From contig CAMPDV010001223.1 of the NCBI GenBank assembly GCA_946699065.1, positions 1 through 64,000 on the forward strand: DNA of 64,000 nt, in the 5' to 3' direction. The notes beneath the pieces are model-generated. The model searched no databases. It saw nothing but the letters and a program-made list of their open reading frames with translations, and was not told the DNA's origin. Every line of letters starts with the position of its first letter. Position 1 is the stretch's first letter. A program made the translations under genes and the position numbers. Shown here piece after piece: positions 1 to 64,000 of the stretch. Source of the DNA: Loxodes magnus. Its lineage: Eukaryota > Ciliophora > Karyorelictea > Loxodida > Loxodidae.

Positions 1-118
1 GTTTAACTTAGACTATTAATCGAGGGATGAAGAAAAGGATAGCTTCATCGGAGGTTGATGAAGTTAAGCAAAATTAAGTACTCATAATCGGACTATGTTT
101 TACACTGCTTTGGTTGAT

Positions 119-953
119 TCACGAGACCTGAAAAGAAATATCTTTGGCAGCTGAAACGAATTAAACTCTTAATTTTTTTAACTTAGAAAGACTTAAATCT
201 GTAGATGTATTTTACTACAAAATTTGAAACTCCTTTATTACCCTCATACTCCAGCCTTCGGACAGATTTGTCAGACATAAGAATAAGAAGGAATTCAAAT
301 TTTTAATTTAAAAAATGGAGAAGAGAAAAATTATTAATCCGTGGTGAATCTAATAATGGTGGAACCACGTCAAAAAATGTATTTTTTAACACAAAATAGA
401 TAATTTGAATAAAATTATAACAAATAAAAAATTTTTATATGAAAATAAAATGTTTAATTAAAGATTTCTCTCTTCCTTGAGTAATTTCAGGTTCAAAGAT
501 TCCTAGTCTAAAAGCAGTTAAACTCTGGTTTTTGCTTCGTTTATTGATACAGTTTCTTCTTCCGAAAATCTTCCATCCCTTATTAGATAAAAGATAGTAA
601 GGCCTTTTCAAATCTTCTATTGAGTTTTATTGCTTTATTTGGAGTTTCATCAGAGATGTCATGTGTTACTACAGATGTAGCATTTTTTCTAGAAAGTTTA
701 TGCTCTTGCTTAAAATTTTTAATTTCCTTTGTGATTGCTTAACTGATATTTTAGGTTTGCTATTATTCCATTTTATTTAATTCTGTTTCTTTTTTATTAA
801 CTCTTGTTTCAAGTCATGGTTTATCTGTTCTTGCTTCATAAAATCTTCTTCTCTTTGTGTTGTATTATTCAAAAATCTTGGTCTAACTTTTTTATCTATG
901 CTTCGTACTACTCCCTTGGAATTAGTACAAGGAGTATATAAATTTAAGTACAT
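119..953 (-). pseudogene. Coiled-coil arm gene, left copy (frameshifted)
   Basis: Read on the minus strand from ATG 953 this begins MYLNLYTPCTNSKG and continues into a Lys/Gln/Glu-rich helical stretch with RPRFLNN, KQELIKKKQN and SVKQSQRKLKIL motifs. The same protein is encoded by the right arm at 46004. The frame of the N-terminal part (open 777-989) does not match the frame of the downstream part near 526, so at least one frameshift separates them. I do not recognise the family. It is divergent from the MORN/F-box/LRR gene, 141 bp away, so the two may share a promoter region. The lower end is uncertain; a TGA in a conserved tail lies at 119-121. Confidence 0.4.
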
Positions 954-1094
954 AGATTGAATAAAGTAATAAATAAAATAATAGAGCAATAATTATAAAA
1001 TATAATCATTTAATTAAAAATCTAATAAAATAGTAATTTCTATTTAATACTGACAAATAAGCATTATTTCTTAATATTTTTGCTAAATTATAAA

Positions 1095-4000
1095 ATGAAA
1101 GAGAAAAGTCTTAAAAGCGGATCACAAGCCCTAAGAAAAAACACTTTATGGAGTTTAAAGATGAAAGAATAAAAGGAAATATGTTGGATAGATTTATTAA
1201 GGATAGAGATAAGGAAGAGGAACAATGTTTTACGAGAATTAAGATATTTACGAAGGAGAATGGATCAAAAGGTTAAAAAATGGATTAGGAATTTTATATC
1301 TGAAAAAGTGGAAATAAATATGAAGGATAATTTGAAAATAACAAAGTATAAGGAAGTGGAGAATTAAAATTAATAAATGGATCACAATACGAAGGAGAAT
1401 GAAAAAACAACATAATGAATGGGTAAGGAATTTATAAATGATAAAATGGAGATAAATATGAAGGCCATTTTGTAAATGGATTAAGATAAGGGAGAGGAAT
1501 AATGGTTCTTAATAATGGAAATGTTTATGAAGGAGAGTGATTGAAAGATAAAAAACATGGATAAGGAATTTATAAATGTAAAGATGGAAGTAAATATGAA
1601 GGATAATTTGTAAATGGATTAAAAGAAGGAAAAGGAATAATGGTTTTGACTAGTGGAAATGCTTATGAAGGAGAGTGATTGAAAGATAAGTGGCATGGAT
1701 AAGGAATTTATAAATGAAAAAATGGAAGTAAATATGAAGGATAATTTGTAAATGGATTAAGTGAAGGGAAAGGAATAATGGTTCTTAATAATGGAAATGT
1801 TTATGAAGGAGAGTGATTAAAAGATAAAAAGCATGGATAAGGAATTTATAAATGAAAAAATGGAAGTAAATATGAAGGATAATTTGTAAATGGATTAAAA
1901 GAAGGGAAAGGAATAATGGTTAATGAAGGATGGAGATGTTTATGAAGGAGAGTGATTGAAAGATGAAATGCATGGCCAAGGAATTTATAAATGAAAAAAT
2001 GGAAGTAAATATGAAGGATAATTTGTAAATGGATTAAGAGAAGGGAAAGGAATAATGGTTTTGACTAGTGGAAATGCTTATGAAGGAGAGTGATTAAAAG
2101 ATAAAAAGCATGGATAAGGAATTTATAAATGAAAAAATGGAGATAAATATGAAGGATAATTTGTAAATGGATTAAAAGAAGGGAAAGGAATAATGGTTTA
2201 TGAAGATGGAGATGTTTATGAAGGAGAATGATCAAAAGATGAAATGCATGGCCAAGGAATTTATAAATGAAAAAATGGAAGTAAATATGAAGGATAACTT
2301 GTAAATGGATTAAAAGAAGGGAAAGGAATAATGGTTTATGAAGATGGAGATGTTTATGAAGGAGAGTGATTAAAAGATAAGGGGCATGGATAAGGAATTT
2401 ATAAATGTAAAGAGTGGAAGTAAATATGAAGGCCATTTTGTAAATGGATTAAGAGAAGGAAAAGGAATAATGGTTTATACTAGTGGAAATCTTACGAAGG
2501 AGAGTGATTGAAAGATAAAAAGCATGGATAAGGAATTTATAAATGAAAATATGGAGATAAATATGAAGGCCATTTTGTAAATGGATTAAGAGAAGGAAAA
2601 GGAATAATGGTTTATGCTAATGAAAATTCTTACGAAGGAGAGTGATTGAAAGATAAAAAGCATGGATAAGGAATTTATAAATGAAAAAATAGAGATAAAT
2701 ATGAAGGCCATTTTTTAAATGGATTAAGAGAAGGAAAAGGAATAATGGTTTATGTTAGTGGAGATGTTTATGAAGGAGAGTGATTAAAAGAAAAGGGGCA
2801 TGGATAAGGAATTTATAAATGTAAAGATGGAAGTAAATATGAAGGCCATTTTGTAAATGGATTAAAAGAAGGAAAAGGAATAATGGTTTATACTAGTGGA
2901 AATGATTATGAAGGAGAGTGATTGAAAGATAAAATGCATGGATAAGGAATTTATAAATGAAAGATGGAGATAAATATGAAGGCCATTTTGTAAATGGATT
3001 AAAAGAAGGAAAAGGAATAATGGTTTATACTAGTGGAAATGATTATGAAGGAGAGTGATTGAAAGATAAAATGCATGGATAAGGAATTTATAAATGAAAA
3101 GATGGAGATAAATATGAAGGATAATTTGTAAATGGATTAAAAGAAGGAAAAGGCATAATGGTTTATACTAGTGGAAATGTTTATGAAGGAGATTGAATTT
3201 ATGATAAAATGCGATGGATAAGGAATTTATAAATGAAAATATGGTGATAAATATTAAGGTTTATTATTTGAATCATAATTTTTAGGAAAATAATCGTAGT
3301 TATTATTCAATGATGGTTGAATTTTTGACTCTTTTTATTTTAAAGTTAATAAAAATATGAATTAATCTCTCATCTAATAAAAATGCTTTACTTAGTCATT
3401 AAATTTAAATTATCAAGATTAATTAAGAAAAAAATAAAAGTAAAGCTATCACTTACTAATCTAGTAAACTTAAAATATCCTTAATAAAATATTTGAATTC
3501 CTCAAGATTAAAGATATTTGCACTTTACAAAAAACTAATAAGTTTTTCTATTCCTATAATTATAAATTCTAGCTTTTAAAGATTAAAACATTTTATGGAA
3601 CTGAAGATTATATGAAAAAGCAAGATAAATTGAACTATAAAATAAATATAGAATGTAGATGTAATAAAGCTAGTAGTTGATTTAAATAATTTATCTCAAC
3701 ATTTGATAGATTAATTATAAAATAAGTTATATTATAGTCTACTATTTAGATAATGAACTAACTTAAAATAAGGAAAAAAAGATTAATTACTAGACTTTTC
3801 TCTTTTAAGTTATTCAAAATCATTTATTATTTCTAATTTTTTACCTTACTAAAACTTAAAAAATTTAGTACTTAAAGGTTGCTATAAGGATGATGATTTA
3901 TATTTTATTTAATATTTAATAAATCTTGAGAAATTAGAAATCATTTATTAAGAATCTAGTTAAACTACTTAAGAATTGAAAGGAAAGTTTTTAACTTAAT

Positions 4001-5004
4001 ATTGTATGAACTTAAATAAAGTTAGAATTCTAATAATAAAAATCCCTTAACTATTATAAGAGTATATAAAAGACTATTTAGAATAAAAAGGATAATTCAT
4101 CGAAGAACTAAGTATTAACAATCCTTAAGATACTTCTTAATTTACTTATTTTATGTCCTAACTTAAATGCTATTGATTTTTATGATTCTGCTTAGGAAAT
4201 TTTTGATTAAGTTAGAAATAGAAAAATATAAAGCTTATTGGTAAAAGGTAATTTTGAGAGAGAAGCATTTGAATAATATTTTTGGAGTTAAGTATAGTAA
4301 ACTATATAAAGTTAGTATTGAAGATAGTTAGAGTTTTAGTGATTAAAATATGTAGATTCTTTTATAAAATGCAAATAACATCTAGTCACTTAAACTAAAA
4401 AGCTTAGTACAACTTACTAATTCTTCTCTTTAGTAAATAGGTAATTATGGATAGAACTATGAATAAATAAGTTTAATTGACTTAAATCAAATAACACACT
4501 AAACTTTAAGTTTTATTTTCTAACAATGTAAAAGATTAAAGTAAATAGAACTTGCTTAACTAACTTAAATAAACAGCTAGCTTTTCTAAGTAATAAACTA
4601 AAATAATCTATATTTACAAACATTAAAACTGAACTAACTAACAATAAAAGGAAATTAAAATTGGATAGATTAAATAGTATAAATAAGATAGCTAAATAGC
4701 TTATAACTTAATAGTTTAAATCTAAATGATTAAGATATTGCTAAAATATTATAACTAGCAACTAGATTATAAACATTAGATTTAAGTGGAAATTAAATTA
4801 CAAATAACACATTTCCAATAAACGATGAAAATGAATAGCCTTATCCTATTTATAAAAACTTAAGAATTTTAAAGGTAACTTTTTAGAACTTTGAGTTTAA
4901 AAACTAGTTTATTAGATTAAAAGAGAAGTTTAGAAAAATAAAAAATATTTAATGGATATGAGGAATTTGAAGAAATCAATCTAGACGTCGATTTGGATTT
5001 GTGA
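1095..5004 (+). pseudogene. MORN-F-box-LRR protein gene, left copy (decayed)
   Basis: This is the paralogue of the intact gene at 42896-45862. It starts at the same ATG (MKEKSLKSGS) and ends at the equivalent TGA (5002-5004), but the span is not a multiple of three. Single-base changes break the frame inside MORN units, for example GAAGGATGG for GAAGATGG near 1927, GAGTGG for GATGG near 2411, and a lost G near 2480. It has about 13 MORN units against six typical ones on the right. Nearly every MORN tryptophan is TGA here too; one is TGG (near 1260). The F-box and LRR parts follow from about 3290. It is probably a non-functional twin, although sequencing errors in a repeat could mimic some indels. 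Confidence 0.75.
1230..3290 (+). repeat. Tandem MORN array, 138-bp unit
   Basis: A 46-codon unit carrying two MORN motifs (YEGEW...GQGIYKW and KYEGQF...GKGIMV) repeats about 13 times with a period near 138 bp, after a few diverged units. Tryptophan codons in YEGEW and YKW are TGA in almost every unit. Confidence 0.9.
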
Positions 5005-5289
5005 GATGAATTTTAAGATATAACTCTTATATAAAATTTTATTTCTTAAGCATAAAATTTAAATTTAAAATGCATAAATAGTATATAAAATTAGATAATG
5101 AATGTAGTTGATATTAATATATATTGATTTAATGTAAAAATTTCTTGTATATATATAAAGTTATATTAAAAATGAGGAAATAAAAGAAGCCTATTTAATT
5201 TTTATATCTTATTTTAAATATTTTAAAATAGATATCTTATAATCAATTTAGTAACATTTTTATTTATTAATTAGTAATAAAAATATTAG

Positions 5290-5922
5290 ATAAGTATAAG
5301 ATATTACTGATGAGATTTTATTTAAGCTTCTGCTATATTTTAAGTTTTAATTTTGTTTAGTTCTAAAATAGAATATACAGCAATATCTATTTATATTAAT
5401 TAATTTAATATAAACTTATATTACTTCATATGCCATAAGTATATTAAATAGATTATTTAGCCATCCATTATGCTATTACAGCTTATAATTTAATTGATCC
5501 TAAATATTTATAATTTCATCAAATTTATACAATATTATTTATATTTCTTTAATATGTGCTTCATTAATTCTCTGTTTACAGTTCTATAATAAAACAAATA
5601 AGTTAAGATAGCAAAATTTATAAAAGTTAAAAAGGTAGAATTATCTCCTTTGATATGATTAAATAAAAATGTTTATGATACATAATTTAGAGTGATAATT
5701 TTATTGGTTATATGATTAAACATAAATTTAAACTAGAAGAGTTTTTTACATCTTTAATTGTAAGTATTGCTTCCTTCAATTATAGACGTTAGTAAATGCT
5801 TTTAAATTGTTTATTAATCTTGTCTTTATCATTTTTTCTACAATTACTTCTGTTTTCTACTCATATTTAACTTCTTCTTATTTCGCTTTCTCTATTTCTA
5901 GAGTGTCAAGACTTTTTTTCAT
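5290..5922 (-). CDS. Hypothetical coiled-coil protein
   Basis: From ATG 5922 on the minus strand the frame reads MKKSLDTLEIEKAKQEEV, then an acidic/basic helical stretch, YNWRKQYLQLK (W is TGA) and a long Asn/Gln/Lys-rich tail with motifs such as INEAHIKEIQI. No stop other than possible TGAs interrupts about 200 codons. The amino-acid composition is that of a soluble coiled-coil protein. I do not recognise the family. The 3' end is arbitrary. It lies between the left arm and F-box/LRR copy 1 and transcribes toward the arm. Confidence 0.4.
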
Positions 5923-6900
5923 TGGCTTCTTGTGAAATATTTTTGATTTATGAATCTAAATACTCCAATTTAAACCTTGAAAATTACTCTATATTTTTTT
6001 GATAAATTAGTATAAGACACACTTAAATTATAACTTCCAATCTTTTCAGATAGTCAATCTCATATACTAGATTAATATATATATTTAAAATATGTTAAAT
6101 ATCTCATGCTCTCTACACATATAATGGAGATTATCAATAGGATAATGATTATCTTAAAGATCCTTCCAAAAACTATAATATTAAGCTCTAAGTCTATATA
6201 TACTAATAATTTTTAATCTATACTATTTGTTTAACTTCATATAAGTAATTAATGGAAAATTGCTAAAGATTAACAAATTGCTCAGTATATACTTTAGCTG
6301 TTTTCATTATCTCAAATTTTTTAGTAGCTGCATTATAGTAGAAATATCGTTATATTTTGTCTCTTATATATGTTTAGTAAAAGTTTTAAGACTGATATTA
6401 TTCTAGTAACTCTGCAGATAGATATTTTAAAGGTCTGATAATTGGTACTTTTAATCATAGTATTAAAATCCTTTTTACCAGATATTAATGAAAAGAGAGG
6501 CAATTGTTGATCTTGAAAAATAAATAGTTTCTTATTTAATTTTATAGTAGAATCTAAGAATTTCAGAAGCATAATATGCTTAAAAGGCAATTAACTTAGT
6601 TGTATTTAATGTGACTGATAAATGTTGAAGTTGGTACTTAAATTTTATTTTAGTAATTCTGATGCTTGATTAAATTCTATTTAGAAGTTATTTTTTCTAG
6701 GATGTTTTGAATAGTTTTATCGTTTATCTTAGTTATTTTAATTTGTATTGTATTTAATATTAATTGGTACATTGATTATGTGAAAGGTTTGTAGATAATT
6801 TTAGTTAAGCTTAAGTGATTCTGATATTTATTGTTGTTGTTTTGTAAGAAGAGAATTGGTTAGGTTTGATTTAATGATATAGTAATAAAGGATTATATTT
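5923..6900. other. AT-rich stretch, no firm gene
   Basis: Only short frames are seen. A minus-strand frame at 6333-6590 (85 codons, no TAA/TAG codons) has no recognisable motif, and I would not call it a gene without expression data. Confidence 0.5.
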
Positions 6901-6908
6901 AGTAAGAA

Positions 6909-9362
6909 AATGAAAAATATAGAAATAATTAGTTTAGTAATAGTTAAATATAAAGTATTAGTGTCTTTATAACTATACTTTACTTTATTATTACATTAGA
7001 ATTCTCTTTATTATTATATCATTACTATGTAAATACCTTATTTAAACCACTCTACTCTCTACTTTATAAATTAACACTATTAGTGTCTGTAGTAAAAACT
7101 CTTACCAATAAGAATATTAATTTCTAATATATTGCGAAGAACATTAAATTTAAGCATGATTTATATCTAAATCTTAAAGTAAAATAGCTTAGAAAGTAAA
7201 AAAGAAATATAATATAAAGAAAAAAATATAAATAGTTCCATAAACTAAATAAACTAATTTAGATACAAATCCACTTTTAGAAAAATAAATAAAAAATACT
7301 AAAAAGTAAAATAAAAGCTTAGAGCAAATTAATAAAAGCTTTCAAAATTAAATTAGTAAATCACAACTAAATGTAGAAACTTTGGAATAATAGTAATTAT
7401 TCAAATTCTTTAATACTTATAAAATCAACACATTGCTAATATATAATAAGTTAATACTAGATATACTTTTAACTACCTACTCATTTTATATTATTAAGAA
7501 CATTTAATACTAAAAACTTAATTCTATTAACTTTAAACTTAATTTAACATTCACTATTTATTAATAAATAAATACCTATTTTCAGTTCAACTGCTAAATT
7601 AGATTTCTGAATTATTACTACAAAGTATGTAGATCAAAATTTAAGATTTAAGCAATATAAAGTAACTTTAATTTAAGAACTTCATATAATTCAAAAATAT
7701 AGAAGTAGCAATATTTATAAATTATTCCTAGTTGCTATTAACTAACAAGGTTAAGAATCATTAATTGGGAGTAAGTTTATTAATAACTATACTTTTGTAA
7801 TATTTACCATTACTAGAATCTATTAATATGCAAGCAGAATAATTAACAGGCTAATTTTACTAGATTTCTGTTTTAATTTTAATTTAAATATTCTTAAAAT
7901 TGAGAGTGATAATTTATAAAAGAGAAAGTGAAAGAAATTTGATAAATAAAAGGTTTAATCATATAAGAAATAAAAATAAATAAAAATGATAAGTATCATA
8001 ATATAATATAATTTTGCCCATATCTTAATAATTTTATTTGAAGTTTAGTTATAATATCTTACTAAAATTTAAATTAAATTAAGCATTTTTAATTAAAGAG
8101 ATATAATTGGATTTTTAAATGTATCTAGATAAGTAATTAAAGAATTGTTTTAATGCTAGTATAATAGTTTATAATCTATTTATATTTAAAGTATCAAGCT
8201 TTATAACTTTTATTTTTAGTCTTTCTAATTTTTTATGCTCCAAATTTAAAGAATTTAAGCTTAGATTATGCTTTGTATATCCAAAATGAATAGAATAAGA
8301 ATTAAGAATAACTATAGCTGAATAGTAGTAACTTTTAAATATAGTAGCATTTTAAGTTAGAAATATTTAATTAATCATATCTTAATATACTAATCTTCAG
8401 TTTATTTAATTATTAATAAATAACTCTACTTTCTTAAAATTACTCAAATTGAGTAGAATCATTTTGTTAGAAGATTAAAGTTATAGTATATTAACATTGT
8501 TTAATAAGTTTAAGCACTAGAGTAAGATTTAAGCCATTAATAAGCAAATTTTTTACTTTAATGAGTTGAAGTTTAAAACTGTCAAAACTTAGTGATGAAT
8601 TATTATAACTATTTCTAGGAAATTATCCTATTTAAAAAATTTAAATTAGTAGCTTTGATAATATATAAAAATTAGATTTCTCTTTAAATAGGAATTTTTA
8701 ATTAGAACATGCAATATTTGATTTTAGGGAAATCAATTAACTCTAAGTATAAACTTTTAATTTATATTCCAACATTGCTAATAATTTAAATAAATTATTT
8801 TTGACAGATAGAAGGGACATAAAAAAATAATTTTAAATATTAAATACTTACTGCTAGAAAATGGAAAGCATAAAGTTAAATAATTCCACTTTTAGTCAAA
8901 GCAACGGAATAAGTGAAATAGTTAGAATATCTATTTTAAAAATATTAGAGCTACTTTCTTGTAATTTAGGTAACGAAAACGTAATTTAAATAGTAAAAAC
9001 TGCAAATATATTAAAAATTTAGATATAAGTTAGAATCAGAGTACAATAGAAGAAGCATTTTCATTAAATAACGAATAAGGATTTTAATATTATATTTGAT
9101 ACGGTTTAAGAACTTTATTTTTAGTACAATGCTAAAGAAAATAATAATGAAAATCAAAGTTAATCCAAATATAAATAAATAAAGATTTATCCTTAAGATG
9201 AAAATTTAATAAACGAAATAGAAGAAATAGAATTTTATTTAAGTAATCTTCATCAGTAGAAAACTTAAATACGCAATTACTAAACTTAATAAATTTAATA
9301 TCTTAATATCTTCTTTCAACTAAATCTAAATTTACTTTTCTAATTAACGAAAGAACTTAAAT
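6909..9362 (+). pseudogene. F-box/LRR protein, copy 1 (frameshifted)
   Basis: The first 140 bp match the 5' flank of the other F-box/LRR copies (32084-32222 reversed, 54178-54290). Downstream is an F-box-like segment (IIQILQYLQNQHIANIQQVN, about 7390-7450) and LRRs, including LELLSCNLGNENVIQIV and EQGFQYYIWYGLRTL. In the last motif W is TGA at 9097-9099, where copy 3 has TGG. An extra A in the run near 8937-8942 and other shifts break the frame, and the MGACC start of copy 3 is absent. F-box/LRR proteins usually select substrates for SCF ubiquitin ligases; that role is inferred from family only. The C-terminus is acidic (NEIEEIEFYL). Confidence 0.65.
7266..8403 (+). repeat. Direct repeat, near-identical to 57628-58767
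   Basis: About 1.14 kb of F-box/LRR copy 1 recurs almost base for base at 57628-58767, with only a few substitutions and 1-bp indels (for example TTTATGCTCC/TTTCTGCTCC). The repeat ends at CAGTTT (8398-8403 and 58762-58767). Confidence 0.95.
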
Positions 9363-10319
9363 TTATATTTTTATTAATTTTTTATCATTTTTTAATATTT
9401 TAAAGCTCGAAAGAAATAATACATTAAACGATAAAAAATTCCATTTTTTTGGCTTGACAAAAATTATAAAATATTAGATTAATAATAGAAATAACAAGAA
9501 AAACTAGGTCTACAAAAAAAATTGAAAAGAGAAAAGAGAAAAGAAAAAGGAAAGAAATTAAAGCATACGAAAGGACTGAAGCATTGAAAAAGATATGCAT
9601 CTTAGTTTTCAAGACGACAACTGTAGATATAGTAAAATTTCTAAAATTAATTTATATTTAAATTTCATAATTTGAAGCATAATTAGTATCAAAGTTTCCT
9701 AAGAGAAGATTATGGAAAATAGGTGCAAGATTGTAGAAAAATTATTTAAAATAGATTTAGATGTGAGTTGTATTACCTTTTAACTAAAATCTTCCACTAT
9801 TCCTTATATCTCTTTATTTGTGCTATTTTCGAGAAAAATATTTCTACCAAGTCTTATTTATTCCTTTATTCCTTTTTCATTTTTTATATTAGTGTCAATT
9901 TATTATTTCTGATTTTGCTCTATGACCAAGTTAATTATTCATACTACTATGCCAAATTAGTAGATTTATGTTTTGAAGGTTCAAATTAAATGCTAATACA
10001 AGATATAAACTCTTTTTATTATTATTTTCTTATTTTTTTCTTTCTTTCAAACGATCACATAAATTTATCAAATTAATCCCATTCCTATCTAAAGTAATTA
10101 ACATCTTTATCACTAAATAAATTCTAAGACAGAAGATAATCTACTTAAAAATTCCTTTTGCTAACTATGATTTATCTCTTTTGACTATCTCTATTTTAAA
10201 CCCTAGAAATCTTGTGAAATTACTCAAATCATTCTATTATCAACCTTCTTTAGTCTAGTAGGTTTATTACCTATCATTACTTATCATTACCTATAATTAC
10301 CAGAAATATCATATATCTA
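9363..10319. other. AT-rich intergenic stretch
   Basis: Short hydrophobic frames occur on both strands (9424-9612 minus, 9768-9989 plus, the latter MYYLLTKIFHYSLYL). AT-rich DNA readily gives such F/I/L/Y-rich frames, so I do not call either as a gene. A short ATTACCTATCATTACTTATC-type repetition lies at about 10265-10303. Confidence 0.5.
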
Positions 10320-11548
10320 TAAGAAGCATCATTGAAGTTTATATCAGAATCATAAGAGCAGAACTTAAGTATTCTATCATTTTAAAAATGAAGTGGTATC
10401 GAAGGAAAGGTGAGTAAATAGATAAGGGGTAAGTTAATGTATATTGCACTGTTATACTAATGAAGTTGGATATATATTGCCTTGGTAGCTTAAAGGGTAA
10501 AGTTATTCTATCCTTCTTAGTAACTTATAAGCATAGTTTAAAAAATAAAAATTGAAGTAAGTTCAAAAAGGAAGCAGATTCTAGAAGTAAATAATTATTA
10601 GAGTAGCTAGTTTCCAGGATATCTTAGTTATTAATGCCATAAGCTTGCTTATTTAATCAGTTTGATATAATATAAGATAATAATTGTCTAATTATCTATT
10701 AATCAAATAAATCTCAGGAGTAAATATTAAAATAAGTGATAGTGAGTTATGATAGTCTTTAGATTTTATACTACTAAAGGCTCATTAAAATCATATTATT
10801 CAAAGTTTTATAGCTTGATATTAAGAAGAAGTTATCTACTCTTGGTTTAATACAATCATATAAGAACGTCATTTAAGCATGAAGCTACTTATAAGCCTAT
10901 TTAATAACTTTAAGCTTTTAGTATAATCATTAATAGTATTAGTGTTGACTTGGTATTAATTAGTAGTATTAGTAAGGATTAATTACCTTCCCATTTCTTT
11001 AAAAATAACCTAGATGTTAATAACTAAATTTAATTAATAGATCTTTATTTAACTAAAAAGGAACAGCCAATTGTAAAAATAAAGCCAGCAATTTAATAAG
11101 CAGTGAACAGTTAAAAGAAGAACATTTAGCTAAATACGCTTTATTAAAGCAAGAGTTTTCTATCAAGTTCATTTATCTTCATAAATTGGTAAAAAGGATA
11201 TTCCTAACTCATTAACTTACTTTATTGGAAGAATGTTAGTTCTAATTGTGCAAGAATGAGTTATTCCTAAGCTTTAGCTACAAAATCTCTTTACTTAGTT
11301 AGAAACCATTTCAGTATATTTAATTTATCTCTCAACAACGTATAAAACAAAAGAAACAGCATAAGGAAACGTTCGAGTTAATTTCAAGATAGATTAAGGG
11401 AAAATCAATACCATATGATTTAAAGTTAATGTTAGCTAACCTTATATTCGTATTGACATTAGTCCTTATTACTTTATATGTAAGAATTGAGAGAAAAAGC
11501 TATCAAGAAAAAATACATTAGAGTTATAACCTTATATGATAGAAAAAA
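10320..11548 (+). CDS. Hypothetical protein with faint kinase-like motifs
   Basis: A plus-strand frame reads RSIIEVYIRIIRAELKYS, then KWYRRKGE and KLDIYCLGSLKGKVIL. These resemble protein kinase subdomains VIII (WYRAPE) and IX (DIWSLG). It continues through a charged helical region (SSEQLKEEHLAKYALLKQE) to a probable membrane segment (LANLIFVLTLVLITLYV, near 11430-11480) and a TGA about 11546. One TGA near 10949 may be W or a break. The APE triad and any glycine loop are not seen, so this may be a decayed or truncated kinase-related gene or an unrelated protein. It lies in the stretch missing from the second copy at 58767. Confidence 0.35.
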
Positions 11549-12285
11549 ATAATTTAACAATATATATTTTTAATATGCAAGATAAGTTAGCTAGTAAGAA
11601 GTGCTAGAAGAGGCTATAAATACAATATAAGAACATTAAACTATGCAAATGGATCATAAACTTTGTAGCTTTTAAACAAATAAATTAGTGGGTAATCATA
11701 TTTTCTTGTAGTAGTATAGTTTTATATTATAATAGTGAGGTTAAACTCATAAGAGTGAGATAAATAGTAAGTGGAAACTTCTAACAACTTTATACTTAGA
11801 CTCTTTTTTAAAATATTTGTATATTTTTAGAGTTGATTTATCACATTATAGTTAATATATAACCTAAAGTTATAGTGATTAGTATGGCCATATATAGTAA
11901 GGTATTATTACATCTATCTAAGTTTTATATTATTCTAGAAATAATTATTTTGATATATGTTTATCTATATTATATATATAGTCTATTTAAATCTCACTTA
12001 ATGATATCTATACCAACTATAATCCTTGAAATCTTGTATATATATGAGTATAGAATTTGTTTATAAATAAATAAATTAGCATGGCATCACCTTTAATTAG
12101 GTTTAGCATAATTAACTATACATATTAATTTAAGTGTTCTCATTATCTGCATTGTCTTTGTATAGCCAACATAGAGATAAGCTTCTCCAAATGGTAATAT
12201 TTTATTCTAAATTTATTCTCTAATCTAGTTGTAATTATACCAGTTTTCTAAAATAAAATCCAAGAAATAAATAAAATTTGTAAAA
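11549..12285. other. AT-rich stretch, no recognised gene
   Basis: Low-complexity TA-rich DNA (for example 11940-12000). From about 11948 it belongs to the long duplication shared with 58768 onward. Nothing coding is supported. Confidence 0.5.
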
Positions 12286-12289
12286 TTAA

Positions 12290-12435
12290 GTGGCTCATCA
12301 GTCAAACCTCGTATTGCTAGCAAGAGCCTTGAGCAAATTAGGAGTGTTTCTTCTGAATTTGTCCACCCTTATCATGGTGGTATCTAGTGCCGAATTACTC
12401 GCAATTCAGTATACATTACACCAGATTATTACAAT
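12290..12435 (-). pseudogene. Fragment of an unknown conserved protein, copy 1
   Basis: This local GC-richer patch reads on the minus strand as LDTTMIRVDKFRRNTPNLL. The copy at 59105-59250 reads LDNTKNKGDKLKRDIPNL followed by GLFDEPLNFLNF. Copy 1 has one extra base (GGGTGGAC for GGGTGAC), which shifts its frame. Conservation between copies suggests real coding sequence. The family is not recognised. Confidence 0.4.
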
Positions 12436-13585
12436 TTCTGAAGAATGGAGATAATTTGTATATTTTAAATTGGTAATAGCTTTACTAATGGTAATACATA
12501 CATGATGTAGATAATTGAATATAATGATATATAAGATGTCTATGAGATATAAATGTGAAATATAAATACTAATAAGGTATGAAATAATTTGATTAGGTAT
12601 ATTAGTTATAATACAGTTAGGTACAATCTATTATATTATTTAAAGCATTCTTAGATAATTTAAATACTTTATATCAAATTAATAAGCTATAATACAACTA
12701 ATCAATTAACATTTTTTAGTAATAAAAACACATATCAGTCTCAAAAATAACTTAAGAAGCTAAAAGCAATAATTTAAAAGATCTTAAGCTATACATTTGT
12801 ATGATGAGAAAATAAGATATATTATGTAAATTTTAACACTATAATTACATTTAATACTTTAAGAGAAAAATAGAGTTTATTTTTGACTAAAAATCATAAA
12901 GAAAGAAGAAACTAAAGTTGTGGACTTAAATTGTTTGGCATTTTTAAATACTTCTTATATTATATACTTTAAATTTGGCTATTTTTCAAGTCTAAATAAT
13001 ATACTAAAGTATAAAAGGTATTTATTTCTCTGTAATATGCTATCAAATAAAAATTTATAATATAATGTAGTTTTATTATCTGTAATAAAGGGAAACTTTT
13101 ATCTCATCAAGCCTTCGTTCCTTAAATATCATTTTTGCTATTAAAGACAATCTTAATTTTGATTGCCTTACCAAATTTTTATCTTTTGAATGATTTCATA
13201 TTAATCTGAAATTAACTGATAAATCTTTTTTATATATATAAATCTTTGATCTATTGATTGATATTTCTTAGTGTGGCGGTTATACTCACTTCATACTTAT
13301 CATACGATATTGAGTTAGATGTTTAGGAAGCATTTTGCTGTTTTTTATATACTTAAATTTAACTTAGAAAATTCAGTTGATATAAGTATAAAGGACACTC
13401 GCTTTCTAAAGTTTAATAAGATTTATAGATAAAAGCAATATTAAACTAGGTTTCAGAACTAACGTTACTTTTAGTCTTTCTTCTTCATTAATAGTTTTTT
13501 AAGTTATTTTTGGTAGTTATGCTATCATAGTTCTGCTCTTATAAGATTATAAGAATGAAGTAAGCTTAACTTGCAATGAATAGTT
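12436..13585. other. AT-rich part of the duplicated block, no firm gene
   Basis: The sequence is shared with 59250-60385 but changes by substitutions and indels without an obvious conserved frame. It could hold the diverged 5' part of the gene at 13590; I cannot show this. Confidence 0.4.
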
Positions 13586-13589
13586 GAAG

Positions 13590-14850
13590 TCCATACAAAT
13601 ATCCTGAATTTATTTGTAGTATTAATTTAGAACTCAAGCCTTCAATGATCGTGAAGATCTTTCAGACTTTCATTAAATTATTGATAATCAAATTGTGTAA
13701 CTTGGGCTTTTATATTAGATGCATATGCTACTCTAGTAAAGAAAATGGATATTAGAAGGATAGAGAGTTACGTATAAAGCCTTTTATATTGTATGGTTAA
13801 AGTTAGGAAAATACATCTGCTGATACCTAACTTTAATATCTACCTGTAGATCAAAAAGATTCATAGTATGCTAAAGTAAAGAAAATTCTAACTTATGAAA
13901 TGGAGAAAGCTGAAAAAGAAGAGGATGAGAACGAGAGGAAAACAATAATGAAAGAGTAGATATTAGGTTAAGCCGCTATATCAAGACCAATTATTAAATC
14001 TTTTAGTGAAGTCAATTTTGACAGTTAAAAGCGTAAAACTCTAGAATAGTAAATTAAAGTTGTATATGAAGGTAAATGATACGAAATAATTTATATAGCT
14101 ATATAAAGATCTTTTAAGAATCTTTACTGAAGATAATGAAAAAGTAAATAAATATAAGAAATGTAGATATCAATAATATAAAGAAAATAGAGTGCTATGA
14201 TTATTAAATCACTTATATAGATAAAGTGATAAAGTAATTATAGCTTTAGTTACCTTATAATAGAAATAAATAAATAAATAATAACCAATTAGTTTAGTTG
14301 GCTAAGTAAATAAATTTAGCTTATAATTATATAACGATAGCTCACTGAGATCTTAAATTGAAATAGTTTTATTGAAGGATAATAAAAACACTGATTTAAG
14401 TGATTTAATGAAGTAAAAAATAAAGCAATTTCTAAATAAAAAATAGTTTAAATGTATTTAGGAATTGTAAGCTAATTATCTTCTGGTTTATTTGCAATGA
14501 AATATAGAAATAGATTATTTAAGATAAATATGAATTTAAAGCTGCTTTATGAGTGACAGCAATATGAAAATAAAAAATGAGAAAGTGGAAGAAAGAGGAT
14601 AAAGAGAAAAAATAAGAAAATTAAATTTTATTTAGATTAAAAAACATGTAAATGAACGAAGGAAGAAGGATAGAAAAAACGGCATAAGAAAGAATATACA
14701 GAGGACTGAAATAAAAGAGAGAAACTAGGCTTATCTATTTTTGGAATTATTGATATTAGAATGGGGAGACCTAATATAGAATCTGCTATCTATATACTAT
14801 GGAAACTAGTAAATAAGCCTCTTTGCTAGCATCAGAGAGATGTTATTTAA
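13590..14850 (+). CDS. C-terminal part of an unknown basic/acidic protein
   Basis: A plus-strand frame runs FNDREDLSDFHQIIDNQ, KWILEGQRELRIKPFILYGQ, DQKDSQYAKVKKIL, then a charged EKAEKEEDENERK stretch. A very basic region (GRKRIKRKNKKIKFY) and RPNIESAIYILWK near 14765 follow. The last motif also ends the tail of the minus-strand membrane-protein gene (RPNIESAIQILRK at about 26965-27010), so the two genes share at least this segment. The copy at 60390 keeps the frame in the first half. Several TGA codons fall where W is plausible. It is probably the cytosolic tail of a membrane-protein relative; the start is not defined. It converges with the gene at 14850-16497. Confidence 0.45.
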
Positions 14851-16497
14851 ATCTCCTTTAATTTTCTTCTATCTTAAGATCTGGTAAATTTAAGCTTGAA
14901 ATAGGCTGAAATAATTTCATTCTATAATTTTTACTTTGTAGTTATAACTAAAGCATTAATTTTTAATCTTCACTTTAGGCATAGCCCTCTATAAGTTAGT
15001 TTAAATAATAAGCATTCCTAAACAATTGGATCTTACAGCATTGCTTAATAAAATTACCTAGGTCTTTAACTTCATTTTTTGTTTTTCCTGCTTAATATGT
15101 ACTTGAATTCTGTCTTAGGTACGCTTTTTAATCATTATCTTCTACTATTGGAGTTTTCTCACTTCAAGCTTAACTAATTCTATCTCATTAAAAAGGTTTT
15201 TATCTATCTCACCATATCTGAACTTCTATATTGCTTTACCTAATGTAATTCTATAAATATGGAAGTCTTTTTAAGCTTATACTAATATAACTAAACCTGC
15301 TTTATATTTATTAGGAAGTTCATTAAATCAAGACTTCTAGAGTCCGTAATTACTAGACTTCATCTCTTCTTGTTCATTTTTACCCTAATTCCATGCTCTT
15401 ATAATCTTTATTCATAATAATGATTGCCATATAAAGGAATGCGGTTAAACTAATGTAACTGCTGAGATTATCTTTAATCTACTTTTTCAACGACACCAAT
15501 GAATTAAGAAAGTTTCTCCTTTTTGATTGATAAGATCTATTTTATCAACTCACTTTTATCTTTCAAACTAAGATAATTATTAGCATAACTTCCTTAAATC
15601 TCCTTGTCTAGAATGCTTTAGATATAAATTTTATCTCAAGCAATTTTCAACTTATTTCACTCTTAATTTAGCTTCCTTCCTATAAATTATCAGCCTTTCA
15701 AATTGCTTAGCTCTATTGATTTAACATAATAACTATCCTTATAATTCAGCATCTATCCAAGCGTATCTGGATTCAAGAAGATAAATTATCTACCATCGCT
15801 GTTTAGCAGCAGTTTTCTGAACTAACCATAGCTAAACCCTTCTTACTTCTTTATCTATGAATCCAAATAAGCAAATCTTAACTTTTCTCCTTCTTGTTGC
15901 AGGCAATAAGCACTTAATCATTTTAAAGTGCTTTGGTCGTATTTTACAGGTTCTGTTATATTACAATCCTAAAGTATTATTTATATAAGACAGACTTTTA
16001 CCTCTTTCTATCTAGTTTGTAAGATAAAAGAAACACTTTATATAAGCTGATAGAAGTACATATTTCAGACTTACTCAGCTAGAATAGGGAATTTTTCCTA
16101 GAATTTTTAAATTAGCAGATGTAACTTTAATTCTTTAGTCTTTAGCTGATATTCAGAAAACTAACTTCTTAAACTTTTAAATTATTATCTGTATTTTCAA
16201 GCTGCTAAACTTACTTCAGTTTGCTTAATTACTCTGCTCTTGCTTAGTTACCTTAAACAGATTTTTTAGGAGATTTACTAACAAGGCAGCTGATTTTAAG
16301 TACCAAATTTAGATTTTGAGCCTTTTCTTTAAGTTTAGCCATTGAGTCTCTATAGATTTAAGGCTCAAGCTTAATTATAATATAAGCCTCACACTGATAA
16401 TCTAGTATTGAGTAGCTTTGCTGACTAGTAGATATTTAGTATCTGGATGTGAATGTTTTTAGATCTCTAGATCTTAATTGAACTAGGAAAGCAAGGG
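14850..16497 (-). CDS. Hypothetical coiled-coil protein
   Basis: The minus-strand frame begins upstream of ATG 16342 (TFTSRYQISTSQQSYSILDY). It continues through MAKLKEKAQNLNLVLK, a clear heptad-like stretch (QARAEQLSKLKQVQQLENTD), SQDLLIWIHRQRSKKGLAMV and VDNLSSWIQIRLD. The end has RQNSSTYQAGKTKNEVKDL and LKIEENQRRFKQHLSDASKE. The paralogue at 61600-63280 keeps the same frame over the SSWIQ region, including a TGA at that W in both copies. This conservation decides the strand against a long plus-strand frame over the same DNA. TGA occurs at many plausible W sites. Family unknown. It is divergent from the gene at 16521, about 24 bp away. Confidence 0.5.
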
Positions 16498-16520
16498 AAG
16501 AGGAGTATTGTAGAAAAAAT

Positions 16521-17440
16521 ATGGAAAAATCTAATTCTAGTAACATAAAGGAACAAGCTTAAGCTTACGACTTTTTGGTTTCTTTGTTAACTAAAAGGAA
16601 TTTAAATAAAACACAGAGTAAAGAGTAATAACTTGAAATGTGGGAATAAATGTAAGGTACAAAAGAACTTAAAAGTTTAATAAAAGAGCTTTCTAAGTAA
16701 ATTCAAGTGATTAAATATAAGCCAGGAAAATAGAAAAATGTACGAAGTTAAAAGGCCTAAATTTACATTTCCAATAATATAGTAAACGGAACTTGAAGGA
16801 CTGAGTATTCAAAAGTAAATTAAAGAAATTTAATTACAAAATAAGTATTATAAAATAGGCAGAAACCTATTTCTAGTAATTTTAAAATGATAATATAAAG
16901 CAGGATAAGATTAATAATTAGCATGCTTTCCTCTTTAATCTTTTTACTATAATTAAGCTTTTAACTGTCATCTTTAAGAACCAGAGCTGGTATTAAATAT
17001 TAGTGAAATATCTCATTGGTCCTGTTTTCTATTCATCAGTAGAAACTAACTACAAGAAAGATTCTAAAATGAGACATTAAAATTGATAAGGTACAGAAGT
17101 ATTTCAATCAAGAAAATATAGCTTAGAGAAAGCCAAGTTAATTATTATGTTTAAACACCAAAAAAATTTAAAGCAGATTAAAAGTTGAAATTCAAGAAGA
17201 TGAGCTTCCGCTTTTAAGAAAATTAAGAAACACAATTGCTTTAGAAGAAATTGATTTTGGCCTTAGAGAAAATCTTTCTATGAAGTATCAGATCTAAATA
17301 GCAAATTTACATTCCTACATTATTTTATTGCTAGATACTATGAAAAAGCTTGAAGCATAAAAAGAACAATATTAATATAAGACTTTAATAAAAATAAAGG
17401 CTAATGATCAACAAGAATACATAAGAATGAAATTATATTG
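16521..17440 (+). pseudogene. Kinesin-like repeat-family gene, unit A copy (frameshifted)
   Basis: It starts MEKSNSSNIKEQAQAYDFLV and continues through an LEMWEQMQGTKELKSLIKEL helix. From about 17060 it carries the family block NETLKLIRYRSISIKK ... QTPKKFK ... LALEKIFL. That block recurs at 24150 and 35310. An extra base near 17045 (CAGTAGAAACTAACT compared with CAGTAGAAATAACT at 24130) separates the two frames, and the KVRPFL segment of the 21620-24270 copy is missing. The copy at 63307 shares the same start. It is probably a chimeric or decayed member. Confidence 0.45.
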
Positions 17441-17534
17441 ACGGTATCTGAATAAAATATGTAGTAAGTCTGGAAAAGTCTTATGTATCAAATAAGCAAA
17501 ATTTATTATCACTTAGTGTGACTTCCTAAGTCTT

Positions 17535-18959
17535 ACATATTTGCTAGCATTAGACAAATTAAATAAAAATTTATTGGTATAAATCGTAATAATTGTCAAC
17601 TTTGTAAAGTTATCAAGTAGCAAGTAGCATAATGTAGTATCAAGTAAAGATTATTAGAATATAAAATCAGTAGTCTGCAATAATAAAACTTACTCCTCTC
17701 TGGTAAATTTTGATTGAAAGTCTTTCTATATAATCCAGATTCTTAGTAACTTTATTTAATTAAATAAACTTTTTGATTTAATAAATATATTAATAAAAAA
17801 TGGTTATCTGCTTTTTTTATTTTAAGTTACAGAAACTTAAACTAGCTTAGTATTTTACTAACGATAGCTTTTTTTTAGATATACCTAGTTCAATATTTAT
17901 TATAGTCTTCTATCTCCTTCACTTCTTGCCGCTATCATTTTTCACTTTATCTTGAAATAAGCTTTTGTATAGTTGGTGCATTTATTACCCTTCTTGACTT
18001 AGTTGAGCTTATTCACTTTCTTAGACTAAATATATCTTCATTCATTCTATAATTAAGCTTCTTTAAACATAAGTATATTATTAAGTCCTGATTTGGTAAA
18101 TTATCAAAAACTTCTAAATTACCTCCAGTATTACTAACTCTCAACAGATCTGCTTTGCTTTACATTTATGAACTAAATAACTCCTTGCTTGAGCTACTAG
18201 TTTTCAGACTTATTTCTCTTTTAGCTAAACTTATAATTTCTAAGCTTTTATATCTTAGACACTTCTTCTTAAATAATCTAATATTGAGCATTTCAGTTCA
18301 TTTTAAAGAATTTATAAATGCTTAAGCTTTTGGACTTAGCTCAGAAACTTTAACACTTCTAGATAAATCTAAGAAATTAAGTAGCTGATGTGGCTTTATC
18401 AACTAGACTCTGACTATAGATAAGTTTTACTTAGTTTTTTGGTATTCACTTATTTCTTGCATCATAAAAAAACTTAAATTTAAAGAGTAGACACTCACCT
18501 ACCTCTCATAACTATAGCTTTAGAAATTTTCATGCTGATATATCAGCAAGATTTATCACCATCAACATTATATTAGATGGATTTTCCCATATAAATAACT
18601 TCTTATGCATCACTAAACTGTAAAAAATATCTTAGTCTAACCTTTTAATTGCAATTCCTACTATCCATTCTAGAATTACTTAGCTACTTTTCCATATAAA
18701 AGCTATATAATTTTTACTTTAACTAGCTTGAAAGATCATACTCTTAACCATATACTCAACTCTTAAAAGAATTGAATAGTAATATATAGACTAGAAACCG
18801 AGGAAGAGAGTAAGTAAATTAATGGAGTTAAAGCTTAAGCCATTAAAGGCTTAAACACCGTTAAACAGGTTAAACGTTTAGTTTATTAAATTTGAATATT
18901 TAATTTAACTTTAATATCAGTCTATTTAAGCAAAAAATGGCCTAAGTTATTAAATAAAA

Positions 18960-18960
<1 letters not shown>
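17535..18960 (+). repeat. Cathepsin upstream block, matches 24276-25680
   Basis: TGCTAGCATTAGACAAATTA (near 17540 and 24276) opens a highly similar 1.4-kb stretch that leads directly into cathepsin genes A and B. The duplication unit therefore includes the 5' neighbour and the protease. Confidence 0.95.
17690..18520 (-). pseudogene. Hypothetical protein upstream of cathepsin A
   Basis: The minus-strand frame has ML NIRLFKKKCLRYKSLEIIS-type sequence, then TGGNLEVFDNLPNQDLIIYL, NEDIFSLRKWISSTKSRR and EKWQRQEVKEIEDYNKYWTRYIQ-like segments. The unit B copy (24440-25240) preserves this frame and both TGA-encoded W codons of the last segment, with mostly conservative changes, so the strand and frame are real. 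One-base indels differ between copies near 18320 and 18160, so at least one copy is broken. It is divergent from the cathepsin gene. Function unknown. Confidence 0.45.
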
Positions 18961-19991
<1,031 letters not shown>

Positions 19992-20019
19992 TCCGGCTAA
20001 TTAATATAAAAACTAAATT

Positions 20020-20200
20020 ATTGATTCCTTGAATTAATTATAATAAATACAGTGGTGAACCAAACTTAGGTATAACCTCTTATATCAATTACTATAAATA
20101 CTATATTTCCACAGTTTTATACACAGCTAGTATAATAGTTTTACATTCTTTATCTCGATTCATTCATTAAAAGGTATATCTCTAATATTTCATCAGCTGA
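20020..20200 (-). pseudogene. Tail fragment of the membrane-protein family, behind cathepsin A
   Basis: On the minus strand this reads NRDKECKTIILAVYKTVEI and a VIPKF motif. The equivalent position behind cathepsin B reads RDTECKIVTIAISKTEKIEK and behind cathepsin C RDTECKSIIYAMSKTEEIEE. The conserved 3' flank of all three protease copies is therefore the C-terminus of a convergent gene. Here frameshifts (near 20060 and 20175) leave only a remnant. Confidence 0.5.
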
Positions 20201-20260
20201 TTTTCTTTATCTATATATTATATAAGCAAATATTCAACTTCCTATTTTATATCTTTATTA

Positions 20261-20440
20261 TGAAAGGTACCAGACACTAAGGTCTCCTAGTGTAGCATTC
20301 CGATCATGGTCCTGAAGAAGAAAAGACTCACAAGGGAATGCTAGCACTTTGGAAGAGTTTACTAAATAAGTTTTTTAACTTTAAAAGGTTTATTAAAGAG
20401 CTGTGCACCATCGAAGTGCAGATGCTCTATAAACTTAATT
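20261..20440 (+). CDS. Small conserved ORF, copy 1 (family unknown)
   Basis: This GC-richer patch reads MKGTRHQGLLVQHSDHGPEE, then KGMLALWKSLLNKFF and KELCTIEVQM. A diverged copy at 57385-57627 (minus) has the same order of residues (QGALQ, EDETQQRMLTL, ENNFFW, LKICTPLKV). It may be a small gene or a relic of a larger one. No domain recognised. It sits just after the cathepsin A block. Confidence 0.4.
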
Positions 20441-20639
20441 AGTTAGTTATAATATAATTATTTTTAGTGGAGACTATGTATATACCAAATAACTTCTGGT
20501 TAGTGAAAACCTACCTAACTATTGTATTCGCCAATTAATGCGCAATCAGATAGGATAAACTTACGATACTAAATTTCATTAAGAAAGATAACTAAAGAAT
20601 GGAATGGAACGAAAAAGCGAGAGGGAAAAAATTTGATGG

Positions 20640-21330
20640 AAACGTCAGAAAAAGGAATAAACACGAAAAATTATGAAGCATCGTAACTGTATAAGATGTG
20701 TAAAATAATAAGTTTGCTATTAGTATAAAAATCAAAAGCTAGAAAATTAAATGTGAGCATAAAAATGCTCATTATAAATGTAGGGCTGAGATAGTTATAA
20801 AATATGTTAAAAGTGCTCTTATAAATTTCAATTTGTCTGTAATGCGATTAGGACAGAAAGTAAAGCACAAAAATACCTAATGGGATATTATATTAATGAC
20901 TTTACTCAAGTAAACTTCGCAGCATAATTGAATCTGATTGTGCCGTATGCAATGATTAAAAATAGTGGTTGAATTGTATGTGTTAAAGAGTTTTAAATGT
21001 TGCTTGTATAAATGATTATCATGTTATTTGATAGATTAAAAGTGATTTGCTGTGAGCTAAACACATAAGTCTTAATTTACTACTAGGATATAGATGTGAT
21101 GAATGTATTTATCCATTTCTTTTAATGAAAATGAATACCAAAGTGAATTCTCATAAAATTAGATAGACTCAAATTATGATTATATCTATGAAAATGTTAC
21201 AATCATATTTAAATTTTTATAGATAAGAAAAGCGCATCAATTGTAATAAAATAGTCACAAGTACAAAATGCAGGGATTACATTTGATTGATTAACTTTGC
21301 ATATTTATATATCCAGAAAGTTGATATATA
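20640..21330 (+). pseudogene. Degenerate PHD-like zinc-finger ORF
   Basis: In shifting plus-strand frames there is a Cys-rich stretch (HRNCIRCVKQQVCY) and, from about 20937, CAVCNDQKQWLNCMC ... LNVACI ... GYRCDECIY (CDEC near 21095). Spacing resembles a PHD finger (C2C, C-C, x2C, final C2C). The expected His is Asn and the second Cys pair is one residue short. Frame changes upstream (near 20840) suggest decay. PHD fingers bind histone tails; any role here is speculative. Confidence 0.3.
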
Positions 21331-21619
21331 GTAATTCAAATTTTTATCTATGTGAGCGTTTTTTGAATAACGTGCTGAAAGCGAACTTGTAAATAGTTAA
21401 GATTACAGTTTAGAATAAACCTAAAATAAAAAGTTATGAAGTGGATTGTGCTACAGAAATACCCTTTTTCAACTTTCGATTACAAGCATGATAATATTTG
21501 TTATTTTGCATTAACTTTTTTGAAGAATATCTTCTTTGCTTAATTGATTTAACCATTTTTATTTCTTTAAGCTGCTCACTAAAAAATCCTTCAGATACAT
21601 CTCAATATACTTAGCTTCA

Positions 21620-24270
21620 TAATTTACTCCTACAACGCTAACAAATCTAAAGGCAGGAAGTAATATGAACATAACCAGATAAACGAAAAAACTGCCATAG
21701 TTTATAAGCCTTTATTAAAAGGCAATCAGGCTAGCTTTAGCATGAAGAGCATAGATAGTCCTTCTATGAAAAAGACTTAAAGTTGTCTAATTCTCACCAG
21801 ATTTCTACTGTACTCTCTTTGAATAAGAATAAGCTAAATAACACCAAAAGGAAGTAAAGCAAGTGAAGATGATATCACAATCATTTATCTTATCAACGAT
21901 TTACGAAGGAAATCCCAAGACAAAGTAAGAAGCAAATCATCTAGATCTCCTTTGCCATAACCAAGATAGAAAGCAGAAAAAGGAAGCGAAAGGAAATGAA
22001 AAGTAGAAGTGTAAAAAGTGCTATTGCCTAAATTGGAATGAAATAAGAAGTGGTGGATTAAAAGAACTCTTTAGATTGAAATATAATAATATTATGATTA
22101 AATATACTGACTTAGTAAGATAAGAGTCTATACTATTGTTAATAAATCTAATTATGTAACTATGAGGATAATATGTAAAATAAGAAGACCACGGATCTGC
22201 ATAATGATAGAAGGAAAAGATTTGAGTGACATAGATATAAAATAGCGTACTAGATGATAATGACATGATGTAATATAACCATAAGTATTAGTTTCTTTAT
22301 TAGCTACTATAAAACAAAGTATCATAAATTAAAGTCTGGCTAAATTAGTAAATCTACTAACATTTATAAAGCAAATTCTTCGAAGATTGGACTTTGCATT
22401 AATTCATATGCTAATGTAAGGAATTTTAGTGTTTTAAATATCTTGCTAAGATATAAATAATTTAAGCTATAGAAAGAGTTTAAATTGAAAAGAAGTTGTA
22501 GGGAAAAACCCATGGAGTACTTTAAATAGTTCCAGAGCTTATATACTTAAGACTAGCAAAAGCATAAAACCAAATTTCATAAAGCAATACTGTAGCAGAG
22601 TATAAAGTAGCTTACTCAGCTAGAAAGATTATATAAAAATTAAGAAGAAATGCTAGTAACATTATATACTTCAGCAGACAAGAACTTATTCATCGAGAGT
22701 CTGATATAAATCACACTTAAGAGAATAGATTTAAAGTAAGAAGGCTGATTTTCAATTATTTTTAAAGGCTAGAAAAAAGAAGGAAAATTAAATGGTTCTA
22801 AATCTAGGACAGATTATCTCAAATTGAAGCAAAACCTAGAGATATTTCTCAGGCGTAATGATTAATTAAGCAACCTTCCGTAAATAGAAATCAAAATAAA
22901 CCGTAGTAAAAATAAAGAGACACAGACTTAATTAAAGCAAGACCTAAAGAAGGGAAATTAAACTAAATATATAGAGTAATACTGCTGATCAGACTAAAAA
23001 ACCCTATCCATTTACTTCTCCCTTTTAATTATAAATCTTATAATGAGTTTATAAAATAAATTTTTACTTCATAAGCAACTAAAAAATACATAATAATCCA
23101 GCAATAAGCTACTCTATCTACTTTAGCTACTTTAGCTAGTTTGGATATATCAAGATAGAAGAGTAAAAAATGATTAATAACCTAATCAGATTTATTCAAG
23201 TACTGAGCAACTGAACTAGTACTTTGAGCTTTACAAGAAGATTTAAGAATAAAAGATTGAAGGATGGCTTATTAAGTGTTTAGTTACCAACTTGTGGATT
23301 CCATAGAAAGGATAAGACTATTAAGTAAAGAAATATCTTACATATCACCTTATAGTCTAAATAAAGTCTCCATTTTAACTAGAATTGTTCACTAAATGCA
23401 GTTTAATTAAGAAGCATAAAGGAATAAAGATAATGCTTAGTACATAAGCTAAAGACTATTAATTGGGCTGATTTAAAGTTAAATATTTCTCATATTTATT
23501 AAGTCTTTAAATTTAAGGTAGAATGAAACTAAAGGATCTGTAAGTAAATATTGTAATAGCCAAATAGGTAACAAGGAATGTTTTTAAGGCGATCAGATTG
23601 AGTTTAGAAGACCTCTTAGCGAAGTAATATGAAGGTATTGATAAGAGAGAAATGGATAGTAATTAATTATAGAGAAATTGACGGAGTAGTCAGAAACTTC
23701 AAGTAGTATGGAAAGGTACAATGAAAGATATCAATGACTATTGCTTTAATATCAAAAGATTCGTTCAAAACCAATGAAAATTTAAAGAAATTTGCTAAAA
23801 ATACAGTTTAAAGAAAATGCCGCTCTTTTTGAAGATTAAGTTATAAGGAAGTTAGTAAAATAGTTGAAGAAGCAAAGAAATCGATAAGAGCTTTAATACT
23901 GGAACTTAAACCAGATATGGACATAATTATTGTGACAAAGGAACTATTCTAGAAGTTTTGATAATCTTCTTAGAACTCTTAAGATTTTAAATAAAGAAAA
24001 TAAAATTTTTATGAGATTTTGAAAAGTTCGTCCATTTCTAAGTGATAATATTGATTGAATAGTAACAATACAACATAATTATAGTAGGCTAAGAGCTTAA
24101 ATGGATCTTGGTTCTGCTGATAATTATCAGTAGAAATAACTAAAAGAAGGATATTAAAATGAAACATTGAAATTGATCAAATATGTAAAAGTCCTTCATC
24201 TAAGTAAAGCAGTTAAGATAAAACCGAGTATATTATCTTGTTTAAACATTAGTAAAATTATAAAAGACTC
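21620..24270 (+). CDS. Large hypothetical protein with kinesin-like KVRPFL motif (unit B)
   Basis: A plus-strand frame begins around YSYNANKSKGRKQYEHNQ and continues with DITIIYLINDLRRKSQDK and a basic Ser/Arg stretch. From 22740 to 23830 it runs through segments such as SRTDYLKLKQNLEIFLRRND and TEQLNQYFELYKKIQEQKI. A neighbouring frame then carries LLRTLKILNKENKIFMRF, KVRPFLSDNIDW (W is TGA) and NETLKLIKYVKV. The KVRPFL segment after a helix resembles the neck/motor start of C-terminal kinesins (VFCRVRP), but no P-loop (GxxxxGKT) is seen. The 34430 copy keeps the helix and part of the motif. At least one frame change near 23800 suggests decay or error. Confidence 0.35.
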
Positions 24271-24275
24271 GAGCT

Positions 24276-25680
24276 TACTAGCATTAGACAAATTAAATAA
24301 AAATTTATTGGTATAAATCGTAATAATTGTCAACTTTGTAAAGTTATCAAGTAGCAAGTAGCATAATGAAGTATCAAGTAAAGATTATTAGTATATAACA
24401 CCAGTAGTCTACAATAATAAAACTTACTTCTTTCTGGTAAATTTTGATTGACAGTCTTTCTAAATAATTCAGACTCATAGTAACTTATTTAATTAAATAA
24501 ACTTTTTGATTTAATAAATATATTAATAAAAAATGGTTATTTGCTTGCTTTATTTTAAGTTACAAAAACTTAAACTAGCTTAGTATTTTACTAACGATAG
24601 CTCCTTTTTAGATATACCTAGTTCATTATTTATTATATTCTTCTATCTCCTTCACTTCTCGTCGCTATCATTTTTCACTTGATCTTGAAATAATCTTTTA
24701 TATAGTTATTGCACTTGTTAACCTTCTTGATTTGGTTGAGTTTATTCATTTACTTAGACTAAATGTATCTTCATTCATACTACAACTAAGCTTTTTTAAA
24801 CATAAATCTAATCTCAAGTCTTAAATAGACAAATCATCAAAAACTTCTAAATTACCTCCAGTATTACTAGTTCTCAACAGATCTGCTTGCTTTACATTCA
24901 TGAACTAAATAAATCCTTGTTTGAGCTACTAGTTTTCAGACTTATTTCTCTTTTAGCTAAACTTATCATTTCTAAGCTTTTATATCTTAGACACTTCTTC
25001 TTAAATAATCTAATATTGAGCATTTCAGTTCATTTTAAAGAATTTAGTAGATGCTTAAGCTTTTGAACTTAGCTCAGAAACTTGAACACTATTAGCTAAA
25101 TCTCAGAAATTAAGTAGCTGATTTAGCTTTATCGACTAGACTCTGACTATAGATAAGTTTTACTTAGTTTTTTGATATTCACTTATTTCTTGCATCATCA
25201 AAAAACTTAAATTTAAAGAATAAGGGAATCAACTACTTATCATATCTTTAACATTCGAAATTGTCATGCTGATATATATCAGCAAGATTTATCTCCAATA
25301 ACAGACTATTAGAAGGATTTTCCCATATAAATAACTTCTTTTGCATCACTAAACTGTAAAAAATATCTTAGTATAACCTTTTAATTGCAATTCCTACTAT
25401 CCATTCTAGAATTACTTAGCTACTTTTCCATATAAAAGCTATTCCATTTTTGCTTTAACTAGCTTAAAAGATTATATTATTTACCTTTTATTTAATTCTT
25501 AGACTAGAACAAAAACTTAAAAATGAATAAAGGAAATAAGCAAGTTAAAAGGATTAAAACCTTAAACTATTAAAGTATTAGCATCAATAAATGGATTTAA
25601 TGCTTAGATTATTAAACATAACTTAATTTTACTTTCAAATTAGTCAATTAAAAGAAAAATACCTAGACTAATAAATAAAA
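24276..25680 (+). repeat. Cathepsin upstream block, copy B
   Basis: Closely matches 17535-18960 (see there) and ends at the start codon of cathepsin B. Confidence 0.95.
24440..25240 (-). pseudogene. Hypothetical protein upstream of cathepsin B
   Basis: Paralogue of 17690-18520. It retains EKWQRREVKEIEEYNKQW and TRYIQKGAIVSKIL, with the same two TGA codons at W. A missing base in GCAAGCAGATCTG (GCAAAGCAGATCTG in copy A) shifts the frame, while near 25050 copy B keeps the frame that copy A has lost. Each copy therefore carries different lesions. Confidence 0.45.
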
Positions 25681-26702
25681 TGGCTTCTAGCAAGCTAATT
25701 ATTAAATTATTAGTTTTCGTAAACAATTTAGTCGCTTTAGTGATGTTTGCAGCACCAAACAACAAAAGAGCTTTGATGAGAAAATTGAAGTTTCATAAAA
25801 GTGCTGAAGAATCATGTATTGAATTCCAAGCCTTCGCAAAGAAATTCAACAAGACTTATAGTTCCTTCAAAAAGATAAAGCAAAGATACAATATTTTCCA
25901 TGACAACAATTACTGGATTAAAATCTAGAACTAGATAAGCATTATTACTAAATTTGCCGTTATCCACTTCGCTGATTTGATTAATGAAGAATTCAGGAAG
26001 AATTACTTTGGATACAAAGATAACTTAATTAGGGCAATTAATTACGTATATGAATATGTATAAAATATTGCTGATTCTTTTGATTGTTAACAGAAGAGAG
26101 CTGTAAATTCTATCAAAGATTAAGACTAATGCGAAAACTACTGGACTTTCAGTAGTAGCAAGATGGAAGGACCTTACTTCATAAAGACTGGGTAGTTGAT
26201 ATCCTTCCCTGATAATAATTAATTAGCTGTTCTGGTCAATTTGTAATCATGGATGAAGAAGTGGATGGATAGACATTGCTTTCTAATATAGGCAATCTTA
26301 TGGTGAAGATATTGAATCAGATTATCCATACACTGGTGTATATGGAAACTGCAAATAAGATTCATCCAAGGCTATTACCGTTTTAACAAACTTTGTAGGA
26401 GTTCCCAATAAAGCTGCTTCGAAAAATACAGCAAATGGACGTGTTGTCTCATCTACTGCTGATATTTCAAATAGGCCTTTCTGTTTTGGGGATATTTATA
26501 ATGGATAATGCTCAGCTTCAGCTAGCCATGGGGTAAATCTTGCTAGTTATGGAACTGAGTGAGAAAAAGGCTAATGGATAATCTAGAACTTATAGAATAA
26601 ATAAAGGAGAGAAAGGATATAAAAGATGGAAGAAAACCGATTCAAGCATTTCAGCTGGACAATGTGTAGTTGCCTCAACTAACTCACACCAATTCCCTGA
26701 TA
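25680..26702 (+). pseudogene. Cathepsin L-like protease, copy B (decayed)
   Basis: Begins MASSKLIIKLLVFVNNLVAL and follows copy A through the prodomain, where W46 of A is Cys (TGT, 25815-25817). The active-site Cys codon TGC of A is TAC (Tyr) here in a NYWTF context, so the enzyme would be dead. Several indels (for example around 26150-26215 and 26560) break the frame. The His region (SHG) survives near 26530. It ends PIP-like with TGA about 26699. Confidence 0.9.
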
Positions 26703-26704
26703 AA

Positions 26705-29235
26705 GTCAATTAGTATATAGACTAAATTTTTGTTTTTTCAATTAAATAATAATAAATACAGTGGTAAACCAACTTTGGTATAGCCACTTTAATAAAATAA
26801 TATAACTCTTCAATTTTTTCAATTTTTTCAGTTTTAGATATAGCTATTGTAACAATTTTACATTCTGTATCGCGAATAATTTTTTCGAAGTTATATCTCT
26901 AATATTTCATCAACTGGTTTTCTTTATCTATAATTAGATTTTTACTTATATTAAAAATTCTTTCTAGCCTCTTCCGAAGTATTTAGATAGCAGATTCTAT
27001 ATTAGGTCTCAGTATTTAAATTTCAATAGCTGTACCTCTAGTTTCTTAATCTACTATTTGAAGAAAAATTTGCTTAGAACTACTAAACTAAAGATTATTA
27101 AGGAAATATTGTTTTAACTATGAACAGATTTTCTTTTTAATATAGCATAGTTTTTAGAGTAATTCCTCATTACTTATAATCTTATTAATTTACTCTTAGA
27201 AATGTTTTATTATCATTTACTTCAAATGATGTAATATAAGTATAAAATTCATCTTACAAATCTTGCTATACATTTATCTTTTTAATCTCCCAGATACAAA
27301 TCCTTTTTATACTTCAGATCTTTCTTCCTCTTTTATTTCTTCTCTTACTTCTTCACAGCTTTATGCTTTTTACTCCTTCTCTTAAGAAATTTTATCTATT
27401 CTACCAAGTAATTTCAAATAGACTCCTAACTTACATTTTATTTCTCTTTACTCGTTTTTTTCTATTCCTTATCTCTTTATTCAAAACTTTTGCTCCTTTC
27501 TATCAAACTTTTTATCTTTTAATCTTATCTTAGTAAATAGAGAATTTGTAAATGCATCTAAGATATTTGATGAATCTTATGTATCAGACATTTGCCAATT
27601 TAGTGATAGTTTACTTTTCAACTGCTTTGCTTATCTTACCTTTCAAATCTAGTTTAGTTTTACTTATTTCTTCTATATTAGATTATCCTTGCTTTTCTTA
27701 CTCTATCTTACTTTAATTATTTTTAGCTTTCAAACTTCATAAAAATCTCTATAAAAGTATATATAAAAGCATAGACATCAGAATAGCAATAAGAGTGATA
27801 AAAACAAAAAATATTCCAATCTTATCATAAGAGTCACTTATCATAAGTCTCTTTTCTTTATCAACTAAAACAATTAAATTTGAAATAAACAAACAAAGAA
27901 ATCAAACTTCTGCAACTAGTTTAAGAAAAGAGGAGAGCAAATAAAAGAAAAATTACTTCATAACCATAATTAAGACTTCTTAGTAAGATAATTTCATACA
28001 AATTTAAATTAAAGACATTGTCATTTATCTTAAGTTCGTTACATAATGAAAGGTTCTGTTATACAACTGATAGATTTCATGTTTTTCATCAAAGAGTTTT
28101 CCTCTATTTTCCTATACTTTCATTTCTTTTTTATTCCTTTGAACAGAGTTAGTATAAATAAAAATTTAGAAAGCTAAAATAAATATCTTATAATAGGAAA
28201 TTAAAGGGAAGAACAGCAGCTTGGAAGTAAAAAATTTAATCTCCAGAATCAATATTAGGATAGTAAATCTCAAGAGCTGCTACAGAAGATAAAATTAAGT
28301 ACCAAGCTAAATATTTTGAAAGTAAAGGCTTATATTTAATAAAGCTATCATAAAGAGTTTTTATAGACTTTACTATTTTTGAAATAGAGGTGAAAATTAT
28401 AACAGTACAATGATAAAAGAACTAAAAGATAATCAAATAACCTAAAGCATTTTCTAAGAAAGAATAGCATTTTATAAAGTTCATCTTTAAATAATCATCT
28501 TAAATTTATTACTTTTCATATTTAGTTCAAGGAAAACTATGTAGATGTTAAGAAGGTGCCTTTCTTGCGTTCAACTCATTATAATATCCTTAAAGAATAC
28601 AAAATTTTAAATATCTATCATCTCATTTAATTTAATAGGTTGTAATAATAAAATCAGTTAAAAAAACTTTTCAATGTCCCAGACACTTTTATAAATTAGG
28701 TTGATTTAAATCCAAGCAGCATCATTTTCAGTACAATCTAAATAATTTGATAATATTGAGATATAAAGATAGCAAATTTTTACCCAATTTTATCGTAATA
28801 AACTTATGACTAGTTTAGATTTTATTTCCCTGCTGATAATTCCATAATCCCAAATTCATAAAAATTGCTTGCGTACTAATTAACACAATCTGGATCTATT
28901 TGCTAGCAAAATTTACCTTTATTTAGAGTATTTATACAGTATTATAAAAGGCATTTAGAATCAGTATTTAATCTATAATTTGCAAGAAGATATCTGAAAA
29001 CTTGTATTGTATGCAGCTATCTTAACTTGATGTATGGCTGGATGGAATTATGACAGACATTAATATTAATACAATTCTTTTCCATTTCACATTATAAATC
29101 TACTTGATCGTCTAAATTAGTCTGCTATAAATTAAAACCAAGCTAACAAACATTACTTTTTAAGAAAAATTAAGATTTATACTAAGTAAATTGTGAGTTC
29201 TGTAGAATTACATTCAATTTTAAATTAGAAGACTT
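26705..29235 (-). CDS. Cys-rich, multi-spanning membrane protein with long basic tail
   Basis: The minus-strand frame gives, in order, a Cys-rich ectodomain and a hydrophobic region with several probable membrane spans (LSFSSFIIVLLQF, LLRFTILILILEIKF). The ectodomain has NVCQLGFNLQQTNLDDQ, CEMEKNCININVCHN, SKCLLQYCINTLNKGKFC and QIDPDCVNQYASNFYEFG. A last span (YFLFLSLLLLFWCLCFYIYF) precedes a basic cytosolic tail with RPNIESAIQILRK and RDTECKIVTIAISKTEKI. TGA stands at plausible W sites (FWCLC, YEVWKLK, NQIWKVRQ, QKFWIKRQ). The start is not found. Frame changes near 27870 and 28600 remain possible. It converges with cathepsin B. Family not recognised beyond a ciliate-type surface protein; role inferred only as plasma- or endomembrane protein. 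Confidence 0.5.
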
Positions 29236-29812
29236 AATTGCTAGAAAGTAAATGGATTGATTTTTTTAATATCTATCTTTATATGTAGATAAGCTTTTTG
29301 GATTTAAAAATTTTTAATTATTAGTATTTAGTGCAAGTATTAGAATCTGAGTTTGTTTAGCAATCTAGAATTGCATGAATGTATTTTTTACTCTCTACTG
29401 GAATTCCTTAGAAAACAAATGAATTAAGATTGCATTAGTCCTTGAATGTAAAGTTTTAATATTAATTTACTCTATACTAAGTATATCACCTTTTTCTATA
29501 TTAAAATTTATCATAATTAGAATAAATGCTGTATTCCATTATTCTGATCCTTGTCTTTCTAAAATAAAAGCTAAATAATCTTTCTAATACTTCTTATGTT
29601 TCTATGTAGCCTACTTAGATAATGAATATGGAAATATAAAAGAATTAGAGGTAAGTTTAAAAGTTAGATTATAAATAAATATGGAAATGATAATAATAAG
29701 AAATAAAGATTTCTAAGAATAATATTTAAACCATGTAAATAATGGTATCCTATTATTTTATTTAGTTATATCATTTAATTATCAAATATTTTATTAAGTC
29801 TATCAATTGTTT
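29236..29812. other. Gap between two minus-strand genes
   Basis: AT-rich. It may contain the true 3' end of the F-box/LRR gene and the promoter/start of the membrane-protein gene. No clear start codon or motif seen. Confidence 0.4.
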
Positions 29813-32075
29813 TCATTCTAAGTCTTCAACTAAAATGACTAAACTAAAAATAAAATTCTTCTATATCGTTTAACTTAAAAGAGTCATATTAAATAATTGT
29901 TTAGATTTTAGGCTTAACTTAAGGATATATTCTTCTTTTAATTTATAACAACCTTGTAAATTTAATATTTTTAAATTATTCCAAATTTAATATTAAAATC
30001 CTTATTTATCTTATATAGGAAACGCTTCTTAGTTTATTTTGCTATTAAAATTTAAGTCTAAGTATTCAAGCTAGTTACAGTTTTTAATTATTTAAATAGC
30101 ATCTTTGTTACCTAAATTGCAAAAATGTAACTATAATTTTTTGATAGTAGGTATATTTACTATTTCAGTAATTCAATTTTTCTGGGTTATTTCACAAGCA
30201 AAAAGTACAATACTTAGTATTTTTTAGGAATAAGTACTTAGTATCTTAAAAGTATCTTTTTATAATCCTTTCATATTACTAAATTAAATTTGCTTTAGTT
30301 TCTAGCAATTTTATAATATAAAACTAATAGTTTATGGCTTAAGCTAATTAAGTTGCTCTAATTATAAATATTGAATGTTCTTATTATAAATTGCTATTTA
30401 ATGAAATGTCTAATCTTAAATATTATCTTAGCTAATAAGTATCAATTCTTTTAGATTGTCAGAGCTTATAAATATTAATTATGAAATCTCTTAAATTATT
30501 ACATTTCTAAATGCTAACAGTCTTAAGCTAAAGCAACTTTTTATTTTAACACCTTAAATCTTATTCTACTGCTTAAATTCACTAAGCTAAGCTGGATTAC
30601 TTTAGATGTTAATCATCTATAAAAGTGATATCAAAAAATGATATTGATACTAAGAAGGGAGAGTTATATAGCACTAACTTGATAAATTGATTACTTATTT
30701 ATGCAATTCCAGATAAATATAATTACTATAACTTAAATTATTCCTAAGACTAGAAGTTAATATTATTCATTAGCTGCTATTCTTTTTCTTATATTTATAC
30801 ATTTTCTCATTCATTCTCTTCAAAGTCAACATTTTCTAAGCTGAGTTTTTTCAAATTTTTAGATCTACAAACTAAAAGAATAAACCAATAAGAATTATAA
30901 AATTATAGATTATTAATGTTAATAGTTTATAAACTGCTTTGTCTATAAAAGAATTCTTAAGTTTCTTACACTGAAGTATCTTTACATTCTATATCTAAAT
31001 TTTATAGTTAAGATCCCCCAAATTTATTTAATCATTTGTTTAATATTTCAACTTTTATAAGTGTAATAGTAATTAAATTAGGACAAAATTCTATTATACT
31101 TTAAATATCAAAATTAATGCTAATGTAAATATATTCTAGATTTTATCCTTTTACTTATAGAAAACTCTTTATCTTTTCATATTCTAGATAAATACTATTT
31201 AATTCTAAGCTTTTCAAATTCAGGTTATAACAGTAGTCTAGTAAGTATTATCCTGTTATTTAAGTTGCTCAATAAAAATTAATTGATTCTAATTTAGGTA
31301 ATTATTGTAAAAACCATAAAGAATAATCATTTAAATCTTCATCGATTCTTAGGCATCTTAGTTAGCTAAAATGAGAAATAATAAAGCATATGTTATTATT
31401 TAAGCTTATCTCTTTTAAATGCAAATCTTTAATTTGTAGTTATTAATTATTTCTTAAACATTGCAGTCTTTTTTAGATACTAACTAGTAATCTATCATAA
31501 ATCTAATTTTTCAAACTTTCACGAAATTTATAAGTGTTTATTGTTAAAGACTCTACATCTGATTTAGATATTTACTTTAATGTTCATTTAACATAGCTTT
31601 TGGCAATTTGCTTATCTTCTTAATAATTACCAATTTCTAGAGATCTATAAAAGTACCTAAATTAGTTGAAATATCTATTTATTTATTGTAGCAGAGCAAT
31701 GTCTTTATTTTCCAAGAACTAAATAATGTAATTTATAATATTTTGATTCTTCTAAACTTTTTATATTTAACTCTCTTTCACTTATTAGTTTTATACTTAA
31801 AGCTCTATTTTTTTTACCCCAACAGTATCTTCTTAGTTTTCTAGTGTATTTAGTTACTGATTGAAATCTTAGTTTATATCTTGCTTCAATTATGTTCTTT
31901 GAAGTTCTACTTTAAAAATATTTTGAATCTTTGCTTCTTCGTTTCGTTCTAATCCTTTATCCTTTTAAGGTTGAGATATAAACGTAGCCTAGTTTTACTG
32001 ATGCTTAGAAGGATATATCTAGGTTGATTTATTCTAGCTGGATGGCTTTTTGTTATTAACACAACAAGCTCCCAT
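29813..32075 (-). CDS. F-box/LRR protein, copy 3 (best preserved, MGACC start)
   Basis: ATG at 32075 gives MGACCVNNKKPSS, a classic N-myristoylation plus palmitoylation signal predicting membrane anchoring. A Gln/Lys-rich linker leads to an F-box (IINYIIQFLENKDIALLQQI, about residues 115-135), then LRRs (LHLKEISLNNN, LPKLESINFY, CNLGNKDAIQII, NLKILNLQGC). W is TGA in FYWATQ, NKWLNK, NEWENV, AQWIQ, KLWQSK and KNWI (30173-30175), and TGG in SLWFL, SYWFI and QIWNNL (29981-29983). One extra base near 30195-30205 shifts the frame between the KYCTF and CNLGN parts; otherwise open. Predicted SCF substrate adaptor at a membrane. The 3' end (TGA 29813-29815) is uncertain because that TGA could be W. 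Confidence 0.75.
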
Positions 32076-32083
32076 TTTATATA

Positions 32084-32222
32084 ATAAAAGGTAGAGTGGT
32101 TTAAATAAGGTATTTACATTGTAATTAGATAATTCTAAAGAGAATTATAGAGTAAATCTAAAGTAAAGTATAGTTATAAAGACACTAATACTTTATATTT
32201 AACTATTACTAAATCAGTTACT
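32084..32222 (-). promoter_or_regulatory. Conserved 5' flank of F-box/LRR genes
   Basis: The 140 bp before the MGACC start are shared with 6909-7050 and 54178-54290 (TTAGTTTAGTAATAGTTAAA and ATGTAAATACCTTATTTA blocks), although the coding N-termini differ. It is either a shared promoter/5' UTR or an old upstream exon. The reading frame it contains is not conserved in copy 3, favouring a non-coding role. Confidence 0.4.
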
Positions 32223-32379
32223 TCTATTCTTCTTAATTAGCTACTATACTTTATACTCTTACCTATATCTACTTACTATCTATTTCTCTACTTTAGATAC
32301 TATTAAGTTACTAAAAAGCTAACCCCATTCAATTGCTATCCATATAGCCTTTACTTCAAAATCGCTTACTAACTTATTC

Positions 32380-33240
32380 CCATCTAACTACCTTTTACTG
32401 TCTCTTCGCTATCCTTACTTAAGAGACCAATCTATTATTTTAGATCATATGAAATGTGGCCTTAGAATAGAGCTACAGAGTAACAGACTTTAGACTAAAA
32501 AATATAGTTAAGATTTAGAATAAAAATCAGCTTTATTTAGACCTTTTAGAAGAATAGACTGAAGGGGATAAATGCTTCCTTTAAAGGTATAAAAGAATTA
32601 TGACAAACTCAATCTCTGAGGACAGGAAGAAAGTTAAGCCTTTGCTTTATCAACTTAAAGTTTGCTACTTAGTCTTAAAGAATCAATCCTAGTGTTGAGA
32701 CTAAACTATCTAAAATTTTATCGTTAATGCTAAGATTCCAGATTATATAAAGCAAGTGTCTTAGGGGATCAAAAGCAGAGAAGAAGTTCAATTATATATA
32801 AAAAATAAACTTAAAATTAAGCTGAAAGCAAATTTATAAAGTTATAATCATTCTTATCAAAAATAATGCTATATAATCATCATATATTAAAGCGATAATT
32901 CAATAATATTGTACCTATGGAAATTAAAACATTTTAATCAGAAAAAAAAGACAAGTTACTAGAAAGAATGTTTAATCTAAGTAAAAAACCTAATAATAAA
33001 AAATATAAAATGGTAAATTTATTATTTGTTTGCACGAAATATAGATAAAGAAAACCTGTTTTTGAAATATTAGAGATTTAGCTTCGAAAGAATGATTCGC
33101 GATACAGAATGCAAAAGTATTATATATGCTATGTCTAAAACTGAAGAAATTGAAGAGATATAGTAGTTATATAAGTGGCTTATACCTAAGTTGACTTACC
33201 ACTGTATTTATTATTATTTAATTGAAAAATATCAATTTAA
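32380..33240 (+). CDS. Tail of a membrane-protein-family gene, convergent with cathepsin C
   Basis: Frame pieces read LDHMKCGLRIELQSNRL, LPLKVQKNYDKLNLW (W is TGA) and LSTQSLLLSLKESILVLRLN. Near 33080-33220 they read SFERMIRDTECKSIIYAMS, EEIEEIQQLYKWLIPKL and YHCIYYYLIEK. The last block is the family C-terminus also found behind cathepsins A and B. The start is unknown and the first 450 bp are not matched elsewhere in the window. Function unknown. Confidence 0.4.
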
Positions 33241-33269
33241 TCTACATGTTAATTAGCTTCATCAGAAAA

Positions 33270-34291
33270 TTGGATATGATACAGTTGAGGCAACTCGACA
33301 TTGTCCAACTGAGGTGCTTGAATCAGTTCTTTTCCATCTATTATATCCTTTCTCTCTCCATTATGTATTCCACGAAATATTGATTCTCCAGTAGTCTTGT
33401 CCAGTTTAAGTCCTATAACCAGCAAGATTTATACCATGGTTAAGTGAAGTTGAGCATTATCCATTACAAATGTCTACAGAATAGCTAGATCTATTTGAAA
33501 TATCAACTGTAATTGAGACAACATTTCCATTTATTGCATTTTTCAAAACAGCTTAATTAGTGGGAACATCTACAAAGTTTGCTGCAACGGTTACACTCTG
33601 GTTGAGATCTATTTGCAGCTTTCATCTACATCAGTGTATAGATTATCTGATTCAATCTCTGCATCGTAAGATCGCCAATATTGGAAAGCAGAGTTTATCC
33701 ATTCATCATTTCATCATTAGTTGCCAAATTGACCAGAATTGCTAATTAATTATTATTCAGAGAAGGATATCATTTGTCCATTCTTTTGGAAGTAAGCTCC
33801 TTCCAAACTTCCTACAGCACTGAAAACACAGCAGTTTTCGCTTTGGTCTTAATCTTTGATAGATGTTACAGCTCCCTTCTATTACCAATCAAAAGAATCA
33901 GCAACATTTTATACATATTCATATACGTAATTCTTTACCCTGTTTTAGTTATCCTTGTATCCTAAATAAGTCTTTCTGAATTCTTCTTTAGTCAAATCAG
34001 TGAAGCGCTTAACTGCGAACTTTTTAACCAAATACATCTAATTCTAGACTTTAATCCAGTAATAGCAATCATGGAAAATATTGTAGCTTTGCTAAATTTC
34101 TTAGAAAGAACTATAAGTCTTGTTAATTTCTTAGCGAAGGCTTGGAATTCAATTCATGATTCTTTTTCACTTTCATGAAACTTAAATTTTACCATCAAAG
34201 CTCTTCCATTGTTTGGTGCTGCAAACATCACTAAAGCGACTATTCTGTTTACGACAGCCAATAATTTAATAATTAGCTTGCTAGAAGCCAT
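33270..34291 (-). pseudogene. Cathepsin L-like protease, copy C (inverted, decayed)
   Basis: Minus-strand start MASSKLIIKLL at 34291. The position equal to W46 of copy A (TGG) is TGA at 34154-34156 (ESWIEFQAF), a direct TGG/TGA exchange. A deleted base in the KKFNKTY segment and others shift the frame. The active-site Cys survives (SENCCVF), but the catalytic Asn codon AAT of KNSW is ATT (NISW). The catalytic triad is therefore incomplete. The end SYPIF with TGA is retained near 33272. Confidence 0.9.
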
Positions 34292-34429
34292 TTAATATAT
34301 TAAATTAGGTATTTTTAATTTAATTGGCTAATTATAAAGTAAAATTAAGTTCTAAAGTTTAATAATCTAAGCATTAAATACACTTATTTATGTCTAATAC
34401 TTTACTAAACCCTTTGTGGATTACATAGA

Positions 34430-35590
34430 AAGTATGAAGATTATTAAGTAAATAAATATCTTACTAATAATCTTAACTTATATAATCTATATAAAATCTC
34501 AATTTTAACTAGAATGGATCACTAAATACAGCTTAATTAAGAAGCATAAAGGAATTAAGATAATACTTAGTAAATAAGCTAAAGTCTTTTAATTAAGCTA
34601 ATTTAATTTATGTATTTCTCATATTTATTAAGTGTTGAAATATAAGGTAAAAGGGTAACTAGAGTATCTGGATATGTAGGATTATTTTAGAGATATAGGT
34701 AAGAAGAAATGCATTGAAGACGCTGAGAGTGAGTATAAAAGAGCAAGTGAAGTTGGTATGAAGGTATAGATTGGAGAGAAAAAAGAAAAAAAATATAATA
34801 ATAGGGGAGATGAATGGAAATCAGAGATATAAAGAAATATAGAAAATTTTATGTTGCTTTAATGAAAAATAGCAATGAACTTACTCCCAAAAATAAAAAA
34901 TCCATTCAAAATAGCGAAAATAAAAAGAGGCAAATTTTGCTAAAAGTAAAGCTTATAGAAAATGCCACGATTGTTAAAGATTATAGTGCAAGTAATTTGG
35001 TTAAATAGCTGAAGAATGGAAGAAATCATTAAAAGTTTTAATACTGTAAATGAAGCCAGATATGGAGATTATTACTCTAACAAAGGATCTATTCTAGTTG
35101 CTTTCGTAATCTCTTTAGAACTCTTAAGAGTTTCGATCAAGAAAATGAAGCTTTTATGAGATTTTAATTATTTTGTCCATTATTAAGCGTTAACATTGGT
35201 TGAATAACGAAATTAAAGCATAATTATAGTAGAACTTAAGTGGAATATTTATTTAGCCCTTTTATTTAACCATCAGTAAAAATACTTCAAGTAACAATAT
35301 GAAAATGAGACGCTGAAAATTGTTAGGTATGAGAAAATTTCTTCAACTAAGAAAAAGTAATTTAAAGTAATCCGAGTAATCTATCTTGTTTAAGCACCTA
35401 AAAAATTTAAAATAAATTTATATTTGGAAATAAAAAAGACAAATTTACACTTCCAGGAAAATTAAGTAGCACAATCCCTTTAGTAGAGATCACTTTTACC
35501 ATTAGAGAAAATCTTTCTAATAAAGTAACAGATTTAAATAAACAATTTTATTATCTATATTATTTTATTGGAAAAAAATGGAAAGCAAGC
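34430..35590 (+). pseudogene. Kinesin-like repeat-family gene, unit C copy
   Basis: Matches the 23290-24270 part of the unit B gene. The first 380 bp are shifted and decayed. A clean stretch from ATG 34814 (MEIRDIKKYRKFYVALMK) runs into LFRTLKSFDQENEAFMRF and QLFCPLLSVNIGW (copy B KVRPFLSDNIDW). After a shift near 35305 it continues with NETLKIVRYEKISSTKKK and APKKFKINLYLEIKKTNL. It lies head-to-head with inverted cathepsin C. Confidence 0.45.
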
Positions 35591-35689
35591 AAAAGAAAAT
35601 TGAAGTAAAGAAAACCAGGAGGCTTGCACAAAAACAAACATAAAGTCAAATAAAAGAACTTATTGATTCTACTCTCTTCCATCTGCAAA

Positions 35690-36360
35690 AGGAAAATGCC
35701 TTTAAGGGAACACTGAGGAGCAGGAATTTGATATAATCGAATCGTTTAATCAATCAAGTTTGACTTATGAAGAAAAATTTATAAAAACAGGATTATGTAA
35801 TATTAAATCTCGCGGAAAAGATAAAAGAACTCATAAATACAATTGAAGAATTTAATTAGGGACCAATTGATACAAAGCCAAGTAGTGACTAAAGAACATC
35901 TATGACTATAATTTTAATCTAGATCAAACAAAGTTGACATAATGGATATTGAATAATATTAATAAACATAGAAAAAATAGAATTAATTAGAATAGAAATA
36001 ATAATAAAACCTAATAATTAGAATAGAAAAGATAGAGAATCACTTATACCCGGAATTCAAGCCTAAAACCATCAAATATAGAAGATACTAATTCTGCCAC
36101 CCAAAGAATCATTTACTGAAAACCTTTCAAAGCTTTAAGCAACTAAAGAGAAAGGAAGACTAAATTAAGTGAAGTAACTTCAAGGCTATATGAAACTCCT
36201 AATTGAATATTCAAGAAGAAGATTTTCAACATATCAAGGAGATTATCATAGTGGCTAACTCCCACATAAAAAACTTGATCGGGGCTTCCACCACGTTAAA
36301 AAACTGGCAACGAGAACCTAATTTATATTCCAGGGAACGCAAATATTTTTCTCCTTTTAG
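35690..36360 (+). pseudogene. Gag-like zinc-knuckle ORF, degenerate
   Basis: Plus-strand frame with a Gln-rich coiled coil (VDIMDIEQYQQTQKKQNQLE) then YQFCHPKNHLLKTF, the counterpart of CYFCKSQNHLNRRC in the intact gene at 48746. The His and one Cys survive; two Cys codons have become Tyr and Phe. The tail IKEIIIVANSHIKNL ... KNWQREPNLYSRERKY parallels the tail of the same gene. Several TGA at plausible W. Likely a decayed member of the Gag-like family. Confidence 0.5.
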
Positions 36361-36419
36361 TTTGCTATTATTATTATTATTGTTTATGTTTTTTTATATT
36401 ATTTATTGAATTATAAAAT

Positions 36420-37380
36420 ATTATATTTGTTAATGAGTTATTAATATTATTATTACTATTTTTTATATTATTATTTTTTAATTATCTCTTTATATGTTTA
36501 AATTTTAAGATTGTTTCATGTAATTTCAATAAATATTAGTTTATTTTTTAACTTACTTTTAAATATTTTAAAATTTTCCTTATTCTTTTTAAACTAAAAT
36601 TAAAGTAATAAACTACATAAATTTAGTAGATACGATAAAATTAAGTATCTTTAAATAAACTATTTTTGATAATAGGTTTTTCTACTTAAAATTATATTAA
36701 AATATATATATAAGAATTTTAAATAAAATATATATTAAATTTTAGTATTTTTTAAATAATATTATCACTTATTTCAATAAATCTACACTTTTTGTCCATA
36801 AAAATTAATATACTTAAAAATTATCTATCTAATTTATCATATTAAAAAAGCTTTAAAATTATAATTAAAGGAATTCTTTTAAAACATTTAGTGAAAATAA
36901 TAAAAAGGAGTTAAACTTACTTCTTATACATTATTTTAAAATATTTTTATAAATTTCGTGTAAATAAAATATGTAATACTTTTTAAATCAATTATACATC
37001 TTAAAAAAATTCAGAAATAAGCATCTTTTCTAGCCAAATAATTAAATTAAATTAAAGTAATATTCAAAAGGAATAATTAAAAGATAATTTATTTATAATA
37101 AATAATAATCTAACTAAAATAAATACAGTAAAAATTGAGACAGAAATAAAGCAAATGAATGTAAAATTATATGTAATACTTAAAATTTAAAGAAAACATT
37201 TTTCAAAACAAAATTAAAAATAAAATTTTCCAAACTTTTACATCTTTGTTTTTTATTTGACTTTTTTTCATATTTTTAGAAAAATTTATAATATATTCAT
37301 ATTAATAATTTCTATTTATACGAAAGATTTGGTTTTTCCTTTTATTTAGTAATAATCCAAAATTAAAGTGATCTGAGCTT
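36420..37380. other. Very AT-rich stretch without genes
   Basis: Long A/T runs and TTATTATTATT-type low complexity at 36365-36480; no motif or conserved frame seen. Reads like intergenic DNA between repeats. Confidence 0.7.
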
Positions 37381-37389
37381 TTTAATCAT

Positions 37390-37770
37390 GAAGTATAGAT
37401 TTTAAATACTCGAAAGGAAAAGAGTATCAGCTGATGACGAATATTAAAATTTAACCCCAAATGCTTATCTTCATGTACAGATGGATATTAGGACAGTACC
37501 AATCAAGTTACTTGCTAATCGTTAAATATTTTAATCTAAATTGTGATAGAATTATCTCTAATAATTCATAGTACTTATGTAAATCATAATTTTCTTACAA
37601 AATGAAGCTTGTGTAGTTTGTACTTAACTTATAGTAGACTACATAGCAGCTTTGAATTCTATAAATGCTCTTATGTAAAAGTATTGCATAAAAATTAATA
37701 TCTGTCATAATTTACATCTGATTATAAATCAAATAGAGAAAGCTGCATACAATACAAACCATATTTAAAA
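37390..37770 (+). pseudogene. Fragment of the Cys-rich membrane-protein family
   Basis: Plus strand reads EYQLMTNIKIQPQMLIF, YLLIVKYFNLNCDRII and, from 37600, ACVVCTQLIVDYIAALNS ... KYCIKINICHNLHL. The last segments align with the ectodomain of the gene at 26705-29235 (CEMEKNCININVCHNS). No hydrophobic part follows before the opposing gene at 37825, so this is a truncated relic. Confidence 0.45.
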
Positions 37771-37824
37771 TTCTCCTTTTATTTTTATTATTTCACATAA
37801 TAAAAGAAGTTAGTCAGTTTATCT

Positions 37825-39345
37825 TCAATAGTCTTTTTTACATCCATCAATATATTAGAAGGCTTACAAGGCATTTCTTCCGACTCCACTGTTCTCTTAG
37901 GATGGTTCTACTGGTTTTTGGGAGATATGTGGGAATGCTGGAAAGGATAAAATTAACCAATTCCATAGTCATATCAAATTAGAGTTAGTTGGAGGAAGTC
38001 GTCATTTAGGGTCCATAAACCTCAAGATTATGTAGCCTTACTTTAAATTACTGCATCAAGACTCAATTTTTTCATGATTATATTGAGTTCCTCCACATTT
38101 TTCGGATTTCTCTCGTCAATTCAATTTTAACAAAGGTAGTTCCAATACAAATCGGCTTATTTTCACAGCATCTTGGAGTTTTCAGACCTTAGCAACTGCA
38201 CATTTTTGCTTTAATTCATTTAATTTTATGACTAACTAGTCTTTAAATATGGAGTAGGTCATTGAGACTCCCCCATAGTAGATTAATTAATTCATTAATC
38301 AAATGGTGCTTTTCTTTTGGCTGGGTTCGAAATTTTTTTTTAAAATTTTGTAAGGTTCTCCTTTTTCTAGGAATTTATTGTTCTCCATCCAGTAATTCTT
38401 GCTTCCTTCTTCAGATTTTCCGTCGCTCGATGGAAAGAAAGCCGTAGCCTTGTATCATATCGAGCTGTGGATTGTTCTTTCTATTTCCTATTACCGCTTA
38501 TATTTACGTCATATGCGATATCGACTTTTGCAGATGAAGCAAAGTTTTCTGCTTGTATTTTTTTGTTCTATTTATAAATCTTTTTATAATATTTACATTG
38601 GAATTCAATCACTCTATTAGGATTCATTTCAGAATTATTCTAGTTTTCTTTCGATCTCTGCATTGAATGTTTCTCGTCTAATCCAGTTCTTTTCATCTTA
38701 TTCCTGGAAAATTTAGATGTCGCTTTCCATAGTCTGGATCTATCTCTAACCATTTGCTTATCTGTTTTATTTTGAAATTTTACACAAAATTGAGGCTCTT
38801 AATCTTATATGTGGTTTCAGCTTCTTTTCTTTGTCGTATTTGGTCCTCTTTTAATGTTCGATTCTTATTATTAGTGTTAGTGTTCGTATTAGGTCCAACA
38901 TCTAAGTTGAGTCCATGCCTTTTAAAATCTGTTCATCCAATACATTCCAATCTGTTCTGACGTTAAGCGGTATATTCCTAGTTATTAAATCAGTAGGTTA
39001 TTTTGGCGGAGATTCAGCACATCTCGCATAGCATTCTTTTCTCTTTTCAGGCGATGAGCAAGATGAGTGTCGCATCTATGGAGGTTTTTATAGTCTGATT
39101 CCTTTACTTTGGAACTTAACCTTCCTGCGTTTCTCCCTCTCCAAAAGAAATTTGTTTTCAAGAGCTTCCATTTTGATTATTCCCTCACGTTAGATCTAAC
39201 TGAATTCTAATACTGTAATGTTCTTTTTGTTGAGGTCATTATTTTCTTAGGAATCTAGTCTATTTGATATTTCTAGATTTATATTTACTGTCTTTTCCTT
39301 CTTCGAATTATTAGGTACCCTTCAGCTGAATGAGATACTTTTCAT
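37825..39345 (-). CDS. Gag-like protein with decayed zinc knuckle and long C-terminal extension
   Basis: ATG 39345 to TGA 37825-37827 is one frame of 506 codons plus stop, interrupted only by about 11 TGA codons (EQFW, SDWIPM, RIWRKY, DPKWRL and others) beside five TGG. Features: MKSISF start (compare MEGLKKGF of the intact family member), helical MLDLIRTLTLIIRIEHQKR, and CFICKSRYRIW at the knuckle position. There the His and last Cys are Arg and Tyr. An extension of about 240 residues unique to this copy follows. Eleven TGA in 506 codons is close to chance for such DNA, so a pseudogene cannot be excluded. The composition is less AT-rich than the flanks. Confidence 0.5.
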
Positions 39346-39399
39346 AATGCCTGAAATTTTCTTTTATTTAGATTCTACTGTAATGCTAATATTGAAATA

Positions 39400-40680
39400 T
39401 TTAAATTGAATGTCCTTTATAGTACTGAATAAGCACTCTAATAAGTGTAAATTTTAAGGATAAACAAATTTAGATTATGCCAATTGAGAAGTAAAAACTT
39501 TATATGAATTCATAACTAAAATTATCAACATTAAAATGCATTCCAAATTGTTTAAAAACCTAATAAGATAAAAATATGTAAAATATTTGTTATTCTTGCA
39601 ACTCAAAATTATTAGTTGTGTTTAAATGTACCAAAAATAATATCATTGTTTATTATGCTAACAAAGTATTTCAAAAATTCCTAAAATTGATGTCAAATGT
39701 TAGCAATACTAAGCAAAATCTGCGTTTTGTTCACTAGTAAATCTATTTATAATGAATGAGATATTAAAAGAGAATCCATTGATATATATGTAAATAGCTT
39801 TATATCTTAATTAAAGGATAGAAATAATTACAAATTTTGCTAAAGCTGCAATAGTAAATCAGATTGTATTGAATGTAAATAATCAAGTGTGATTTGCTTA
39901 AAATACAATATTGGAATCTATTTAATTCTTGGACAAAGGTATTGACTGTAAGAAAATAAATAATGATTGTACTTAAAGCTAGATACAACCTACCTAATAT
40001 TTTTTTCTTTAAATAAACTAAAATTGCTAAAATATTTGCTTTAATACTGAATAAGATTCAGATAACAGAATAAACCTGCTTTGTAACGATGAACTATCAT
40101 CCTGCATTGAATATAATATGAATATAGTTTATCGAAGAAATGTAAATGCGAATCCTATTTTGATTCAGGCTATTTTAAGGCAAATTTGTCTTATAAAATG
40201 TAAATTATAAGTTAGTCTGCGATAAAGATTTAAGCATTTATAAAATATTGTAAAACTTTGTTTGGCCTAATTTTCTAGCTATTATTAGGAGTATTCACAA
40301 TACCTTTTAGTAGCTCATGTACTATTGCTATAACTAACTGTTTTGATTATGATTAATAAAACTGAAATATATATGAAATAAATTGAACTCTCTTAAATAA
40401 ATCCTAAAGCATAAATAGCATTTGTTAGATAAAAGTAAAGCTTTATATAAATAATCTTAAATAGTAAATACTATTTGCATTATTTCTTACTTAAGAGATA
40501 CTTATAAAATAAATAGCTAGTAAATACTTTAAATATTTAGATAAACTAATACAAAACATTAAGTACGGCATTTGTACTACCTCATCAAATAGGAGAGAAG
40601 AAACATCTCTTCTCTAACATACTTCCTAACTTAAACTATCTAAGCCTTTTTAAGATTTTTAACTAACTAGAAAATAAAAA
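39400..40680. other. AT-rich intergenic stretch
   Basis: No conserved motif. A 62-codon minus-strand frame at 39800-39988 has no supporting feature. Confidence 0.6.
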
Positions 40681-40688
40681 AAGATAAA

Positions 40689-41426
40689 ATGGGAAATAGC
40701 TCGAATAATAAATTCTTGCATAAACTTCTACAAAACAGGTAAGCAAGTACCAACGTAATTCTACAATCTAGGCTGAAATACTTCCAGAGAGGCAGAGAAT
40801 AACGGCAAAAAGTGCAATCTTCATAATTTACTACAAATGAATCTCTTTGGAAATCGACAAAGAGCGTAACTTTTGAAATGGACTAGAATCAAGCGATTTA
40901 AATAATTTCTCAATTTATAGGAGATACGGCTAGACTGAGAATTGCAGCCGGATAATTTTAGGTTGATATCTTAAATCTTGCAATGTGCAGGAATATACGC
41001 AAATTCTACTTGAACTTTAAAGAAAAGTGTGAAATAAAAATAAGAAGTTAAAAAACTACTTATTAAATAGTGGTTCAATAAAGTAAAAAGCTGTTAAAAG
41101 ATTTTTAAAAGCAAAAATAAATAAAAAGATAAAATATTCAGACATCTTTTAAATAAAAGGTACAGAAATGTCGACTCTTATAATAACTAAAATATTCCTA
41201 TAAATTCCATGCTTATGTAGCTCACAAAGCAAGAAAGAGGAACAAGAATCAAAAAGAGATGTAACTTTAGTAATTCGGAAAGGCCCTTAATAAGATACTG
41301 CTACAGAATTAGAGAAAATAAGAGAAAACAATGTAATGGGTTTTAGAAGGATCTGAAAAGACACTGACCGAGAATATTCAAAGTATGACTTACATAAAAT
41401 AGACTCTATTGAAAGATAATATTTGA
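40689..41426 (+). CDS. Basic Gln/Lys-rich hypothetical protein, 245 aa
   Basis: ATG 40689 to TGA 41424-41426 is an uninterrupted 246-codon frame using TAA/TAG as Gln and no internal TGA. Sequence features: MGNSSNNKFLHKLLQ (Met-Gly start, possible myristoylation), FIGDTARLRIAAGQFQVDIL, then a long basic helix (KKLLKDFQKQKQIKRQ, AYVAHKARKRNKNQKEM) and a QWVLEGSEKTLTENI end. Both tryptophans are TGG. No domain recognised. It precedes the zinc-knuckle ORF at 41952 on the same strand, so the pair could be parts of one element. Confidence 0.6.
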
Positions 41427-41951
41427 CATAATTTTAAGTAAATAATATTACTTTTTTATATATTATTTTAAGGAAACTTAATAGCTTGAAAGGATCTTAA
41501 TTAATATAAATATTTAAGGAAATAAACTTATAAGTAACTAAATAATTTAATTAAATCTAAATAAAAACATAAATAAAAACTTAAATGAAAAGTACTTAGC
41601 AAATTATTATTTCTAACTATAAAATTTAAATATTTAGCTTATTATAAAATATATAAATTAAGCATAAAATAATAATTAATTCTATTAAAAATAATAGCAA
41701 TAAAAGCTAATATTAGGAATATGATAAAAATACTTATCACTATATTTTAATTAAAAAATAAGTTAAAATAATTAATTTATTAGTATAGGAAATAATAAAC
41801 TGTAAATAAAAATAGGTTTATTAAAAAGATAGTAACTTTATAAGAATTAAATATTTATAAATTAAATTAGATTATAATCAAAATATATTAATTATAAATT
41901 ACAAACTAGCTAAAATTTTTAAATAAGGATTAAATTATTATATAGAAAAAA
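41427..41951. other. AT-rich spacer
   Basis: A/T runs only; nothing coding seen between the 245-aa ORF and the next Gag-like ORF. Confidence 0.6.
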
Positions 41952-42660
41952 TGGAACATTTCTTGCAATAAGTCTCTTCTTAAAAGGATTCATCTTAGTA
42001 CAATATGATTAATAAAAAGTACTTTAAGAACTTCAAGTTATGCAATTATAAAATTTTAAACTCCTAAGAACAGTATAAGAACTAGAAAGAAGAATAGAAT
42101 ATCTGATGACTAACTCATAAGAGAAAAAAATTTAAAATAAACAGTCAGGAAATATCAGAATAGTAAAATTAAAAGAGAAATTCTACCAATTCGCAGAGTT
42201 AACAGAAAGTATATTCTTATAAAAATATAAGTGAATGACCCGATGGATGTTGAGCAACAGCCCATAACAACTTTCATTCCGTGTTGGAAAATACCGAGAT
42301 GATGGTACTGCAAGGGGCCAGGGCACAAAGTAAGAAGCTGTTTCCAATTTTAGCAAAAATAAAAGAAAATAATAAAAAACTAATGGGAAAATATTTTCAG
42401 GATCTATTGCAACTAAGTAGGTAAAAAAACTACAACTTAAGAGTGAAGTTCCTTATATCTAATAGGCGGTTAATGAATTCAAAAAAAAGTGACTGGGATT
42501 CGACCTAACGGAAAAGATTAGAAATAACAATCTAAAGATCATCAAGACTTATGATAGACAAAATCCATACAGATTTGGTGTTGGTACTTATACCTAACTT
42601 TAAACTTAAAAGTGGTTAGCCTAAAAATTGCAGACCCACTATAATCTATTATTTATTTAT
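41952..42660 (+). pseudogene. Zinc-knuckle ORF, degenerate
   Basis: One frame reads VNDPMDVEQQPITTFIPCWK from about 42231, then WYCKGPGHKVRSCFQF. This has the spacing of a CX2CX4HX4C retroviral-type knuckle, except that the first Cys position is TGA (about 42300). Another frame gives EVPYIQQAVNEF ... NPYRFGVGTY toward 42600. No single frame covers both, so this is probably a broken Gag/ORF1-like gene. It is locally GC-richer than its flanks. It ends just before the right arm. Confidence 0.45.
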
Positions 42661-42895
42661 TAAAATAAGAAAAATTAAATATTTCTAACTTTTTAAACTA
42701 TATTTTGATAAATATAAACAAAATACTGTAACCTATATCAAAAATAATATCCATTTAATAACATCTAAGAAAATTAAAATAGTTCTGGGAATATATTAAA
42801 TAAGTAAATTTTAAGCAGTATTATAGAAATTTATATTTATTAATTTAAACTATTAAGAAAATAATTGTAATATAAGAATTTATATCTTAAATTTC

Positions 42896-45862
42896 TCAAA
42901 AATCCAAATCAACTTCTATGTCGCTTTCTTCAAATTCCTCATCTTCAAATTCCTCATCTTCAAATTCCTCATATCCATTAAATATTTTTATTTTTTTAAA
43001 CTTCTCTTTTAATCTAATAAACTAGTCTTCAAATTCAAAGTCCAAAAAAGTTACCTTTAAAATTCTTAAGTTTTTATAAATAGGATAAGGCTATTCATTT
43101 TCATCATTTATTGGAAATGTGTTATTTGTAATTTAATTTCCACTTAAATCTAATGTTTATAATCTAGTTGCTAGTTATAATATTTTAGCAATATCTTAAT
43201 CATTTAGATTTAAACTATTAAGTTATAAGCTATTTAGCTATCTTATTTATACTATTTAATCTATCCAATTTTAATTTCCTTTTATTGTTAGTTAGTTCAG
43301 TTTTAATGTTTGTAAATATAGATTATTTTAGTTTATTACTTAGAAAAGCTAGCTGTTTATTTAAGTTAGTTAAGCAAGTTCTATTTACTTTAATCTTTTA
43401 CATTGTTAGAAAATAAAACTTAAAGTTTAGTGTGTTATTTGATTTAAGTCAATTAAACTTATTTATTCATAGTTCTATCCATAATTACCTATTTACTAAA
43501 GAGAAGAATTAGTAAGTTGTACTAAGCTTTTTAGTTTAAGTGACTAGATGTTATTTGCATTTTATAAAAGAATCTACATATTTTAATCACTAAAACTCTA
43601 ACTATCTTCAATACTAACTTTATATAGTTTACTATACTTAACTCCAAAATATTATTCAAATGCTTCTCTCTCAAAATTACCTTTTACCAATAAGCTTTAT
43701 ATTTTTCCATTTCTAACTTAATCGAAAATTTCCTAAGAAGAATCATAAAAATCAATAGCATTTAAGTTAGGACATAAATAAGTAAATTAAGAAGTATCTT
43801 AAGGATTGTTAATACTTAGTTCTTCGATGAATTATCCTTTTTATTCTAAATAGTCTTTTATATACTCTTATTATAGTTAAGGGATTTTTATTATTAGAAT
43901 TCTAACTTTATTTAAGTTCATACAATATTAAGTTAAAAACTTTCCTTTCAATTCTTAAGTAGTTTAACTAGATTCTTAATAAATGATTTCTAATTTCTCA
44001 AGATTTATTAAATATTAAATAAAATATAAATCATCATCCTTATAGCAACCTTTAAGTACTAAATTTTTTAAGTTTTAGTAAGGTAAAAAATTAGAAATAA
44101 TAAATGATTTTGAATAACTTAAAAGAGAAAAGTCTAGTAATTAATCTTTTTTTCCTTATTTTAAGTTAGTTCATTATCTAAATAGTAGACTATAATATAA
44201 CTTATTTTATAATTAATCTATCAAATGTTGAGATAAATTATTTAAATCAACTACTAGCTTTATTACATCTACATTCTATATTTATTTTATAGTTCAATTT
44301 ATCTTGCTTTTTATATAATCTTCAGTTCCATAAAATGTTTTAATCTTTAAAAGCTAGAATTTATAATTATAGGAATAGAAAAACTTATTAGTTTTTTGTA
44401 AAGTGCAAATATCTTTAATCTTGAGGAATTCAAATATTTTATTAAGAATATTTTAAGTTTACTAGATTAGTAAGTGATAGCTTTACTTTTATTTTTTTCT
44501 TAATTAATCTTGATAATTTAAATTTAATGACTAAGTAAAGCATTTTTATTAGATGAGAGATTAATTCATATTTTTATTAACTTTAAAATAAAAAGAGTCA
44601 AAAATTCAACCATCATTGAATAATAACTACGATTATTTTCCTAAAAATTATGATTCAAATAATAAACCTTCATATTTATCACCATATTTTCATTTATAAA
44701 TTCCTTATCCATGCATTTTATCTTTCAATCACTCTCCTTCATAAACATTTCCATTAGCATAAACATTTATTCCTTTTCCTTCTCGTAATTCATTGATTCA
44801 TTATCCTTCATATTTATCACCATTTTTTCATTTATAAATTCCTTATCCATGCATTTCATCTTTTAATCACTCTCCTTCATAAGAATTTTCATTAGCATAA
44901 ACCATTATGCCTTTTCCTTCTCTTAATCCATTTACAAAATGGCCTTCATATTTATCACCCTTTTTTCATTTGTAAATTCCTTATCCATGCATTTCATCTT
45001 TTAATCACTCTCCTTCATAAGAATTTTCATTAGCATAAACCATTATGCTTTTTCCTTCTCTTAATCCATTTACAAAATGGCCTTCATATTTATCACCCTT
45101 TTTTCATTTGTAAATTCCTTATCCATGCATTTCATCTTTTAATCACTCTCCTTCATAAGAATTTTCATTAGCATAAACCATTATACCTTTTCCTTCTCTT
45201 AATCCATTTACAAAATGTCCTTCATATTTATCACCCTTTTTTCATTTATAAATTCCTAATCCACTTTTTTTATCTTTTAATCACTCTCCTTCATAAACAT
45301 CTCCACTAACATAAACCATTATGCCTTTTCCTTCTTTTAATCCATTTATAAATTATCCTTCATATTTTTATCCTTTTTTTCATTTGTAAATTCCCTATCC
45401 ATGCATTTTATCTTTTAATCACTCTCCTTCATAAACATCTCCATTTTCATAAACCATTATTCCTTTCCCTTATCTTAATCCATTTACAAAATGGCCTTCA
45501 TATTTACTTCCATCTTTTCATTTATAAATTCCTTACCCATTCATTATGTTGTTTTTTCATTCTCCTTCGTATTGTGACCCATTTATTAATTTTAATTCTC
45601 CACTTCCTTATACTTTGTTATTTTCAAATTATCCTTCATATTTATTTCCACTTTTTCAGATATAAATTCCTAATCCTTTTTTTTTACCTTTTGATCATTC
45701 TCCTTCGTAAATATCTTAATTCTCGTAAAACATTGTTCCTCTTCCTTATCTCTATCCTTAATAAATCTATCCAACATATTTCCTTTTATTCTTTCATCTT
45801 TAAACTCCATAAAGTGTTTTTTCTTAGTTTTGTGATCCGCTTTTAAGACTTTTCTCTTTCAT
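42896..45862 (-). CDS. MORN-repeat / F-box / LRR protein, intact
   Basis: ATG 45862 to TGA 42896-42898 is exactly 989 codons in one frame if internal TGA is read as Trp. Order: MKEKSLKSGSQNQEKTLYGV start; MORN motifs YEGEW, GIYIWKSGNKYEG, GQGIYKW to about residue 400; F-box IFEFLKIKDICTLQKTNKFF about 465; LRRs (LKNLVLKGCY, LQTLKLNQLTIKGNQ, LQTLDLSGNQ); acidic C-terminus with repeated EEFED. About 20 Trp codons are TGA, all at MORN-consensus W or W-compatible sites, and one is TGG (NWID, 43265-43267). MORN repeats bind membranes or scaffold cytoskeleton; F-box/LRR parts recruit SCF substrates. The combination suggests a membrane-scaffolded ubiquitin-ligase adaptor (inference). Confidence 0.85.
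42929..42973 (-). repeat. Three 15-bp tandem repeats (EEFED)
   Basis: TTCAAATTCCTCATC is repeated three times, adding in-frame acidic pentapeptides. The left arm has one copy (near 4957). Confidence 0.95.
44640..45720 (-). repeat. Tandem MORN array of the right arm
   Basis: Six typical 138-bp units (CTCCTTCATAA landmarks near 44733, 44871, 45009, 45147, 45287 and 45425) plus diverged first units. Three units (44871-45147) are almost identical to each other, indicating recent homogenisation. Confidence 0.9.
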
Positions 45863-46003
45863 TTTATAATTTAGCAAAAATATTAAGAAATAATGCTTAT
45901 TTGGCAGTATTAAATAGAAATTACTATTTTATTAGATTTTTAATTAAATGATTATGATTTATAATTATTGCTCTATTATTTTATTTATTACTTTATTCAA
46001 TCT

Positions 46004-46510
46004 ATGTACTTAAATTTATATACTCCTTGTACTAATTCCAAGGAGTATTACAAAGCATAGATAAAAAAGTTAGACCAAGATTTTTGAATAATGCAACACA
46101 AAGAGAAGAAGATTTTATGAAGCAAGAAAAGATATACCAAGACTTGAAACAAGAGTTAATAAAAAAGAAACAGAATTAAATAAAATGGAATAAAAACAAA
46201 CCTAAAATATCAGTTAAGCAATCACAAAGGAAATTAAAAATTTTAAGCAAGAGCATAAACTTTCTAGAAAAAATGCTACATCTGTAGTAACACATGACAT
46301 CTCTGATGAAACTCCAAATAAAGCAATAAAACTCAATAGAAGATTTGAAAAGGCCTTACTATCTTTTATCTAATAAGGGATGGAAGATTTCGGAAGAAGA
46401 AACTGTATCAATAAACGAAGCAAAAACCAGAGTTTAACTGCTTTTAGACTAGGAAATCTGGGGACCTTATCATTACTCAAGGAAGAGAGAAATCTTTAAT
46501 TAAACATTTT
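46004..46510 (+). pseudogene. Coiled-coil arm gene, right copy
   Basis: The plus-strand frame after about 46078 is free of TGA for some 140 codons: RPRFLNNATQREEDFMKQEK, KQELIKKKQNQIKWNKNKP, SVKQSQRKLKILSKSINFL, EEETVSINEAKTRVQLLL. One base is missing in AAGGAGTATTACAAAG (left AAGGGAGTAGTACGAAG), which disconnects the MYLNLYTPC start from the rest. It is divergent from the MORN gene, 141 bp away. Family unknown. Confidence 0.45.
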
Positions 46511-46676
46511 ATTTTCCTATTAAAACTTTTGATTTGATATAATTTTATTCAAATTATCTATATTATTTTAAAAATACATTTTTGATGTGGTTCCACCATT
46601 GATAGATTCACCACGGATTAATAATTTTTCTCTTTTCTATTTTTTAAATCAAAAATTTGAATTCCTTCTTATTCTT

Positions 46677-46835
46677 ATGTCTGACAAATCTGTCCGAAGG
46701 CTGGAGTATGAGGGTAATAAAGGAATTCCAAATTTTGTAGTAAAATACATCAAAGATTTAAGTTTTTTTAAGTTAAAAAAATTAAGAGTTTAATTCGTTT
46801 CAGCTGCCAAAGATATTTCTTTTCAGGTCTCGTGA
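46677..46835 (+). CDS. Small arm ORF, 52 aa
   Basis: ATG 46677 to TGA 46833-46835: MSDKSVRRLEYEGNKGIPNF, then FFKLKKLRVQFVSAAKDISF. The left arm has the same start but a 1-bp indel near 205 changes its tail. It could equally be the 3' part of the upstream coiled-coil gene. Coding-like sequence continues past the TGA (MSTQLCLTSSTSDEAILF) to the arm end. Confidence 0.3.
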
Positions 46836-46949
46836 ATCAGCCAAAGCAGTGTAAAACATAGTCCGATTATGAGTACTTAACTTTGCTTAACTTCATCAAC
46901 CTCCGATGAAGCTATCCTTTTCTTCATCCCTCGATTAATGGCCTAAGTT

Positions 46950-47475
46950 TTAGCTGAGGTTTCCAAGTTAAGAAATTATAAATTTTAGAACTTCCATATT
47001 TTATAATATATAATTAATTAAGTTGCTAGATACATAAAAAATATGAAAATAAGATAAAATAAGTTTTATTTTTTATTATCTGTAAATTAAATAAAAAGTT
47101 TATAATTTTTATCTCTTATTTTCAGATTTTATCAAATTCTCTTTATGATTAGTATCTTTTTATAATGCTTATTTTCCTATAAATTTATCCTTATGCAAAG
47201 CAGTAAAATATTTTGAAATTATTCCTATTAAATCTTCAATATTAAATTAATGGTTTATATAACCTTTCTTACTTTTTTATTTCATATTTTAAAAATAATC
47301 ATTTTTAACATATTTTAATAGACTTTTTTTTAATTGCTATTGAAGAGCATTTTCTTTCCCTTTTTTTAATTAAAAATTGTTGTTTTCAATTAGATTTATA
47401 ACTAAGTTTAAATTAAGTTAGACAGTTCTTTTACTATTTAGCTTTTTATTATATTAATATATTTTATAAAATAAA
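46950..47475. other. AT-rich flank outside the right arm
   Basis: Nothing coding seen; begins right after the inverted-repeat end. Confidence 0.6.
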
Positions 47476-48440
47476 ATGGCTAGCATCAAGAAGAGTTTCT
47501 TTACCATCTCCTCAGAGTATCAGAGAAAAATAGAAGCACTTCTCTTACTATGTCTTAACTTCATAAGTTTAATCTTCTTCAGACCAACAATTAGCAAGTA
47601 AAGAAGATTTAAAGAAAAAATTCAAAGAAAAAAGTTAAAAAAGCGCTAAAAATCTCCATTGAAAACTAAAAAAGAAGACTATTCATCAGAATCACTAAAA
47701 GTAATAAAGAAATAAAAAATAAATGAAGAAGTTAAAGTATGATAATTCAATATAGACCCTGATACCTTTGAATTAGATAATATTGAAATAGAACAAATGG
47801 ACTCTTTTTAGATGATAAAGTTGATTTATACACTTATTAAAAAACTAAAAAAACTTGATGAGAATTTAAACTCATAGAAGGAAGAAATATTCGAAATAAG
47901 TTAAGAACTAATAAATCATGAAGATGATGATGAAGTCATATTATAGACAGAAGAACTAAAGCGAAATCTATAGACGAATGATAGGATTAGAGAATGATTT
48001 CGAATAATGAGAGAGCGAGGCGAGAAAAATTGAGTAAATTAGATTCAATACTAAAATAAATTGAAGAAAATTTGAAGAAGATTTCAAAAGGAATCTTTAT
48101 GAAAAAAGAAAGACAAGAAAGAATGCTTTATAGACAAAGAGAAAGATTCTACATTTACAACAGTACGTGACACTTATGTCCGAAGTTTCCAAGACAAAAA
48201 AGAATAAGAAATAACATCTGACAAAATATTAATTTTTAGGAATCGAAAGAAAGATCTATTAAATTTTACCACTCATGAACCGGAAAAATTAGGAGAAAGA
48301 AACAAGATTTAAGATTAAAGGCAAGATCGGAAGAATTTAGGAGAAGGCTGATTATAAAAAAACAATTTTATTTTTAAGTCAAAGGCGAACTATATTAATG
48401 ATTAAGGTTTTTATTGGCATTTTGTATAGAGTAAAACCGT
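47476..48440 (+). pseudogene. Gag-like gene, frameshifted
   Basis: ATG 47476 gives MASIKKSFFTISSEYQRKIE, matching MEGLKKGFYTTSKKQERK at 49597. It is followed by acidic coiled coil (MIKLIYTLIKKLKKLDENL, EEIFEISQELINHEDDDEV). After a frame change near 47980 it continues ERARREKLSKLDSILKQIEE and FYIYNSTWHLCPKF at the knuckle position, where only the His persists and Cys have become Tyr or Phe. It lies in opposite (convergent) orientation to the intact member. Confidence 0.6.
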
Positions 48441-48745
48441 GATGATTCTGAAAATGGATTTATTCATGTCAAATTATTATTAGTAGATAAATTTCAGATC
48501 TTAATTTATAATTTTTATATTTAATAATATTTTATTTGAAATACAAATAGATCACACAATTAGACAAGTCGAAATTAGCAGATATAAATAATTCTAAAAA
48601 TTCTTAATTATGAATGTATTACATTTCCTTGGATGTAATATCTTAATATACTATTAAGTTGATAAGTTGAATTATAAAAAGCTAGTAAGAAGAAACTTTC
48701 GATTTTGAAAATTATTCAATTCAATTTAAATGTTGTGCAGTAGCT

Positions 48746-49597
48746 TCAAGCCTCCTAATAAAATAAAAGTTTTTCAATCTTGGTGGTTTTTCTTCTTGAT
48801 TCTCTCTTGTCCCAATTCTCATCTTCTCTATTCTTGAAGTTCCTGATTGTTTTTATTTTTTCTTGTATATTTGTCCGTCTTTATTGCAATACAGTTTCTT
48901 TCATTTCCTTTTCTTCTTTAATTCAGTATTCTTTCTTGAATTTTTAGAATTTCTTACATCTTCTGTTCAGATGATTCTGGCTTTTACAAAAGTAACATTT
49001 CTTCTTTATCTTTCTAGCCGGTTCCATCTTGATTACCTGCTCTTCTTCTATTTCCATTTTGTCGATCTTAGGAATTTCTTGTCTCTAACTTAATATTATT
49101 TCCTTATTCTAATCTTGTATCGTTTTTATTGAGGCGCTCATCTGTTTCAACTCTTCCTACTGATACTTCCAGAGAGTGTCAAGCTCCCTTTCCCAATTTG
49201 CCATTCGAAGCTCTCTTGAGTCCTGTTGCTCAATTAAATCCATTAGCTTCGTATTTTCCTTCTTGAGCTTCTTAACCTCTTCCTATTGGTTTATGACTAC
49301 CTTAATTAATTGTTCTATGCTCAACTACCCGGATGGATAGACTTTCGACACCTCCTAATGTAGAGCCGACTTAGGCTGCTTCCTTGGCTTTTCCTGCGTT
49401 AACAGAGTGAGTTCATGGCTTGTCCTAGCAATTGGATATTCTTCCCTGGGTAAGGAAGATTAATATTACTTCACCGGAGTTTAGTCTTATTAAGAAGAAG
49501 ATTAGGGTTAAGTGTAAGACGACTGATTAAGAGTGGCTTCTGGTTTCCTCTCCTATTTCTTGGAGGTGGTGTAGAAACCTTTCTTTAAGCCTTCCAT
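48746..49597 (-). CDS. Gag-like zinc-knuckle protein, intact (283 aa)
   Basis: ATG 49597 to TGA 48746-48748 is 283 codons plus stop. Order: basic N-terminus (MEGLKKGFYTTSKKQERK); Gln/Ser/Pro-rich stretch; coiled coil about residues 107-165 (QQEEVKKLKKENTKLMDLIE, EELKQMSASIKTI); CX2CX4HX4C knuckle at Cys201, Cys204, His209, Cys214; basic tail. One internal TGA (residue 225, 48923-48925, KEYWIKEE) reads as Trp, while the terminal TGA stops; other Trp are TGG. Architecture is that of Gag/ORF1 nucleic-acid-binding proteins of retroelements; no reverse transcriptase is adjacent. It is less AT-rich than its surroundings. Confidence 0.75.
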
Positions 49598-49639
49598 TTT
49601 TTTCCTTTGATTTTTGAAAATTATTTAAACATTTTAAGT

Positions 49640-52285
49640 TTTATAAAAGTAAATTATAAAGATTAAAAAGTACAAATATAGGTAACCTATTTAAATATTA
49701 GCTTTAGAATAAACATTAAAAACAAAAGTTTATTTTGATGTCTATTTATATTAATTACAAATTTATTAAAAGGAACTTGATATTATTACGGAGAAATTGA
49801 GCAGTCTACAATATTATATCTTTAATGAAGATTGTTTAATTTCTTTTATTTTTTAAGAGCATAAAGATGAGAAAATATTAAAAAAGTGCTTAGAGATTTA
49901 GTAATAATTATAAATTAAAAAGGAAAGTATTAAATGCTAGCTATTAATAAATAATTAAAAAAAGGTATATTTAAATTTTCTATTATCAGTTTTAATTTAA
50001 CTTTAATTAAGAAAATATTGTTTTCGTATCATTTTAAAATATTTAGCATTGATTAAAATAGAATCTCTACTATATAATTTTTAATTTATCAATTTTCAAA
50101 TTTAAGTTAATTAAAATTTAATATGTTTTTACCATATTATATGTATGTAATAGAATATGTTTTGCAACTTTCATCTCAATAATCTTAACTTATTTTACTT
50201 TAATCATTTTCTTCTTCACCTGATCTCTAACCATTTGCTCCAATAACTCTTCTGATTGCTAGTTATTTTATAAATTATAGATTTTCTACGAAGAAACTTT
50301 GAATGATATATTTAATTCTTAAATAAATGTATGAAAATAGTCTTAGAGAAGGGAAGTTATGATTTATATAATTTGGATTATAGGTTAAAAGTATAAATAA
50401 TGAATAATTCCCGCTTTCTTGAACGTATAGGTTTAATTAAGAAATATATTAATAAGTGTCTCATTGCTGGTAAATAAAAATATCATAGTGTTATATTTAA
50501 TAGTGTCTTTATTTAAAATAATACTAAAAATTGTACTAAAAGTATATAAATTGTAAATTGATACTATTTCTCAATTTATTGTTTTTTTAATATAATGTAA
50601 GTATAAATTTTGTATTTCTGTTAATCAATGTTATTGTTTAAATGTTCCAAATAAGTAAGCATTGCATTCTTACCTCTTATTGCATCTTTATAAAATGTCT
50701 ATTCTATTTTATTTAAAAATGTATTTAAATATATTTGCTGTTAGCATCTTAAAGATGTATTTGAAAATGCTAAGTTAGTGATGTTAAATTCTTAAAATAT
50801 TTAAGGTTAACTTTATTAGTTTTGTTAAAAAGAAATGGTACATTTTAGTTAGGATAAGCATAAGGTTTAGTGTAAAGTTGATGTAGTCTTTGAAATAAAT
50901 AATTGAAATGTAGCATAAAGAATAAGCAATTAATGTAAATATTAGATTACTTCTTATACATAATTACATTATTTTAATAATTGATAACTTATAGCCAATT
51001 AGCTAAAATTTAAATTTGAAGTGTTAAAAAGTTAGATAGGAATAAGATATTGTAACTAATATTTATTTTGAATAAATTTAAATTTTAAGCTTTTAGTTAT
51101 ATATAGTTTTGTTCTTAAATAAATTACTTAAATAGAAAATACTTTAATTTCTATTAAGTTTTTAAATTTATACTTTTTATATGATTGGCAGCATTAAAAT
51201 AAATATGTTATAGAAAATATACATAACTCTATGCTTTTTATTTTTGAAACTATAAAGTGATAAAAGTAAGTTATTATACTAAAGTAATTTTAATAAATAG
51301 TCTTTAATTTTATACATTTTACTATTATACATTTAAATTAATTTTTCACAGAATAAATTACGAGTTTAAAAACTAAGACTAATATTATAATCTTATTAAA
51401 ACTATTAATTGCTTATTATTTTAAAAAGTAAAAAGATATTTAAAATAAGTTATTAAAAAGTAATTAGTTTAAATATTTTTATTTTACACCAACTTATAAG
51501 TTTTATATCAACAAATATATCAACAATATTTATTAATGCTTCTTACCCTTATTTAAAATTACTATTTCAATTCTTAAAAATTAACTTACCAAATTTAACT
51601 ATAAACTATTAGAATCAATCATTAATCAAATATTTCAACATAATAACATATACCAAATATACTTATATATTAGATTTATAATCAAAAACTACATTTAAAT
51701 CTTCATTTTCAATTCATATTAGATAATCATATTTTAAAACCATTTAGTTAGAACAGCTATATTAACAAAAAATCAATTAAGAATATATTTAGTTAAGTAT
51801 ATTTTATAATTTATTCATTATTTAAATGATACTGCAACAAAATTAATTTTTCATAGATTCATGTTTTTTATTTTTAACATATAAACATATTAAAACATTA
51901 AATCATTATTTAAAAGAATTGCTTTACGTTAAAGTCAACTATTTAATAAGTATTATACAAAATTCTATTATTATTGTATTACAAAAATTACATCAAATCA
52001 ACTTTTTACTTATTTCACCTTTACTAAAATTTGTCTTATTACTTAATCTTCTCTTTTATTTTTTTATATCTATAATACTTAAAGATATGCAACCAAATTA
52101 CTAAAACTTAAAAGTTATATCACTTTTACTTTTAATCTTTTATATTTTTAAATATAATAATAAAATCTGTTTTTAAGATATCAAATAGAAATTTTATTTA
52201 ATTAAATAGTTTCGTTATTTAAATTTAAAAAGAACATATTAAAGAATATTAAAACATTTATAATAAAAAATAATTTTAAGTTTTT
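49640..52285. other. Long AT-rich gene-free stretch
   Basis: About 2.6 kb of A/T runs. Only short hydrophobic frames (for example 51919-52104 plus) are present; none has a motif, start context or paralogue. No repeat of other parts of the window noticed. Confidence 0.65.
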
Positions 52286-52289
52286 CAGT

Positions 52290-53190
52290 TTTGGGAACTT
52301 TCAAATCTTTCAGAAAGACAGCAGTTAGTGCTTCTCGTTTTTAATTAAAAAAATTTAGATCGACAAATTTTAGCAAGATTGGAAACTTGAATTTCTCCAG
52401 GTTTTCCTTCTTTTTACTTGAAATCTTAATCTTGTATATCTAACAGTTTGATTGCAATACATTCTTTTCATTTGACTTTTTCTTTTTTTTTCTTCTGTTA
52501 CTTTTGGATCCAATATTTTCTTTATTTCTATTAGAATTCCAAACACTTTCGATAAAGATGTCATACTCTTCCATAGCAGAAGTATTTATTTTTGTATTTC
52601 TGTGATTTTCCTTTTCTTATTTGATTTTCTTTGCTTTCGATCTCCACTTGCACAACTTCAATTTCGCTTTACTCTGTCCTTGATGGTTTATCTTCTTATT
52701 TTTAGCTCGTACTGCCAATTAGGTAGTCTATCTGGCCTAGTTTTGCTTGAGATTCCAGAAGTTATCCATTTCCCTTTCTTAGGTTATAAATATAGACTCA
52801 TTATGTTCCTCATTTTTCTCTTTTTGCTCCAGTTTCAGAATAAACTTTTCATTCAAAATCTTCAGTTTTTTAACTTCTTCTTGGAGGTTTACGGCCATAA
52901 ACGCAAGCTGTGAAGTGTTTGTTTTCTCCTTTCCAAAGTTGAATTCATGGACTGCCTGATGCATGAAAATTTATTGTTATTTCCTTAGCTTTTTAGCAAT
53001 AGTTGGATTTTAAGTAGTCTGCTTGTATCTTTTCTCTGTCTTTACGAGTTATTGAGTCTATTGTTATTAAGAAGAGGGTAGTAATAAGTTGAAGATGTAA
53101 GAGAAGTAGGTTGAGGTTTAGTTTCTGCTGTGAGGTGGTAGGTGTTGTTAAAGGTAATAGTAGTTGATATTAAATTTGGGGGCATTATGT
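52290..53190 (-). pseudogene. Gag-like gene, degenerate
   Basis: The minus strand has TSQLAFMAVNLQEEVKKLK and EREMDNFWNLKQ, parallel to EQLIKVV...QQEEVKKLK and ERELDTLWKYQ of the intact gene. The nucleotide counterpart of its zinc knuckle (YFC ... HLYRKC, about 52575-52615) lies in another frame with the first Cys lost. The tail (near 52440) still aligns. Upstream, 53000-53190 may encode a Thr/Asn-rich N-terminus (MPPNLISTTITFNN). Confidence 0.55.
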
Positions 53191-53194
53191 AATT

Positions 53195-54177
53195 GATAAC
53201 TAATGACTTAAATTAAAGAATTGAATAAGATATTTAATGATTAAATTTATATTTAACTAGTATTTTAACTTTTACACTTATAAAATTGCTAAATAACAAT
53301 CTATTTATTTTTTATTTTTTACAGTAGTAATTTTAAGAGAAAATCTTTATTTAGCTTAATTTGAGTTTAACTATAGTAGCCATTGCTTATTTACTTAGCA
53401 ATAAGATAAATCTAATTGTTTACAAATTTTATATTAAAAAGTCAGATTAATCACTTATAGTAAATGCTTCTTATATTATGCTTCTGTTAGCAGCTAAGTT
53501 TTAATAAAAAATATATACAATTTATTATTTTTTTTCTAGGTTTTTATTGTCTAAATGGAAGACTAAATAATTAATGAGCATAAATAGGTTGTTATTTCAT
53601 ATATTCAGTTGTTCTAACTTTGAATAAATTGGAAAAAATGTTGTACGTACTAAATAAGAAAGTTTGTGTTGATTGTAGTTAAAGTAATGTATTTGAATTA
53701 TATGAAATACTAAAGTATTTGATAAAATATGAAAAAGCTTAATAATTAGGAATAAATATAAATAATTAGTTCTATATTGGTTAAATAACAATTCAAAAGT
53801 TATTTATCTATTTATGATTATTTACACCATTTATTTATTAATCTATCTAAAGTATTATCTATCTTTGTTCAAATAAATCTATTATGTAAATAAAAAGCTG
53901 ATTTTTATTAAAGTTTTCCAATTTAAAGATGCTAAAAATATTTCTAACAGGTTATTTCTTTATTTTTTTAATTAAATACATTTATTTTATACTAATAGAT
54001 TCATTTATTTTCATATCCCTTTTTTCATTAGAGCAAATAATTAATTTATAAAGATCTTATTTCTGAATACTTAAAGTACATAATAAATTAGTTTAGTATA
54101 AGATATTGAGAGAAATAAGAAATAAACTAGAGATAGTAAAGTAGAGCAAATGTATATAGTGATAAGGAAATAAAATA
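53195..54177. other. AT-rich stretch, no gene recognised
   Basis: A 64-codon minus frame at 53597-53791 has no supporting feature. The region leads into the conserved F-box/LRR 5' flank at 54178. Confidence 0.6.
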
Positions 54178-56540
54178 ATGAAGAGAATAGAAATAATTAG
54201 TTTAGTAATGCTTCTAATATCAAGTATTACCATCATAACTATACTTACAATTACATCATTACAATGTAAATACCTTATTTATACTACACCTCTACATTAT
54301 AACATATCACTTGTAGTCTCATCAAACACCACCAACTATTATCTCTTATATCCACCTCTTTGTCAGCACCATTTCAAATTACTTTCATTTACGTCTCTAC
54401 CTTAAGAAGATAAACACCAACAAACAAAGGAAGAAGCTTAGCTTGAAAAGGGCCTAAATATAGAGCATTAAATTGAGAAATTGAAACTAGATTAAAATGT
54501 AGGCTACTAATAAATAAAAGAATAAGAAAAGTTAAAAGAAATGAAAATTAGGACTAAGTATATAGTTAATAAGTAAGCAATAGCTAAATTTAGATATTTT
54601 GGAAAAATACAAATATTCTCAATTACATTATTCAGTTCTTAGAAAATAAAGATATTCCTATTTTATAATTAGTCAGTAGATACTTCAATTTGTATAGATA
54701 CAAATTTAACTACCTAGAGATTCAAAAGTATTAAGAAAATTATATTATTACTAAAAATATAATCTAATTAACTTTCAAGTAAATTTTATAATCAGATACT
54801 AAGTAACTGGCAATTACAGCTTTCAAATTTTCTGATAATTGAAAAATTAAGTTTATGGTAGGATGCTTAAAAGTATCTAATAGAGACTGTAATATTTAAG
54901 AAGCAGTTAATGGCTGCAAATTTAAGAAAGTCATTTATAAAATATGAGCTTGAATAATAACATTCTATTTATCATCTCTTAATGCTATTTATCATCTCTT
55001 AATGCTATTAGCTAAGGTAATTAAGAACATACGAGTTATAGAAGATTAATCTTTATATTTTATGCAATAACTACCTAAACTAGAATCCAATTACTTAAAA
55101 GATGCTGAATAATTAACAGAATATATTTTATAAGATTTTTGTAATAATTTGAACTTGAAAATTTTAAAATTGTAATGTACAAAATTAGAAAAGGTAAAGG
55201 AATTTTTATAAGTAAAAGGACAAAAATTGTAAGGAATTTAAATATTTTATAAAGATAATTTATATATTATAGTTATTTGCAATTTAAAACACTATAACTC
55301 TTACTTATTTACTCCTTTATTTTTTAACTCTTCTAATTTGAAAAATTTCATTTATTTAATTTTATTTCTAAAAAGGATGAATGAGAAAATGCATAGATAT
55401 AGGAATAAGAATAGCAATTAGTGAATATAATTAGCATCTTTAATTTAAGTTATAAAGGTTGTTAATAATAGGAGCTGTATAAATAAGTAATAAATTTGTC
55501 ACTTTAATATTACTCAATTCTCCATTCTTAAAATAATTATCATTATAGGGAGTCAGCTTTATAGATGATTAAAATTTAAAGAAATCTAATTATACCTTTG
55601 ATTTATATTTCTAAACTTTAGAGTAGGATATGAAGTCTGAAAATAAAAAGTTAGGTTACCTTACGAATTTAAAAGTTTGAGATTGTGATAAATTTAGAGA
55701 TGATATTTTATAATTTATCCTAATAAACTCTCCTAATTTAAAATAATTTAAACTAAGATTCAGTTTAAAGTACTACTTTTCATTTACTAGGAATTTATAA
55801 TTAGAACATTTAATATTTTATATTAGAGTAACTTAATCTACTATAACTTTAAGCTATTAATTTCATATTCTAAAATTGCTAAAAAGTAAAAGAAATTTAT
55901 TTTAGTTATATAGAAGGATTTTCAAAAGAGACTTTCGAAATTCTAAATACTCAATATTAGAAAATATAAAGCATTAAGTGAATAGTTGTGTCCTCAGTCA
56001 AAAAAATTGAATTAATGGAATAGTAAAAATAACTACTTTATAAACATTATCGTTAAATGATTGCAATTTAGGTAACTAAGATGTTATTTAGATAATAAAA
56101 AGATGTAAAAATCTATAATAATTGATCTTAGGAAAGAATGATAGTATCATATAAGAAGCATTTCGTATAAATGATGAATAGGGATTCTAATATTAAATTT
56201 GAAATAATTTAAGAACTTTAGATTTATAAAATTGCTTTAAGATTAATAGCAATTAAATAATGAATTTAAGTAAAATGTTTACAAATATTCATATTAAATA
56301 TAGATAATTTAATAAATACAACAATCTAGAACAACTATATTTTGATCTGAGGGATTGTCACATGAAGAATTATTAAAGAGCAAACAATTTTAAAACTTAA
56401 TAAATAAAATATCTTATTTAAAATTTGATTATATAGCTAAATAAAGTAAAACTATTACTAAATTTTAGTTTTAAGGTTTAGCAATTTTTTCTTAGATAAT
56501 TTTTAATTTTATTTTTATTGTAAATGCATTTAATTTCATT
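54178..56540 (+). pseudogene. F-box/LRR protein, copy 2 (broken by 20-bp duplication)
   Basis: The frame from ATG 54178 (MKRIEIISLVMLLISS) runs about 260 codons to the duplication at 54967-55006. Removing one 20-bp copy restores the frame into VIKNIRVIEDQSLYFMQQLP and further LRRs. Later parts include LKVWDCDKFRDDIL, NWINGIVKI (W TGA 56008-56010), LSLNDCNLGNQDVIQII and QIWNNLRTLDL (W TGA 56200-56202). Spacing of the last two W codons is 192 bp, the same as in copy 3. Early W codons are TGG. The first 110 bp are homologous to non-coding 5' flank of copy 3, so the true start may differ. Another frame change near 55550 is likely. Confidence 0.7.
54967..55006 (+). repeat. 20-bp perfect tandem duplication
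   Basis: ATTTATCATCTCTTAATGCT occurs twice in a row inside F-box/LRR copy 2. Its length is not a multiple of three, so it shifts the frame. Confidence 0.97.
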
Positions 56541-57384
56541 AAATGAAAAATCCAAATTCAACTTTTAGAAATCTTTTACATTCTCAAGATAAAGTTTCTA
56601 AAATAATCTACTCAGAAGTATTAAAAAATTAAGACAGATTATTTAGTTTTAGTTTATAAAATAGTGATAAAAAAATAGCAAAAATAAGTATTTATGCCTA
56701 CTATTTATATTATTAATAAAGATATAAAAGAAAACATATTTGCTAATATTAAAAATACTAGAATAAAATATAATAAACAATCATTTATCTATATTCTTAA
56801 AATTTAATCATATATATTTATTTTTAATATCATATTTCCAATTAAAATAAATGTTGCTTTTGATAAAAATAAAAGCTGGATAGAGCTTTTAGAAAGTAAT
56901 AAAAACTAACAAAATTATTAAAAATAATTTTAACATTATTTTGATTTTAGAAAAATCATTATAATAGTGCATTATTTGTTATTAGTTTTTTAGATTAAAA
57001 TATTTTCAATAAAGCTAGTAAAGTTTTTAAGCTTCTTAATTTTTAAATTAGTTATTTTTATAATTATTAATAAATAAATTTTAATGTTATGCTAATTCTT
57101 AATTATAATACTCTTTTATGTAATATTTAATTTTACTTTTATTTTAATTTATTTAATATATTTAGATAATATGCTTTTAGTTTTAGGAGCCTAATTATAT
57201 TTAATTAGCATATTAAATAAATCAATATTCTAATTTATTATATTTTAAAAAATATTTGTCTTTACTTGGAAATTTTTATTACTAAAGATTTAATCCATTC
57301 TTAGCTTCTTCAGTATATAATATTAATTATTATTTTAATTTACTAAAAAACCATTCATTTAATATAATAAATAAGATTAGAGAG
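56541..57384. other. AT-rich stretch, no gene recognised
   Basis: A/T-rich with TTTTAATTTA-type low complexity; no conserved frame seen. Confidence 0.6.
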
Positions 57385-57627
57385 TTTGTAACACCTTCAA
57401 TGGTGTGCAGATCTTTAATCAAGATTTTTAAACTCAAAAAAAGTTATTTTCTGAAGTATTCCTCAGTGTTAACATCCTTTGTTGAGTTTCGTCTTCTATA
57501 GGGCGTGATTGGAGTGCTCCCTAAGAGATTTTAGTATCAGGCATCTTTCGTCAAAAAAGTTACAAGATGCCTCTTTAGTCTTTGTCTTCTTTCTTGGCTC
57601 CTACCAAGATTCTTGTTTGGTTCTTCG
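57385..57627 (-). CDS. Small conserved ORF, copy 2
   Basis: A sharply GC-richer patch. Minus strand reads NQTRILVGAKKEDKDQRGIL, KMPDTKISQGALQ, EDETQQRMLTLRNTSENNFF and LKICTPLKV, matching the order of residues in 20261-20440. Two TGA codons at W. It directly abuts the 57628 duplication junction, so it may mark the edge of an inserted element. No domain recognised. Confidence 0.4.
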
Positions 57628-58767
57628 CAAATCCACTTTTAGAAAAATAAATAAAAAATACTAAAAAGTAAAATAAAAGCTTAGAGCAAATTAATAAAAG
57701 CTTTCAAAATTAAATTAGTAAATCACAACTAAATGTAGAAACTTTGGAATAATAGTAATTATTCAAATTCTTTAATACTTATAAAATCAACACATTGCTA
57801 ATATATAATAAGTTAATACTAGATATACTTTTAACTACCTACTCATTTTATATTATTAAGAACATTTAATACTAAAAACTTAATTCTATTAACTTTAAAC
57901 TTAATTTAACATTCACTATTTATTAATAAATAAATACCTATTTTCAGTTCAACTGCTAAATTAGATTTCTGAATTATTACTACAAAGTATGTAGATCAAA
58001 ATTTAAGATTTAAGCAATATAAAGTAACTTTAATTTAAGAACTTCATATAATTCAAAAATATAGAAGTAGCAATATTTATAAATTATTCCTAGTTGCTAT
58101 TAACTAACAAGGTTAAGAATCATTAATTGGGAGTAAGTTTATTAATAACTATACTTTTGTAATATTTACCATTACTAGAATCTATTAATATGCAAGCAGA
58201 ATAATTAACAGGCTAATTTTACTAGATTTCTGTTTTAATTTTAATTTAAATATTCTTAAAATTGAGAGTGATAATTTATAAAAGAGAAAGTGAAAGAAAT
58301 TTGATAAATAAAAGGTTTAATCATATAAGAAATAAAAATAAATAAAAATGATAAGTATCATAATATAATATAATTTTGCCCATATCTTAATAAATTTTAT
58401 TTGAAGTTTAGTTATAATATCTTACTAAAATTTAAATTAAATTAAGCATTTTTAATTAAAGAGATATAATTGGATTTTTAAATGTATCTAGATAAGTAAT
58501 TAAAGAATTGTTTTAATGCTAGTATAATAGTTTATAATCTATTTATATTTAAAGTATCAAGCTTTATAACTTTTATTTTTAGTCTTTCTAATTTTTTCTG
58601 CTCCAAATTTAAAGAATTAAAGCTTAGATTATGCTTTGTATATCCAAAATGAATAGAATAAGAATTAAGAATAACTATAACTGAATAGTAGTAACTTTTA
58701 AATATAGTAGTATTTTAAGTTAGAAAGTATTTAATGATTCATATCTTAATATACTAATCTTCAGTTT
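57628..58767 (+). repeat. Near-identical copy of 7266-8403
   Basis: Contains an internal piece of F-box/LRR copy 1 without its start or its C-terminal half; see 7266-8403. Confidence 0.95.
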
Positions 58768-59104
58768 GATTTTATATATGTTTATCTATATTATATATAG
58801 TATATAAATCTCACTTAATGATATCTATAGCAACTATAATCTTTGAAAGCTTGTATATATATGAATATAGAATTGGTCTATAAATAAATTAGCATGGCAT
58901 CACCGTTAATTAGGTTTAGCATAATAAACTATACATATAATTAAAGTGTTCTTATTATCTGCATTGTCTTGGTATAGCAAACAAATAAGAGATAAGCTTC
59001 TTCAAATGGAGAATTTTTATTCTATATTTATTCTCTAATCTAGTTGTAATCACATCATTCTTCTAAAGTAAAGCCCTAAAAAGAATTAGAAGTTTAAAAA
59101 ATTA

Positions 59105-59250
59105 AGTGGCTCATCAAACAAACCTATGTATTGCTAGCAAGAACTCGTGGGCAAGTTGGGTATGTCTCTTTTGAGTTTGTCACCCTTATTCTTGGTGTTA
59201 TCTAGTTCAAAATTACTCTCAACTCAGATTATTGGAATTCTCCCAAATGT
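59105..59250 (-). CDS. Fragment of an unknown conserved protein, copy 2
   Basis: Reads LDNTKNKGDKLKRDIPNLP, then QQYIGLFDEPLNFLNF, in a single frame. Copy 1 (12290-12435) has a 1-bp insertion. GC-richer than flanks. Family unknown. Confidence 0.4.
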
Positions 59251-60389
59251 GATAAAAATAAGTATTTTTAATTGATAAATAGCTTTAATAATCTTAATAC
59301 ATACATGATAGATAATTGAATATAATGGTATAAAATGTCTATAAGATATAAATGTGAAATATAAATACTAATAAGTTATGAAATAATTTGATTAGGAATA
59401 TTAGTTATATACAGTTAGGATTATCTGTTATATTATTTAAAGCATTCTTAAATAATTCAAATACTTTATATCAATTAATAAGCTTCTATAGTACAACTAA
59501 TCAATTAACATTTTTCAGTTATAAAAATGCAATGGCAGTACAAAAGAACTTAAGAAGCTAAGAATAGTAATTTTAAAAAATTTTAGCTATACATTATATG
59601 ATGAGAAAATAAGTTATATTATGCAAATATTAATATTATAATTGGAGGTAATAAATAAGTGAAAAATACCCTTGACTTTGACAAAAAATCACAAAGAAAG
59701 AAGAAATTAAAGTTGAATGTTTAAATTGTTTGGCATTTTAAATATTTCTTATATTATATATTTTAAATTTGGCAATTTTTCAATCCTTAACTATATACTA
59801 AAGTATAAAATTAAGTTATTTCTCTGTAATATGCTATGAAATAAATATTTATAATATAATGTAATGTAGTTTTATTATCTGTAATGTGAGGAAACGTGTA
59901 TCCACATCTTATCTCATCAAACCTTCGTTCCTTAAATATCATTTAAGCTCTAAAGACAATCTTGATTTTGATTGCCTTACAACATTTTTTATCTCTTATA
60001 TGACTTCATATTAATCTGAAATTAACTGATAAATCTTTTATATATATGAATCTTGAATAAATTGATTGATATATTGTTAGCGTGGTAGTTATATTAATTT
60101 CATAATTTTATGATATTGAGTTAGATATTTAGGAAGCATTTTGCTATTTTTTATACTTAAATTTATCTTAAAAATTTAGTTGATATAAGTATAATGGATA
60201 CCCGCTCTCTAAAGTTTAATAAGATTTTACAGACAAAAGCAATATTAAACTAGGCTTCAGAACTAACGTTACTTTTAATCTTTCATCATCACTAATAGTT
60301 TTTAAGTTATTTTTAGGCTGTTATGCTATCATAATTCAGCTCTTATAAGATTAGGGGATGAAGTAAGCTAAAGTATGCTGAATATTAGA

Positions 60390-61600
60390 AGTCTAAATGA
60401 ATTTCCTTTTTATTCGTAGCATTAATTTAGAATTTAAACTTTCAATGAGGATCTTTCAGACTTTCATTACTCTATTGATAATCCTTATTGCATAACTTGG
60501 GCTTTTATATTAGAAGCATATGTTACTCTAGTAAAGAAAATGGGTATTAGAAGGATAGAGAGTTACATAAAAGCCTTTTATGCTATATGGTTAAAATTAT
60601 GCGAATACATCTGCTGATAACTAACTTTAATGTCTACCTGTAGATCAAAATGATTTATAGGATGCTAAATAGAGAAAATTCTAATTTATGAAAATGGAGA
60701 AAAATGAAAAAGAAGAGATGCAAACGAGAGAAAAGCAAGAATGGAAGAGTAGATATTAGGTTAAGCTACTGCTGTAAGACCAATTATTAAATATTTTATT
60801 GAAGTCAATTTTGACAGTTAAAGGCGTTAAACTCTAGAATATTAAGTGGTATATGAAGGTAATATGAAGCAATTTATATAGCTTTACAAAGATATTTTGA
60901 GAGTCTTTACTGAAGGTAATGAAAAAAGTAAATAAGTATAAGAAATGAGGATATCAATAATATAAAGAAAATAGAGTGCTATGATTATTAAATCACTTAT
61001 ATAGATAAAGTGATAAAGTAATTATAGCTTTAGTTACCTTATAATAGAAATAAATAAATAATAACTCTTGAATTTAGATGGCTAAGTAAATACAGTTAGC
61101 TAAAATCGTATAATGATAGCTCACTGAAATCTTAGACTGAAATAGGTTTGTTGAAGGATAATAAAAATACTGATTTAAGTGATTGAATTAAGTTAAAAAT
61201 AAAGAGATTCTAAGCCAAAAATAGTTTGAATGTATTTCAGAATTGTATGCTAATTATCTTCTGATTTATTTGCAGAGAAATATAGAAATAGATTATTTAA
61301 GATAAATATGAATTTAAAGAGGCATTATGAGTGATAGCGATATGAAAATAAAAAATGAGAAAGTGGAAGAAAGAGGATAAAGAGGAAAAATAAGAAAATT
61401 AAAGTTTATTTGGATTAAAAAAATGTAAATGAATAAAGGAAGAAGGATAGAAAATAAATGGCATAAGAAAGAATATACAGAGGACTAAAATAAAAGAGGG
61501 AAACCAGATTTATCTGTTTTTGGAATTATTGATATTAGAATGTGGAGACCTAATATAGAATCTGCTATCCACGTACTATGGAAACTAGTAAATAAGCCTC
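60390..61600 (+). pseudogene. Copy of the 13590-14850 gene (frameshifted)
   Basis: Retains WVLEGQRVTQKPFMLYGQ, QLQCLPVDQNDLQDAKQ and the EKNEKEE stretch. An indel near 60735 and another near 61425 (AAAAAATG for AAAAACATG) shift the frame relative to copy 1. The RPNIESAI segment is present near 61550. Confidence 0.45.
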
Positions 61601-63280
61601 TTTGCTAGCATCAGAGAGATGTTATTTAAATCTCCTTTAATTTTCTTCTATCTTAAGATCTGGTAAAATTAAGCTTGAAATAGGCTGAAGTAATTTCATT
61701 CTATAATTTTTACTTGGAAGTTATAACTAAAGCATTAATTTTTAATCTTCATTTTATACATAGCCCTCTATAAGTTAGTTTAAATAATAAGCATTTCTAG
61801 ACAATTGGATCTTACAGCATTGCTTAATAAAATTGCCTAGGTCTTTAACTTCATTTTCTGTTTTTCCTGCTTAATATGAACTTGAATTCTGTCTTAGGTA
61901 CGCTTTGTAATTTTTATCTTCTACTACTGGAGTTTTCTCACTTCAAACTTAACTAATTCTATCTCATTAAAAAGGTTATTATCCATCTCACCATATCTAA
62001 ACTTCTATATTGCTTTACCTAATGTAATTCTATAAAAATGGAAGTCTTTTTAAGCTTATACTAATATAACTAAACCTGCTTTATATTTATAAGGAAGTTC
62101 ATTAAATCAAGTCTTCTAGAATCCATAAATTACTAAACTTCATCTTTTCTTGTTCATTTCTACTCCTAATAACATACTCTTATAATCATTATTCATAAAT
62201 AATGATTGCCATATAAAGGAATGCGGTTAAATAATGTAACTGCTGAGATTATCTTTAATCTACTTTTTCAACGACACCAATGAATTAAGAAAGTTTCTCC
62301 TTTTTGATAAATAAGATCTATTTTATCAACTCACTTTTATCTTTCAAACGAAAATAATTATTAGCATAACTTCCTTAAATCTCCTTGTCTAAATTGCTTT
62401 AGATATTATCTCAAGCAATTGTTAACTTATTTCACTCTTAATTTAGCTTCCTTCCTTCCTATAAATTAACAGCCTTTCAAATTGCTTAGCTCTATTGATT
62501 TAACATAATAACTATCCTTATAATTAAGCATCTAACCAAGCGATTCTGGATTCAAGAAGATAAATTATCTACCATCTCTGTTTAGCAGCATCTTTCTGAA
62601 CTAGTCATAGCTAAATCCTTCTTACTTCTTTATCTATGAATCCAAATAAGCAAATCTTAACTTTTCTCCTTCCGTTTGCAGGCAATAAGCACTAAATAAT
62701 TTAAAGTACTTTGGTCGTATTTTTCAGGTTCTGTTATATTACAATCCTAAAGTATTATTTATATAAGACAGACTTTTACCTCTTTCTATCTAGTTTGTAA
62801 GATAAAAGAAAATGCTTAATATAGCTGATAGAAGAACACATTTCAAACTTTCTCAACAAGAATAGGAAATTTTCCTAGAATTTCTAAATTAGCAAATTTA
62901 ACTTTAATTCTTCAGCCTTAAGCTGATATTCAGAAAACTAACTTCTTAAGCTCCTTAAGCTTTTAAATAATTATCTGTATTTTCAAGCTGCTAAACTTAC
63001 TTCAGTTTGCTTAATTACTCTGCTCTTGCTTAGTTACCTTAAATGGATTTTTTAGGAGATTTACTAACAAGGCAGCTGACTTTAAGTACCAAATTTAGAT
63101 TTTTAAGTCTTTTCTTTAAGTTTAGCCATTGATTCTCTATAGATTTAAGGCTAAAGCTTAATTATAATATAAGCCTCATACTGATAATCTAGTATTGAGT
63201 AGCTTTGCTGACTAGTAGATATTTAGTATCTTGATGTGAATGTTTTTAGATCTCTAGATCTTAGTTGAACTAGAAAAGCA
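61600..63280 (-). pseudogene. Copy of the 14850-16497 gene
   Basis: The frame reads EAYIIIKLQPQIYRESMAKL and, in the conserved middle, DLLIWIHRQRSKKDLAM and VDNLSSWIQNRLV (SSW is TGA, as in copy 1). It carries a 9-bp insertion near 62955 and a 1-bp difference near 62860 relative to copy 1. Different parts of the frame are open in the two copies. Confidence 0.45.
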
Positions 63281-63306
63281 AGGGAAGAGAGTATTATAGA
63301 AGAAAT

Positions 63307-64000
63307 ATGGAAAAATCTAATTCTAGTAACATAAAGGAACAAGCTTAAGCTTCAGGCTTTTTGGTTTCTTTATTAACTAAAAGGAATTTTAAATAAAACA
63401 CAGAGTAAAGAGTAATAACTTGAAATGTGGGAATAAATGTAAGATACAAAAGAACTTAAAAGTTTAATAAAAGAGCTTTCTAAGTAAATTCAAATGATTA
63501 AATATAAGCTAGGAAAATAGAAAAAATATACGAAGTTAAAAGGCCTAAATCTACATTTCCAATAATATAGTAAACGGAACTTGAAGGACTGAGTATTCAA
63601 AAGTAAATTAAAGAAATTTAATTGCAAAATAAGAAATATAAAATAGGCAGAAACCTATTTCAAGTAATTTTAAAATGATAAGATAAAGCAGGACAAGATT
63701 AATAATTAGCATGCTTTCTTCTTTAATCTTTTAATAATATTAAGCTTTTAACTGTCATCTTTAAGAACCAGAGCTGGTATTAAATATTAGTGAAATATCT
63801 CATTGGTCCTGTTTTCAATTCATCAGTAGAAACGAACTACAAGAAAGATTCTAAAATAGACATTAAAATTGATAAGGTACAGAAGTATTTCAAATAAGAA
63901 AGCATAGCTTAGAGAAAGCCAAGTTAATTATTATGCTTAATCACCGAAAAATATTTAAAACAGATTCATAGTTGGAATTCAAGAAGATTAACTTCCATTT
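63307..64000 (+). pseudogene. Kinesin-like repeat-family gene, partial copy at window end
   Basis: ATG 63307 gives the same MEKSNSSNIKEQAQA start as 16521. Near 63840 the frame HQQKRTTRKILK leads into TLKLIRYRSIS without the extra base that breaks copy 1. It is cut by the window end. Confidence 0.4.

Follow-up and report, generated by a model that had tools for sequence, protein, structure and literature searches.

UGA codons at tryptophan positions of a MORN gene in karyorelict nuclear DNA

Introduction

A genetic code in which UAA and UAG specify glutamine, UGA specifies tryptophan, and termination depends upon context is reported for Condylostoma magnum and Parduczia sp. in PMC4967479, where the C. 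magnum code is backed by mass spectrometry and ribosome profiling. Karyorelicts including Loxodes are placed under NCBI table 27 in PMC11441545, with UGA as the only stop codon, which is translated as Trp when the distance to the downstream poly-A tail is sufficient; the code paper itself (Seah 2022) is reference 44 of that article. The same source describes coding UGA and UAA as depleted over the approximately 20 codons before the stop, the 3′-UTRs as short and AT-rich, and the introns of Loxodes magnus as having a mean length of 19.3 bp and a mode of 17 bp, with lengths divisible by three (3n) being depleted.

The DNA analyzed here, referred to as the window, is a stretch of 64,000 nucleotides (contig CAMPDV010001223.1, positions 1 to 64,000). 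We are highly confident that it represents karyorelict nuclear DNA, almost certainly macronuclear DNA of Loxodes magnus (Karyorelictea, Loxodida), and that it is read by NCBI code 27, in which UAA and UAG are Gln, and UGA is Trp within genes and a stop near their 3′-end. It shares with table 27 (Parduczia sp., Loxodes) UAR as sense codons, UGA as Trp internally, and UGA as the stop at the end of a gene. No difference from this table was found; only the UGA dose of one MORN gene stands out. The karyorelict code with UGA as Trp, in print since 2016 and described for L. magnus, is published and therefore already known, and nothing that was tested differs from table 27. Taken alone, the finding in the MORN gene arrives at this code once more from the sequence itself, and is valuable as a check of the reading rather than as news.

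The MORN gene

The MORN/F-box-like/LRR gene (copy 2) occupies positions 42896..45862 and is read on the minus strand from 45862 to 42896. No intron was noticed in its 989 codons. The internal codons include 21 TGA, a single TGG (codon 866), 68 TAA and 18 TAG (86 together), nine CAA, and no CAG. The original prediction that TGA stands at the Trp positions of this gene is thereby confirmed, with 21 internal TGA codons plus the terminal one. Relative to the 988 sense codons this is approximately 2.1%, compared with the 0.120% given in PMC4967479 for Parduczia sp., a figure that refers to another species and is transcriptome-wide.

Under code 27 a Pfam profile search finds 16 MORN stretches in the protein (E 1.5e-92). 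Tandem-repeat detection together with the MORN profile matches places an array of 46-residue (138-bp) units at 44667..45781 (−). A codon scan of its units reveals TGA at the Trp of YEGEW in 8/8 and at the Trp of GIYKW in 8/8, so that both conserved columns are TGA throughout, as had been claimed, including the first unit, where the second motif reads GIYIW. One additional TGA lies inside the array (codon 355), and four are found outside it, at codons 23, 419, 523, and 564. Downstream of the array are a weak F-box-like segment (residues 471-497; 44372..44452, −), which scores 16.8 bits against a Pfam cut-off of 20.5, and a leucine-rich repeat (LRR) solenoid of repeated strand-helix units (residues 744-960; 42983..43633, −), which was recognized from a structure model and fold matches.

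The frame closes as predicted, with 2967 bp from ATG to TGA. This says little about whether the gene is intact, because TAA, TAG, and TGA are all readable and every frame is consequently open. Its intactness rests upon the presence of the MORN, F-box-like, and LRR parts in one frame.

The terminal TGA (42896..42898, −) is presumably the stop of the gene, which presumably is expressed. The last coding TGA lies 425 codons upstream of it, the last TAA 79, and the last TAG 42; coding UGA and UAA are thus absent from the 78 codons before the presumed stop, which in one gene is not proof of depletion. In the 66 codons that follow there is no further in-frame TGA, and the GC content of the first 60 nt after the terminal TGA is 10%, versus 23% within the gene. 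As a single example, this 3′-end agrees with the UGA and UAA depletion and the short AT-rich 3′-UTRs that have been published. Following the literature, the choice between stop and sense at UGA would be set by nearness to the mRNA 3′-end or poly-A tail, given short 3′-UTRs.

UGA as a stop codon

The contrast within the window is provided by the gene for a cathepsin-L-like protease (I29 propeptide plus Peptidase_C1) at 18960..19991 (+). The Peptidase_C1 match reaches the last of the 220 profile positions at residue 342; a single residue (343) remains, and the codon after it is TGA. All of its Trp codons are TGG (11/11), and its frame contains nine UAR codons. UGA therefore also terminates, as this one gene with a domain-fixed end shows, and the code is for that reason ambiguous and not simply one in which UGA is Trp. 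The code proposed originally, with UGA as Trp, is supported across loci when TGA is masked (see below), but has to be amended in this respect. Its other element, UAR as sense, is borne out by two in-frame domain proteins, the product of the MORN gene and the cathepsin; UAA and UAG are sense in both, and from the published code they would be read as Gln. Two further cathepsin-L-like regions, at about 25568-26939 (+) and about 32993-34407 (−), are 80-82% identical at the DNA level to 18960-19991 (+). Their frames look broken in the list of open reading frames, and the copy at 18960-19991 is complete.

UGA as tryptophan across MORN loci

According to the original prediction, the pattern in the array could not be the spread of one mutation by tandem duplication. 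The array itself lends this little weight: its units copy each other, so unit counts overstate independence, and the burden is therefore carried by a test across loci, in which TGA as Trp is indeed seen at separate places. A profile search of 705,730,643 bases in 7843 contigs, which favors units with TGG, supplied eight further MORN loci from other parts of the genome (L001-L008). Their 28 pairwise alignments were made with TGA masked as X (coding strand, codons 301-760, composition-corrected). Among 6094 aligned codon pairs the masked TGA has 230 partners, of which 81 are TGG and 72 are TGA (TGA-TGA pairs being counted twice); the 77 that are neither include Phe (15), Tyr (13), Leu (10), Ile (10), Ser (8), and others. 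The 435 partners of TGG in the same alignments are distributed in a similar shape, with TGG 276, TGA 81, Phe 31, and Tyr 23. The associated p value of 3.5e-72 assumes independent pairs, whereas the 28 locus pairs are not independent.

Examination of the two Trp columns in 19 sequences gave TGG 125, TGA 58, and other codons 257 in the first (n=440), and TGA 104, TGG 25, and other codons 279 in the second (n=408). The codons that do not specify Trp are mainly those of Phe and Tyr, the usual alternates in MORN units. UGA thus occupies Trp positions in the MORN gene and in other MORN loci, where it exchanges with UGG. In ten other MORN-array regions (L009-L018) the second column has TGA in 84/84 Trp codons, 245 of its 329 matches not being Trp; the first has TGG 97 and TGA 18 among 115 Trp codons, 218 of its 333 matches not being Trp. 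Trp codons fixed by position in the unit are a trace of array homogenization.

Internal UGA would be decoded by a tRNA that inserts Trp. In a tRNA search 63 of 42,786 candidates were scored; the 30 of these 63 loci that were fetched contained only genes for tRNA-Lys(TTT) (32) and tRNA-Ala(TGC) (14). Neither Rfam at its curated cut-offs nor ARAGORN gave a match within the 64-kb window. The tRNA-Lys(TTT) genes recur every ~0.53 kb (contig C103) or ~1.75 kb (C78, C158), and in the fetched loci tRNA-Ala(TGC) is often found beside them (L033-L040, L046-L048; contigs C78, C103, and C158).

Alternative readings

The MORN gene has a second copy in the window, inverted and lying at 5..4973 (+), with a larger array and ~92-93% identity to the copy-2 region in two long blocks. 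The inverted duplication includes flanking sequence (5-4973, +, and 42957-46949, −), its arms being 38 kb apart. The MORN motifs of copy 1 are spread over all three frames. Compared with the C-terminus of copy 2, that of copy 1 has 19 substitutions as well as four inserted single bases and a gap of 30 bp, not counting gaps at the ends; the pN/pS is 0.53 from 13 and 6 changes, numbers too small to demonstrate selection. Either copy 1 has recently become a pseudogene or its sequence contains indel errors of long-read assembly. It retains an F-box-like segment matching that of copy 2, with a score of 18.6 bits, so that neither copy attains the curated Pfam cut-off for an F-box.

Membership in a repeated family with such a broken copy would suit a reading in which UGA is a plain stop and the MORN gene a dead repeat, its TGG codons converted to TGA by decay or by a repeat-directed G-to-A process, and the cathepsin, with TGG alone for Trp and its stop on TGA, would fit this also. 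We nevertheless regard it as very improbable. TGA is found at the Trp columns of other MORN loci, swapping there with TGG, and the remaining codons one step from TGA are scarce: there are none among the 440 codons of the first column (19 sequences), and among the 408 of the second there are TGT 7, TAA 2, TTA 2, and CGA 1, versus 104 TGA. In the MORN gene itself the TGA:TGG ratio of 21:1 does not differ from that of its other A/G-ending codon pairs (311:57, p 0.22). Out-of-frame TGG survives, as in the CATGGA of the unit consensus, which also counts against a G-to-A process. On the Trp-column counts, the partners of masked TGA, and the A/G-pair ratio, plain decay of TGG to TGA was rejected.

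Euplotes reads UGA as cysteine, which counts in favor of internal UGA specifying a residue other than Trp, such as cysteine or selenocysteine. In C. magnum and Parduczia UGA is said to double as a selenocysteine codon (PMC4967479). The chance that this applies here is close to negligible: the partners of masked TGA are led by TGG and include no Cys (0/230), and 21 UGA in one protein would be implausible for selenocysteine. Cysteine and selenocysteine were accordingly rejected on the partner counts. A further alternative is a code of the Condylostoma type (table 28), which has UAR as Gln, UGA as Trp, and context-dependent termination in common with the karyorelict type and differs in that UAA and UAG may also stop near the 3′-end. 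UAR stops elsewhere are conceivable, but the only gene of the window with a domain-fixed end, the cathepsin, ends on TGA and showed no UAR stop. Moreover, removal of GT-AG introns of 16, 17, 18, 24, and 27 bp restores MORN homology in loci L004, L006, L007, and L008, and in being short these introns fit L. magnus, for which PMC11441545 states UGA to be the only stop. Three of the five lengths (18, 24, and 27), however, are 3n, and the introns support the name by their shortness only. We give table 28 a very slight chance, and retain the karyorelict code, table 27, for the window.

Dose of UGA and its possible cost

Under the karyorelict code, the near-exclusive TGA of the MORN gene results from its strong preference for A-ending codons, from copying among the array units, and probably from selection against UGA being weak. 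Outside the array the Trp codons of this gene are few (four TGA and one TGG). The cathepsin has far fewer TGA than the bias predicts, its TGA:TGG ratio being 0:11 versus 48:27 for its other A/G-ending pairs (p 4.9e-5). The same is true for the MORN cores of L001-L008 (22:48 versus 252:43, p 1.9e-18), a comparison that is biased because these loci scored best against a profile in which TGA earns no credit, and in which motifs defined the limits of the cores.

These values raise the possibility, which we put forward tentatively and hold to be somewhat doubtful, that UGA as Trp is costly, such that ordinary genes keep it well below the level expected from their A-ending bias, while some amplified MORN/F-box/LRR repeat genes reach mutational equilibrium. 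The amplified arrays of L009-L018 count against it: since the first Trp column has remained mostly TGG in them (97/115), amplification alone does not bring TGA. If the idea is true, messages rich in UGA would report naturally, and in proportion to dose, on whether UGA is taken as Trp or as stop. One window contains a gene saturated with UGA as Trp near a gene that has none, and the cost of an ambiguous stop/sense codon could therefore be measured within one genome.

The encoded protein

Residues 401-988 were modeled, giving a mean pLDDT of 50.1 for the whole model with 366 of the 588 residues below 50. Across the LRR solenoid (residues 744-960) confidence is fair to good, with 10-residue means ranging from 58 to 94. 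Since the model is poor outside the LRR, this part alone is relied upon. In the fold search it matched a chain of a DQC ubiquitin ligase best (E 1.6e-8), and SKP1-FBXL17 complexes came next (E 1.6e-7), with TM-scores for the two best matches that are low (0.29 by query and 0.44-0.45 by target). Other LRR proteins, for example NLRC4, match as well.

An LRR solenoid behind a weak F-box-like segment is a feature shared with the F-box/LRR proteins of SCF ubiquitin ligases such as FBXL17 and SKP2, from which the MORN gene product differs in its added N-terminal MORN array and in an F-box that is below cut-off. On the basis of this weak likeness, the F-box-like/LRR C-terminus joined to a MORN array may plausibly represent the arm by which an SCF-type ubiquitin ligase binds its substrates. 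Among the publications listed by a literature search, none matched the combination of MORN, F-box, and leucine-rich repeat in a ciliate by title or abstract.

Other repeats in the window

Weaker F-box/LRR relatives are located at about 7009-9117, 29888-31877, 54444-56346, and 56942-58678. The open frame at 48923-50032 (−) has a C-terminal CCHC-like knuckle and resembles a retrotransposon gag/ORF1 protein, its Pfam matches being weak only (E 0.29 and 0.31). Pairs of MORN regions on opposite strands and a few kb apart are also present in contigs C150, C288, C782, and C1859. Finally, the window contains direct repeats, one pair of which (7266-8410 and 57628-58775) is 99.1% identical, and another (11949-17209 and 58770-63996) 88.7% identical.
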